This document shows positions 1-64,000 of a stretch of 64,000 bases of DNA, in pieces. The translations under genes and the position numbers were made by a program. The stretch comes from Aphrocallistes beatrix. Its lineage: Eukaryota > Porifera > Hexactinellida > Sceptrulophora > Aphrocallistidae. The stretch spans positions 2,713,696 through 2,777,695 of the forward strand of contig OY725492.1 in assembly GCA_963281255.1 (NCBI GenBank). The letters run 5' to 3'. The notes below the pieces were generated by a model. The model was not told where the DNA came from, did not search any database, and was given only the letters and a program-made list of their open reading frames with translations. Position 1 is the first letter of the stretch. Each line of letters begins with the position of its first letter.

Positions 1-655
1 AGGACTTCTGATTATCATCGACAGTATTGACGAGTATACCATCGAAGTCCCCTTCGAACGAACACTCCTCTACCTTCTCTTCACGAAAAAAGTCCTAAAA
101 GCCTCCACCATCCTCGTGACGAGCCGTCCCGGTGCTTACACAACCACTTCCTCCAATTTCCAACTCAGCATCGACCTGTGCCTCGGATTCTCCCCTGAGA
201 ACCAAGACCTCTATTTCCGCATCCAGCGACCAGGTTGAAGGTTTAATCCACCTCCCGATGAGATCAACCTGCTCTCTCTGTCCCGTAAACGCGTCTCTAT
301 TCGCAGCCCTTGTTCATGGAAATGATGATGTGAAAGCGTTCACCCTCACACTCCTGTACACTGAGTTGATCAGTTACCTCATCAGGTGACAACTCTCACG
401 AATGAACTTGAAGCACCTGGCCAGGAAACAGTTGTTTCCCCAAATGCATCCATATGTAGTGGATGTTTGCATCGCATCGGTGAGGTAGCGTATCTTGGAG
501 TGTCCAGTCGTGAACTGACCTCCACGAAGGACATCCTCCTTAAAGTGGACATAGTAGATCAGGCATGCCAGTGCTTGGGCCTGGCAGAAGAGCACGTTAA
601 GAAGCTCCCTCATGGTAATGGTCCGTGTGTGGTGTTTTTCGCACCTGACCATTGA
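1..655 (+). pseudogene. NACHT (NLR-type) gene fragment, decayed
   Basis: The first 230 bases read as a NACHT ATPase core: a Walker-B-like strand (LLIIIDSIDEY) followed by the sensor-like ILVTSRPGAY and then GFSPENQDLYF. That frame stops near position 235. Homology resumes in other frames at about 280-390 (PVNASLFAALVH, then LLYTELISYLIR) and at 420-655 (CLHRIGEVAYLGV, CLGLAEEHVKKL). NLR proteins are cytosolic pattern sensors that are strongly expanded in sponges and cnidarians. Walker A would lie left of the window. Several frame breaks and stops argue for a pseudogene, although unseen introns cannot be fully excluded. A related fragment lies on the opposite strand at the far end of the window. 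Confidence 0.7.
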
Positions 656-2012
656 AGAATTCGTCGGTGCCAACTTGTGCAATTGTTCATAGAGGGACCA
701 GTATACGTACTGGATTCAATTTACCAACAAATTCGTAGTTTTGTCTGAAATGGTGTATGATGGTGTTGTAATCTGAGCCTACACTCTAGCAGAACCTTAG
801 TGAGTTGAAAGCACTAAGGATGTCATCTCGCTAAAGGTAAAGTTTAGGGGAGCTATCTTTCTTGCCTACTGATAGCCGAGTTTTTCTCTGTAAACATGTT
901 ATCATATATACACACACATGCTGCATACACCCAGTCAGCAACTATCACTAGTTTTAGCGCCTCACCCAGATTGTGAACCCCCTGAGAACATATTAGTATG
1001 AATCCGGGGGGTTTATACGTAAATCTATAAACTTTCCTTTTTACCCCCTTACACTAAGCTTTGTTTGCACCATATTAGTTGTAGCCTCACAGACACTGAA
1101 TCAGCTGTCCATGTGTCTTCCTCTCAACTATTCCAACTATCCACGAGTCTGTGTTTACATCAGACAGAATTCCTGCCTAATTTTGTTCAGCAGAAAGGCA
1201 ATCAATTGAATTGCACTGACAACTTATACTGAGTAATTACAACAATAATTTCAGTATCCTTTCAATTATGTTATTTTACGTAAATTGCTATAGAAAGGGG
1301 AAGAGAAGTAAATATTAATATTTTTTGAGCAATTAAGCATTTAATTTGTTTTTAAAACCCAAAACATCTTTTTTTTTTCATTGTATACCTTCCATATCAG
1401 TGACGGGAAACCTTAATCCTTAAGTGGGCCACAATTGAGGCCCGCCCACGAGACCCAAAATCTGTCAGTTTTTGTTACGCCCACATCACTATGGCCGTAG
1501 CAAGAACTGACAGATTTTGGTATTACAAGTATGTACAACCAGAACTTAGTATAAAACGATATACGAATTGTATATAAATGTCAAAAGCTATTTCATAACA
1601 AATATAAATTGTTGATCAATGAGATATATTTGGCAGGAGAGATATAAGGGAGGAAAAACCAAAGTCAAATACGTGTACATTGAATCGTTAGCTTCAATTA
1701 TAGTTCTGTATTCCAATCAATATCAATATCATACGTACAAGGAGTATATTTGATTATATTATCCATTTTATACTCCTGCTTTAAGTTAGACTCAGTTCTT
1801 TTAACAAGTTGAACATTGCAGAAACTGACACTCCCAATTACAAAGCTCAATGAGATAATTAAGGACACAGAAAATGATAATCTCCCCCTGTATCAAGGTA
1901 GCGATATTAGCAGGCCGAGATGTAGACAGATATAAAAAATGAAGAACACAGGATAGTTCTCAAACAAAAACTCAGTGATGGAGAATTAAAACCATGGGAG
2001 TGTCTTCAATCG
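656..2012. other. Gene-free AT-rich stretch with one perfect hairpin
   Basis: No coding region is convincing here. The only clear structure is a pair of perfect 16-base inverted arms at 1455-1470 and 1505-1520 (CCAAAATCTGTCAGTT and its complement) separated by 34 bases, flanked by GC-rich text resembling transposon ends. Confidence 0.5.
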
Positions 2013-2210
2013 ATGAGTCTTACTGTTGGCGACATCAAAACGCAAGATTTCCCACCATCCAGTGAATCAGAATTTTCTGAAGATGAAGATGATCAAAACA
2101 CCAATACAGAGCCAGTATGGGTAGTATGTCTTTCTCAAAGGAGTAATACCTGGGTTTTCATTCCGTGCAGACATCCAAATTGCAGAGAGAGGATTGTGAC
2201 TGTAGGATAG
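2013..2210 (+). pseudogene. RING-finger-like remnant (weak)
   Basis: A 65-codon frame has an acidic serine-rich stretch (SSESEFSEDEDD) followed by VVCLSQRSNTWVFIPCRHPNC. The order CL...FIPCRH..C resembles the central part of the C-terminal RING fingers of E3 ubiquitin ligases (C-x2-C ... C-x-H-x2-C). The first cysteine is replaced by tryptophan or valine, and the final C-x2-C pair is absent before the stop. It is therefore either a broken exon or a piece of a transposon-borne RING gene. No partner exon was recognised nearby. The RING reading is an inference from spacing and local wording only. Confidence 0.25.
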
Positions 2211-2349
2211 AATTGCCCTGTATTCCGTAGCAATATAGAGGCCAGATTAGAAATATTTAAAATAATCTCTTTCACAAATGTTGATTATAAACACCTACTT
2301 TAATAGTGATAGTAAGAAAAGTCAATTCTGACAAGTGAAAATCTGCAAA

Positions 2350-2480
2350 GGCAGGGCTCTCAACCTACGAGGGCTCGAAATCATGAGAATTCATAAATCT
2401 CACGATCTTGTCGTGAGACATTATATAGATGATACAATCGTATCAGATCAGGGCTCTCAACCTGATAAGTTTGCAAATCG
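2350..2480. repeat. Short direct repeat around CAGGGCTCTCAACCT
   Basis: The phrase CAGGGCTCTCAACCT occurs at about 2351 and again at about 2453, in both cases near text about sequences reading TCGTGAGA. This looks like a decayed small transposon or local duplication. Its class is not determined. Confidence 0.35.
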
Positions 2481-2571
2481 TGAGATTTGATAAAAGCGTG
2501 GTGATATTTTGAGACAAATCGTGATCTTTGAGGGGTCTGTCGTGAGATCGTGACATTTTACCCGAAATCGT

Positions 2572-2761
2572 GTGACGTCATCATTACGCATCAAAGAAAT
2601 TGACAAATTTGGTGTTTTTTTCGAGCGATATCGATTATAACAGTAAGACAGATGTATTTAGAGATGTCTACCATATAATTAATCAATGTGAGCCTAGGCG
2701 CCTCCTGCGGACACAAAGTGTCCGCCAGCCGCGCGCACCGCAAGCAAGCGAAGTGCGCTTG
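2572..2761 (+). mobile_element. Helitron-like repeat, copy A (3' part only)
   Basis: This is the 3' half of the dispersed repeat seen complete at 8758-9360. It starts near GACGTCATCATTAC, runs through GAGCGATATCGATTATA, and ends with the GC-rich terminal module: a hairpin built on GCGGACAC and GTGTCCGC, then CAAGCAAGCGAAGTGCGCTTG. The base after the final CTTG is T, as at nearly every other copy end in the window. It has no coding capacity. Confidence 0.65.
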
Positions 2762-3976
2762 TGAGATATAATCAGGCAGTGTCTGGTCACAGGTCCCTGG
2801 AACTGGATACTCCTATCATGAATTAATGACGCCATGGTTTCAGGGCAAGTATTGAGTCAATAAGCGACTGAACAATACTTCAGTAAAAGAAATTCAACCT
2901 TTAATTAAGTGGTTCAAAATTCTTCTGTGCCAACATTACCTTGTTCGTTGTTTTGTTCTAGAGATGGGAGATTGGGCTGAGTCTCGTATCATGAGTCTCT
3001 ATCCCAGTGCATATTCAATTGTTTACAACTGTTTTCTACCTTCTTTCCAATATCACTGGCATCTACTGTCAGGGTTTAGATATGTTAGAAACTCTATAAA
3101 TAAAAGTGATGATTGAAGCATGTTCATCAATTGAACATGGCAAACTAGAAGGAAATATCAAACTTCTTTTATTTGTAAAGAGCAATGCGAACAACCAAGT
3201 AAATTCCTCAAATGTGTATATGTACACACAAATCAAGTAACATGTCAAAGGTTTTGTGATTACATGATTACAAGTACGAAGATTCAAGTGTAAGATTGGT
3301 TGGACATGGCCTCTCACGCCTTGCACGGGATATAACTCCCCGGCCCATGGCCCAGATTATGATCACTGCCATAACTGGTCAGGCCGGATCGGTTGTCGTA
3401 CCCTCACACATCATGTTTAAATTTGGAATAAAATGGTGCTGCATTATCAGATTAATTTGGATCTAAATAAAGAGTACTGAAAAATTGGTAAAAATTAATA
3501 TAATATATGTCTGGACCAGTTATGGAACCATAACTAATTCCGGCCGGGCAGCGCAGTTAAACATCCGGACCAGTCATTAAAACGTGATAGGCCCTATCAA
3601 GTTTACCAAAGCATATGCTTTACCATGGATAAAGGGGATGAGGTAGTCTCTTTTTTTTGTAAAGCATAGTGTGCTTAAAAAAACTAAAACTTCAATAATC
3701 GGAATTTCGACGGTGAATACATCATGAAACTATTTATTTGGGTGTCAAGTCCTCAAACCATTTGCTGGTCGCTTGATGCTCTCTTTATCTCCCTTTTAAA
3801 ATGATTGATCCAAAAACTAGGCATTCTACCCCATCGATCAAGTCAGGCTCTGGCCAAAATATATAAAATTCCTCACAGATCATCCCAGATTGTACAAGGA
3901 AGCCACATTTTCTTGGAAAATGATCCCGAAACCCAAATTGGTCCCAAATGACTCAAGGAATATTGGTTGATTTGAC
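2762..3976. other. No gene seen
   Basis: This stretch holds no supported coding region. Short GC-rich phrases at 3330-3600 (CAGGCCGGATC, ATTCCGGCCGGG, repeated ACCAGTTATGG-like text) look like transposon debris, but no paired ends could be set. Confidence 0.4.
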
Positions 3977-4327
3977 CAAGGCTGGATTGGATTAACCGGT
4001 TACCGCCGTCATCCTCGGTTAATGATTAAGAAAATCTTAGATAGGTTAGCTAATCTGCTTTATTTTCTAAATGCTCACACTAATCTGATCGTCTTCGACG
4101 GAGATTCGAGAATAGTACTTCTAAAAATTTATTAATACAATATAATTTCTATTTTCTAATCATGAAGTATATTTCGAGACCACTGAAAATTATCAAATAT
4201 ATCAGGTTAAAGATTAGTCCAAAAATCTATATATCTACCAATTAATATTGACATCGGTTAACTGGTTAAACTCCCTGGAGGAAACCAAAATAACCGAGCC
4301 TTAAATCAGCTAACCAACCCCAGCCCT
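3977..4327. mobile_element. Non-autonomous hAT-like element, copy 1
   Basis: This 351-bp element is flanked by an exact 8-bp target duplication GATTTGAC (3969-3976 and 4328-4335), the length made by hAT transposases. Its ends are inverted: CAAGGCTGGATTGG on the left, and the complement of the right end reads AGGGCTGGGGTTGG. It also has internal AACCGGTTA-type motifs near both ends. A second copy with closely matching sequence lies at 45763-46095. It has no transposase. Confidence 0.75.
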
Positions 4328-5513
4328 GATTTGACAAAAAACACACACATGCTAACTCTCAGAAACTAATTTTCGAACCAAACGGATCAGATTTCCAGGT
4401 GGAACAACATTTTTATGACATCCGTGATCGTTTCAGGTTTAATATATAGTTGGAAAACTGATGTCGGAAAAATCTCAATTTAATGATTCAAATGTATGTA
4501 AGACATATATGGAATAATATGTGAATAAATTTCAAAACCATATTATGACCTTATCTGTTATCTAGTCGATACTTGTTGCAGGTACAAACGGAATGAAGCT
4601 ATTATATAATCGTCTTTCCTAGAATTTAAATGAGGTTTGGATAACAAAGGATATTGAAAGAATGTAAATGACGAACTCGGCAGGTTACTGCTTACCACGA
4701 GAAGCACAAACGACTAAGGTTCGTCTTTGCGTTTATCACATTGAATTAGTGAACAACTAAGTATGTAACCAAATACTATGTCTGTTCTGCGGCAAGTAGG
4801 GATTCCTACTTTTGCAACAAATTAGAACAATCTTACGTACATTCTGAAAAGTTTCTATTTGGCGAAACGTAGGAATTAAGTTGAAATAGCGTGTGTTTTT
4901 GAAATATTCTTACTTAGCACTGAGCAAAATAGGAATCACGCATTGACAAGCATTGATTAGCAATTTATTTGGTTCACTAGCAGTCGGCGTTGCATACTTC
5001 GAGTACGAAATAAATCTATTTTACTAACCACGAAATATTTAATACAAATACTGTTAAAGTGAATATATTATAAGCGTATATTCATCTTTGACACTTTTAC
5101 TGTAAAGTGTTTAATAGATTTTTTCAGTATAAAACTCTCATATTAAAGATATAAAAGAGATATCAAACCTACTTAGCAATAGGATCTCACTAAGTAGAAT
5201 CCAATTCTTCGCACTTAGAAGGATACATAACGCAAATATTTCAAGAGTATTAAAAATGTATATATACACATATTTTTAAACCTTTGGCAATTTGTATTTT
5301 GATCTAGAAAATAGATCTTAACGCATAACGCCTACTATAGAGTATTTTCATTGTAAATTCCCATTTCCGCACTTAGAAAGTAATAATGTGAGCTATTAGC
5401 GTAATATTTATATTATTGACTCTGGTTGGTCCTTTAATGAAGATACTCTGTCAACCGACATTTTTCTAGTATAGAAATAATGTAAATACATGCATCACAA
5501 ATCTTGTTTGAAA
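4328..5513. other. AT-rich stretch, no gene
   Basis: No coding region is supported. The segment 4760-5400 repeats phrases such as CTTACTTAGCA, ACTAAGTAGAATCC and CGCACTTAGAA in both orientations. This suggests a decayed foldback or MITE whose limits cannot be set. Confidence 0.35.
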
Positions 5514-5571
5514 CAAGCGCACTTCCGCTGAGTAGCTAGTGAACACTTCGTGTCCGCATGAGGCGCCTTGA
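5514..5571 (-). repeat. Helitron-like terminal module, degenerate
   Basis: Read on the minus strand this shows the same order as the 3' ends of the Helitron-like family: a GGACACGAAGTG-type hairpin, then text ending GTGCGCTTG, followed by T. The rest of the element is not recognisable upstream. Confidence 0.45.
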
Positions 5572-6239
5572 GAAGTAAATTTATTTTAGGCGCCCTATGG
5601 GCGTCTACTATCGCCTTGCCTAAACCATGTATTATTACATTATTACATTCACAAAAATAAAAGTGGCAATAACGTCATCATGGGAGATACGTAAGCATTT
5701 AGACTTTATATATCAATGTTGAGAATGCTATTATGTATTTGAATTTTCTAATTATAACTTTATTAGTCATTTATTCGATCTTGAAATGTTCGATGACTTA
5801 ATAATTTACAGTTAAATATGTAGTATATGCTTTTGATTCAAATTTCAACGTCCTATCATATAATCGTAGAATGGCACGTCAAGACAGTTCAGTTTGAGAC
5901 CAGAGCTTGCTTAAGTCACACATTAAAGATCTATGACTAATAGGTCTCCAAGCCCACCAAACCGATAAAAAGATACATATTATTATATATAGTCCAAACA
6001 TCCAATCCTTCCCAAATATACAAGTTTAATTCCGGGAAAGAATTCAAATTTTTAATTTTAGAAGTCTAATTTTAGAACAAATCGCACTATAATTTACATT
6101 TCTACAATTAATTGTCAAACATAGAACTATTTAAAACATATTAATAAATGAAAAAGCCCCTCACAGAAAGATGGGAGTGTGCTTCCAAGTTATCGTGAGA
6201 ACACATATGTAAAATGTTATATTATTGAGTCACTGTATC

Positions 6240-6600
6240 CCGATTTTAGATTTTTTGCAGACCTATCATGACTTGTCATGATGACGTTAGAATAATATTG
6301 ATGAGATATTAAACATTTCATCAAACATATGTTCACTTCTACCTCAACTTATTCACTTGATATAAATCTAATTGTGAAATAATGACTCGGATTTTCGATT
6401 TTTTGCCATCATGACATCATCATGATGAAGTTAACAAATATTATGGAGAGATCTGAAAAATACTGAACATTTTATCAGCTATAAGTTTTATCAAATTTCC
6501 TACCATTGTAAATTGGCACCTTTTCAGTAAAAAAGTTAATTGATTTTTCCGTGTCATCATGATGTCATCACGACGATGCATTGCATCTTTTAGCCAAATT
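6240..6600. repeat. Degenerate reiterated block with ATGATGTCAT-type palindromes
   Basis: About three loosely repeated units each carry a CATCATGATG/ATGACGTCA-like palindrome followed by text such as AACATTTTATCA and TATAAGTTTTATC. The same phrase (GAACATTT-ATCA-ATAAGTTTTATC) recurs at about 56978-57010, so it belongs to a dispersed repeat. Between 5572 and 7592 no gene is supported. Confidence 0.4.
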
Positions 6601-7592
6601 TCAGTCCTGCATCACTTATAGAATGGCGATTAGGAATAATTTAATTAAGAAATTATTTAGTTTGAAAAGATAAATGTCTGACAGATATTTGAGTTTAGTC
6701 AAATATTTGATAAGATCGAAATAAATTTCCTGTGGCAACTTGAATCATTTTCTCTAAATGATGACGTCGAGTTTACAAAAAAAATTTAATATTTTTTATT
6801 AATATAAAAAAGTGACACAATTGTGTCGCGATATATCAGATTTAAAAATGTATGATAACTTTGTCTGCCCATAAACATTCTACACCTTGTGTCAACATTA
6901 TATTTATCCAACACAAAAAATCCGTTATGGAGAAATAATACTAATTATACCCTTACCGAGCATTTCATAAGTTGGCCACTATACAAAGTATAGTCGGCAA
7001 ACTAAAAACTAAAATAGAGGGAGATTTCATATTCAGTTGGCCAATATACATACACAGTATAGTACTCAGTAAACTACTAAACTTTTTGAATTAGCCATTG
7101 AATTCAGAAAATGCAATGAGTACTGGTATCCCTGAGTTCATTTCAATTAAAATATGGATTTTCTTCATTGAAAATGTTGGTGCGTAGTCCTAATACACTC
7201 AGACCAAATTAAAAGTCTATTGAATACTTGTAATTAGAGTACTGAATTAATTATTAGAACTATTACTCAATATAAGTTATTGCTTTGATATTAATAACAG
7301 CGACAGTCTATTGTGTGGTACAATGATTTCTATTGTGAGAGCGAAGCCATATATATTGTATAGAAAAAGGTGTGAAAAATTGTTTTCCATTTTTTGTAGA
7401 AGTATAAAAATTTCGCTTAGATATTCGAACTTATTATATGACACTTTCATGCCAATTAGCATATCCCTACCCCTTGCCAATCCTTCAAACAATTCAGACA
7501 AACAAAAAAACCCTAGCGTTTTAATATATAAGATTAGTGTCTTTGAGATAAGTCGATTGGGACTTGAAAGTGGTTGTGCTATGCACTATAAT

Positions 7593-8460
7593 CAGGGCCG
7601 GTCCTAGCACTATGCTAACTAGGCAGTCGCCTATGGCGGCATATTTAATGAAGAGAAAAATTCGAATAGTTGACTCCGCTTACGTCCAGGATATTTCGTC
7701 CCGATTATGTTCCCATTAACCGATGGAATTTAGTATTTGGCTATTAGCTTCTATGTATGGGAGCCATTCTGTTCCTGGAGACTTGTCCCAATTAAGCGGG
7801 GCGGCAAATTGATATTTATTTTTATTCGAAAATTCAAAATATTATAAATGTTCCGCGGTTTCTCCTCTTTCTGTTGATAATTCTGATTTCCCTCATTAGA
7901 AATACAGCAACATGAACGACTGAATCAATCCACTGACAGAGTTGTATATTTACATTTTACAAGTGTCGAAATAGCCAGCAATTTTTGAACCACTATATTC
8001 GCAGAAAGTACAAACGATTTTCATATGAAACAGATGACCAACCAATTCAGAATATAAGGGAAAAAATTCAATTTCTTTTGCAATTCTTGATATAGCATCA
8101 GAATCAGTTAAGGAATGTTTTACCGGATTCATCAAATTGGTTTTCTATACTACTAATATATCATACTATGGAAATTGAGATCGCGTATTGAAACATTGTT
8201 TAAATCTACAAGTAGATTTGCAGCATGAGTTGCATAAATATATTGATGCTAAGGATCTGTGTACAGAATTGCAAGCAATTGGAAGACGAGTTTCTGAAAA
8301 CAGTAGTTCCCAGGATGTTTTGCAACATATTTGTAAAACAAGCTTACGAGCAGTATTCAAATGCATGCACGCTCTTCTGATTCTTTTGATGATCCCAATT
8401 TCTGTTGCCAGTGGTGAAAGAAGTAAGTTCGCCTAGTGCGGCACATTTTAAACTTGCCTC
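7593..8460 (+). mobile_element. hAT transposon remnant
   Basis: The left edge CAGGGCCGGTCCTAGCA is a typical hAT terminal sequence, and related text (CGGGGCGGCAAATT at about 7798, CGCCTAGTGCGGCAC at about 8430) is of the kind found near hAT ends. A piece of transposase is present at 8188-8436 (listed separately). The right end and target duplication could not be fixed, so the outer limits are approximate. Confidence 0.5.
8188..8436 (+). pseudogene. hAT transposase C-terminal fragment
   Basis: An 82-codon stretch reads DLCTELQAIGRRVSE, then LLILLMIPISVASGERSKF. The phrase (S)VASGERSF is the hallmark of the hAT dimerisation domain, the C-terminal part of hAT transposases that lets the enzyme assemble. 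This type is close to the zinc-finger-MYM-like hAT proteins of invertebrates. The RNase-H-like catalytic domain and the BED finger are absent, and the frame stops soon after SGERS, so it is a dead remnant. It sits inside the hAT-like edges that begin at 7593. Confidence 0.6.
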
Positions 8461-8517
8461 AAGGAGCGGGTATGACTATATTAAAATTAATATGTGTAAT
8501 TAAGTCATTAAAGATAA

Positions 8518-8592
8518 CAGCAAGCGAGCCTCGCTTGCTTGGGCTGCGCGGCTAGCGAACATTCATGTCCGCAGAGTCACCTAGCGAGCGCC
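8518..8592. repeat. Helitron-like terminal module, degenerate
   Basis: It contains CAAGCGAGCCTCGCTTGCTTG, GCTGCGCGGCTAGCG and an ATGTCCGC-type hairpin half, in minus-strand order relative to copy B. It differs from other copies in lacking the T next to the CTTG end. Confidence 0.4.
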
Positions 8593-8757
8593 TGGGGATG
8601 CATGAAAATAAGGTGTGAAATGTACAACCTTTTTATTTCTATACACCATAATAAAATTAATGATATCTCTATGTTACCGTTAAACATCAAATCAGTTATT
8701 ATGTAAAATACCTGAAAATGTCAGGCATTATGCATAATAAGATAATTATTAATAACA

Positions 8758-9358
8758 TCCTTACTATTAAAACTCGATTAATGTGTATATATATCCTTAC
8801 TATTAAAACTCGATTAATGTGTATCCCCTTACTATTAAAACTCGATTATTGTATATATATATATATATCTGTAACGAATTGATTGAAGAAACTGCCTGCA
8901 GAAGGCTGATTTTTGGCATGTGGGAGTCTTTTGGCTATGGCTCCAGTAAGTTCTGAGTTCAGAGCAAAATGTCGACTCATCATGGAATTATGACGTCATT
9001 GTCACATTTTTAAAAGTTAAAAGTTAAGAGTTATTCGAGCATAACTCAGCCATCGTAGGAGATAGAAGGCTGAAATTTTAATAAAATATGTATACTAACA
9101 TGCTTCACACATGATAGAACTATCATCAAAAAATGATGACTCATCACTTTTTTATAACGTCATCATTACTCATCAAAATTTTAAAAATTGATATTTTTTG
9201 TGATTTTTCGTGCGATATCGATTATAGCATTATGACAGACGTATTTAGAGATGTTCTCTCCCTTATTATTAACCAATGTGACCCCAGGCGACCGAAGGGA
9301 GCCTCCGGCGGACACGAAGTGTCCGCCAGCCGCGCAGCGCAAGCAAGCGAAGCGCGCT

Positions 9359-9360
<2 letters not shown>
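8758..9360 (+). mobile_element. Helitron-like repeat, copy B (complete)
   Basis: The copy starts TCCTTACTATTAAAACTCG after an A. This head is present about three times in short tandem (8758, about 8793, about 8826), followed by a TA microsatellite, then CTGTAACGAATTGATTGAAG and a 480-bp body containing TGACGTCA motifs. It ends in the GC-rich hairpin module and CGCGCTTG before a T. It has no coding capacity. TC at the 5' end, a hairpin at the 3' end, insertion between A and T and no target duplication are Helitron-type traits, but the terminal CTTG departs from the usual CTRR. Confidence 0.65.
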
Positions 9361-9408
<48 letters not shown>

Positions 9409-9901
9409 GTAACGAATTGATTGAAGAAACTGCCAGGCACAGAAAGCTGATTTTTGGCATGTGGGAGTCTTTTGGCTATGGCTCCAGTAAGTTCTGAGCT
9501 CAGAGCAAAATGTCGACTCATCTTCGAATTATGACGTCATTGTCACATTTTTTAAAGTTAAGCAACACAGTTATTCGGGCATAACTCAGCCATTATAGGA
9601 GATAGAAGGCTGAAATTTTAATAGAATCTGTATACTAACACGTCTCACATATGATGCAACTATCATCAAAAAATGATGACTCATCACTTTGCTATGACGT
9701 CATCATTACTCATCAAAATTATAAAAATTGACAAATTTGGTGTTTTTTCGAGTGATATCGATTTTGAAACTAAGATCGACATATTTAGAGATGATATCTC
9801 CCTTATAATTAACCAATGTCACCTCCAGGCGACCGAAGGGAGCCTCCGGCGGACACGAAGTGTTCGCCAGCCGCGCAGCGCAAGCAAGCGAAGCGCGCTT
9901 G
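9361..9901 (+). mobile_element. Helitron-like repeat, copy C (tandem, headless)
   Basis: The copy begins with a long TA microsatellite (about 9361-9405) directly after the end of copy B, then repeats the CTGTAACGAATTG body and the GC-rich terminal module, ending CGCGCTTG at 9901 before T. The 5' head seen in copies B, D and E is missing. Open frames here and in copy B (poly-Ile-Tyr runs) are products of the TA repeat and are not genes. Confidence 0.65.
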
Positions 9902-9995
9902 TCTGATTGAAAATGCCTGGAATTTTCAGGTATTATAAATAAATTAAATTTATATTTTACATAATAACTGATTTGACGTTTTAACTGTAACATAT

Positions 9996-10831
9996 ATAAG
10001 TTATTGTTTAGAAGTATTAACAACAATGACAAATTTCGCATAAATTCGAACTTTCGCAGACTCATCATTTCCAGTCTTCAATCAATCGGACAAACAAACA
10101 AGCAAACAACAACAAAAAACATATGTTTTATTATACACGTACAAGATATTTCCATTCATATTTCATTATTTAAGATAGAGTAAATTGTTATTTCTTTCAC
10201 ATCTAATACAATGTATTTATAATTGTTCTTAATAGTTTAGTTTCAATTCTACTTTGGGATTTCAGAATTAGTTGCAAATTCAATTGTCCGCCAACTATAA
10301 ATAGGTCTGACTAGAGAGTAATTCACTTAATTTCGCTCTTTCATAATACTGATTCTATGCAGGCTATATTAGCACTTTTCATTTCTTGTTCATACTTGTT
10401 CTCTACCGATAGTTCTCCAGGTAAGTTATCCAATATACGTACAGCGGAACCTCGTAATTATGACTACTTTTGGGACTAAAAAATTTGTCGTGATTTCGGG
10501 GTGGTCGTACTTCTGAGAGTTATATTTTCTTTTGAAGGTTCAGATCTATTTATTCAACGCTATATATACCAATATATTGTAACTTTGAACCATTAATTTC
10601 TATCACACTATACAGTATACACTAATGTACAGTAGAATTCGCATAATTATTAGCAACTCAGACTTTGTTCATAAAAAGTTGTTAATTAGGGAATATAATT
10701 AATTGCACTTGGGACTTGAAAATTGGCAAATAGAGTAATGTTGTTAATAGGGATTTGTCGAATTAGTATTGTTTTCTATTGACCAAGATTAGGAATCTTG
10801 GAAAAATAGACTGTTATAAGAAACTAAGATA
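9996..10831. other. No gene seen; possible MITE ends
   Basis: No coding region is supported. Phrases at 10441 (ACAGCGGAACCTCG) and 10629 (ACAGTAGAATTCGC) resemble the CAGTNGAA ends of pogo-like MITEs, but no matching partners were found. Confidence 0.3.
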
Positions 10832-11239
10832 CCGTCTTCCCTGAATAAACGCCGGGGGGTTAGATAAGATGCGAACACTTTGAGTAGGTAAACCCATAGA
10901 TGACTCAAGTATAAGGATAGATCATTAAATAACCATGGATGAGTCCAAAGGCCATCATATAAAATATGTTAATATTAAATGTTATGATTCTTATCATTGT
11001 TATTGTGAAAAAGGTGATAATTGAGGTAACAAAACAACAAAGAGGCATATTACAATAACTATTATAGCTAATCTTAAATCTAGTTTTTCTTAAATTTCTT
11101 GATCTTTCGAGAGTGGTCCGCACGAAAACTGATTTGAGAATTATAATCCTTGATTTTATTGGATATCAAACAATTCGTGATAACTCCAAATAACTTGTGT
11201 AAAATATGCCAATAAATCACCTTACAGGAAGGACATTTA

Positions 11240-12254
11240 TCACCCCTTTTCACAGCAATTGTCTTCCATATAACGAACCCCTAGAGCAACTAATATTTGT
11301 TTAGAAGGCCCTTGAACTACTTCTGTCATCAGAGAGATATCATTATCAATTCCGACGAAGATTTTCCATAAAATAATAACTGCTCTTAGAATAACATCTG
11401 AAGGCCACTTAAGGGATCCTCTGTCCACGATTTCCAAATAAGCGAACCTTGAATCATTGGACTGTTCGATCAGGAAATCTTTGTCAGTGGTAATGAAATC
11501 CAGACAGATAGAACATTTATTTGATTGCTTGTAATATTGATGTACAGCAAACCCAGCCATAAAGGCTAAAGCCTGCAGAGTTTGGGTGTCGTATCTTATT
11601 GATTCTAAATCTGGAAGTAGGTTCATTATCTGTTCTTGTGTAAAGAATGAAATTGCTGAAGAGTCAGGGTCATCAACTGAACAATTGGAGAATTGCTTAA
11701 TAAAATCGTGAACAGAAATGTGTTCTTCGCTCGATTGGTACAGTTTAAGCATACGAGATACTTTCAGTCGACGCTCAGACTCTAGGATTTGCAGGTAGGA
11801 TATGTGATAATTAGCTCCAGACATCTGTCTATACAATCCGAAATGATGCTCTAACGCAGTGGTCTTCAAACTTTTTTCCCAGCGTACCCCTGGCTATTTT
11901 TGAACTTTACGCGTACCCCCAAGTAAGGAGAAATTATGGTTGAATGAGATATAACATACTTAACAGACTCGTCTCAAAGAGAGCTCGCGTACCCCAGTTT
12001 GAAGACTACTGCTCTAACGCATCATTCTGTAGGAAGGTCAATACATAAGAAAAGCCACAGTTGTTAGTCAAATGGTGAACTAGTAGCGGTAATGTTATGC
12101 AGGTGTGCCTTAGACTAGTGAATGTCTGGTGGGTGAGTGATGCTTTGTTTGCTTTAGTTGTTGCTTCCCAGGTTTCAATCCAAACTACGATACGCTCTAA
12201 AAATGAAAAAAGTGGATCGTCTTGTACAAGGGGCTTTGAAAATTCATCTCGCAA
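11240..12254 (-). pseudogene. P-like transposase C-terminal part, split by a MITE
   Basis: Two frames, 12254-12006 and 11869-11240, flank the 155-bp hAT MITE at 11857-12011. Subtracting the MITE and one copy of its 8-bp duplication (163 bp) puts both in the same frame, so they were one reading frame before insertion. The second begins with HHFGLYRQMSGANYH followed by ILESERRLKVSRML, a conserved block in the C-terminal region of THAP9/P-type transposases. A CSICLDFI phrase follows near the end. No catalytic-domain motif was recognised between this and the THAP region. The product, if any, would be inert. Confidence 0.65.
11857..12011. mobile_element. 155-bp hAT MITE inside the P-like transposase
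   Basis: The exact 8-bp target duplication CTCTAACG lies at 11849-11856 and 12012-12019. The inverted ends are CAGTGGTCTTCAAACT on the left and CAGTAGTCTTCAAACT on the complement of the right, with one mismatch in 16. Internal GCGTACCCC motifs are also mirrored. CAGNG ends with an 8-bp duplication identify a hAT-mobilised MITE. Confidence 0.85.
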
Positions 12255-12370
12255 ACGTATTCCTTTCTGTGGCGTACTGACATTAAAAATTTTCCAGATG
12301 TTTAAAATGATAGAAATAAATTCGGCTGTTTGTGTCTTGAATGCCTCGTCTCGTGATTGATCCTGAATTA

Positions 12371-12856
12371 TTAGGCCAGCATAGTCGATTCATTAAAAAG
12401 TTTGAGTTTGAGTTCATCAAATGTGGATATACGATACTTATCCTCTTCAGCTTTGAATGATTGTCGACTTTCTTGTATCACCTGCATGAAAAACATTTCT
12501 TCTTTTTCTTCAAACTTAAATCTCTTTGGCTGTTTTGACCCTTCGGGTGCTGAAAGATATTTAGGACAGCTCGGTAAGAAGCATGGAACTGCATCTTTGT
12601 GAAGGATTGGCAATTTACGAGGAAATTCTTGAAGGGAGGCATTTGGTCCTGAGGGTACAGAGTACGTCCGAGATATATCCTCATTGCGGAAATGTTTCTC
12701 GCAAACAAATGTGTTTGCATGAATATTTTCTAGATGTAACGCATTTATCCACTTAGATCTAAGTTCTTGCTCCAAGGGTAATTTAAATACAGTCACATAA
12801 CCGTCAGTAGAACTGTAGTTTCCTTTACAGCCAGGAGCAGAACATTTGTTGGGCAT
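12371..12856 (-). pseudogene. THAP domain part of a P-like transposase
   Basis: The 161-residue frame starts with MPNKCSAPGC, has W-I-N-A-L at about residue 36 and FVCEKHF at about residue 50, and continues to an AVPCFLP-type motif at about residue 88. This is the C2CH zinc module of THAP domains (C-x4-C, 36-50 residues, C-x2-H) with its AVPTIF-like tail. In P-type transposases this domain binds the element's subterminal DNA. A basic and acidic helix-rich linker follows, and the frame stops at 12371 in the middle of what should be a transposase of more than 700 residues. The downstream frame is offset, so the gene is broken by an internal deletion. It could alternatively be a captured stand-alone THAP protein, but the flanking P-like ends favour a transposase. 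Confidence 0.7.
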
Positions 12857-13599
12857 ACTTTGCTAATTAATTTAAACATGTAAATATAATAGTAATGTTA
12901 ATTCTCATGAAATAAATCGAAATATATATATATAATTATTTGTAAACTAATTAATTAAATATAGATACATATCACAAGAAAAATAATAAAACATCAGTAA
13001 GACAATTAAATAATAATTGAATATCAGAAAAACAGAAATGTCTTCTTACGCGATTAATAGTTTTAAATGGTTATGGTTAGCCAACATATTTTACACAAAT
13101 ATTTTATATTGTGGTTTATTAAGAAAATGGCCTTTATTGTCATCCTTGGTGTCATTTTCCAAAGTAGTGGTCTATCCTTATACTTGAGTCATCTATGGTA
13201 AACCATATGTTATGACTAGTTGTATTTATGAATACTATTAGTGAATAGTAATGAGATTGGAAATCGTTTATCTCTTCCAAATGCGATTTTTTTCAATCGA
13301 TACGGCGCTTTAAATTTTTCAGCTCCGGGAGTTTGAACGCAAAAAAAATAAGTGCCGGGGGGGCGCCTATTCAGGGAAATACGGTAATTACAAAATGCTA
13401 CATAATCTACAAAATACAAATGTATCGAAAATCGATGGGTTAGGTGTAAATCTACATACTATATAGCGGGGGTGATTAATATTGATATAACCCGAACTAT
13501 AGTAGTTACTTTTTATATTCACTTTCAGCCAGCATTCGCTTAGCTTATCGAGCTACGAAAGTGGTCCATAGTCCACCAATTAAAAAACAAGATCCCAAG

Positions 13600-13962
13600 T
13601 AAGGTTTTTAATCCCGGTCAGAAATTCCAATCCCGGGATTTCGGGATTGACAAATTCTGAATCCCGGGATTAGTAATTTTCAAGAATTGGTATGCTAGTA
13701 TTTGTATATAGTTTAATATAACGTGACTATTTATGAATTACGGAAATAATATGAGTAATGAATAATGAATATAGAATTAACATCTCTATTTCTTTTCTTT
13801 TTTCAGGTTGTTCCTAATAAATACAAGACGAAGTGTGTCTAAAGTGCTATCATTCAGCCTTGTTCTTAACTTGTTGCATAGATATCCTGAGGATCAGTAT
13901 CCCGGGATTGAAAAATGAATCCCGGGCAAAAACAACCCGGGATCCCGGGATTAAAAACCCTA
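13600..13962. mobile_element. hAT-type MITE with ATCCCGGGAT motifs
   Basis: The exact 8-bp duplication ATCCCAAG lies at 13592-13599 and 13963-13970. The ends are inverted (TAAGGTTTTTAATCCCGG and, from the right, TAGGGTTTTTAATCCCGG). Further ATCCCGGGAT palindromes lie inside near both ends. The 363-bp element has no coding region. No gene is seen from here to 14640. Confidence 0.8.
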
Positions 13963-15190
13963 ATCCCAAGTCGATTAATTATAAACATAGATCCCGAGTG
14001 TCCTGATTTGAAGGTGGACACCCGCAGACCCACATTCGCATTGAAATTTGCATTTCCTTACAAATCTATTGACTCTGTCATAAGCTGATAAATTTCATTT
14101 TAATCAGCTCGAACTATTTATAATAAAAATGTCATTTAGAATAAAATAATGTCTCGGTCCTTTATTTAAAAACTAGAATTATTCAATTTTAATAGAAACT
14201 GTTTCAGCATTCAAGAAATAGTGTTTCAGTGAGAATAGAGATTTTTAAATGTGTATTGGGTTCACTTAAACTTGGGACCCATGTATAAATCACTACCTCG
14301 TTTTCAGTTTCCGATAGTGGTTTTATGAACTCTGCGAGTTCGTCTAGTCATTAAATTTGATAATTTTTTTAAGAATGAAGGAGCGTTTCTCTATCTTGTA
14401 AGCAATAAACCTAAACTAAACCAGCTATGACAAGTTCTAATTCAGGAATCAAAATGTCACACAGTAAGAAATAGTTTAAATGGAAAAATATGGAGTTATC
14501 ACGTACAATACATATCGTGGAAAATTTTACTCATAAAACATGTAAAACAGAAAGAAAAACCAAATTTTCGCACCTCTATAATCCATACATTGAATATCGT
14601 TGAAATAACAAAACACTGTTAAACGTTAATTAACTTACCATAGCATTCTATTCACTAATTAGGGCAATGGTACTCCCTAAATTTTTTAGACCAGGGATTG
14701 GTTAGTATATTCAGACTTATTCACATCACTCACAAAATTTCTTCTCCTGTGCAAGATCATTGAAATTTATTACCGACACATATAAACAATATATACAAGT
14801 GCTTAAATCAGTAATCAAAATATGTGCAATTATCATTATATTGCGCAACAAGCTATAATTACGACTAATTTAACCAATTTTCTTGCATGCTTTCCGCAGG
14901 CATAATAACAGTAATAATGTTTATTTAGCGTAGGAAATCTCACTTTGGACCAGTTGAAAAATATGTGGAAATTTCCATTGAAATGTACACACATTCCTGG
15001 GTTGCCAGGGAAACGTAATCTGACTAACTTGGGCTATATCTCAATAACTGTAAGTGCTAGACACTAATAATTATAAGATAGGCAATATGCGACTTCGATA
15101 TATTGTTTATACTTATATTCCGGTAATACATTTCAATGATCTTGCACTGAAGAAGAAATATTAATTCAGTGATGTGAATAAATCTGAATA

Positions 15191-17059
15191 CCGTATTGCT
15201 TCGAATAAGCGCCCGGGCGCTTATTTATTTCGTGCACCCTTTAGACCCGGCGCTTATTTTTTTCATTCGCTATTTTGACCCGGCGCTCTTTTTTTTTGTT
15301 TACTACATTGACTGGCACTTTTATTATTGCCACAACTGGGAATGTTAGTTAGATTAAAAAAGGATAATGTAATGTTTTAAAAAGCACTTGTATATATGCC
15401 ACTACTGAGAATACTAGTTAGTAGGTAGGTATATAAAAAAAGAGACAATATTGTTTCAAGAAGTCACTCAAGCTTCGTCATCCAATACAATCAGCTCATT
15501 ATCCTCATCTTGTTGAGAATCTATTTCATGTGTATTTTCAATTGGGTTGTCTGAGCTGCTGCTATCTGTCAGCTCTTTGAGTTTTTGAAAAAGTTCATCA
15601 CGGGAACTAAATAGTACTTCATCTTTCCGAGTGACTTTTATCATCTCATTTTCAGAATTGTCAATATTGTTCGTAATCGCACAAGTTTTGAATGACTTAA
15701 TGTGGATACTGGTTCCCAAGCTTGTTTCACCCATGTGGCCACTAAAGGGAGCTTTTACGTTGCCACCACGTGTGTACTCTTTTTCAGTACCTCGCATCCA
15801 CTCTTCATACAATTCGCGATATCTATCTTTAAATGGTTTGTTCCAAGATACATCAGGCGCTTGTATCAGACTAGTGCAGCCCCCGGGGATAACTGCCATG
15901 TCAGTGTTCAATCGTGATGCCAGCTGTTTAGTACTGTCCTGGATATGACACTTATAGCTGTCCCATACAATTAATCTTCGACCAAAGGCTAATTCTCCCC
16001 ATGTGGTTCGTAACCATTCGTGAGTTAATTTTTCATTCATCCAACCATTTTCGCTCATCACACATATAACTCTTCTATCGCTTATAGATCATGAACACGA
16101 CGCTTACCCTTGAACACGATAAATGGCGGTAATTTAGTACCATTTGCTTTAGCAGCGAGACATACAGTAATGCGACATTAATCGTGGCCAGTGGTCTTGA
16201 TGGGGATGGATTTATGCCCCACGAAGTCCACAGTAGTATTGGCTGGCATGTCTAACCAGACGGGAGTCTCATCCATGGCGCCGATATGCGAGAGCTCATA
16301 ACGTTGTCGCAGGATGAGCGAACGCACAAAGAGAATGAAAAGTGTCAACTTAGGGATAACTGTATCAGGAATTGCTTGCCCAACTGTGGTGCGACGTCTG
16401 AGAGTGATTTTGTTTCGAATAAAAAAGTTTCGTAACCACCCGCGACTCGCAACGAAGGTGTCTTCTTCGCCACCGTAGAGTTCGAGAGCCTTTGTCTGCA
16501 CCATCTTACGAGTTACTCTCAGCCTCTGACTTCTCATATAATCTATCCATCCATATAGTTCTTCCTCTATTGTCTCTAACAAAGGTGGCCGACCACCACC
16601 ATCCAGCTTACGGCGCTTTGAGTTCCTAATATCATAGGCACCTCTCAACTTGTCCTGATCCTTGCACCATTCCCGGATACGTTTAGCGTCGACACCATAT
16701 TTGCGAGCTGTTTCCTCTTTACTATTGCCAAGTTTGACAAAGTCTACAACCTTCAACTTGAATTCAACGGTGTAGCTATGAAGTTTTCGTTTTGTTCGCT
16801 TCTCTGCCATCATCTAAGCCTACTATATGTTCTCTAATATGACAAATAGGAAGAAAACATGCCTAATTACCTAGTTCAAAATCAAACAACAGCTTAGATT
16901 GTGATTTAAAGGATGAAATTATTATTATACATTTATGGTTTGATATGATGTTCAGAGAACTAGAATGCCCCGGCGCTTATTTATTTCGCTCACCCTTTAG
17001 ACCCGGCGCTTATTCAAACCGGCGCTTATTCAAACCGGCGCTTATTCAGGGAAATACGG
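15191..17059 (-). mobile_element. pogo/Tigger-type DNA transposon, decayed
   Basis: This 1869-bp element lies between TA dinucleotides (15189-15190 and 17060-17061). The ends are imperfect inverted repeats rich in AATAAGCGCC and GACCCGGCGCTTATT blocks. It encodes a broken pogo-family transposase on the minus strand. The 385-bp MITE at 45209-45593 has the same two ends and lacks the transposase, so it is a deletion derivative. The MITE at 10832-13384 shares the outermost 20 or so bases. Confidence 0.8.
15468..16813 (-). pseudogene. pogo-family (CENP-B/Jerky-like) transposase, broken
   Basis: The first part (16813-16178) begins MMAEKRTKRKLHSYTVEFK and carries a helix-turn-helix (SKEETARKYGVDAKRIREWC), then a CENP-B-type second helix-turn-helix (RGWLRNFFIRNKI) and the first catalytic aspartate in GAMDETPVW. 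A TAA stop follows GHD, the frame then continues through CLAAKANGTKLPPFIVFKG and breaks again. The second part (16061-15468) has the second aspartate in VWDSYKCH and the third in APDVSWNKPFK, the usual pogo DDD layout, followed by an acidic tail. A premature stop and at least one frameshift between 16061 and 16178 make it a pseudogene. These enzymes cut and paste their element into TA sites. Confidence 0.8.
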
Positions 17060-17121
17060 TATACTAACCAATCCCTGGTCTAAAAATTAGAGACCACTGC
17101 CTTAGTGCATAGAATGCTATG

Positions 17122-17534
17122 ACTAAGTATTAAAATACTCTAAAAGCGGCACCTCTGAAATACGACAACCTCCGAAATACGGTAGTTAAGTACACTCGGA
17201 TTGACATTTTCAATGCAAAAATTACCTCCGAGATGCGACACTGTCTGGCAAACGCACACTTAAAAATGTCGCATTTCTGAGGTTTACCTACATTTGTAAC
17301 CTAAATTTACAATCATAGTTTTACTTGACAAATTTTGAAAAATAATATATTTCAATCAAATAATACTTTTTGTCCGACTTTTATATTAATTGATTATTTT
17401 CAATGGAAAATATAACTACGTAAGTTCGGAACATTCACGCGATACTGTAACATACAGTGTCTCGTAACGGGGATTCCAGAACTGGCAAAAAAGTTATACG
17501 GATAATTTTTTCAATCACTTATACACTCCTGCTA
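17122..17534. other. Intergenic stretch with CTCCGAAATACG-type repeats
   Basis: No gene is supported. At 17145-17290 the phrases ACCTCTGAAATACGACAACC, CTCCGAAATACGGTAG, CTCCGAGATGCGACA and the inverse-like TGTCGCATTTCTGAGGT suggest a small decayed inverted-repeat element. Confidence 0.35.
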
Positions 17535-17984
17535 CAGTCGAAACCGGGTTTTTTTGACATATTTTGCTGCAGATTGTTTTTTTCATGTTTCTACTATAGA
17601 ATTATCATCGGGTTTTTTTGACACTGGGTTTATTTGACAATCGGTATTTTTTGACAATTGTTGGTGTAAAAATCTGAGTTTTATGTACAGTTGACACCGT
17701 GTTTTTTTGACACCCAATTTTCAGCAATTAGTTCATGACATCCATAACAAAACAGAAACGTCTGACACTGACGGAAAGGCACGAGATAGTCCTGCGTCTC
17801 GACAAGGGTCACCCTTTGACGGCAATTGCCAACGACTACGAAGTCAAGAAATTAACCTTTACATACTTATTAATTCTTACTATGACCTCTAAAAAATATT
17901 TTCTTCGTAGTGGGATGCGCAACACTGGGTTTTTTTGACATTTTTTCGTGCAAATGGGGTGTCAAAAAAAACCGGTTTCAACTG
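17535..17984 (+). mobile_element. Tigger-like MITE, copy 1
   Basis: This 450-bp element lies between TA dinucleotides. The inverted ends are CAGTCGAAACCGGG and, from the right, CAGTTGAAACCGG, each followed by a poly-T run and GACA. Inside, a 67-codon frame at 17735-17938 reads KRLTLTERHEIVLRLDKGHP, the first helix-turn-helix of a pogo/Tigger transposase, then runs off into non-coding text. The MITE therefore kept only the start of the transposase gene. Copies 2 and 3 lie at 21048-21547 and 56121-56587. Confidence 0.8.
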
Positions 17985-18158
17985 TACTTTATTTTTTCAT
18001 TCAATTTAGTGTTAGTTTACTCACTACTTGCTACCTATTTTTTGACCGGCATTCGGTTAGGGTAGGGTGAATAATTACTGAGCGTGTAGTATAAGACTCG
18101 AAATGTGTGTTTATTGAAGGATTCGTGGAAAACATTTTTATTCTGAGTAAATCCAGTA

Positions 18159-18619
18159 CAGGGGCGGCATACCCGGTACGGCAGGTACGGCAAGCGCCGT
18201 ACCACTTTTCAGAGATGTCCCAAGGGCGTGGAACGACATCGCAGTCCCACTTTTTAGAATGGTACGCTTAAGGAAATGTCGATAATAAAATAAAGTAAAA
18301 TCTATAATAGTACTTGTACATAATGCAGAAGTTTATTAGAACATCCCGAAAACTTCCTGCCGATATTCATTTCGGGAAATAAATTATTTCATAGCTTCTA
18401 AGTAATTGACTTTCCAGTCTCGATAGATATACATTATCATTAGGTTATTGAGTCCTCAGGTACAGTCCAAACTGGGGGGGGGAGGGGAGGGGAGGGTGGA
18501 AATATGATGAGGTACGGCTTGCCGGATCTCATGGAATCAATGAGTTAGTTGTGGATCCCACGCGTACGACATTTTTAATATCCTGCCGTACCGCCTTTCG
18601 AAAGGGTGTGCCGCGCCTG
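18159..18619. mobile_element. Non-autonomous transposon with CAGGGGCGGCA ends and a G-rich tract
   Basis: The ends CAGGGGCGGCATACCC and, from the right, CAGGCGCGGCACACCC are inverted, and each touches a directly repeated CAGTA (18154-18158 and 18620-18624). Inside are mirrored GGTACGGC/GCCGTACC motifs and, at 18474-18497, a run of Gs followed by A-separated G4 blocks. The class is uncertain: the ends look hAT-like, but the duplication is 5 bp rather than 8. Confidence 0.55.
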
Positions 18620-20053
18620 CAGTAATTCTGAATTCAAATTATTTTAATAATAAATATAATCCCTCCGTTGCCCCTGGAGTGTGTCGCGTCATTTCCGGTT
18701 TAAGCCATTTTGGGCGGGGAAGTCATAAAATATTACTATAAATGGAAAATTCTCAAGCCATCCGGGGTTAATTATGTAGTTTCCTAAAGCAACACAGGAA
18801 ATTTACTTGTTACTTTTTTGGGTCGCGTTCCGGGAAATTACAATACTAGCTTTTTTTCCTCCCAAATAAATAAAAAGGTAGTATGTAGCAGTAATGCCTG
18901 TCTAGTACATCTGTGAGATTATCCTACTACTCATAACCATATATGGTTTTGTGTAGAATTCTGAAATTATCTGGAGAGTCATAGTGACCTAAACCTCACT
19001 AGTTTTCCCTCTAAGTAATCCGAAGAGGGTACTCCCCGGAATTTTCCTTTTTCGACCTTACCTCCCAGGAAAATTGAACATTTTTGATTGGGTCCCCGGA
19101 AATTACAGGGTATATACAAGATTTTTCCTATTTTAGTTTGTTGATATACTTATTATAAGAGAAACCTAGGATGAACCTCTTCGCGCTGAATATTTGCTTC
19201 AGACTGAGCTCTGTCTGTTAGTGCCAATCTTGTCTATCATGGGTATGAAGACAGGCCGAACACAGTCTTTCCCTTACAGCTCTTAAAATGTCCCTTGACT
19301 TTATATCGGTCTCCATTTTCAGAAATTCATTCTAGAAAATCCGCTCAAGGAATTACAGCAGTGAATGTAATCGTCCTGTCCAGGTTCAATATACTCTTTG
19401 TTGCCCTTGGGTGTGCTCTTTTTGTTGATCAGTGAAGCTTTCTTTACTTCGATTTTGGCCAGAGCTTCTGAAAGTCATCATTTGTCTTCGAGCAGAACAT
19501 TTCAAATATAGAGCTAATTGAAAATAATAAATCTGAAAATTTAGCTCAAATTTTTTGAGCTTGTTAGCTCACAAGCGATTCTCAGTTCCACAAAAATGAT
19601 ACTTATACTATAGTAGAAACTCACTTATCTGAACTCATCTGAGATGATGATAAAATTTTTGAATTTTACCTGGTTGATTTCATAATGGAATGACCCTTTA
19701 ATTAAAATGCAAACAATTTTTCACACCTTTTTTAATACAATATATATGACCTCTAGTTCACTCTCACAATGCACTAAACTGGACACATATACCTGTATTT
19801 GAACACTTCATTCTTTCCCATACAAAAAGTAGCAAATAGGACAAATTCTCAACTCAATAAATAAAATAATCGACCTGTGCCACCAGGATATATCAAAATG
19901 TCCATTGCGCATGCGCAATCGTCACATTGCGATGATCAATTGACACATTAGGGAGGAATACAATCCCAATGGTGAAGAAAGTAGGTTCATGCGCAAAGGA
20001 CTTTTTAATTAATACCCCCCACCAGAGGTAGTTCATCACCATCATGTACAGTA
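18620..20053. other. No gene seen; one NRF1-type palindrome
   Basis: No coding region is supported. The segment 18690-19110 has repeated GGAAATTAC/CCCCGGAA-type phrases that may be a decayed element. At 19904-19919 there is a perfect 16-bp palindrome, ATTGCGCATGCGCAAT, which contains the NRF1 consensus core, but no transcription unit starts nearby. Confidence 0.4.
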
Positions 20054-20452
20054 TCCTTACTTAAAACTCGATTAATGTTTGTGTATATATACGTATATTA
20101 TATAATATCCCTAGTTTGCCTTGGAATGTTGAATTGAAAGTGAAGTAGTAAATTTGTAAATTTTATGATCAATTTGTTTACTTTTGTTTACAATAGATAC
20201 ATAAAGTAAACAAATTACAAAAATAGGCTAGAGACTAGCTTCCAACGGTTGGCATGGGGTTTTTAGTGCTGTAGATTTAGAATATTATATTTTCGGATCC
20301 ATATGAGAAATTATTCGTTGACCTTTATTTACAATATTTATATAAGAATTCCCAAAATATGTTAGATTGAGTAACTCCAGGCGCCCACAGGGCGACTCTG
20401 CGGACACGCAGTGTCCGCAAGCCGCGCAGCGCAAGCAAGCGAAGCGTGCTTG
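20054..20452 (+). mobile_element. Helitron-like repeat, copy E
   Basis: The 399-bp copy begins TCCTTACTTAAAACTCG after A, has a short TA-rich tract, a body that differs from copies B-D, and the terminal module (GCGGACAC/GTGTCCGC hairpin, GCAAGCAAGCGAAGCGTGCTTG) ending before T. It shares both ends with copies B and D but not their middle, as expected for Helitron-type families. Confidence 0.65.
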
Positions 20453-20517
20453 TTGAAAATGAAAGTGGGGTCATTTCTATTTATACCTTTGACCCCTCGT
20501 CAAATTATATCATATAC

Positions 20518-21640
20518 AGTACTAGAGTGTGTCAAAAATTCAAAAGTTTGAATCTTTAGATGATTACCCTTCGAATAGTTTACTTTGATCACCAAATGTT
20601 CACCCTAAAAAAATCAAGCAATTTGAAGATGATTTAGTGGCTGCGCAAGGTAGGCTTCTCCAAGTGCAGATTTTAATGTGATTTTTCCGGGTTAGGGATA
20701 AAATCGCAAAAAGTGTACTTCTGATATAAGCAATTGATCTACTAACTTTGTATTGAGATATTTGGGTATGGTTTTATATCAGCTAATAATACATTTTGAT
20801 GGGCTAATATCTACCGGTTCGGAGATATTAGTGAAATCAGTTTGGACCAGCCTTCGTACTTGTAATTATTAATGGCCCCAACTGGTTTCACCAATATCTC
20901 CGAACCGGTAGATTTTAGCCCATCAAAATGTGTTATTAGCTGATATAAAACCATACCCAAATATCTCAATACAATGTTGTTAGATCAATTGCTTATATCA
21001 GAAGTACACTTTTTGCGATTTTATCCCTACCCGGAAAAATCACATTACAGTTGAAACCGGGTTTTTTTGACACCCCATTTGCACGCAAAAATGTCAAAAA
21101 AACCGATTGTCAAAAAAACCCAGTGTTGCGCATTCCACAACGAAGAAAATATATTTTAGAGGTCACAGTAAGAATTATTAAGTATGTAAAGGTTAATTTC
21201 TTGACTTCGTAGTCCTTGACAATTACCGTCAAAGGGTGACCCTTGTCGAGACGCAGGACTATCTCGTGCCTTTCCGTCAGTGTCAGACGTGTCTGTTTTG
21301 TTATGGATGTCATGAATTAATTGCTGAAAATTGGGTGTCAAAAAAACACGGTGTCAACTGTACATAAAACTCAGATTTTTACACAAACAATTGTCAAAAA
21401 ATACCGATTGTCAAATAAACCCAGTGTCTAAAAAACCCGATGGAAATTCGATAGTAGAAACATGAAAAAAACAATCTGCAGCAAAATATGTTAAAAAAAT
21501 ACGATTGTCAAAAAAAACCAGTGTCAAACAAAAACTGGTTTCGACTGTATATATCTGCACTTGGAGAAGCCTATCTTGCGCGACCACTAAATCATCTCCA
21601 AATTCCTTGAATTTTTTATGGTGAACATTTGAGTAGTCCG
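20518..21640. repeat. Foldback element with a MITE in its right arm
   Basis: The left arm (about 20588-20844) and right arm (about 20880-21635) are inverted copies around a spacer of about 35 bases; shared text includes GAGATATTTGGGTATGG, CTACCGGTTCGGAGATATT and AAGTGTACTTCTGATATA. The right arm is interrupted by the 500-bp Tigger-like MITE at 21048-21547. A short relative of the outer arm is at 58651-58793. No gene is carried. Confidence 0.7.
21048..21547 (-). mobile_element. Tigger-like MITE, copy 2
   Basis: This is the same element as 17535-17984 in inverse orientation, between TA dinucleotides. The internal helix-turn-helix frame is kept at 21313-21110 (KQTRLTLTERHEIVLRLDKG). It sits in the right arm of the foldback element, so it is the younger insertion. 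Confidence 0.8.
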
Positions 21641-21999
21641 ATATACTACTATGTTCATATCTCGTGTGCTAAGTCGCTTACTGGAGCTGCACTATCGATC
21701 TGTCAACCGACATTTTCTGTAAAGCCTGATGCATTTTAAAAACTATTTTTCTATCACTTGCAAATAATTCAGCAATCCTAGTATACATTGAAAAAAAGAA
21801 GTAAACAGATCGGAGCGAAACTTCAAATAATAATCTCGCTGATACACATACACCTTTTTTACTTCTTTAATATTAACGTTTTCCATAGGGTGGCCTATGA
21901 GTAAAATTTGGCCATAATTTGGTAAAATTATGCTGATGTGGTCATTTTACGCACAAATGGGTATTATGGTAGCTTAAAAAAAGTTGGGTGTGAGATTCT

Positions 22000-24900
22000 A
22001 TGATTGTACCTTTACTTTTCTTACTTAATTTAGTGATATACTCTATATGGCCTAGGACGGGGAGTCTTTTTGGTGGAGCAGAAGTGGCTTTAAAAGGAAA
22101 TAATTTTGCAGAAGATCTATTCATTCAATCTAATGAAATATATTTTGGGGATATTTCTTGTTCACTGATCGAATATGCATCGAATATTAGACGAACAAGC
22201 TGTGTTACAGGACACTACTCCAACTATTCGTATGATCATATGTTGGAGATTACTGATGCGTGTTCTAGAACTCCTTTCTCCTTTTTAGATGAACTGCTTG
22301 ATGAAAATATATCTGACTTGGATACTGTGATCATTACTAATGGGAAACAATATACAACAAGTCTGGGATCCAAAACATATGAATATTTAAATTCCGCAAC
22401 TCCCAAGGTAATAAATACGTGCACAACTGCACATATATCAATTCTATTAAAATTCGATTTATATATATAGTATATACAAGGCCACTTCGCGCACTTGGTA
22501 GTGAGGCTAGCCAACACTGTGCCCGCAAAGTTGCCCTGCAGACCCCTAGAATACAATATATATGCCTTCACCCTCACAATAGAAATCATTGTATAATGCC
22601 TACAATAGACTGTCAATGTTATTTATACTTCAAGGCAATAACTAATATAGATATCTCAATTTATTATAGTGTATAGCAGGGCTGTCCAACTATATTTACT
22701 TTGGGCCGCAACTGCTTCATACCATTTAAAAAAACCCCATAAATTCATCATTTGTACTAAAAACACTAACAGGCTCTGGGGAGTTTTTTTAATTCAAGCT
22801 TTATCGGAAGTTACATAGGCGTAGGCTACGGTAGGGTTGGTAAGGCTATAGCCTTACCTATAATTTCTCGAAGGCTATAATATTCTATTAACCGTGATAT
22901 GATTTGTCCAAAATGGCTCTACCAATCATTTTAATGGATCCAAATCTGAAGCTACCAATCCTCATCCAGGGCCTACGCTCCTGAGTCAATAATTTTGAAG
23001 TAATTTTAAATCATTTTCCATCTTAAATGAGATTGTGGACGTATCTTTTGCATGAGGTAGAAGATCTTAACTTAACATACCAAGGTGACCAGACAACGCA
23101 ACGCGTAGTAATGTACAATGCTGGACTTGTTGATATCCGCTATTTTTTGATGGTAATTAAATAGTTCATAGAGTTAATTGGGAGAACTGCATTTGTCCGA
23201 TAATTGTAATCCTAGGATTTGAACAGCTATTTATTATTAAATATCTATTTGAAAAAAGTGAAACCCGCATTTTCGATTCAGAATTGTGTGAAATTGAAAG
23301 CGAAAGTGGTCTTTCTGACGAGGAGTAGTAGTGTAGGGCCTTTTAGGCGAGGCTTCGTGCTCTCTATTGGGACCATTGAGGCATTTTAGACGAGGAATAC
23401 ATTGTAATCCTAGGATTTGAGCAGCTTTTTAGTATAAGATGTATGTTTTTATGATGTGAAACCAAGTATTTTCGGATATATAATGTTAGATACATATAAT
23501 TCATTTCGGAACTGAAATATAGAATGTACCTGGCAAAAGTATGTTTCAGTTGGACAAATGCATACATCTGCCTGACAGAAGTATGCATTTGTAGGGCGTG
23601 CCTATTTCCGGGACGAGACGGGACGAAGACCTAATGATGCAGTCGAGTCGATTCAGTATAATTGTTACACCGATTAATCGCGTCAACCATCTAAGTAACT
23701 GCATCTAAATACAGTGATTACGTATTTTTATGGCTACAAGCTTCGCTTGCTTACGCTGTGCGACTGCGTAAGCAAGCGAAGCGCGCTTGTAACCATAAAA
23801 ATACGTAATCACTGTATTTAGATGCAGTTACTTAGATGGTTGAGTTGGCGGACACTTTATGTCCGCCGGAGGGACCCTTTGGAGGCCAAGGCGTACATTG
23901 ATTATTTAGAGCATGAAAAAAACAAGCGCTGGGTGTTTAAGGTGCACGAAAAAATAAGCACCGGGGCATTGATACAACTGCTTCATTTGGAATAGAAGCT
24001 GCATGATCAAACCGAATTTCTGTGCAACCCAATATAATCTCCTAATGACCCTGGCAAGACTAAAGAACAATATCATGGTGGTTTCATCTGCAGAAGCTGG
24101 ACACTCATTTAACTGTATGAATAGTTAAACCATGTCCAGGGCAATGAGGGCTTCTTCAACACTAAAACAAGATCGCTGATCTTTATTTGATCGTCAAAAT
24201 AGGTTCGCGATCGTGATCGAGCGATCCTAATACCTTAGTCATGATTAGTTAATTAGTTTCTCTGTCTATCAGTTTATGGGTATAGTATGACATACGGTAT
24301 AGAAGTCGAATTAATTCTTAAATTCACATATTTATTGTATTTCGTCAGATTAACTTTGGCAACGTTGAAATGTATGGTGTGTAGCAAAGATTTGTATTAG
24401 TTGGCAATAAATTAGTAGCATTTATAGGTATTAGATTACCTTTCGCTATGTAGATGCGCTAATATAGGATAAAATGATCTTATTTTAGTGTCTCGAACAT
24501 CTTAGGGGGTCTGATCCTAAACGACTGCTTCGCCCCTTGGATGCTTAATCTCTCCTGCACCCATCCAAAACTTGCACCACCCCAAAATACTTTTGGCTAG
24601 ATCAACCCCTGCGGCCATATACCATCAAAAATAACTAAACATAATATTGACTAAAGATGATAAATCAGCTGCCATTCCTTCAAAATGAAGAACATCTACC
24701 GATACGTATCCTCAAAATCAAACATATCGACTAATATCTTAAAATTTAAAGCGTATTGAGTCAATACGCTTTAAATTAAACGTCTAAACTAAACGTCTTT
24801 TTCGGAGATATCAGTCAATACTATTGACTGATATCTCCGTAAAAGACGTTTAGTCCTCTGATAAGACAATAATGTCGTCACATTTAAGGAATTTGACCTA

Positions 24901-27900
24901 ATTTAACCTTACTGGATTGAGCAGTTTGGCCTTCTGGTGCTGGAGATATCTGGCAACCCTGTAGTGAATACTAAACAAAACATAACTGTAAATTCTATGT
25001 GATTCAGTCAGTATAAATTATTGTTGGAACTCTTATAAATTATTTGGGAATACGGCTTGAGTTTTTGTATTTTAGATCTTCTACTTTTCACCTTCGTCTG
25101 GCTTTAACGGTGATATAATTGAAATATGGCTTGAAAGGATTAGCAATTGGAAATTGGAAAATATAGAGAGAATTATGATTGGTGATCAGGTGTGCATACT
25201 CAAAGATCCATCAACCAACATGGTATGTTTTATTATTAAATTCGTTAATTTCTAGTGCAGTTATGATAGGGCAATGCCTTATATGGCATTGACGGTGATT
25301 ACTCGCTCTGTGAAGGCGACAATCCGATTTTATCGTATTTGCTATGTATCCACTGGCTATTGTACTGTGAAAACAGTATCATAAGAACTCATATAAGCCC
25401 AAAAAGTAGCTTGCGGATTTTGTGAATTAATACATGATCTCTCCCTAAATCATTAACCACGCGGAATAGAGCTTAGGGTTGTATTACCATTGTGGTAATC
25501 CGGTTGATTATAGGAAATAAGCCATGACTATAATTGGATAAATAAAAGCCTATAATAAGCATGCTAAAGCTATTTATACTGGTTCTAATTGTTTGCACTT
25601 AACACTAGCTGTTGCTAACCAACACTACACTCCGCAGAAAATTCTAGAACTCGACTCTACTCAACCAGCATGTATAAATATGGTATCGAAATACCCACCT
25701 CCATTGCAAAATTTTGATTAGTCATCATTTTATTGCGCAGTTATTTGATAGGTTACCAAATGTGATCAATGTGATAAATTGTCCAACCGGCTCTGAAAAT
25801 CACTTAGTCACAAATGTCACAAATATAACCTATTGCGCATCATATGATGACTAATCTTAATTTTTGCAACGGATATGGGTACTTTAATAGCATTTATATA
25901 TGCTGGTACATTCCTAAGTTCTATTCTGCGTGGTTAAAGATAAGGCAGCTCATTAGTTCGACCATCTTCTATCGCATCCCTAGTCCTAAATCCGCAAGTT
26001 GCTGTTAGGCATTAAAAGTAATAGAGCACAATAGAAAATTGGGTACACGATGTTACAAATATATTTATCTAGTTTTAAAATCTAGATTATTAAATTCCAA
26101 AGAGACATCATAGTCCAGGACCAAAGCCTGGATTTAGAGGTTAACTGAGAAATTTGAGAAGTATAAACTTTTTTGGTAGTTCTGAGTTCTTGGGGGTATC
26201 CTTAACCAAATTTAAGCCCATACTCCTACCAAAAGTGCCCCGATTAATCGGCTGACCCGATTAAACAGTGGCCCTATTAAGCGGAGTCAACTGTATGTAT
26301 ACTTACATAGTTTGGGGGTACCTGGTTAATTCAGACAATTCCGCATTCAGGAAATCCTACTAAATGATCATGTAGAGTGTTGCAAATTTCTCGGTTGACC
26401 CCCCGTGGTCCTGGACTATCATTCTATAATCATTAATAACTTGTTTTACTTGTACATTGCAAATCGTTTACTTTCAATTTAAATGTCACTACTTTGGAGC
26501 GTATTGATTCAGTTGCTAATTAGGAGCTCTTAAATACAATCGATTTACTTCAAATCCCGGATAATAATCCTCTCTTTGTATACGTATTTATATCCTTTTT
26601 AGAATTATGGTTCCTCTTCTTGTGGTTATTACTGTTTAAAGGTCAAATGTCGTCTTACCAATATAATTACTGGGATGTTCAATGTAAAAGTATCTACATT
26701 TGATACTGGAATAGCATGGCCAACTACGAAATCTTTTCAGGTTATGAATGGTTGTTGTGGATTTGCGCAATTTGAGGTTCATTCAAGTGAGTTTCATATT
26801 TTACAGTTTAATTATTGTATATTTACTTGTTATTTCATCTATTTCAAAGCTATCCATAGCAGGCTATTTAAGAGGGATACGTATTATTAATAGCATAGCC
26901 GGCCTATTAAATTTTGAAAATTAATAAATGATTCTCCGTGAATTTCAATCACCCCAAAACACCAGATTTTAATTTGTCTTATTGAGCCAATTTATGATTT
27001 TTATTGTGATTTACGATGTAAATTAAGTGTATTTTCGCATTGCGAACAGCCACCAGTCATATGCAAATTCAATTCTTTGGAAATCAGTAGGAATTAAAAT
27101 ATAAATTATACTCGAAGATTCTTCTTATGAGGGAATCTACAATCGAGATTGATTGATTGTAATTTTCAAGAAATAATTTCTTCTAGAAATACGTTTTAAT
27201 GGCATGGTTGTACAGCAATATTTCCCGCTGAGCGCGTTAAGAGCGTTATATAACAGAATCGTCGCAATCGCTGCGGTTGGGCTACTTTCAACCGAACAAC
27301 TTTTTTTGACCGGATTTTGCGAACCAGACTCCTCCAAACTCGGTGGCTATGGCCCTGCTTAATGCGCTTAGCTTGTTGAAAAAGCGTCTACTGTTAAAAA
27401 ATGCAATAGAGTGGAGAACTTATAATAAACTTTGATATAGTCCCCGCCAGAATTGGAATTCCAGCATAGGCACTAGTTAGAAATATAAAATTGATTTTGA
27501 GATAACGATATGTCGTATCAATATTGAACGTTATAATGTGCACTCTGCGTTAGTCTGAATTCATGATTCTCAGGCTGGTGGAATGGATTTTTTCTTCCTC
27601 GCTCTGAGGTTTCCCGTTACGCCCCACATTAGAAGATATACCAGTTTGTCCTCCTTTTCATGCAGTTACCAGCTGGACTTAATATAAAGAGATAATTCAT
27701 ACATACTGATATAAGCTGGCATATTTATTGCCCATTGCAAAAGGTTCCACTGTGCTAGATCATACTAGAATGTTAGTGAGCAGACTTTGCACACTTTCTG
27801 ACCTTGAACTCTGTTTTAGTGGTTCAGGTCAGTTTAGGTCAATTCAGGTCTTTTAGGAAATTGGTTCAGGTCAATTGAATTCATGATCTGACTTTTGCAA

Positions 27901-30900
27901 AGCCTGTGCATCATGTACAAGTATATGCAGTTTTGGTTTTAGTATTTAATAATAGCTTGGAATATTAAAAAATATTTACTTAGATATCCGATCCGTTCAT
28001 CCTTCACAAGGGTCTTATCATGGCGGTACAATGGTTACTATTACAGGAAGTGGCTTTGGAACTGATACTACATTAGTGACTGTTGATATCTGGGGAATAA
28101 AATGCGATATTTACAAGATGGAAGATACAGAAATTGTATGCATCACTGGAGAATTACCCAAAGACTTCGTTTTGGAAAATATTACAAATACGGTGCTGAG
28201 GTATCCAGGTAAGAGTTGTATTTATTACCATGAGATTATCCTTGAACTTTGTGGTTGCTGCATATCCTTTTCTATTAGTACGTCGTGCAATTATATTTAA
28301 ATTGTCAGTAATAGTTATTTGTTCATGTTTTTCGGGACTTCTAAGAATATTTATTCTCTCGGATTATTAATGTAGTTATAGCCGCTACGAGTATTGGTCA
28401 CCATATCGTACTTGATTATCTAGTTGTGAACAACCTTGTTGTTTAATCTCGATTCAAATTTATTTCCTCGTAATAGTTGGATGGTTGCAAATGGAATAGT
28501 ACTCGTAATTGCTCTAAATTCACACAAATAACTTTAAATTACTAGCTCATCATGTCTGGAATTTCATCCGTCAAAACATGCATATATAATTACAAATATA
28601 GAGTGATCAGGAGTTTTTTTACCAAACCCTTCAATTTTTGAAAAAAAAATTCCGAAATTTAATTCGGAGATTAAAACTTTAATTCAATAATAAACTGATC
28701 ATTGATCCCTTTCCAGAAAAAATGGATCAACATTACGTACATAGCCGGCGCCAGTTCCCATAGGTGTTGGTGTCCAAAATCCAGTACACCCCGGTAGCGC
28801 CGGGTCTGACATAGTTAAAACATTAACTTTTCATCATTGTGATTTCAATTTAAAACGGCCTAATATTTTTTGTGCATCATGGCTCAACCACGATGACGCA
28901 TTCGAAATTAAAATATTCTATGAGAAGCTAATATACACAGTACTCGGAGATAGTAAGTGTTTGACCACTTCATTATTCATACTAATATGTCGTACTAGAA
29001 TATGTCTATTCATGAAGACAATTACTTCTAAACTGTAGGGATGCACAATGCAATTTCTAATAAATTGCCCACCCAAATGATTAAATTATAAACCTCAGAG
29101 GTAATTCATCGCCATCCTGTATGTACATCTAGTGATCACTGATTGATAATTTGGAAACTTTGGGAATGAATAATTAGTAAGAAAATTCTACTAAGGCTAA
29201 GTTGAGTGTAAATAATTTAAATCTGATTCTGAAATCCAATTAGGTGTATCCCACCGTTTAGAGGTAATCGTCATCTTATGTACTAGATCCATTTAGTACT
29301 ATTTGAATGTAAAGTAATGAATAAGAACGTGAGAACAATTTTTAACAGGATTTCCCCACTTGAACGGACTCATATGAGAATAATCCATTTGAACTTAATA
29401 AAAACACTTATTATAGACGATGTGAAACGGAATCAATTGCCAATTAATGAGATCCTTTAGGGCTCAGATCTAAACTTTGTGTTGTGTCTATTTCCTGTAT
29501 CTGAACAAGGTTTATCATTTACTACGATCATCCAACAATTGAGCGGCTGTGTTCATAGCTTCACCTTATAATTAATTGTTGCTTTTGTTTAGGTGGTCAT
29601 GGAGCAAATAGATATAGCTTCAAGAATATAGGAAGCACATCCTTGAGTCGACTTAGATCTAGTATTAAATATCCCAATTACCCGGATGGCTATGCAATCA
29701 TGCCATGGATGGAGTCGCATGCTTCTTCTTTTGATAACTCTTATGGAGAAAGATATGAGGCCTTTTTTACTCCTTGTTTCTCAGGAAATTATTCATTTAT
29801 AATTTCAGGAGATGATCAGCATGAACTTTTTTTCGCAGATTCAGCCAATTACAGTGATTTCAAATCTATTGCATTCAGTAGCCGTCATTCCTTATTCCGG
29901 AAATTTGATGCCATGTCACGAAAATTATGGCTACACGAAAATGGGACGTATTTATTAGCCGCCGAATTTAAAGAAGGTGGGGGTGGGGATCACTTGAGCG
30001 TAGGTGTTATAAAACATGATACTAATTTGACTTATTTTGATACTCAACAGGTATCAATCGAAAACCAAACTATATCGATTAGTACTACCTATCTCCAAGA
30101 AATTCAAGAGTTGAGTGTTTATGACTCCATTCATAGTCTTGATTCTGATGTTTCTTTTACACTGGATATTGCAAGCAAGAAGACTCCAGAAATATATTAT
30201 CCTTCATTTAAAATGTTTTCTGATCAAGAATGCTTTAATGAGAAAAATGGCGTTGATTATAGTGGAAATATTGCGATTACTAAAAGTGGATTTAAATGTC
30301 AATTTTGGAATTCACAAGCTCCAAATACTCATAGCTTCGATGCGAATTCTAGTGGAATTGGCGATCACAATTATTGTCGTAATCCTGATAATACATCTGG
30401 AAGGCCATGGTGCTATCTTGCACTACATCAAGGTTGGGAATTTTGTGACGTAGACTATTGCATCAAAGACGCGTTAAGTTATTTATTTAATGCTCAATGT
30501 TCCGGGCATGAATTTAATAGTAGGAATGATTATCTCTCTCTCGATTTTGAGGTTACTATCACGCATCTACCTCCATTTAGTGAGAATTTCTTTCAAAATT
30601 CTAAATCGCTAATTGATTCTTATTGCGGCCGTTACTCAATTGAGTTTAAGACCAGTGGAATCAAACAGATATACTTTAGTGAAGACTCTGAAAGACCATA
30701 TATTGAAGATACCAATTACTTGTGTATGGCCTATAAAATTCCACCTGGACATCCTTTTGTCATTTCCTTTGAATTACAGATGGATGACGGACTGTATCAT
30801 TGGCACTCATTGTATTCTCCAGCATCTCCTAATTCGGCTAACTTCATTCCCCAAGGAAGAGTGAGTGTCGAGTTGAATGCTATTATTTTTGATAATTCCA

Positions 30901-33900
30901 CATGGATTTATGATTGTTTCAATATATATCAAAGTATTCGAGAGCACGGAATTATTTTCAGTCACGATCGCTTACACAAAATCAAGACTATTGAATTTCT
31001 TAGCATTGTTTCACCAGCTCTTTTCATTGACGTTATTTCTCTATCATATGTTATGAAAAATGTCGAACAAATATCCCCAGCTATTCATCCTAATAATTTA
31101 ACGATATCAAGTATACATGTTGAATCACAAAATGCAAACTATGGGGAATATAATCTCTCCTCCTTCAAATATTTCTTTAATACAACTGATTGTGCAAGCG
31201 GTTTACCACTAATAAAGGCATCTTCTAACAATAATTCATTTACCGTGAATACGTCCCGTTTGCAAAATGCAAGTTTGCCAATTAAAGGACATTTCTCTAT
31301 TACGACAAACTTTTCACGAAATCATACTATCAACAATCTAGCATATAACATTAATGAAACAGATTTCCTCGCCCGTATTGAACAAGTTTTTCTCAAAGAT
31401 AATGCGAAAGGCGGAATAGCATTCAGTGATAATATTTGCAGGGAGAGGAAATTTTGGATTAGTTTTTACAAATTTCCTGGTGATCTAGAAGCTGTTCAAG
31501 TTGATTCTTCCTTGCTCTCTGGTAACGAATTAAGAATTAGAGTTGATGAAGTCACTCCTGGAGGACTGATAATGGCTCCAATCCCTGGCCACATGCTACG
31601 TACTGTAAATCGAAAGCCTCAGATAAATATAAGGAAAAGCGGAAGATTAGCTTCATGCAAGGGGCCATTTACTCAAAACGATCATAATTTACTCCTAAAT
31701 TCATCCATTAATATATGTGATTTTTCCTATACGAACTCTCCATTCAATATAACTGATATTTTTCCAAGAGATGCTTGTGTGAATTCTACACTCGTCATAT
31801 CCGGAGAAAATTTTGGTTATTCTCTTAGTGATATTTTTGTCACTGTTGGTAATAGTCAATGTGAAGTAATCTCAATAACGAATACCAATCTAACCTGTTC
31901 TCTTCCCCATAGCATAGGTGGGAGACAAATCATACATATGCAAAAATTATCTTATGGAAATATCCCTGCGAATAATGAGCTAACCATTAATGTATGTTTA
32001 AAAATTTTGACTGTCAGCCATGCTCGAGGAAGTGTTGAAGGAGGCTTGACAATAACGATCGAAGCTACCAATGGACTAGTAAAATATCCTTTAGTCAAGC
32101 CGACCTCTTTTATAATGGTTATTGAAATGGCAAATTTAACTTGTGAAATATCATCAAGTAATCATACTCATGTTAACTGTCTCACCCCACCATCTTTACC
32201 TCAAACTGTTGATATTAAAGTTAATATATTTGAATCGGGAATTTTAATTGGGAGTGACACTCTATCTCAAGTTTTTACATACAGTCTCAATGACACACCC
32301 ATTGTTACCGATATATCTCATTCAAGTGGATCAGTTCTTGGCGGCGACGTCATTACACTCTCTCATGATCGGCAGTTTGATTTAGATATTTATATTTCTT
32401 TTGACAAAGAAAATGTTCTAATAACAGATAAGAACTCGACATCAGTAGCTGTTGTTACTCCAAGTCACCCACCTGGTCGTGTGAAAATTATTGTGTCCTT
32501 CAAGAGTGTCGGATTGGCTATCAGTAATTATTCATTTGAATATAGATTCTACGTTTGCAACATTTCATCTTCTTCTGGTTCTCTATTTGGTGGTCAAACT
32601 TTGACCATTCTTGGTGGTGGGTTTTCGACCATTCAGCACAAATTTCAAATTAAAATTGGATCATTCCTATGTTCTATTGTATCAATAACTGATTCTATTA
32701 TTAGATGCGTCACTCAACCGACCAATTCGAGGTATTTTATAAATAGGAAAATATTTCCCAACTTTTCGTCTATTGTCCAAGTTTGGGACCCGCCGGTAAT
32801 CGACATACATCCAGGAGATGAGATTATCTGGTCTTGGTCTAATACCATTGTAAATAATAATTTGAGTCTATATCAAACTCTTTCCCATTCAGCTATTACT
32901 CCATTTAAAAATGGACTAAAATCTGATATGAGCACCTCAGCAACTTTTGAGCACTCTTTTCATTCACCGGGACCTTTTTATTACATGGCTGGTGGCTATG
33001 TTGTTAGTAATTATTCCAATCCAGCTGATTGCTATGTGGAAGGTGAGCAATATCAAGGAAAATTATCTGTCACACGAGATTCCATCCCATGTCTCTCATG
33101 GAATTCTCAATATGTTAGAGATGTTTATCTGTTTACTAGCCCTTTGTTGGGAAATCACAATCATTGTCGTAATCCAGAAAATGATCCAAGAGGTCCCTGG
33201 TGTTTTTCCTCTGATTCAAAGGAGCGTTCGTATTGTAACATACAAAAATGTGGTTTTCGAGGATTAATCAACGTTCGCGAGTATTTGCCTGCGATAGAAT
33301 CTAAATTAGAAGTTTACCTCGACAACTTTAGACCCAAATTTTATAATTCTTGCAGCGGTATTGACATAGTTGAAACAGCAGAAGCAAATGCGTATTATTC
33401 CTATTTATCTACTCAAACACCTCAGGTAATTAAAGTCACATCCAACGAGGACATGATAGTTGCAGCATCGATTATTGAACTTATCGGAGTAAACTTTGGT
33501 TCTGATATTAGTGAGCATAAAGTTATGGTTGGAGATTTTGAATGCAAAATAATTTATTTGTATAAGAACGAATCACTTCCTAAACTAGCTTTTGTCATTC
33601 CTGACAGAATAGCACGAGGAGACTACGTGATATCTCTCCACATTGAGCCATTCGGTTGGGCTTTCTTTTGGAACAATTTGCATCGGATCACTATTCAATC
33701 TTTAGTAAAAGGAGCCTCTCCAGAATATGGTTCTGTTTTTGGTGGCTCCTTACTTTCCATTCACGGAGTAAACTTCAATTCTGATAATATTTCTGACTAT
33801 CAAGTAATAATCGGAAATACGCTTTGCATTTTGCAAGGAATAGTAATCAGTAATACTTCACAAAGTATTATTTGTCTCCCACAACCAGCTATTGATGATG

Positions 33901-36900
33901 GCTACTCATCTCTTATTTATCCCCTCCAGCCAATTAGCTATTGGACGTTTGACGATGAATCTGATCTATTATCTGACACTGGATTTCTAAATGATAGTAC
34001 ATCAGTAACCTTGGCTTATCCAATTCTTGATAGTGACGATTCACATATTAATTCTTATATTCATGCACGTCATAATTCTGCTCTGTTCCATTCAAATTTC
34101 ATGAGAACCAAGTACCAACAAGTCTATGCTGATTTCGAAGTATTTGCGGTAGAGTTATGGCTCCGCAACTCAAGCCCTAAGTTGATGCTCTTGAAGCAGA
34201 ATGATGCCTTTTCTAATTCAAGCAACTCGAATATGTCCAGTAGTGACGGCTACCAGTTTCTAATAGGCAATTTACCTTATTCTCATTTTCCAGGTGGCTA
34301 CCGTTTGGTTATTAATCCTTGTAACAGGTTAGAATTATGGGTTGCGTCCGGTAAAAATATATCCGAAGTTGATATCAACGAATGCCCATTAACGTCAAGC
34401 ATGAATTGCAGTAAGATTTGTTCGGGATATCGACAGGTGTACAGCATGTGTGATAATGGTGATTATACGATCTGGCACATTATTCCAGGACCAGAATTCA
34501 ACTCAAGTTCATCTGATTGGACCCATATTACATTTGGTTGGGAAATACATGGCGGATCATCAAACAAATTTTTTGATGATCCAAGTAATATTGGGAATAT
34601 CAGCGATTGCGTGTATGATGGTGCATCTATGAGATATTGTAATGGCAAGTTGTCTTTCATCATAAATGGAGTCGTCGAAGGAAGTGAAAATATAAGTTAT
34701 TCCCCTGGGGCTCATGTTAGTCAGTTTTTTATTGGCGGTATTCCTCACTGTCCCGAATCAATTATGTGTAATTTCACGGGAATATTAGATGAGATAGTTG
34801 TACTATCACGTCCATTAACGCAACAGGAAGCTCTTCTGCACTATAATATTGCACGGAAGGGGCAACAGTTGATCAGGGTTTATTCTCCGCATGTCGATTT
34901 TATTGGCACTGGGATTTCACCGCAAGTACGCTATCCTAATATAACTGATAATTATAATTACTTTGGTCGTGCCTTCAAGCCCCAACCTAATAAAAGATTC
35001 ATTGATTGGAAAGTCAAATCATATACAGACTTATATATGTATGAGGATGATTTTCTTATATTCTTTTGGAAAAGTTTGGCCTCTCTTATTGAAATCAACA
35101 AATTCAGTTTTGATACTTGTACTATATCAACCGGTTTTATAAAAACCTGGTCTTCCTATACTGTTCAGAATTCCGTTAATATAAGTGATCTCAGACCAGG
35201 TGATCATTATTTTACCTCTGATTTAGAAGACCATTGCCATTCTGGTATGAAAATTAAGGTTGCTGTTATGCCCCGTCCTCCACTTCGTAATCGGATCTCA
35301 TTAGATCTGGTTCTTTCTAATGGACTTGTTTTTTCATACCAGCGATTCAATATTGTGATAACAAATATAAGTAATCGAACTCTAACTGTGAATGAAATGA
35401 TGGTGTTGAATATTATTGGGAATTTTTCTTTAACCGATATTTTCACAATATTTATTGGATCTACAGTTGTAAATGAAACTACGCTAACTAGTGAGAACAT
35501 ATCTTTTCTCATTCCGAACATGGAAGCTGGTGAATATGCCCTGAAAGTTAAGGTCAACAATTTAGGATATATTCCTTTTAATACTTCTACCAATCTCGCG
35601 TATTCAATTATTCTTGAAATATCACCATTTATTACTATGATAGACCCGAATAGTGGTTCTCTCATTGGTGGAACTGTTATTTCGCTAATGGGATTAGGTC
35701 TATCATCATCCTATGCTAGTGTTTCTGTTGAAGGTATTCATTGTAGTATCCTCACTTCTAATTTAAAAACGATCGTTTGTCAAGTAGTTCCTTCCTCTGA
35801 ACAATATCAAGATGAAAATGTGTCGGTCTCAGTTGTAATAAATGGCTTTTCATCTAATTATCTCGATTTTTCCTTTTCTCTTTCCCAGACTCCAAAAATA
35901 TCATCTATTTTTGCTAACACAAGTTTGCTTAACGTTGTATCTGGATCTAATCTCACGATTCAGGGTACACACCTCTCTGGAAACACCATTGTCAGGATAA
36001 CAGAATTAACGAACACTTTTGTTAAGAATATCTCTCGAGAAAGCGTTGCTTGTCCCCTAAACTCATATTACATGGAAATGATTTCTTGTACGGTTCCCAC
36101 TTTACCAGGAGGATATTACAATTTACTAATCGATGTACCGGGATCAGGATTTGCAAGCTTTATTGATATATCCCCAGAAATCAGAGTTATTTTAGTTATT
36201 TCAAAGATTGAACCTAACAGAATAGGAACAGGTGGTGGGGCTTTAGTCATTATTTCTGGAAGTGGGTTCCTTCCCTCTCAAGGGCATTCGCTATTTCCTA
36301 CATTAACTACCGAGAAAGGATTTGAGGTTATGCAAGTATATATTTGTGAGATAAAGTGTGAAATCGTGATGTCTACTGAATCTCTAATCCATGTAATTGC
36401 GCCAAAGATTACAAGTAATAGTTCTCAATTGTGTAATGTGTCTGTTCATTCGAATTCGGTTATTTCAGTATTGAATAGCAGCATTTCGCTGGATGCATCA
36501 TACAATGGCGTCATCGATATGTTCACACCTACTTTCGGAGGCACAGGAGGGAGGACATTTCTTAGTATTAATGGATTCGGGTTTGGAAATGTCATTGGCG
36601 AAGTGATCATTGGCAGCTCAAATTGTTCTATATCCTCTTGGAACGATTCATTGATTACATGCATAACTGGTACACATCGCACAGATAGAGAGGCATCAGT
36701 GTCTGTTAACATACCCAATGTAGGTGTTGCAACACATTCCAATCTTTTTTACTCTTATATTGACAGATGGAGTAGTAACTTTACATGGGGTGGCTCTAAT
36801 CCGCCGATTCAGGGTGAAACTGTTTATATTCCTAAATCCTTTGTTGTTCTATTAGATGTCAGTCCACCGCAGCTGAACTTGATCCTAATTGAAGGAGAAC

Positions 36901-39900
36901 TCATTTTTGAGGATGAGCAGGATATCAATTTAACAGCTAGATACATTGTAATTAACGGGGGCAAATTGCAAATTGGGACTCAGGACAACCATTTCATGCA
37001 CAGGGCAGAAATTACTTTATATGGCAATATTCTAGATCCTGGGATTCCGCTATATGGCTCTAAAGTCCTCGCAGTTAGACAAGGAGGTCTCGATATTCAT
37101 GGAAAACCTCGCAACAGAACTTGGACGCGATTAAATGAAACAGCAAATGCAAATCAGAAGTTTATTAACGTACAGGATCCAGTACAGGATTGGCATGAAG
37201 GAGATCAAATCGTTATTGCTCCGACAGGTAAGGACAGCAACGAAACTGAAACTTTAGAAATATATGATGTGACAGAAAATGGGACCACCATCATATTAAC
37301 TGAGAGTTTGAAATATTCTCATCTTGGAATCACTGACACTTATGAAGGAGGGAGGTTTATTGATCTTCGAGCGGAAGTTGGATTATTATCTCATAATGTT
37401 ATTTTACAGGGTTCTTTAATATCTCCTTCTGATCCACGTGGGATTGAGTCAGACCTTTTTGGTGGTCATTTAATGGTATTCCGCCCGAAACCTGATCCTA
37501 TGGATATTCGACTATCACACTTAGAAGTAAGATTCATGGGGCAAGCTTTTAGACTTGGCAGGTATTCCATTCACTTCCACTTGAGCGATAGGATGAATGG
37601 TAGCTACGTGCGGCATTGCTCTATCCACCATAGCTTCAATAGGGCCATCACTGCTCACGGTGTTGAGGATATGTTGTTTGATGGGATTGTTGCGTTTGAC
37701 ATCCAAGGTCATGCGTTCTTCGTTGAAGATGGAATCGAATTTGGAAACAAATTTTTAAACAATTTAGGCATATTAGTTCGTGGATCTTCGAGCCTCCTCA
37801 ATACCGATCAATTGCCAGCTGTATTCTGGATAACAAACCCTAATAACACTTTCGAAAATAATGCCGCAGTTGGGTCGCGAGCTTATGGGTTTTGGTATGA
37901 TTTAGATCCACGTCCGTCTGGGCCATCTGCAATATTCAATGTCTGCCCCAATAAGAATCCATTTGGCGGATTCAAAAACAACGTTGCTCATTCAAACGCA
38001 GAATTTGGATTAAGGATATGGGAAACCTATGACCCTCACACGATCCCTTGCAGTGGTGGCTCTGATCGCGATACTGCGACTCTCTATAACCTGACAGCAT
38101 ATTCCAATGGAATACATGGTGTAGAATTTTCAGTCGTCGGACATGTTACAGTTGATGGTTTCAAACTAGCTGACAATCGCGATAACGGAATTGAAATATC
38201 TGAAACAGTCGGTGAGTGCTCTGCAGCCGAGATAAAAAACACACTTATTATTTCTAGAACACGCGGAAATACTCAGCTAGCGCAATCAGGAGCAATAAAA
38301 ACTATGCGTCGTAATTTTCTTCGTATTTCTAACGTCACATTTGTGAATTTTAATGAAAATAATGCTGCTTGTTTGAGAGCTTGTTCCCATTGCAAAGAAT
38401 TTCAAGGTGGATTCGAAGTTGAATTTCAGGGTATTACATTTTTGGGTGGTTCTGAAAGACGAATTGCAAGTTTCCAATGGGAACACGAAACCTTATTCAA
38501 AGACTTGGATGGAACGCTTACTGGTGAGAAACCTGGAAGCATTGTAATACCTCATTCGAAAATACTCCCGTCTGACTTGTGTAACTTCTCTGTTCCTGAA
38601 TTTAGCCTCAATTTAAATGGTTCAGTTTGTTCACCACGTCTACACATGGTTAGACTTGCCTGGAATCAAGTTGAACCCCAAATTACTTTTACTGACAAGG
38701 AAGCCAATTTCACCAATGAATTTGGTAGCACTCTTATACCTTGGAGGAGAAAGAGATTGACCCATAGCAATGGTTATATGATATTACTACCAGCAAATTA
38801 CAGCTACTCTGTGAACTACGGACTAGATAAAGAAGAAGGAACAGACATCACTTTTTATAGAGGATCTATTTACAATATGGTTTCTGGAGACTATATTATC
38901 CTTTCACAACAAATTTATGTTAAACCAAATCATTGGAATATTCGAGATGAATCTAAAGGAATAAATAATCATAATTCCACTCTTCCTAACGCTAATTCCT
39001 ATGACGCCACACATCTATCCTGGTTCTATGATAACGCAACTGAAACATTGACGTATTTGCTAAAGGGAGAATCAGATACTGATAAATGCACTCCACGTGC
39101 ATTCAGTGTAATTAGAGAACCTTGCCCTGTTGATGAGAATGGGATTGTCGAATGCGAAGTTGTTGCTCCAATCGACGGTGATTATGAGGGTGTTCCTCGT
39201 TTTTGGAGTAAACCAGAAAGCTGGCCCTCAGGATCTGTACCCAGTTTTGGAGAGGATGTTATAATAAACAGCAGTTGGATAATGTACTTGGATATTAGTC
39301 CACCTCAGTTAGGCAAATTATTCATCTTTGGACAATTAATATTTAATGACACACAGGATATCAACCTCACAGCTGCTATCATCCTGATTCAAGGGAATAA
39401 TGCACACCTGATAATTGGTACTTCTATTTCTCCTTTCCAACATAGAGCTGTGATTACTCTAGTTGGAAACAGAAATTCTGACGAAATATCTCTCTCTCGA
39501 AATATTAATCTTGGCTCCAAGGCGTTGGGAATATTCGGGAATGTATCAATATTTGGAGAACCAAATATACGCACCTTTGCCAAATTAAATGAGAGTGTCA
39601 ATTCAGGATCATTTCGCATTTCCCTTGATACCGATGCACTCAATTGGAGTGTTGGGGATTCCATAGCTATAGCGGCCTCAGGATACAATGCTGATGAGAC
39701 TGAAACCAATCAAATTGTGGCAATAAACGGTAATACGATAACATTGAAAGATCCTTTAAGATATTCTCATCTCTACCAATCACTTCTCTCAGATGAAAAT
39801 ATGGATGACTCCAATAACACAGATTGGCATGCTTCCATTGTGTTAGCTGCAGAAGTAGCCCTACTCTCAAGAAATGTAATCATACAGGGAGGAGAAGATA

Positions 39901-42900
39901 GTGCTCAACCTTTGGAAGAATTCCATTTTGGTTGTAGGATACTAAGTGGAAAATATTCCACTTCCACTTCTGTATATGTTGGACATTTTAAGATCGACAG
40001 TGTTGAAATTAGAAACTGTGGACAAGGTGGGTTTTTTTCATCTCGTGATCCCAGATATTCTTTTGCAGTAAAGAATGGCGGTGACAGTATGAGGGACAGT
40101 TTCATTACTAGATCTGCTATTCATCATGGCTATAACACCGGCATTGGAATTCATTTGACAAACGGAATTCAAATTCGAAACAACGTAGTATACCGTACTG
40201 TAGATTCAGGTATTCGTGTAGGTGGGACCTCCAACATAATTGAAGACAATCTCGTGATGCTAGTTTCATCAGTTCTACCAGGTCAGCCCAGTGACAAACA
40301 TGCAGTTGATTTTCCAGCAGCATTTGAAGTCGAAGGTACACACACATTGAAACGGAATATTGCTGCAGGATCCTACCGCTTAGGTTTTAAGATATCAGGA
40401 GATTCATGTGGTGATCAAGATACCCAACTTGTAGGCGAAAATATTGCTCATACCACTTGGACTGGGATGCTTATCACAGGAACTCCCAATAATTGTACTG
40501 CTATCAAGAGTTTTATTTCCTTGTGGGCTTGGAACTATGGTATTTTTTCCCAAACTGCTTCATCGCTCTTTTTATCACGAATTGTAATTGTTGTGGGAAA
40601 AATTGGGTTAAACCTCAACATTTTTGGTCCAGACCCGATCAAGCATTTATTGGGTAGAAAATTTGTTCACATAACTAATTCATTAATCATTGGTGCTCTG
40701 CCAAACGAACCGTGTGATGAAGCGATGCCAGTTTATTTCACTCAAAATACTTTACAACCTTCTAATGACAAGAGTGGAATTATGATGTCATATATGAACA
40801 GAAATTCTTTTAAAATATTTAAAATTTGGCATCGAGCTCAACACTATCCTGTTATTGATGGGGATTTTCGAATTATTAATACAACTTTCGTGAATTTTAA
40901 AGACCGTGGTTGCCGTTTTTCAGACTATTCGGTAACGAATAATCCAGCTTCACCTGATGCTGTTACTCCATTATCCATCCAAAACACTAAAAAAATAGAT
41001 GTCGATGAGAAATCTTTGATGTTTTTTTATCCTCCAAATCCTGCATGGATCGTCCAAGAAGATTGCGTCGACATGGACTGTGATGGACCTAAACATGCCT
41101 TAATAAGGGACCTTGATGGATCATTTACAAGTAACTTCAATATCCGAACCACATTAATTCCTGTAGCAGAATTACGGTTTGATGAGTCAAAGATTCCTCG
41201 CATTTGGCGGTATAATTCTTCCACCGAGGAGCTTGTTGACCCTTCTATCTTAGCTCCTGTAGATTTTAGAGGTATCGCCAGAGGAATAAGGCTTAATGGT
41301 AACATGGACAATCCAACTGTGAAAGGATGTTCTTTTATTCACCAGTGGAATGGATATAAATGCAATAACATTGACCATTATGTGTTAGTGATTGAAAGTA
41401 TGGATCCGGATACAGAAATTAGACGTCTCTCGCCTATTGCTTTAAATGGTGGTAATATTGGCAATGGTAGATATACAGACTTGATAAATGGCCCAATGGA
41501 TCATGGTTGGTGCACCTCTTATACTTGTTTGAAACGATTATCCACTTTCTTTACGATAGTTATTTCTGGAACTGATTACACAATATGGTTATCTTCGACA
41601 AATCCATCTCATATACGATTTCATCTTTTGAATTCAGATGATGACCCAGATAATCTCGGTAGTGTTGTCATCAAAATTTTATATGACGACCCTCTTCGTA
41701 AAGATATTTATGTGGATGGCGAACTAATCCCACCCTTGAACTTAATGGAAAATAATTATCGTGCAATTGGGAATCAATACATTCCAACTCATTCACATGC
41801 GACCGGCTCTAATTATTTTAATTATGAAGAAAGATTGATGCACCTTTTGGTTAAAGGAAGCAATCCTGTTTCTGTACGAACTGCAAATGTTGTTCAGTTA
41901 TCGTTCAATTTGGAAGTTTCTCTCAATTCATTCTTCGATCCTGCGGAATTTTTCAATAATTTGGTCTCAGTCCTAAATATAGATACGAGTACAATTAGAA
42001 TAGTAAACGTGATATCTGAAAGGAGTGGAAGGAAAAGAAGACAGACCTTCTCAATGGATCAGGTAATTATAGAAATCGGATATTCTGCTGAATCATCTAT
42101 AGATACGCCTCAGGCCCCTTCTATCGCAGAACAAATTGAATCACCTAATTCTGATTCAGGACTTTCATCGATAGATGCCGAGGCAAATGAGCCAGCCAAT
42201 GAAATTCCTACTAATCCGCCCGAACTCGCCCCACTACCCACTACTGATATTGACAATGATACGACTATTCCTACCGCCAGGGAATATGCAGAAGATTTCT
42301 TGATCCAGACGCAACAATACGAGGTTGATTCATTGCTGTACAATCAAACATTGAGTGCGTACGATGAGATTACAAGTATTGCAGATATGCTCGTAACACT
42401 TGTACAAACGAATAATCTTAACATAGCTAATGCTAATCTGATTGATTTAACGATCGATCCACCAGCCCCTCCGATTCCTCCCCCTCCGCCTCTCATTCCT
42501 CCTTCCTACGCGAATATAACCACCGGCAATGATGAACAGCTCCTTACACCTTTTGAGGAAATATCTGCAGAAATGCCACTCACACCAAATATAGGTCAAA
42601 GCATCGAGATTCGCATTCCATCTAGTCTTAATATTATTCAACAGCCTAATTCTGTGAATGGCCATCTTTTATACGTAATAACTGAAGTTAGGGACAGTTC
42701 AGGGAATGTGATTTCACAATTAGGGTTAACAGAGCTGTGGATCTGCAAAGCGATTCTTAATCATACTTACGGACAAGCTAGTTCAGCACCTTACCTTTCT
42801 GGCGAAACAGAAGTAGCTTTTTCAAATGGAAGAGCAGAGTTTACAAGGTTAAGAGTCAACCGTCCTGCTGAATCTCTTCATATATACTTCATAACTACTC

Positions 42901-43697
42901 CTGGAGATTTGAAGAGCGAATTTTCTACTGAATTTGAAGTGATAACTCCTCCTCTTACTTGGCCAAGGATCACGTTCTCTTTCAGAATTAATGGGAATTA
43001 TTCAATAGCAAGCACTATTGAGTTTAATGAATTTTACTCTTTCGAAATTAGTAAAATAATGGATGTTGATCTTTCAAGAATTCAGGGATTGATATTTTCT
43101 GAAAGTAATAATATTATCATGAGAGCTCAATTATTAGAGCCTTTAACGTCAGATCCTCCCAATGTGCCCACATCTAATCGCGCTCTCATGCTACTACAAA
43201 CTGCGATTGATACAGCCAGGGTAACAGTGAGATACAACGATCATACCTTTTCTGCAGTGCCATTATCGTTAACAACAGATGTATTTACGACAGGAACAAA
43301 CGGGACAATTCCTCCCGTATCTGCTCCCGGAGAAATTAATTTTATAATGATTATCGCCATTATTATCGGGTTTGCTAGTATCATTCTATTGATCATAATT
43401 GGTTTTGCTATTATCATTGGTATAAAGTTGATATATTCTTACAAAATGAGAAATCAATTGAAATCGTTAAAAGAAAAAGTACTTATTACGAATTATTCTG
43501 ATATCAGAGGAAAAGAAGACTTGAGAAATGACTATCATCTGCCAGAACCAATCGATAATAGTGGGCTGGTTATCATGAATCCTATCTATTCAATGGAGAT
43601 AATGCCACATGTTCATAGCCCTGCCACTGAAATGGAGTTTGATTTATTACCCGCCAAATCCGTAAATCAAGAATTTAATCTTCCTGGTAATACATAA
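22000..43697 (+). CDS. PKHD1L1-like: Fibrocystin-L-like giant membrane protein with kringles
   Basis: Five exons fit in phase: 22000-22407, 25076-25222, 26603-26786, 27984-28208 and 29593-43697, all with GT-AG borders, giving about 5022 residues. A short hydrophobic start is followed by IPT/TIG domains in exons 1-4; exon 5 then has a PA14-like region (about 345-475), kringle 1 (535-611), four IPT (1036-1365), a cupredoxin-like domain (1380-1460), kringle 2 (1467-1541), two IPT, a LamG-like domain (1763-2078), five IPT (2240-2712), G8 (2713-2840), beta-helix repeats, a second G8 (3521-3650), more beta-helix repeats, a RKRR cleavage site (about 4468), a proline tract, one membrane helix (4905-4938) and an 84-residue cytosolic tail. 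PA14, IPT, paired G8, beta-helix and the single helix match fibrocystin-L, a surface-coat receptor; the kringles and LamG domain are extra. The start is inferred, and an earlier exon is possible. Confidence 0.85.
23683..23900 (-). repeat. 161-bp near-perfect palindrome plus Helitron-like tail
   Basis: Arms of about 78 bases run inward from 23683 and 23843 and share CAACCATCTAAGTAACTGC, ACAGTGATTACGTATTTTTA and CTTCGCTTGCTTACGC, differing at only a few positions. The centre consists of CAAGCGAAGC-type terminal-module sequence on both sides. Just to the right, GGCGGACACTTTATGTCCGC completes the module in minus-strand order. It looks like a Helitron-like terminus that was inverted and duplicated together with neighbouring host DNA. 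Confidence 0.65.
24744..24854. repeat. Two adjacent perfect or near-perfect hairpins
   Basis: The first hairpin (24744-24776) has perfect 16-base arms, ATTTAAAGCGTATTGA and its complement, around one G. The second (24788-24854) has arms of about 30 bases containing ACTAAACGTCTTTTTCGGAG and ATATCAGTCAATA with one or two mismatches. Both lie in intron 1 and would form strong stems in the transcript. Confidence 0.7.
25223..26602 (+). other. Intron 2 with a foldback element
   Basis: The donor is ATG|GTATGT and the acceptor CCTTTTTAG, phase 0. The foldback at about 25390-26005 is described separately. Text at 26200-26300 (CCCGATTAATCGGCTGACC, CCCTATTAAGCGGAGTCAAC) looks like a decayed pogo-like end. 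Confidence 0.7.
25390..26005. repeat. Foldback element in intron 2
   Basis: Three nested inverted pairs are visible: GTAGCTTGCGGATTT against AAATCCGCAAGTTGC, TTAACCACGCGGAATAGAGC against its near-complement at about 25911-25936, and GCAAAATTTTGATTAGTCAT against ATGACTAATCTTAATTTTTG. Together they make a stem of roughly 250 bases with a small loop. There is no coding region. Confidence 0.6.
26787..29592 (+). other. Introns 3 and 4 of the fibrocystin-L-like gene
   Basis: Intron 3 is 26787-27983 (donor A|GTGAGT, acceptor TACTTAG) and intron 4 is 28209-29592 (donor CCAG|GTAAGA, acceptor TTTGTTTAG). Both split codons after the first base, so the reading frame passes through exon 4 without change. 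Apart from the short AGGTCA-like runs at about 27830-27880 (GTTCAGGTCA repeats) nothing distinctive is seen. Confidence 0.7.
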
Positions 43698-44863
43698 CTG
43701 CTAGGTTATGAAAGGTACACTACAGTCTTGGTTTAAATCTCAAGCTATCTGACTTTATTTTATTTGTTTTATTTAACTAACGACATTATCCTACTAGTTC
43801 TTTGAGCATTCATTTCTGTATCTGACTAGTTGTTTGTTATGATTGAAAACGTGTAATAATATAATATCACATACTATTATTTAATATACTACGCGGTCTA
43901 ATAGCACTTGTCCATACCAGATAAGGATATCTCTTATACTTTTTGGTAGATTAAGAGTTCGAAACTTAATTTTTGACATACCGTAGTTTATTGTGCCTGA
44001 CTGGAGCATATTCAAGTTTTAAAACAAAATGTCAACTCATCACATAAATATGCAGTCATTGTCACATTGTTTAATGATAAAAAGTGCGGCTAGGGAATAC
44101 TTCGTCTCTGCAGAGTCGCCCTGCGGGCGCCTGCGGATATCAAATGATTCGGAGGGTCCTTACATGGGCCAAATATTGATTGCTTCGATTAATCCATTTC
44201 GAATTTTTTAAATACGTATATCTATTGTAAACAATTTTCTCAAAAAGTAACTTCAGTGGCATAGCCAGGATTTTCTATTGGCGGGGCCTAGCAGCCAGCA
44301 GGAGGTCTGGGAGCTAATAACATTTGTTTCATAATTTGCCCAGATTCTTCAAATTTTGTCGTTCTAGAAATATAAAATAACCCCAAAGGACACCCTCTCA
44401 TCGGCGTGACTAGGCTCTGATTACTGGGTCTGGGAGGCCATATTCCTTATAGGGCAGGTATGCTCTATAATTTTGAATTATAGATTGATCAATAATGACT
44501 CCAATAAGGAGATCTAGGGGCATAGGCCCCAGCGATTTCCAAAATTACTGTAATAAAGACAGATTTGCGGTAAGCGACAAGTGAAACAAGTAAGAATAAG
44601 AGCAAGTTGTAGATTAATAGCGTTGGATGATACTGAGCAAATTACTTGTTTCCTTTGGTCACCTTTTTAGTGCAGCTCCTATAGGGAGATGCCCTTATGG
44701 CATGGACGGAGTATCTCGTCTGTCCGTATGTATGTATGTATGTCCATACGCGAGCTACTGCGAAATCTAACAGTCCGATTTTTAATTTCGCATGTAGGAT
44801 CTCATTATGGTGTAGATGTGCACCGTCAACATTTTTTGTGCACCGTCAACATTTTTATAAGTA
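43698..44863. other. 3' flank of the fibrocystin-L-like gene, repeats only
   Basis: No AATAAA signal is obvious; AATAAT at about 43855 could serve. At 44087-44140 a degenerate Helitron-like terminal module (CGCCCTGCGGGCGCC) is present. TGTATGTATG repeats lie at 44726-44742 and a doubled TGCACCGTCAACATTTTT at about 44819-44857. No gene is supported. Confidence 0.45.
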
Positions 44864-45059
44864 CAGTGGAACTCGGTTACAACGTACTCGGCTTATAACG
44901 TACACTCAGTTAGTACGTATCTGAGTCATTTGACGGATTATTCCCACAATGTAGCTTATAGAAGATTTTTCGGTTATAACGTACTCGGATATAACGTATT
45001 TCCGGATAGTACGTACTAAAATCAGTGGAAATTTTCGGCTATAACGTACTCCATGACTG
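44864..45059. mobile_element. Probable pogo-like MITE with GGTTATAACGTACTCGG repeats
   Basis: It starts CAGTGGAACTCGGTTACAAC after TA, then repeats TATAACGTACTCGG-like units (about 44880, 44972, 45035) with partly inverted GTACGTACT text. The right end was not identified, so the limits are approximate. Confidence 0.4.
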
Positions 45060-45208
45060 CTTCAAATGGTTTCACTATGGAGATCCAAAAAAACAATTAC
45101 TGTACTTAGACATAATCTAATTATTCAAAGTGCTTATAAATACAAACAGATACATATTATAGAACCATAAATTATTTTGTAAAGAATATTTACTAATTTT
45201 ATTTCTTA

Positions 45209-45593
45209 CCGTATTGCTTCGAATAAGCGCCCGGGCGCTTATTTATTTCGTTCACCCTTTAGACCCGGCGCTTATTCAAGCCCCGGCGCTTATTTTTTTC
45301 ATTCGCTATTTTGACCCGGCGCTCTTTTTTTTGTTTACTACATTGACTGGCACTTTTATTTTTGCCACAACTGAGAATGTTAGTTTTATTAAAAAAGGAT
45401 AATGTAATGTTTCCAAAAGCACTTGTATCTATGCCACTACTGAGAATACTAGTTTGATATGATGTTCAGAGAGCTAAAATGCCCCGTCCCTTATTCGAGC
45501 CCCGGCGCTTATTCGAGCCCCTGCTTATTCAAGCCCCGGCGCTTATTTATTTCGCTCACCCTTTAGACCCGGCGCTTATTCAGGGAAATACAG
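45209..45593. mobile_element. 385-bp MITE derived from the pogo element
   Basis: It lies between TA dinucleotides. From the left it follows the sequence of the pogo element at 15191 up to ACTACTGAGAATACTAGTT, then jumps to TGATATGATGTTCAGAGA, which lies near position 16940 of the pogo element, and follows it to the right end. About 1.5 kb holding the transposase is missing. The CCCGGCGCTTATT blocks vary in number between the two. Confidence 0.8.
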
Positions 45594-45762
45594 TAATTTA
45601 ACTAAGCTAGTAGGGAAGCCCGATTTTCAAATAAAAGGAAAGTTTTAAAACTGAAAATTATTTTGTCTCAAAAGTTCCTAATTAAATGATTTGACGAAAT
45701 ATTTTTCATAGAATCTGCACTAATGTTTGAGATTTTGAATAATTCATAATTCTTCATCATCT

Positions 45763-46095
45763 CAAGGCTGGATTCGGTTAACCGGTTAAGCAAATCTTAA
45801 ATCGGTCAGCCGATCTGCTTTATTTTCTAAATATTGACACTAATTTCATTGCTTTTCGACGGAGATTCATGAATTTTACTCCTAAAAGATTGATAATATA
45901 TTATAATTTCTATTTTTAATTATAATAGTATATATTTCGACAACTGAAAATTATCAAATTAATCAATATCAGGTTAAATATTCGTCTAAAAATCGATATT
46001 TCAACCAATTAACATTGACATCGGTTAACCGGTTAACCGCCCTAGAGGAAATAAAAATAACCGAGCCCTAAAATCGGTTAACCAACCCCAGCCCT
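45763..46095. mobile_element. Non-autonomous hAT-like element, copy 2
   Basis: This is a second copy of the element at 3977-4327 with the same ends (CAAGGCTGGATTCGGTTAAC and, from the right, AGGGCTGGGGTTGG). The flanking 8-mers CATCATCT (45755-45762) and GATCATCT (46096-46103) differ at one base. It has no coding region. Confidence 0.75.
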
Positions 46096-46127
46096 GATCA
46101 TCTTTCAATGAATTAGTCAACTAAGAG

Positions 46128-47060
46128 GCTAGGTGTGGCCGCGGTTTTATCCCAGAAAGATCAACGAGTTGGGATTCTCAAACCCATTCAGTATTTTTCC
46201 TCCGCGTTGAGCGATTCCCAAAGGAACTATCCCGCAGGTCAGTTAGAGGCCTTGGCCTTGGTCGCGGCTACTGGAAATTTATTACATGCCACACCCAAGA
46301 TTTACCTAATCTCAGGCCATAACCCGCTCCAGTGGATGAGGAGGCAAAGGATCCACGACACATCTCCTCTAGATGGCTAATGGAGTTGGGAGAGCTTCCG
46401 TATCAAGTCGTGTATCATCCAAGAAAGGAAATCAATAGCCAGACCTGCTTAGTCGGACTCCAAACTTGCGAGTGGATACACACGTTAACAAAAGGAGTAA
46501 GATTTCGAGAATAAAATTTACTACACGGAAGGCTAGAAGGATGGCTAACAGGAGTCAGTCAGGAATACACGAGCGTCACTCCCCACCCTACCATCCCCAG
46601 GCTGATGGAATGGATGAAAAAAATATTGGTACTGCCAAACAAGTCATTCACAGCTTACTGATGGAGCGGAAAATGGAGAACGGATCGTGGCCATCTGTCT
46701 TACCAGAGGTAATCTTTCTTATGAACAACGTCAAAAATACAACTACGAAGTATCACCTCATACCTTCGTAAGACAGCCCAGAGCACTCGACACAAGATTA
46801 CTGGGAGTCCCTTCAAGAGGTGCAGAGGGAATTGACGGAGACAATGACGTCGAATGAGGACAAGGAGGTTCACGGAAATAAAGAAAAGATACGACAAAGG
46901 CACGAAATTCACACAGGTGGCAGCATACTGTTGGAAGTGGGGAAAAGAGAATATTCATTGTCTGCAAGATTTGAAGGTTCCTATAAAGTGCCGGACCAGA
47001 GAGGAGCTAACATTTGAGTGAAGCTGCCAAGAGGAAATAAGTGGCACTGCACCAACCGTT
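46128..47060 (+). pseudogene. Ty3/gypsy retrotransposon pol remnant
   Basis: Three frame-shifted pieces follow the gypsy pol order. At 46135-46500 an RNase H segment is readable (QYFSSALSDSQRNYP, LEALALVAAT, HNPLQWMR, then in another frame RWLMELGELPYQVVY). At 46540-46770 comes the end of the integrase core (PPYHPQADGMDEKN, containing the last catalytic acid). At 46820-47060 an integrase C-terminal piece (EYSLSARFEGSYKV, DQRGANI) is present. Reverse transcriptase, the zinc finger and the first integrase aspartates are missing, as are LTRs. It is an old, internally deleted and inactive copy of an LTR retrotransposon. Confidence 0.75.
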
Positions 47061-47817
47061 GCAAGCGTTTCAAAGGAAAGGTGAACTATTCATTTCAATG
47101 CCTGTCCCAACACCTGTGGAGGAGAACTGGAGAACGAACCTAGGAACGAGTTCTCAGAAGCAGAACCAAGGATAGACATTGACGATTCCTGTAGTAGAAT
47201 ATTTTATGAAGGTTTTGTGGTATGTCTTAGTGGCAGGTATAGTGGAGTGTGGTAAAACCTTCATATATTCCACATGTGATATATTAGAGCATTCTAATTA
47301 GCATGTTTGTACTCGCTGAACCTAGCCGAGAAAAACAAGGGGTCACTCGATATAGTTGCTCTAAAAATGGAGATCGGAATTTTTCACATTCCTGGCCGTT
47401 GCTAGGAACGGCCAACCAAAATATTCTCCAAATATGGTCAATATATACAGTCGAAAACCGGTTTTTTCTTACACCGGGGTATCCTTACTAGAGGTTTATT
47501 CTTACCAATTTTTCTGCACATACGTATTAATTAGTTCGTTTTATAACTAATTTTCATCGGTTTTTCTTACACCGGGGTATCCTTACAATCGTTTATTCTT
47601 ACTCTTTATGGTTAAGAAATTCCGAGTTTACTAGTACATTCCATGGGGTTTGTATTAGTCGCGGTTTGTTCTTATAGTCAGTTTATTCTTATTTCTGTAT
47701 ATCAAATCGCTGGAAATTTAATGTTGGACACGAATATCAGTCCAAACCCCTTTTCCTTTTGTTTATTTTCATGTTTTTTTACATATACTATAGCATTTAA
47801 AATTATTAAAATTTCGA
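47061..47817. repeat. Upstream region of the NHL gene with a doubled TTCTTACACCGGGG unit
   Basis: CAGTCGAAAACCGG at about 47450 resembles a Tigger-like MITE end. The unit GGTTTTTCTTACACCGGGG followed by TATCCTTAC occurs at about 47460-47488 and 47558-47587, with related TTTATTCTTAC phrases around. The right end of this element was not found; it reaches close to the start codon of the NHL gene. No other gene is seen. Confidence 0.45.
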
Positions 47818-49074
47818 ATGGCTACATATGCACCTGATAACACAATTTTCAGTAAAATTGCTTCAGAAATAATCCATTCCTTTGGCTGGCTGATGGAACA
47901 AGCAACTAAGCGAAGAGATCAGCTTCTAACCGAACTAAATGAACTGAGAAATCAGTTTAAGGAGCGAGTTGGGACTCAGGAAGCAGCTCTGAAAGAGCTG
48001 GAACGAATGCGAGCAAATTTACTCGATATGAGTATTAAGCAAAACGTGCTTAAGGATGTGAAGGAAGAATCTCTCTCTCCTGTTGAAAAGCAGATCAAAG
48101 AGTTTAGCCAAAAATCTATTTCTGAGCCTCTACTCAGGTTTGATTGTGCTTTGACAGAAATGCTTCACAAAATGTCGACCTTAGGCGCGATTGTGGAGGA
48201 AGAGCAGAAACCGACTCAGCAAAATACGAATTTAATTCAGAGCGACCAAATCAATTATTCTGAGAGAGTTACAGCAGTTAGGAGGATTGGGAGGGAGGGA
48301 ACTGGTGAAGGGGAGTTTAAATATCCTCTAAGTATGCACATCACTGATAACGATTATTTGTACGTTGTAGAAAGAGAAAATAAGCGCGTTCAAGTGCTTG
48401 ATCCGGAAAGTGGAACTTTCTTATCACAGTTTGGGAGTTCTTCCCTTGTTGAGCCCAATGGAGTCTATGCCAATGATCTATTCTGCTACGTCACAGATAA
48501 CAGCCTACACACGCTCTTGCAATTCTCAGTGGAGAATTACGAGTTGGTTAAAAAGTCTAGTCCCACTGGAGGGACTCACAAGAACCTAAACAATCCCGCC
48601 GGCCTCACTGGCAGTGACCACGTGTTGTATGTGGCTGATAACAGGAATGACAGAGTATGCGTGTTCGACCTGTATGAGCTGGAGTTCCTTAGTGAGGTAG
48701 GAGTTGGGACTTTGAAGAACCCGTGTGATGTTAAGGTCTCCTGCGATGAAATATATGTCTTAGACAACAGCCCACAATATCTGCACACGTTCGATAAATC
48801 TGGTAACAGTCTCAGATCTATACTCAATTCCCTCTGTGCTGAGGGGAAGATATTCGATCCTGCTTCATTCTGCATTGACAATAATAGAAATATTATTGTA
48901 ACAGATGTCCAATCTCAAACTTTGAAAATATTCTCCCAAGAAGGGAAGTTGTTGCATTGCATCGGAGAAGTCCCTGGGACTGAGGCGGTGGGAGAGTGTT
49001 ACGGCGTTATTTTATTTAGAAATACTATATTCGTATCCTGCTCCTATCCGTACCATTGTGTCAAGGTATTTTAG
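47818..49074 (+). CDS. Coiled-coil NHL-repeat protein (TRIM-NHL-like, no RING)
   Basis: This single-exon frame of 418 residues starts in a favourable context (CGAATGG). Residues about 25-130 are a charged heptad-like coiled coil, and residues 150-418 form an NHL beta-propeller of about six blades; the first reads RIGREGTGEGEFKYPLSMHI and LYVVERENKRVQVLD, and blades at 255-290 (NPAGLT, LYVADNRNDRVCVFD), 300-330 and 345-380 follow the same NP-D/V-ADN-RVQVF pattern. NHL propellers bind RNA or protein. The RING and B-box fingers of full TRIM-NHL proteins are absent, and there is no signal peptide or membrane segment, so a cytosolic adaptor role is likely. Such intronless NHL genes are common in sponges and cnidarians. 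The exact partner is unknown. Confidence 0.85.
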   Translation: MATYAPDNTIFSKIASEIIHSFGWLMEQATKRRDQLLTELNELRNQFKERVGTQEAALKELERMRANLLDMSIKQNVLKDVKEESLSPVEKQIKEFSQKSISEPLLRFDCALTEMLHKMSTLGAIVEEEQKPTQQNTNLIQSDQINYSERVTAVRRIGREGTGEGEFKYPLSMHITDNDYLYVVERENKRVQVLDPESGTFLSQFGSSSLVEPNGVYANDLFCYVTDNSLHTLLQFSVENYELVKKSSPTGGTHKNLNNPAGLTGSDHVLYVADNRNDRVCVFDLYELEFLSEVGVGTLKNPCDVKVSCDEIYVLDNSPQYLHTFDKSGNSLRSILNSLCAEGKIFDPASFCIDNNRNIIVTDVQSQTLKIFSQEGKLLHCIGEVPGTEAVGECYGVILFRNTIFVSCSYPYHCVKVF

Positions 49075-50724
49075 TTCTTCATCTTACTATCAGGGAATAT
49101 TTGCTTTAGTTTATTTTATTTTTGAAAATGAGGATTTTGTTTCGTACCTATGTATTTTATTCTTGCCAACTCCTGAATACTTCCCTGTATTTTGACATAA
49201 ACACCAAGATGTTAATCTTTTTTACAAATATATTCGTTAATTACTAAATTTAGGCATATTCGTGCTTCTTTAAGCAGATTAACCATATTTCACACTCTTA
49301 TTGCACATAGAAGTCGATCAATTGACGCAAACCCTAGATTCAGTGTAAATCCCCAAGATAATCTAGAGATCCCGGAATGGTTGCTAAGTATGGTGATAGC
49401 TTAATTAGGTAGTGTTTTCGTGTAAATTTCTTTTGACAGTTTCGAATCTCAGAATTTACATGTTGTACTTGGCAACTATGCTAATAACGTCACGATGCTA
49501 GGCACTCATCTGAGAATATTTTTTATCGAAATTTACTCGGTAAGCTTCCCAAATATTTCTGAATACGTTTGCCACCAATTAACGAATCTCTCCATGTGTG
49601 TGATTGAGGTTGATATGTACCGTTAATTAGCATCAACTTTCCTATCATGCCATGTTGACGTAGGTATTCAGAGCTCTTAGATCAGTTAGACTTAATTTGA
49701 GATAATTGGTTGCTAATTTTATTTTAAAGGATTCTTAAGAATTATGTAGACTTTTCTTACTAGAGTGAAGTTGTTGGGCAACGAACTTTAATTTTCTTAG
49801 AGAGCTATAAACCTTCAGCAGACTATAATGAAGAAATCTTTAACTGTTCCAACCTTGTGCAAGCTGTTTCTTTAATTGTCCACCCATTGAAAGTGGCCAC
49901 AAGTGTACTATTAGAGACACTGGACAATTACTGATAACTGATAATTGTCCATTGCAATGTTTTCAATGTTGATTTGTTCTGTGGGCTGTGGTCGTTAACA
50001 TATTTGTCAGAATTTTTATTAGAAATAATTGAATTTTAAGGATAATAAATCCTAGCTAACTGTACGTATCTAATTTTGTATTTTGTATGAAAATTATTTT
50101 TAAAAATTGGGGGAGGCATTACCCTCCAGGCAAAATTCTGCGGTGTAGTCCCCTCCAAGGATTACACCTCTGCTCTCTACCAAATCAGTCTCAAAGTCAC
50201 TATAGTTCTACTATGGTAAGTATATTGTATTATGTTGTTGTCATTGTATAAATTAACAACCTTGAAACCTTTCGATATTCACTTCACAAACCCTTATTTG
50301 ACAGTTTCTCACTACTATGGCCTCATAATTATATATGGAATAAAATATGAGAGATATAGAAATGATAAGCATTGAATCATTAATTAAGTTCTTATTACTA
50401 TGGCTGATATACGTTGTACAGTTACTGTCATCATTGCAGTATTAGATAATACTTATGGGAGACAGCTGTCCTCCTTGTCAGGTGACAGTCAAGAGTGAAG
50501 TATGTCCTACTCTGAACCCATCTTTCCATTACTTTATCCAATTAACTCCTCATTTGCTTAATATGTCATTTCTCGGAGTTATTGTTCGGAATGGTGATTC
50601 ACTATTACATCAACCATATCGTTTTCTTTTTCTTGTTTTATTCTGCGAGCTGCAGCCATTTTTGAATGGTCCTGGTTTAAGTATATATAATATTGGTATT
50701 TAGAATCGATCATTTAAAGTTAAA
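49075..50724. other. Intergenic region between the NHL and collagen-like genes
   Basis: No convincing gene lies here. An AATAAA signal at 50043-50048 is far from the NHL stop. An 82-codon frame at 50455-50703 has no recognisable domain. The collagen-like gene's promoter is probably in the last few hundred bases, where TAAGTATATATAATA at about 50677 could act as a TATA-like element. Confidence 0.4.
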
Positions 50725-52248
50725 ATGCATAAATTATATTTGACAACTCTTTCAAACATTTCAATAATAAATGTATTAGTATTACTGCTAGTACATCAAT
50801 CTGAACCATCATCTAGTAGAGAAGGACACCGAATTCACTCAGAACTAACTTCCATCTCTACATCTTATGATTTCTCCCTCACCTCCAGTGGAGTATATCC
50901 AATTGACTCAGATAATGCATCTTTGTTCTACTGGTACATCCCTACGCTGCATTCCCGTCCTAGTACAGCCCCCCTCGTGTTGTGGCTTGGAGATGGTAAG
51001 GCGAGTGTAATGAGAGATGTTTTCGGGAATGAAGGGCCGTTTTATTTTCAAATAGACACCGATAAACTAAATCAAATCTTTGAAGCAATCAGCATAGACG
51101 AGGAAGACCAAAATAATGAATTTGATAGCATGGCGTTTAATTCCACCCATTGTATGGAAGAGAAATTAAAATATATCAGTTCAGCCAAAATACGCAGACA
51201 GCGAAGCCCTCGCTCACACCACAACGAGAATAATGGGAGTAGCCATCATAACCATAGTGATCACGAACACCACCACCGCCATCACCACCATTCTTACCAC
51301 CACAATCACGGTTTCTTTCCAGGACCACCAGGTCTAAGAGGCCCACCCGGTCCTCCTGGCCCTCCTGGCCCGCCTGGTGATTCAAATGGTTCCCCTGGTC
51401 CTCCAGGTAACACAGGACCAGAAGGGCCCCCTGGTCCACCCGGTTCTGATGGCTCAGCCGGACCCCCTGGGGAGACAGGTTCCGCTGGAAACACTGGCTC
51501 ACAAGGACCTCCAGGCGATCCGGGTATTGGACAGCCTGGACCCCCCGGAGAACCAGGAAGCGACGGTTCACCTGGATCTCCCGGAGAACAAGGGCCTCCC
51601 GGTCAGGACGGCAATCCTGGACCTCAAGGACCTCCAGGGTCCCCCATTCCCTCCGGAACTACACCCAGGCCCCCTCCTACTGCGGCTCCCGCTACTGCTG
51701 CTGCAGGTCCAAGAGCTAGAAGAGAATTTATGATGCAGCCTCTGGACGATATTCCTGAGATGCGATATCTACATTATTCCAATATTCCGGTTGGGGTGAG
51801 GCCGCATAGCCTCCTCACCTCTCACAACCTCCTCTACATAGACTCGATTGCCGGATACGCCACGGCTACACCCACACATGATATCCTGGCAGGGATTATA
51901 TCACTAACGAACAAACTCCAATCCTCACACGCTCCTGTGAATGTCACATTAGTAACGTCTCAACATATGCTGGAGATACTAGGTACCAAGAGCTCAACTG
52001 AACTTGGTAACTTCCTCGCACACTTTGTGTCTCACTTGAAACTGTTAGGAAGAGAGAGCAGTGATGATGAGAATGATGTGGAGACCAAGTGTTTTCTAAA
52101 TTCCTGTACTCTTAAGCAGTTAATGCAGTGTCCTCGCATGCTAGTCCTCTACTATTGGCTAAATGAAGGCAAAGGCATTGTGAGAGAAAGGTTAGGAGTT
52201 AAGGGAGTGAACAAGTATCAGTGGACGCCTTATGTTCAGTACCATTAA
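50725..52248 (+). CDS. Secreted collagen-like segment embedded in a degenerate S10 carboxypeptidase fold
   Basis: This single-exon frame of 507 residues starts with a signal-like hydrophobic stretch (about 10-23). Residues 52-118 ([27 protein letters not shown], then GNEGPF) follow the N-terminal strands of serine carboxypeptidases, but the GGPGGSS oxyanion motif has become GDGKASV. A histidine-rich tract (165-196) and about 35 Gly-X-Y triplets (200-307, two interruptions) come next. S10-like text resumes at 368-381 ([14 protein letters not shown], family LYIDNPVGTGFS). The catalytic GESYAG is absent ([12 protein letters not shown] at 407-418), and the chain ends before the Asp and His regions, so it should be an inactive pseudoenzyme. 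Convertase sites RRQR (157-160) and RARR (330-333) bracket the inserted part. The collagen and signal are seen directly; the S10 link is inference from motif order. Confidence 0.75.
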
Positions 52249-52908
52249 CCTACCATTTACTTATAACCTTTTTCTTTATTTAAAATGTTGTCCCTATGAA
52301 TCTATGCAAGTAAAATGCAATGATTATATGCACAAGGGAACTTTGCTCGCTTGAGATCCGCAGATTCTGAATAATTCGTGTCCGCACTAGATTATATGTT
52401 AGTATTTACCTGTAGCTAAAATTTTCCTTTTATCTCATACAAGCGCGCGGCTGGCGGACACGAAGTGTCCGCCGAAGGCTCCCTTCGGTCGCCTGGAGGT
52501 GATATTGGTTAATTAAAAGGGAGATACCATCTCTAAATATGTCCATCTTAGTTTTAAAATCGATATCCTCGAAAAAACACCAAATTTGTCAATTTTTAAA
52601 ATTTTGATGAGTAATGATGACGTCATAGCAAAGTGATGAGTCATCATTTTTTGATGATAGTTATATCATATGTGAGGTATGTTAGTATACAGATTCTATT
52701 AAAATTTCAGCCTTCTATCTCCTATAATGGCTGAGTTATGCCCGAATAACTGTGTTGCTTAACTTTTAAAAATGTGACAATGACGTCATAATTCCATGAT
52801 GAGTCGACATTTTCGTCTGAGCTCAGAACTTACTGGAGCCATAGCCAAAAGACTCCCACATGCCAAAAATCAGCTTTCTACGCCTGGCAGTTTCTTCAAT
52901 CAATTCGT

Positions 52909-52947
<39 letters not shown>

Positions 52948-53147
52948 NNNNNNNNNNNNNNNNNNNNNNNNNNNNNNNNNNNNNNNNNNNNNNNNNNNNN
53001 NNNNNNNNNNNNNNNNNNNNNNNNNNNNNNNNNNNNNNNNNNNNNNNNNNNNNNNNNNNNNNNNNNNNNNNNNNNNNNNNNNNNNNNNNNNNNNNNNNNN
53101 NNNNNNNNNNNNNNNNNNNNNNNNNNNNNNNNNNNNNNNNNNNNNNN
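52948..53147. other. Assembly gap (200 N) inside a TA microsatellite
   Basis: There are exactly 200 unknown bases between TA repeats on both sides. The round number suggests a placeholder rather than a measured length. The gap lies in the microsatellite of Helitron-like copy D, next to the left end of the Tc1 element. Confidence 0.9.
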
Positions 53148-53154
53148 ATATATA

Positions 53155-54840
53155 CACTACCCGGACAAAAGTATTCATCCAATTCTTTCAACAAACAAAT
53201 ACTACATAAACTTTTTCACAATATTGTAATTGTAATGCATTAATATCCAATTGGGTATAAACTATATAATCAAAGGTTACCCTTGAGAATAAAGTTTCCT
53301 TTCCGATAATCTTAGCAATTTATTTTCCAAATGAAGCTACACCCAATGTTGTGTTAATTAAGGATCAGAATAATGTATTTATAATAACAGATTCGTGTAT
53401 AAATAAGTGATCTGTGATGCCTATATCCTATACCTAGAGGCTAGAGAACAGAGCCACTATCTACTCTAATACGTACAATCATTATTTTTAATATTTTGTT
53501 TGCAGTCCTTTGGCTTGTTTTAGCGCCTCCAACCTCTTTGGTATCCCTTCTATTAATTGGCATAATGTTTGTACTGGTAGTTTCTTCCACTCTTCTTGCA
53601 AAATTTTAGATCTTTTAGATTTTTGGGGTGATTTGTCCTTGAATTTATACGATGTTGGAGGATATCCCAAAGGGATTCTATGGGGTTCATATCTGGACTT
53701 TGCGCAGGCCACTTGAGGAGTTTTATTTTTTTTAGATCGAGCCATTTTCGTGTCTGCGATGAAGTGTGGCATGGGGCATTGTCCTGCATGAAACCAATAT
53801 TTGGCATTTTCTTGACTAGACGTGAAAAAAATAAATTATAAAAAGGTTTCAAAACATGATCAATATAAACAGTTGAATTCATTCTGGAGTCCACTACAAT
53901 GCATGGACCTAATATGCCGTAACAAAAGCACCCCCAAATCATAATCGAACCGCCATCACCTTTTACTGTATTGATTATACAATCGGAATTATATCTCTCC
54001 CCTTTATGTCGCCATACCCTCAATCTTCCATCGTTATTAAAAAGCGTGAAACGACTTTCATCGGACCATATTATGTTTTTCCACTGAGACAAAGTCCAAT
54101 TTTTATGAGTATTATAGAACACTAACCTTTGTTTTCTGTTTCTGTTCGAAATAAGAGGTTTTCGTTTGGGAATTCTCGAATAGTACCCCATTTCATGGAG
54201 TCTACGAGATACCGTCTTGGGTGAGACTCGCCTTGGATCGACATTTTGGTTAAATTGGTTAGTTAAAGTTGCTAATGAAGACCATCTATTCTTTTTCAAA
54301 GTAATTTTCAAAGATCGCAAATCACGATCGCTCAATTTTTTCGGTCTTCCACATCGTGGAAGATTCTTAGTAGAATCATTGACGAACCATTTCCTTAATA
54401 TCGATTGTATTGTACTCCTAGGTATTTTGAGTATATTCTCAATGTCTCTTTGGGAATGGCCACCTTTATGTAAACCGACGATCTGACTACGTTCCGGGTT
54501 AGAAAGTTCCCTATTCTTCACCATTGTTCTTAGTAATAGTACTACAATCAGCTAATTTAACGAAGGAACAGTTAAAAAATAAATTGAAATATCACAAGCC
54601 TAAATATTAATGAGGATGTAAATAATATAAAGTGATATATTTTTAAGACAAAGCCTATGGAAATTGAAAAAAATGCAGCAAAATAATATTAAACTTAACT
54701 CTAAAAAACAAAATAGTTGATAAAACTTTAAAATAAACAGGTTATGGTGTTGTAATAATAGAGTGTAAGACAAAGGAAAAAAGACATAACGTCATGTGAT
54801 TAGTAGTACGAGATGGATGAATACTTTTGACCGGGTAGTG
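53155..54840 (-). mobile_element. Tc1/mariner transposon, nearly intact
   Basis: The 1686-bp element has inverted ends CACTACCCGGACAAAAGTAT and, from the right, CACTACCCGGTCAAAAGTAT (one mismatch), flanked by TA. It carries one transposase gene on the minus strand with a single frameshift. The insertion lies in the TA microsatellite of Helitron-like copy D. Confidence 0.9.
53488..54524 (-). pseudogene. Tc1-family transposase (DD34E), one frameshift
   Basis: The frame opens at 54524 (MVKNRELSNPERSQIVGL) with a paired-like helix-turn-helix (SQRDIENILKIPRSTIQSIL), a second one with a GRPKKLSDRD linker (HRRPS-type), then the DDE domain: first Asp in IWSDESRFTLF, second in FMQDNAPCH and Glu in MNPIESLWDIL. 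Counting from the second Asp to the Glu leaves 34 residues between them, the Tc1 spacing. All three catalytic residues are present. At about 53600-53608, in an AAAATTTTA run, a one-base indel shifts the frame; the expected C-terminus (ILQEEWKKLPVQ, ending KGLQTKY) continues in the next frame to 53488. The enzyme excises and inserts its element at TA. Apart from the last 40 or so residues the protein looks intact, so the break is recent or a base-call error. Confidence 0.9.
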
Positions 54841-54876
54841 TATATATAAACATTAATCGAGTTTTAATAGTAAGGA

Positions 54877-55339
54877 TAATGGCTCTGTGCTCAAAAATGT
54901 TAGGATTATATAATCCATTATGAATTGACTTTTTATACTGTGTTATCCAGAAGAAACGTAACTTCCAATGAAGGTAATTTTGGTAATTTAAATTTCTCAT
55001 TTATTTTGTCTCTGGAGTGTTTGTGAGTGATCACATTTTACTTTGCAAGATGACCCGCCGGCGACGGGTTGCCTATAGAATGTGAAATTTAAACTAATCG
55101 GACATTTTATAACAATTATACATCATCATAATAATATATTTATTAAACGAAGATTGCATGCTGATATGTTCAGGTGCGCTATACAATTAATTAAGGAGTG
55201 TATGCTTGCAATATGTATGTATGTACATGTACGTATATGTATGATGTATACGTATGTATGTATGTATAAATTCATGTTGGTGTTATTAAGGTAGTTTCAT
55301 GGATTTAATCGAAAAAGATGAGTTTTTAAGACTTTTAAA
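54877..55339. repeat. Intergenic stretch with ATGT/ATGTAC microsatellite
   Basis: No gene is seen. Imperfect TATGTATG and TACATGTACG repeats occupy about 55200-55267. Confidence 0.5.
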
Positions 55340-56630
55340 GATAGTAATGGATTGAGGATTCCGGATGTAGGCAGGCAGGTTCCCTCATTCAACAGGAGCA
55401 GCAAGAGAGAAAGAGTGATCACCAAGAGTTTTAGAGGATTTAATGGATGGATTCGAGGAGGATGGCATTCGAAGATCTTAGATTACGGCTGGACTTTTTT
55501 ACTTTGATAAGCTGGGTGATGTATAGAGTGCCAAGAGGACAGCTTTCCAAGTGATGAGAAGGATTTTGAAAGTGATGCGATGTTTTACGGGAGTGGATGG
55601 TATTAAAATAAGAAGAGGAGACGATTAAGTGGTTCTTGATACATTGCGAAAAAGCCTGGCTAAACTGTTTTGAACACACTGGACTCGAGACAGGAGCAAC
55701 GAAGGAGAACCATATAAAAGACTGTTGCTATGGTCAAAACGAGATGTTACAGCGTCGATGATAGTTTCGCATGCTTTGGTGGAGAGATACTTCCTGATTC
55801 GAAGGATATTATACTAGATGAAGTAAAACAAGAAGAAGCAACTCTACTGATCTGGGTAGACACATCGATAGGTTGTTGTGAAGTTCTTTACTTCTTTGGA
55901 TGGCGAGATTAGAGAATTGCCAACAGAGATTCTATCAATGTAGACCTTGGAGAGAGGTTGACGGGTACCAATGAAAAGGAACTCAGTTTTGGAGTCATTG
56001 ATGAATAGCCTGTTGTTAAGAAGCCAAGAAAGGAGATTAGAGACACATGATTGGATGGCAGTGAGAGCAGATTTATCAGATGTAACAGAATTGAGTTTAA
56101 AAGAAAGATAAATTCGAGTACAGTCGAAACCGGGGTTTTTTGACAATCGTATTTTTTTGACATATTTTGCTGCAGATTGTTTTTTTCATGTTTCTACTAT
56201 AGAATTATCATCGGTTTTTTTTGACACTGGGTTTATTTGACAATCGGTATTTTTTGACAATTGTTGGTGTAAAAATCTGAGTTTTATGTACAGTTGACAC
56301 CGTGTTTTTATGACATCCAATTTTCAGCAATTAGTTCATGACATCCATAACAAAACAGAAACGCCTGACACTGACGGAAAGGCACGAGATAGTCCTGCGT
56401 CTCGACAAGGGTCACCCTTTGACGGCAATTGCCAACGACTACGGAGTCAAGAAATTAACCTTTACATACTTAATAATTCTTACTATGACCTCTAAAATAT
56501 ATTTTCTTCGTAGTGGGATGCGCAACACTGGGTTTTTTTGACATTTTTTCGTGCAAATGGGATGTCAAAAAAACCCGGTTTCAACTGTATCATCAGCATA
56601 GAGGCGAGGTTTAATGACAAAGAATCAGAA
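55340..56630 (-). pseudogene. LINE (CR1/L2/Jockey-type) reverse transcriptase remnant, split by a MITE
   Basis: On the minus strand the RT catalytic motif VIKPRLYADD is read at about 56625-56590; the frame then meets the MITE at 56121-56587 and continues beyond it as RIYLSFKLNSVTSDKSA, then LLSWLLNNRLFINDSKTEF and FIGTRQPLSKVYI. Removing the MITE and one TA leaves the motif and the following text in one frame. Further on, decayed text (VQCVQNSLARLFRNV, KHRITFKILLITWKAVL) matches the thumb region of non-LTR retrotransposons. There is no endonuclease domain; several stops and frame breaks exist. It is a 5'-truncated dead LINE. Confidence 0.7.
56121..56587 (+). mobile_element. Tigger-like MITE, copy 3
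   Basis: This is the third copy of the element at 17535-17984, 467 bp between TA dinucleotides, with ends CAGTCGAAACCGGGG and, from the right, CAGTTGAAACCGGG. The helix-turn-helix frame at 56338-56541 is kept (KQKRLTLTERHEIVLRLDKG). It interrupts the LINE RT directly after the YADD motif. Confidence 0.85.
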
Positions 56631-57153
56631 GATGGTGATACGATGATATGTTGGTGGAATCAATGTACTGGTGGTTAGGACGTTGTTTACTTTCAGGATA
56701 AATAAATTGGAGAGTTCTTGTGAGAGGACAGCGATGTCAGAAGGGGATGGTAGAGTTGCTGTTGATGCGAGCCAAGTAGGGAGTTCGCTTTGCAAAAGAG
56801 ATCGCTGTTCCTGATCAGCCTGACTAATCCAATCAGAGTAGAATTTGCGACGCAGTTCAGTAGGTGTGTCACAACATTCCGCTTCTGCTTGAATCAGCCA
56901 GATCGCTAGGGTCATTAGACGTGTGCCACTTCCACTCAACTTTTCTCCTAACTAACATAATACTCAGCGACATACTGAACATTTATCACTCATAAGTTTT
57001 ATCCAATTATTTAAGATTGACACCTTTTATTTAAGGTCCCACTGTTAATTGGAAACATGTTTCAACTCATTCATCAATATTTAGCTACCGCATATATTGT
57101 CATTATTGCGCGCGATCAGTGTCCCATTATATGTTAGGTGCAGGGATTTATTA
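56631..57153 (-). other. Region between LINE and Penelope-like remnants
   Basis: A 104-codon minus-strand frame at 56939-56625 (TPTELRRKFYSDWISQADQ) has no recognised domain; it may be an upstream part of the LINE or an unrelated remnant. At 56978-57035 there is a repeat phrase shared with 6470-6520. Nothing else is seen. Confidence 0.3.
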
Positions 57154-58378
57154 CTATTGATTGAGTTGTACAGTTGATTTCCTCTTGTTGAGGTGTGTTC
57201 TTATTCTGCTGAATTTGCCTACGTTGCAGATATTTGTTTCTGTAAGTTTGTTGTACCGACGGACAGGTGTTTGGGTGGGTGTTCGTTGTTCTTGAATAGC
57301 ATATAAATGCACCGGTATCTCAGGCAAGGGATAATGGGGACATTTATATTGTATTGTTAATTCATATTGACGACACACTATGCAGTTGTATTCTGGACAT
57401 GGGTAAACTGAGTGGTTGGTATTGGGTCGTTTTGGTGTGTATACCAAGAGTTTCAGCAGTGGTGGCATTGGGGTTAGGTTGAACTCATTGGTTGTATACA
57501 GGGAGAGTTGCGTTTTGGTAGGTCTTGTGTCTGAGTATTGGTGTGTAATGCTGGGGGTGTACTTGCATTCTTTATTCTCTGTGCGTTGTGGGAAATAAGT
57601 TATGCGTAGTACCATGTTTTCAACCACTTCGGTGCAGTCATGTCCGAGCCTCTGTATCGCTGGTAGATACTTTTTGAGCATATAATCCAACGCAGGGTTG
57701 TGTGCAATTTGTGTAGCTCGGAATGCTGCACCGAAGTAGGTTTTGCTCGCTAATTTGGAAAAGAATGCGGGTGCAGGGGTACTGCCTGCCAGTATTTCTG
57801 CTGGGTAGGAAGGAATTCCTTTTAGTGGGGTTTTATATGGCGTCCTGTGTGGCGTTATCGGTGGTGGGTATCAGCTTATAAGGGGCTAATGGTAGGGAGT
57901 CGATAGGATATGTTGATGCTACATCATCGAAATATAGAGTTAGAGCTTGGCCTATCGGTGGTTTGTAGCTCCTTAATAGGTATGCGGTGCACATCCGTGC
58001 CAGCTCAGGGGAAAGTGGTAGTCCCATCGGGATGCCAGTGCTGCCCAGATGGTAAAATTTGGTTCCGTCAGTTAAGTAGTTGTATTTCAACAATTGTTCT
58101 AGTTGTTGGTGTTCCCTCTTCCTCGCGGAATTATAATGCTTGAAAGCTTCTAGTATGAGGGAACGTGGGGTAGAAGGGTATAATTTCTCGATATCGCAGG
58201 TGTATATTTTCTCAGGTGCTCCATACGCCATGAGATAATTGATAGTTTTAAAGATGTCCGCTGTGAGATACGGACACCTTTCTTTGGTAGGACTGATTAG
58301 AGGACGTAAGATATCAGAACACAGCACTGTTATAGAGTTGGTGTGGTTGACGATTGGTCTTGAGAGATTGTGGAAATA
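57154..58378 (-). pseudogene. Reverse transcriptase remnant, Penelope-like
   Basis: The minus-strand frame from about 58378 to 57833 carries RT motif A (CDIEKLYPSTPRSLILEAF), motif B (STGIPMGLPLSPELARM) and motif C (LTLYFDDVAS, a YFDD box). A one-base shift near 57850 moves the coding to the next frame, which runs without a stop (GIPSYPAEILAGS, KTYFGAAFRATQIAHNPALD) into the 178-codon frame ending at 57154. That C-terminal part has a cysteine cluster (YPCPEYNCIVC) but no GIY-YIG endonuclease. The D-x3-LY and GIPMG-PLSP wording fits Penelope-like elements better than LINEs or LTR elements, but this is not certain. The N-terminus is missing; the element is dead. Confidence 0.55.
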
Positions 58379-59065
58379 ACTTCATTAAAGAGCAGCGCTC
58401 CCGAAAATATGGAGTGCACTCCACCTCGGTAGAAGAGAACTATATATTATATTGTCACCAGCGAAATGACACCGGAACCTTCCTAAATAACGATTATTTA
58501 TGGTTCTTAGATTTAACACATAAGCGTGACTGAGTACATGTCAGCTGTCTTTTCAAGGATCTTGATAGGCTCAGAATCAGGTTCAGAGAGATTATTTTAG
58601 ACATGTCAAGTGTTTTGAGCTCTCTGAGAGTTGGAATGAGTTGAGTCTTGTACATTAGAGTGTGTAAAAAAGTTAAGATGATTACCCTTAAAATAGTTTA
58701 CTTTGATGACCAAATGTTCACCATAAAAAATTCAAGCAATTTGGAGATGATTTAGTGGTCGCGCAAGGTAGGCTTCTCCACTCTATAATGTACATCTAAC
58801 GTCCAAAGGTAGGATGACATACTTCCTCTACACAGAAATGACATTCTAGATTCAGAGAGTGGAACATCACGTAGGTACAATTACGTAGAGTAATAATATG
58901 CTTGCAGTACTCGATGGAATGGCGTCATCAGGTTGTAGGTTAGTTCACTGTAGCTCAATCTCCACTAATTAGGTTAGAACAGGAACTTCTTCACAACTGT
59001 TCAATCCTATTCTATGCAAAAAAACTAACCTCAACCCCTGAGTGTTTGTGCTCAGCAGTTGTAGG
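58379..59065. repeat. Intergenic stretch with a 143-bp palindromic-end element
   Basis: At 58651-58793, TACATTAGAGTG and its near-complement CACTCTATAATGTA bound text that matches the outer arm of the foldback at 20518-21640 (GATGATTACCCTT, TTTACTTTGAT, AAATGTTCACC, GATGATTTAGTGG, GCGCAAGGTAGGCTTCTCC). It is a short deletion form of that family. No gene is seen here. Confidence 0.6.
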
Positions 59066-59349
59066 CAGGGTTGGCTAATTTAACCACCCCCCGGGTTAAA
59101 CCCGGGCTGGGTAAAATCCCTTTTGTGGGTTAAACTGGGTTAAAGTGGGTTTTATTCTAATGTATTTGTAAATCAAGTTAATTTTAGCAATATCAATTGT
59201 TTGGATTAAAAATTCTTATTCTGCAAGTATTATATTGAGATTCCGTAATGATGTCTTTAATAAGACCTGATGTACGAACAATGGAATTTTTTAAAAGTTA
59301 CAATCTGAGGTGCTTTAAGTAAACAAGGATATTACTATTATATAGAGCA

Positions 59350-60398
59350 GGGGCCTTATTCTCAGATCGACTTAAACTTAAACTTAACTTAAACTAAGTA
59401 AAAACTAAGTATTTACTTAGTTTTATTTGGTATACTTAGTATTTACTTAGTTTTTTGTTTAAAACTAAGTAAAAACTAAGTAAAAACTAAGTTGGTATTC
59501 ACAGAACAAAACTAAGTAAATACTTAGTTTTTACTTAGTTTTTACTTAGTTTTGATGAATACTTAGTTTTTACTTAGTTTTTACTTAGTTTTGATGAATA
59601 CTTAGTTTTTACTTAGTATTTACTTAGTTTATTACTTAGTTTTTAACTTAAATGAATATATTTTTAAGTCGACATCGAAGGTGACTTAACTCACAATTTT
59701 GTTAAGAAAACATTATTTTACATCCTTGCAAAGAGAAAGATGTGAAAATAAATGTAATATTATTATTGAGAAGAACAATACGATCCAATTTTATCGCAAT
59801 TAGAACTCTATTTATTTGTTGTAGTCACCATTAGCTGTAGTATGCTTTTACGACATTGATTTGATTTACAGTAATTACCACAAAAATGTCTTCATCACTC
59901 AATATCTTACGTAAACGTGAAGCTGCTGAATAATCATTGCATGGTACGAGTAATATTATGATAATTATTATGAATTCAATATCGTTGAATGAGTCGATGG
60001 GATATGAATCATTTGACCTATCTCTAGATACCCTTTGATTGGCAAAACTATTAAATACAGTGTACTTAGTTTCTATGTCAAAATGAAACACAAACTTAGT
60101 ATGGGATTATTAAACTAAGTAAAGGAATAAGTAATAAATTAAGTTAAAATTAAATACTTATCCAAACTAAGTAAAAACTAAGTAGTTCTTAAGTTCGACG
60201 CATAAACTAAGTATTTACTTAGTAATTACTTAGTTTCGAGCAAAAAACTAAGTATGGATTTAAGTATAAGTATAGCTAAGAAAACTTAATGAAAACTAAG
60301 TAATTACTTAGTTTAAGTTAAGTTTAAGTTAAGTTTAAGTTAAGTTTAAGTTAAGTTTAAGTTAAGTTTAAGTTAAGTCAATCTGAGAATAGGGCCCC
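59350..60398. mobile_element. Transposon with long ends built of ACTTAGTTTTT units
   Basis: The ends are inverted: GGGGCCTTATTCTCAGATCG on the left and, from the right, GGGGCCCTATTCTCAGATTG. Each is followed by several hundred bases of iterated TTAAGTTTAAG and ACTAAGTAAAAACTAAGT-type units in both orientations. The centre (59690-60060) is unique, with a minus-strand frame at 60091-59831 of no recognised domain. No transposase is seen, and no clear target duplication was found. GGGGCC ends are reminiscent of PIF/Harbinger-related elements, but this is a guess. Confidence 0.6.
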
Positions 60399-60401
60399 AG
60401 T

Positions 60402-60640
60402 TTGTCTTTTTTACCTACTCTAATCATAGCGGTTACTACTTGTACATGTATAATAGCTAGTTTTGTTGGTTGCCCAGTGATGTTCAAAGCTTTTTATCTA
60501 AAAGTAGAAGGTTCCAAGGTGAGGCGCATAAATGCTTCAATTGAGCGGATATTTTCTAACTTTAGTTTAGTTCAGAACAAACTCGAAATAGATTAGACTT
60601 AGAGAACCAGCAAAATTGGTAACATGTTATCGCGAATTGA
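60402..60640 (+). pseudogene. hAT transposase dimerisation-domain fragment
   Basis: The frame contains ASIERIFSNFSLVQNKLEID, which matches the hAT dimer block (S-x3-ER-x-FS-x7-K-x-RNRL), then a stop and continued homology (KIGNMLSRIERF-like). The start of the frame belongs to the junction with the nested element, so only residues from about 60470 on are transposase. The rest of the enzyme is gone. Confidence 0.6.
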
Positions 60641-60903
60641 GAGGTTCAGTGAAGTTTGACTGGTGATTTGCTTTCATTTGTTTTGGATTTTCAATGGTGT
60701 ATTAGATTTGATATGCACCTCTTACAATAAATACACATAAAATTAATTATACGTTTGAAAACAAGGACAAAAACTGGGAAAATCCGTTTCTGGAGAATAA
60801 AACCCATTTTAACCCGGGTTAAACTATTTAAACCGGGTTTTACCCGGATTTAACCCACTGGGCTGGGCAAAACCTATTTAACCCGGGTTAAATTCCAACC
60901 CTG

Positions 60904-62062
60904 GTTGTAGGAGATGGTGTTTAAGTTTTGTGTCTCTAGGTCTTTATAGTTCCAAGTATTTGAGGCTGGAAAGTTTGCTGATATAAGGTAGCAGGGTGAC
61001 ACCAGTGAGTAGGGATTTGTATCAGCTTGTAATGCTATCTGAACGTTGGATAGTTGAGATAGGAGAGTTCCTAGCAGTTGTGTCGAGTCAGTATGAATAT
61101 CGAAGAGGTGTAAACCTGTCAGCTGTGAATTATTGAGGCGTGGAAAAAGGTGTGGACAAATGCATACTTCAAAATTCGGACAAATGCAGAACTTACAAAA
61201 ATCCATTCGGACAAATGCAGAACTTACAAAAATTTGTAAGAAATTCGGACAAATGCATGCGCCCCTCGTAACCATTGAAGTTCAGTGCTTTTCACAAGTC
61301 ATCAACTCTAATGACTCGAGTCATCGAAAAGAAAAGGTTATCAGTGGAAATCAGCTGATTAGCCATCTGCTGCATATACTGAGGTGTGAATATAGTCTAG
61401 AGTAAACACAAACTTGAATATGGTGTGTGAGAATATAGAAATAGATAACATTCTGAACTGAGTTAGTGGTACGTGTCGTGTATCGAAGTTAGGGTGGCGC
61501 AAAACAGACATAATAAACTACGTATATGGTGTTTCTTAACTAAAAATCTAGAGAATCATTCAATATAGAATAATGATGTTATAAACGGATATAAATACAT
61601 CTCCAAAGTATAAAATGTTGTTGCTTTTAATCAATTAAACTCAGACTGTGCATGGTTTTGAGTTTTCCAAACGTCGGGACCACTTTATAATACAATTCCA
61701 ATAGAAACAAACTAGATGAATGGGCGAATTTTCAAATTTGTTGAAATCTTTCCAAATGTTGTACATTAACTTAATACATCATTTGGTACAACATATAATT
61801 AGCTAAGGTGCATCTAAATATTTCGTTGATTTTTGCGCCATCCTAACGAAGTATATCAGCTGTATAGAGTAGAGGAGTGGTAGAGATTTTGGAAGCACTC
61901 TCACTCATTGGGAGGAGTGGCTATGTCGAAATACAAGCAGTGACTGAGGAAGGAATTTATTGAATTCACGAAATGATTTGGATCAGAGTCACAGCTGGTT
62001 TCAAACAACAATTCGGACAATGACACGAATTTCTCAGTAAAACTCGTTCAGTCCATTTACCT
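60904..62062. repeat. Intergenic stretch with a short tandem repeat
   Basis: At 61140-61255 the unit ATTCGGACAAATGCAGAACT followed by TACAAAAAT occurs about three times, with flanking partial units (GGACAAATGCATAC, GGACAAATGCATGC). The frames that read through it are products of the repeat. No gene is seen up to 62062. Confidence 0.55.
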
Positions 62063-62568
62063 TAGGGTTGCCAGATTTGGAATTGTTCAAAACCGGACAA
62101 ATCAACTTGTATATTCTAATTAAAGTACAAGCACTTTAATTCAATTCCCAGATGTTACTGTGGAAATTTATAGTTCATGGTAAACGGCTACTGTGTTTTT
62201 AGGCCATGCCTTAATTAAATGTATTGAAAAGTGAAAATCAAAGTGGTGCAGTCAATTTATCTTTCCTACGCAAGAGTAAACATCGTAAATGCATGTAAGA
62301 AACTAAGAATCTATATTTTATATATGATATTTTATCTTGGAAAAATATTTAGAATTGCTCCGCGCCGCCTTTAGAAGTGTTTTCTGATCAATAATAAATG
62401 TATACAATTCTTTGCATGAGAAAGGATAGTTCAGTTTGACACATAGCTCAGCTTTAACCATATCAGTACTTAGACGATTTCTCTCATCGGTCCAAAGATT
62501 CTTCATTAAATTGAAGTATCTCAAAACCGACATTAGAGAATCCAAACCGGACGCGCCTGGCAACCCTA
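62063..62568 (-). mobile_element. hAT element, deletion derivative
   Basis: The exact 8-bp duplication ATTTACCT lies at 62055-62062 and 62569-62576. The ends TAGGGTTGCCAG are perfectly inverted over 12 bases. Inside on the minus strand (62563-62318) is the C-terminal part of a hAT transposase: LWTDERNRLSTDMVKAEL and LNYPFSCKELYTFI, as in the dimer region, then a lysine-rich tail. Catalytic parts are missing; the 506-bp element is a deletion product that kept the enzyme's last exon-like piece. Confidence 0.8.
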
Positions 62569-62803
62569 ATTTACCTAGGTAAATCTGTAGGCTTGTTGTG
62601 GTTCTCAGATTACCTTAGTTCAGTTAGACACCTAAATAATGAGGCGCCCACTTAAGCAGCGTCTAGTTAGTAGGCTTAGAGCTCGTATATAAACATTCTA
62701 TACTCTTTATGAATCCAATAGTTCCTCTTACTTTTAGAGTGCCTATTTTAGCTATTAATTATAAATCTACGTTGTTCTTACCCACGTAACAATAACCGGT
62801 TAC

Positions 62804-63800
62804 TCAAACCATTGGACAGCGTTGTACTTGAGTTGCTGATGCATCGGCATCTGTTGACAACAGACCACACAGGAAGTGGGTTGCCATTCTGAAAATGGAA
62901 AAGTTGTCAACCGAATTGGTGATATAGCGATTACTCAAGCACTGATCCCGCCACGATTCCTTGCTCAGACAGCACCCACGAATTCTTGAATCTTGAAGTG
63001 CGAGAAAGACCACACACGGGTTATGCCTCCCAGTTGATCCTTCTTGATGTGTTCCTCCGCCAGGCCTAAGCACTGATAGGACTTCTCCTCTTTGTCTACT
63101 TTGAGCAGGATGTCTTTGGGGGAAATCAGATCTCGGCCGTAAGCCCAGGTATGCCATCTCGCCGATGCGATGCAGGCATTCCAGCACCGTGGGTCCGGGT
63201 GGAGCAGTGAGTCTTCTCAGCCGTCTCTGTCAGGCCATGCGCGACAACTTTCGCCGAATCACGAAGGTAATGAGCTGGGAGTAGAGGTGAGTGCGGGATT
63301 GTGCACTCACATCATCGCGACTTCGGATCAGCGCGGCGAAAAGAGAGGCGTTAACCAGCACTAACGACAGCTGACTCCCTTCTTCGTGTAGGTAGAAAAT
63401 TATGCGTAGTTGTTTCAGTTTCCCCTCTTCAGTCAGTTGGAGCCTGAAGTAAAGGTCTCTATTTTTAGTGGAGAACCCAAGCACTGATAGAACTCGATGC
63501 ATAGGGAATGGGTAGAGGAGATTGTAGTGTACGCTCCTGGTCGGCTGGTTAGCAGAATGGTTGACTGAGTGAGAGTTTTGAGGATGAGAAGGAGGTGGAG
63601 TAGCGTTTCTTGGAATAGAACTTCTTTTGTTTATTCATCCATGCTGTCGATGATGAGCAGTAAACTCTTCGTCCGATTCTAGGAGGTGTTTGACGAGTTC
63701 TTTCGACCAACTCGGCCCGACTGGCATCGATAGACACAGCCAGCCTTATATGAAATTCCATCAATGGATTTCCCTCCCGTCTCTTTCCATCTGATGCCAG
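62804..63800 (-). pseudogene. NACHT (NLR-type) gene fragment, decayed, inverse of the one at 1-655
   Basis: From right to left the minus strand shows a Walker-B-like piece at about 63665-63630 (LLIIDSMDE followed by a stop), then GFSTKNRDLYFRLQL and LVNASLFAALIRSRDD plus LYSQLITFVIRRKLSRM at 63475-63230, and MLECLHRIGEMAYLGL at 63187 with further decayed text to 62804. The order is the same as in the fragment at 1-655. Frame changes occur between every block, so it is a pseudogene, or exon debris of one. Function, if intact, would be cytosolic pattern sensing. Walker A was not found up to the window edge. Confidence 0.65.
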
Positions 63801-64000
63801 ACTGCACTTCGGTAGAGAACTAGTTCCCTCTTCCGAATCGGAACGAAGTGTTTGAGCTAAACACCTTTCACCAATACACGAAAGACATTAACCACAAACT
63901 GAAAAAATGCCGGGTACGCCAGTTGAATGTGAGCGAAATATTTCAGCCTTAAACCGATCAAAATCCGTGTTGAGGACAACAATGGGGCGTGATCGATTGT

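Follow-up and report, generated by a model that had tools for sequence, protein, structure and literature searches.

A degenerate serine carboxypeptidase carrying a histidine-collagen insert in the glass sponge Aphrocallistes beatrix, a candidate relative of glassin

The window analysed here, 64,000 nucleotides of contig OY725492.1 of Aphrocallistes beatrix, contains on its forward strand an open reading frame (50725..52248, hereafter P0001) that runs from ATG to TAA through 507 codons with no internal stop, bearing out the single open exon reported in a preliminary description of the locus. The longest open frame in the region 50000-52800 spans 514 codons; the longest in 500 mononucleotide shuffles of that region reached 253. 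Together with Pfam matches, the open frame outlines two putative pseudo-S10 carboxypeptidase halves flanking a histidine-collagen insert. By hydropathy the N-terminus (50725..50814) would resemble a signal peptide, with a hydrophobic core at about residues 12-22. Degenerate strands of the S10 fold follow (residues 54-114 of the N-flank; 50884..51066), recognised by PF00450, by PDB matches and by alignment with a related gene, L041, described below. The segment RRQRSPR (residues 157-163; 51193..51213), with its R-x-x-R sites, stands right before a histidine tract (residues 165-195; 51217..51309) in which 16 of 31 residues are histidine, where no 31-residue window in 2,000 shuffles held more than 11. 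The collagenous stretch (residues 200-307; 51322..51645) comprises 35 Gly-X-Y triplets, 13 of them Gly-Pro-Pro, with two small interruptions in the repeat, and matches PF01391 at 55.9 bits, above the Pfam cut-off. A linker rich in Pro, Thr and Ala (residues 308-329; 51646..51711) leads to RARR (residues 330-333; 51712..51723), a furin-type site right after the insert. The remaining 174 residues form the C-flank (residues 334-507; 51724..52245), a probable remnant of the S10 core judged by its position and by a block at residues 361-380 (51805..51864), the counterpart of SWNxFANxLYVDQPAG in S10 enzymes. The whole insert, with the His tract, collagen and linkers at about residues 161-333, is larger than had been stated.

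For the N-flank, derivation from an S10 carboxypeptidase can be regarded as firm at the level of sequence comparison. In the whole protein, residues 54-114 align with positions 12-74 of the 420 of PF00450 (24.3 bits, E 2.4e-5), and the N-flank alone scores 26.0 bits, for a cut-off of 21.9 bits, in agreement with the degenerate S10 start noticed earlier. A sequence search of the PDB with the N-flank gave seven matches: six to cathepsin A and one to a plant hydroxynitrile lyase, an enzyme that we take to be an S10 relative. This genome has five S10 genes of its own that are largely uninterrupted, and against a model built from them the score of the N-flank was reached by 0/300 shuffles. The place of the oxyanion motif (GGPGCSS in S10 enzymes) is occupied by GDG (residues 89-91, in GDG-KASV), and the catalytic-serine pattern G-x-S-x-[AG]-G, of the GESYAG kind, is absent throughout P0001 and L041, so that the loss of both motifs, as claimed in the preliminary description, is upheld. 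P0001 also ends ahead of the catalytic Asp/His region, which lies in the C-terminal third of S10 enzymes, and a genome-wide PF00450 search (11 matches, a search that divergent pieces could escape) returned no further S10 piece near P0001. Lacking the oxyanion, Ser and Asp/His motifs, P0001 is classed as S10-derived and not as an S10 peptidase, and we hold it to be nearly certain that it is an S10 derivative carrying an insert.

Searches of the genome (100.5 Mb in 28 contigs) with whole P0001 returned 67 matches, namely itself, 65 matches through the collagen part and L041 (contig 17, 603037-604335), a single open frame of 433 residues; the N-flank alone returned itself and L041 only, at E 6.1e-5. 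As these searches score the best candidates only, a more distant relative of P0001 could be missed. A search with L041 gave four matches, itself and three N-flanks, and no second gene with the C-domain of L041 among them. L041 repeats the layout of P0001, with S10 strands, GDG at the same position, an insert and an S10-like C-half, in which the S10 cap region is missing and GGKNFG stands at the place of the catalytic Ser. Its insert measures 129 residues, including 30 Pro, 24 Ser, 17 His and 14 Thr, and is Cys-rich too. A protein of such a layout had been called undescribed; L041, which is probably glassin, is a second protein of the same plan, and beyond this no described case turned up in the literature searched.

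The N-flanks of P0001 and L041 align at z 15.5. PF00450 matches L041 in two stretches (profile 21-71 and 73-176) that flank the insert and together reach 26.9 bits, whereas the flanks taken singly miss the cut-off, at 13.1 and 19.6 bits. Against the model of the genome's own S10 genes each flank of L041 scored above all 300 shuffles, and in single comparisons with the five genes its C-flank was equalled by 0, 0, 2, 15 and 115 of 500 shuffles. In the PDB, the N-flank of L041 matched human cathepsin A 14-76 (E 0.0024), with cathepsin A accounting for six of eight matches and the other two being weak and unrelated; the C-flank matched human cathepsin A 78-175 at E values of 0.28-0.45, which are singly not significant, and all five of its matches were cathepsin A. 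Since the matches of the flanks end and start at cathepsin A 76 and 78, the insert would have entered the ancestral enzyme at a single point, and the break in P0001 falls in that S10 loop too, between the counterparts of residues 76 and 78 of human cathepsin A. As far as sequence comparison reaches, the S10 kinship of L041 and an insertion point common with P0001 are thus shown. A single-sequence AlphaFold model of L041 had a pLDDT of 40. When S10 rows were supplied (alignment A7; a full-length alignment, A8, misplaced the insert and was rejected), TM-scores by query length were low, at 0.29-0.32 over the 13 best chains, residues 341-433 were poorly predicted, and the model is partly circular because S10 rows had been fed into its alignment. 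Among viral_contigs, relatives of L041 were found in 0/32 stretches; candidate relatives of P0001, in 7/18 stretches, all matched through collagen repeats and were set aside; in one of the seven, L085, a 27%-identity alignment extends into the N-flank but is driven by those repeats.

Glassin is described in PMC10282587 as the single-exon product of a nested gene, of about 48 kDa, with His, Pro and Ser-Thr repeats and a conserved C-terminal domain; according to PMC10772126, the conserved region at the C-terminus spans alignment positions 277-476. L041 is single-exon, as judged from open frames, and lies nested between EGF exons of a same-strand gene; its product has a mass of 48.9 kDa, or 46.8 kDa from the second Met, and its C-flank is 197 residues long. 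In the stretch fetched, the first exon of the host gene is an astacin exon. The same astacin-EGF host gene also contains a single-exon gene for an RRM protein (L094:1680-2816), which could be the equivalent of the nested gene next to glassin in A. vastus, a neighbouring nested gene being mentioned in a figure legend on glassin (PMC10282587). Since nested genes make up some 12% of the A. vastus gene set, nesting counts as modest to weak support for glassin identity. Nesting and the peptide discussed next were compared after the glassin hypothesis had been set down, and the mass was calculated after it as well; the single frame and the length were known before.

The comparison of L041 with the glassin C-domain covers 14 residues, a printed Vazella peptide (364-377) that is the sole printed piece found. 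It is identical to L041 353-366 at 7 of 14 positions, a match equalled by 6/20,000 shuffles of L041 and 9/20,000 shuffles of the peptide, and over 729,274 translated positions of the collected loci L041 scored 34 and the next best place 26. P0001 does not match this peptide (best score 9) and is therefore classed as a glassin paralogue, not as glassin. The Euplectella-type His-Asp tract is not present in L041; this tract is species-variable, His-rich regions being reported as absent from the glassins of A. vastus, R. fibulata and S. nux (PMC10772126), and for that reason it is not taken as defining glassin. Neither are the two [V/L]GG sites reported at the repeat borders of A. vastus and O. 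minuta glassins, of which L041 has none. Elsewhere in the genome, a His-Asp glassin of the Euplectella type was sought with two patterns. The stricter one yielded two overlapping hits at a single place and no credible protein; the other, a loose H/D pattern, yielded 98 hits forward and 103 in reverse, and the matches listed (through contig 9) were for the most part trinucleotide repeats. One promising place, L084, was dropped as it encodes no such protein. Taken together, L041 is in our judgement very likely the glassin orthologue of this glass sponge, and glassin itself seems to have arisen from a carboxypeptidase of the S10 family.

The only R-x-x-R sites of P0001 are those at residues 157-163 (two overlapping) and 330-333, that is, at both ends of the insert. 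Sites in both windows were obtained in 2/100,000 shuffles of P0001, for windows chosen after the sites had been seen. From this placement we infer a dead-enzyme carrier that releases a His-collagen silica scaffold. Pro-glassin of A. vastus is proposed to be cut at repeat borders, which would yield a product of some 25 kDa (PMC10282587), and the same logic applied to P0001 would give a His-collagen product of 16.7 kDa. L041 has no R-x-x-R sites, so excision is not transferable to it in the same form.

In the mechanism we propose, P0001 and glassin would go back to a common ancestor, a secreted serine carboxypeptidase of the S10 family. The oxyanion motif, the catalytic Ser and the catalytic His would have been lost, and a low-complexity insert would have entered the loop joining two early S10 strands; in L041, the probable glassin, Pro, Ser, His and Thr abound in this insert, and in P0001 it is made of a His tract and then Gly-Pro-Pro-rich collagen. 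P0001 would be secreted, with the dead S10 halves folding around the insert and keeping it soluble and correctly presented. A proprotein convertase may then cut at the R-x-x-R sites on either side, and these cuts would free the 16.7 kDa His-collagen peptide or leave one of its ends attached. The collagen portion, possibly bearing 3-Hyp/4-Hyp, would trimerise, and as the spicule thickens the clustered His could bring about condensation of silicic acid on the fibre.

In the anchoring spicules of glass sponges, silica is said to be templated by the Gly-3Hyp-4Hyp motif (PMC5867623); the Gly-Pro-Pro triplets of P0001 could serve as the substrate from which this motif is made. His-rich domains are presented as the silica-active part of Euplectella glassin, and in the same account a Vazella glassin antibody gave no silica labelling and transcripts were not raised with silicon (PMC10772126). 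The silica role of glassin is thus not universal, and the Vazella evidence for it is negative so far. Enrichment in the osculum is reported for A. vastus glassin. Release of the P0001 insert is slightly favoured, and for a part of P0001 in silica deposition the chances are about even. Overall, the best explanation, and one that we find reasonably probable, is that P0001 is a glassin paralogue, an S10-derived carrier of a His-collagen silica cargo. A broader proposal is made tentatively, as possible and not as probable: glassin and P0001 would constitute a glass-sponge family in which a dead S10 enzyme serves as a removable carrier with exchangeable mineral-handling cargo in one surface loop, the cargo of P0001 being convertase-released and joining His condensation chemistry and hydroxylated collagen in one chain.

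Alternatively, P0001 may stay whole and act as a secreted dead-S10 matrix scaffold, with a trimeric stalk of collagen and a patch of His that binds metal, and with no silica role. The collagen and His segments are real, the start is signal-like, and His tracts bind metals; however, the sole R-x-x-R sites lie at both insert ends and the closest relative found, L041, is probably the silica protein glassin, and we consider an uncut scaffold of this kind unlikely. As ligand of P0001, silica would be better supported than metal by kinship.

The C-flank bears on another alternative, in which only the N-flank would be S10-derived and an exon or retro-event would have joined an S10 fragment to a short-chain collagen whose C-terminal domain is unrelated. 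Taken by itself, the C-flank gave neither a Pfam match nor a PDB sequence match; S10 profile searches, which the preliminary description envisaged for both flanks, thus succeeded for the first (26.0 bits) and not for the second. Its score against the model of the genome's own S10 genes was reached by 17/300 shuffles, or by 2/300 when L041 was added to the model, and in single comparisons with the five S10 genes 51 to 281 of 500 shuffles were as good. Against the C-flank of L041, an alignment near noise, the two best settings were equalled by 38/1,000 (local) and 70/1,000 (global) shuffles and two other settings by 219-220/1,000. A MAFFT alignment of the P0001 flanks with S10 pieces gave no sensible alignment and was discarded. 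An S10 block around LYVDQPAG, built from eight rows with P0001 excluded, finds residues 361-380 in the expected order and place, at a score equalled by 19/20,000 shuffles of the C-flank and 80/20,000 of the whole protein; the LYIDS motif of P0001 was already known from the preliminary description before this block test. The S10 kinship of the C-flank is suggestive, with the signal beyond block 361-380 near noise. Such scores are what a fusion would give, but the block in its right order and place and the same break point in L041, followed there by an S10-like C-half, speak against it, and we regard a fusion to an unrelated domain as quite improbable. Because of the block, its position and the S10-like C-flank of the paralogue L041, the C-flank is read as S10, and its derivation from an S10 enzyme is likely; the case is weaker than the S10 assignment given to it earlier. 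The placing of the collagen and His insert (PF01391, 16/31 His) ahead of the LYxD strand is likewise sustained, block 361-380 lying downstream of it.

It is very improbable that L041 is not glassin and that P0001 and L041 form a small S10-derived His-rich matrix family whose resemblance to glassin is coincidental: the comparison rests on 14 residues of the glassin C-domain, nesting is common in A. vastus, and L041 is without the His-Asp tract and the [V/L]GG sites, but it agrees with glassin in having a single exon, in mass, in nesting and in the position of the peptide match, and the four genome matches of L041, itself and three N-flanks, include no second gene with its C-domain. That P0001 is a decaying pseudogene or a gene-model artefact is scarcely credible, since, in spite of transposon remnants nearby and weak codon scores in the flanks (0.130 in frame for the N-flank against 0.128 in one reverse frame), its 507 intact codons compare with a shuffle maximum of 253 and, in all three parts, frame 1 outscores the other two forward frames in codon usage.

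Taken as an S10-derived carrier related to glassin, P0001 can be set beside several known systems. With S10 carboxypeptidases such as cathepsin A, carboxypeptidase Y and CPDW-II it has the N-terminal strands in common, and L041 much of the core; unlike these enzymes, P0001 and L041 are truncated, carry a large insert in an early loop and have no GGPGCSS, GESYAG or C-terminal His region. Some S10 enzymes lose an internal linker on maturation. Sponge short-chain collagens have a short Gly-X-Y stretch between non-collagenous ends, as does P0001; to our knowledge, the ends of these collagens are not known as S10-like. The Gly-3Hyp-4Hyp spicule collagen of glass sponges is, in the account of PMC5867623, also Gly-Pro-Pro-rich and a proposed silica template, but it is fibrillar and was matched to a type I chain in Monorhaphis, whereas the collagen of P0001 is short and lies in a pseudo-S10 protein. 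Perisilin, as presented in PMC10772126, is a glass-sponge spicule protein that likewise joins a folded domain to a His-rich segment; its domain is CAP/GLIPR1-like, however, and its His segment is C-terminal and not within the fold. Glassin, as described for Euplectella, Aphrocallistes, Oopsacas and Vazella (PMC10772126, PMC10282587), is alike through L041 in its single exon, precursor of about 48 kDa, low-complexity His-containing middle and conserved C-terminal domain, and a smaller mature product is reported for glassin itself. P0001 differs from glassin so described in the collagen of its insert, the furin-type sites at the insert ends, a divergent C-flank, the lack of a glassin-peptide match and the lack of any sign of nesting in another gene in the 43.5-64 kb of the window examined.

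The origin of glassin was called enigmatic in 2024, BLAST and Foldseek having given no reliable relative outside Hexasterophora (PMC10772126). If L041 is glassin, that origin would be an S10 carboxypeptidase interrupted by a silica-active insert, and such an interruption could keep searches with partial sequences from recognising the fold. Demosponge silicatein is reported to belong to the cathepsin L family and hexaxilin to be related to proteins of the metallo-beta-lactamase fold, so S10 would then be a third hydrolase-type fold recruited for silica. P0001 adds a testable candidate, a collagen bearing its own His tract. In the literature searched, a scope outside which most subscription papers fall, nothing turned up on glassin as a pseudo-S10 protein or on collagen placed within an S10 fold, and in an enzyme-immobilisation review naming both glassin and carboxypeptidase the passages on glassin are silent on kinship.

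Hexaxilin was located in this genome by a pattern for part of its N-terminus, which occurs at 12 places with at most one mismatch, two of them exact, against one for the reversed control. One of the exact places, a gene of 365 residues (L043:1375-2472, + strand), contains exactly the 16-residue N-terminal peptide of Euplectella hexaxilin-1, sequenced by Shimizu et al. from spicules of Euplectella curvistellata. It carries 17 of 20 residues of the Euplectella immunogen, and two Vazella hexaxilin peptides agree with it at 8/15 and 10/13 residues; the genome is on this evidence that of a glass sponge, and by these peptides its hexaxilin is nearer to Euplectella than to Vazella. A second hexaxilin gene (L042:601-1707, - strand) has 13 of 16 residues of the Euplectella peptide.

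Among the other S10 genes, one (L005:1399-2739) has GYGYAG for GESYAG and DRNPGCS for GGPGCSS and no insert, and is apparently another dead S10 enzyme; two tandem genes (L001 and L003; contig 3, 717178-722413) are 83% identical. S10 sources were also sought in genome_contigs (1/102), viral_contigs (0/111) and one bacterial class (21/198 genomes with S10 matches). Of the bacterial matches, only the gene of a Bacteroidales MAG (L096; the same gene in L097) served as an alignment row; it is 32% identical to the sponge enzymes in the best segment and scores 310.8 bits (as L097), against at most 73.8 bits for other S10-like genes in the class.

Upstream of P0001 the window holds an NHL-repeat gene and a single uninterrupted frame of 4684 residues (29643-43697, + strand), which presumably resembles fibrocystin-L. 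A 200-N assembly gap lies downstream (52948-53147), directly after an AT dinucleotide run, and is followed by a Tc1/Sleeping Beauty-type transposase frame of 323 residues (53556-54524, - strand). Further pieces in the window are a THAP domain frame (12374-12856), a DDE_1 transposase piece (15471-16061), a retroelement RNase H piece (46117-46377) and a reverse-transcriptase-like piece just below the Pfam cut-off (57836-58327).
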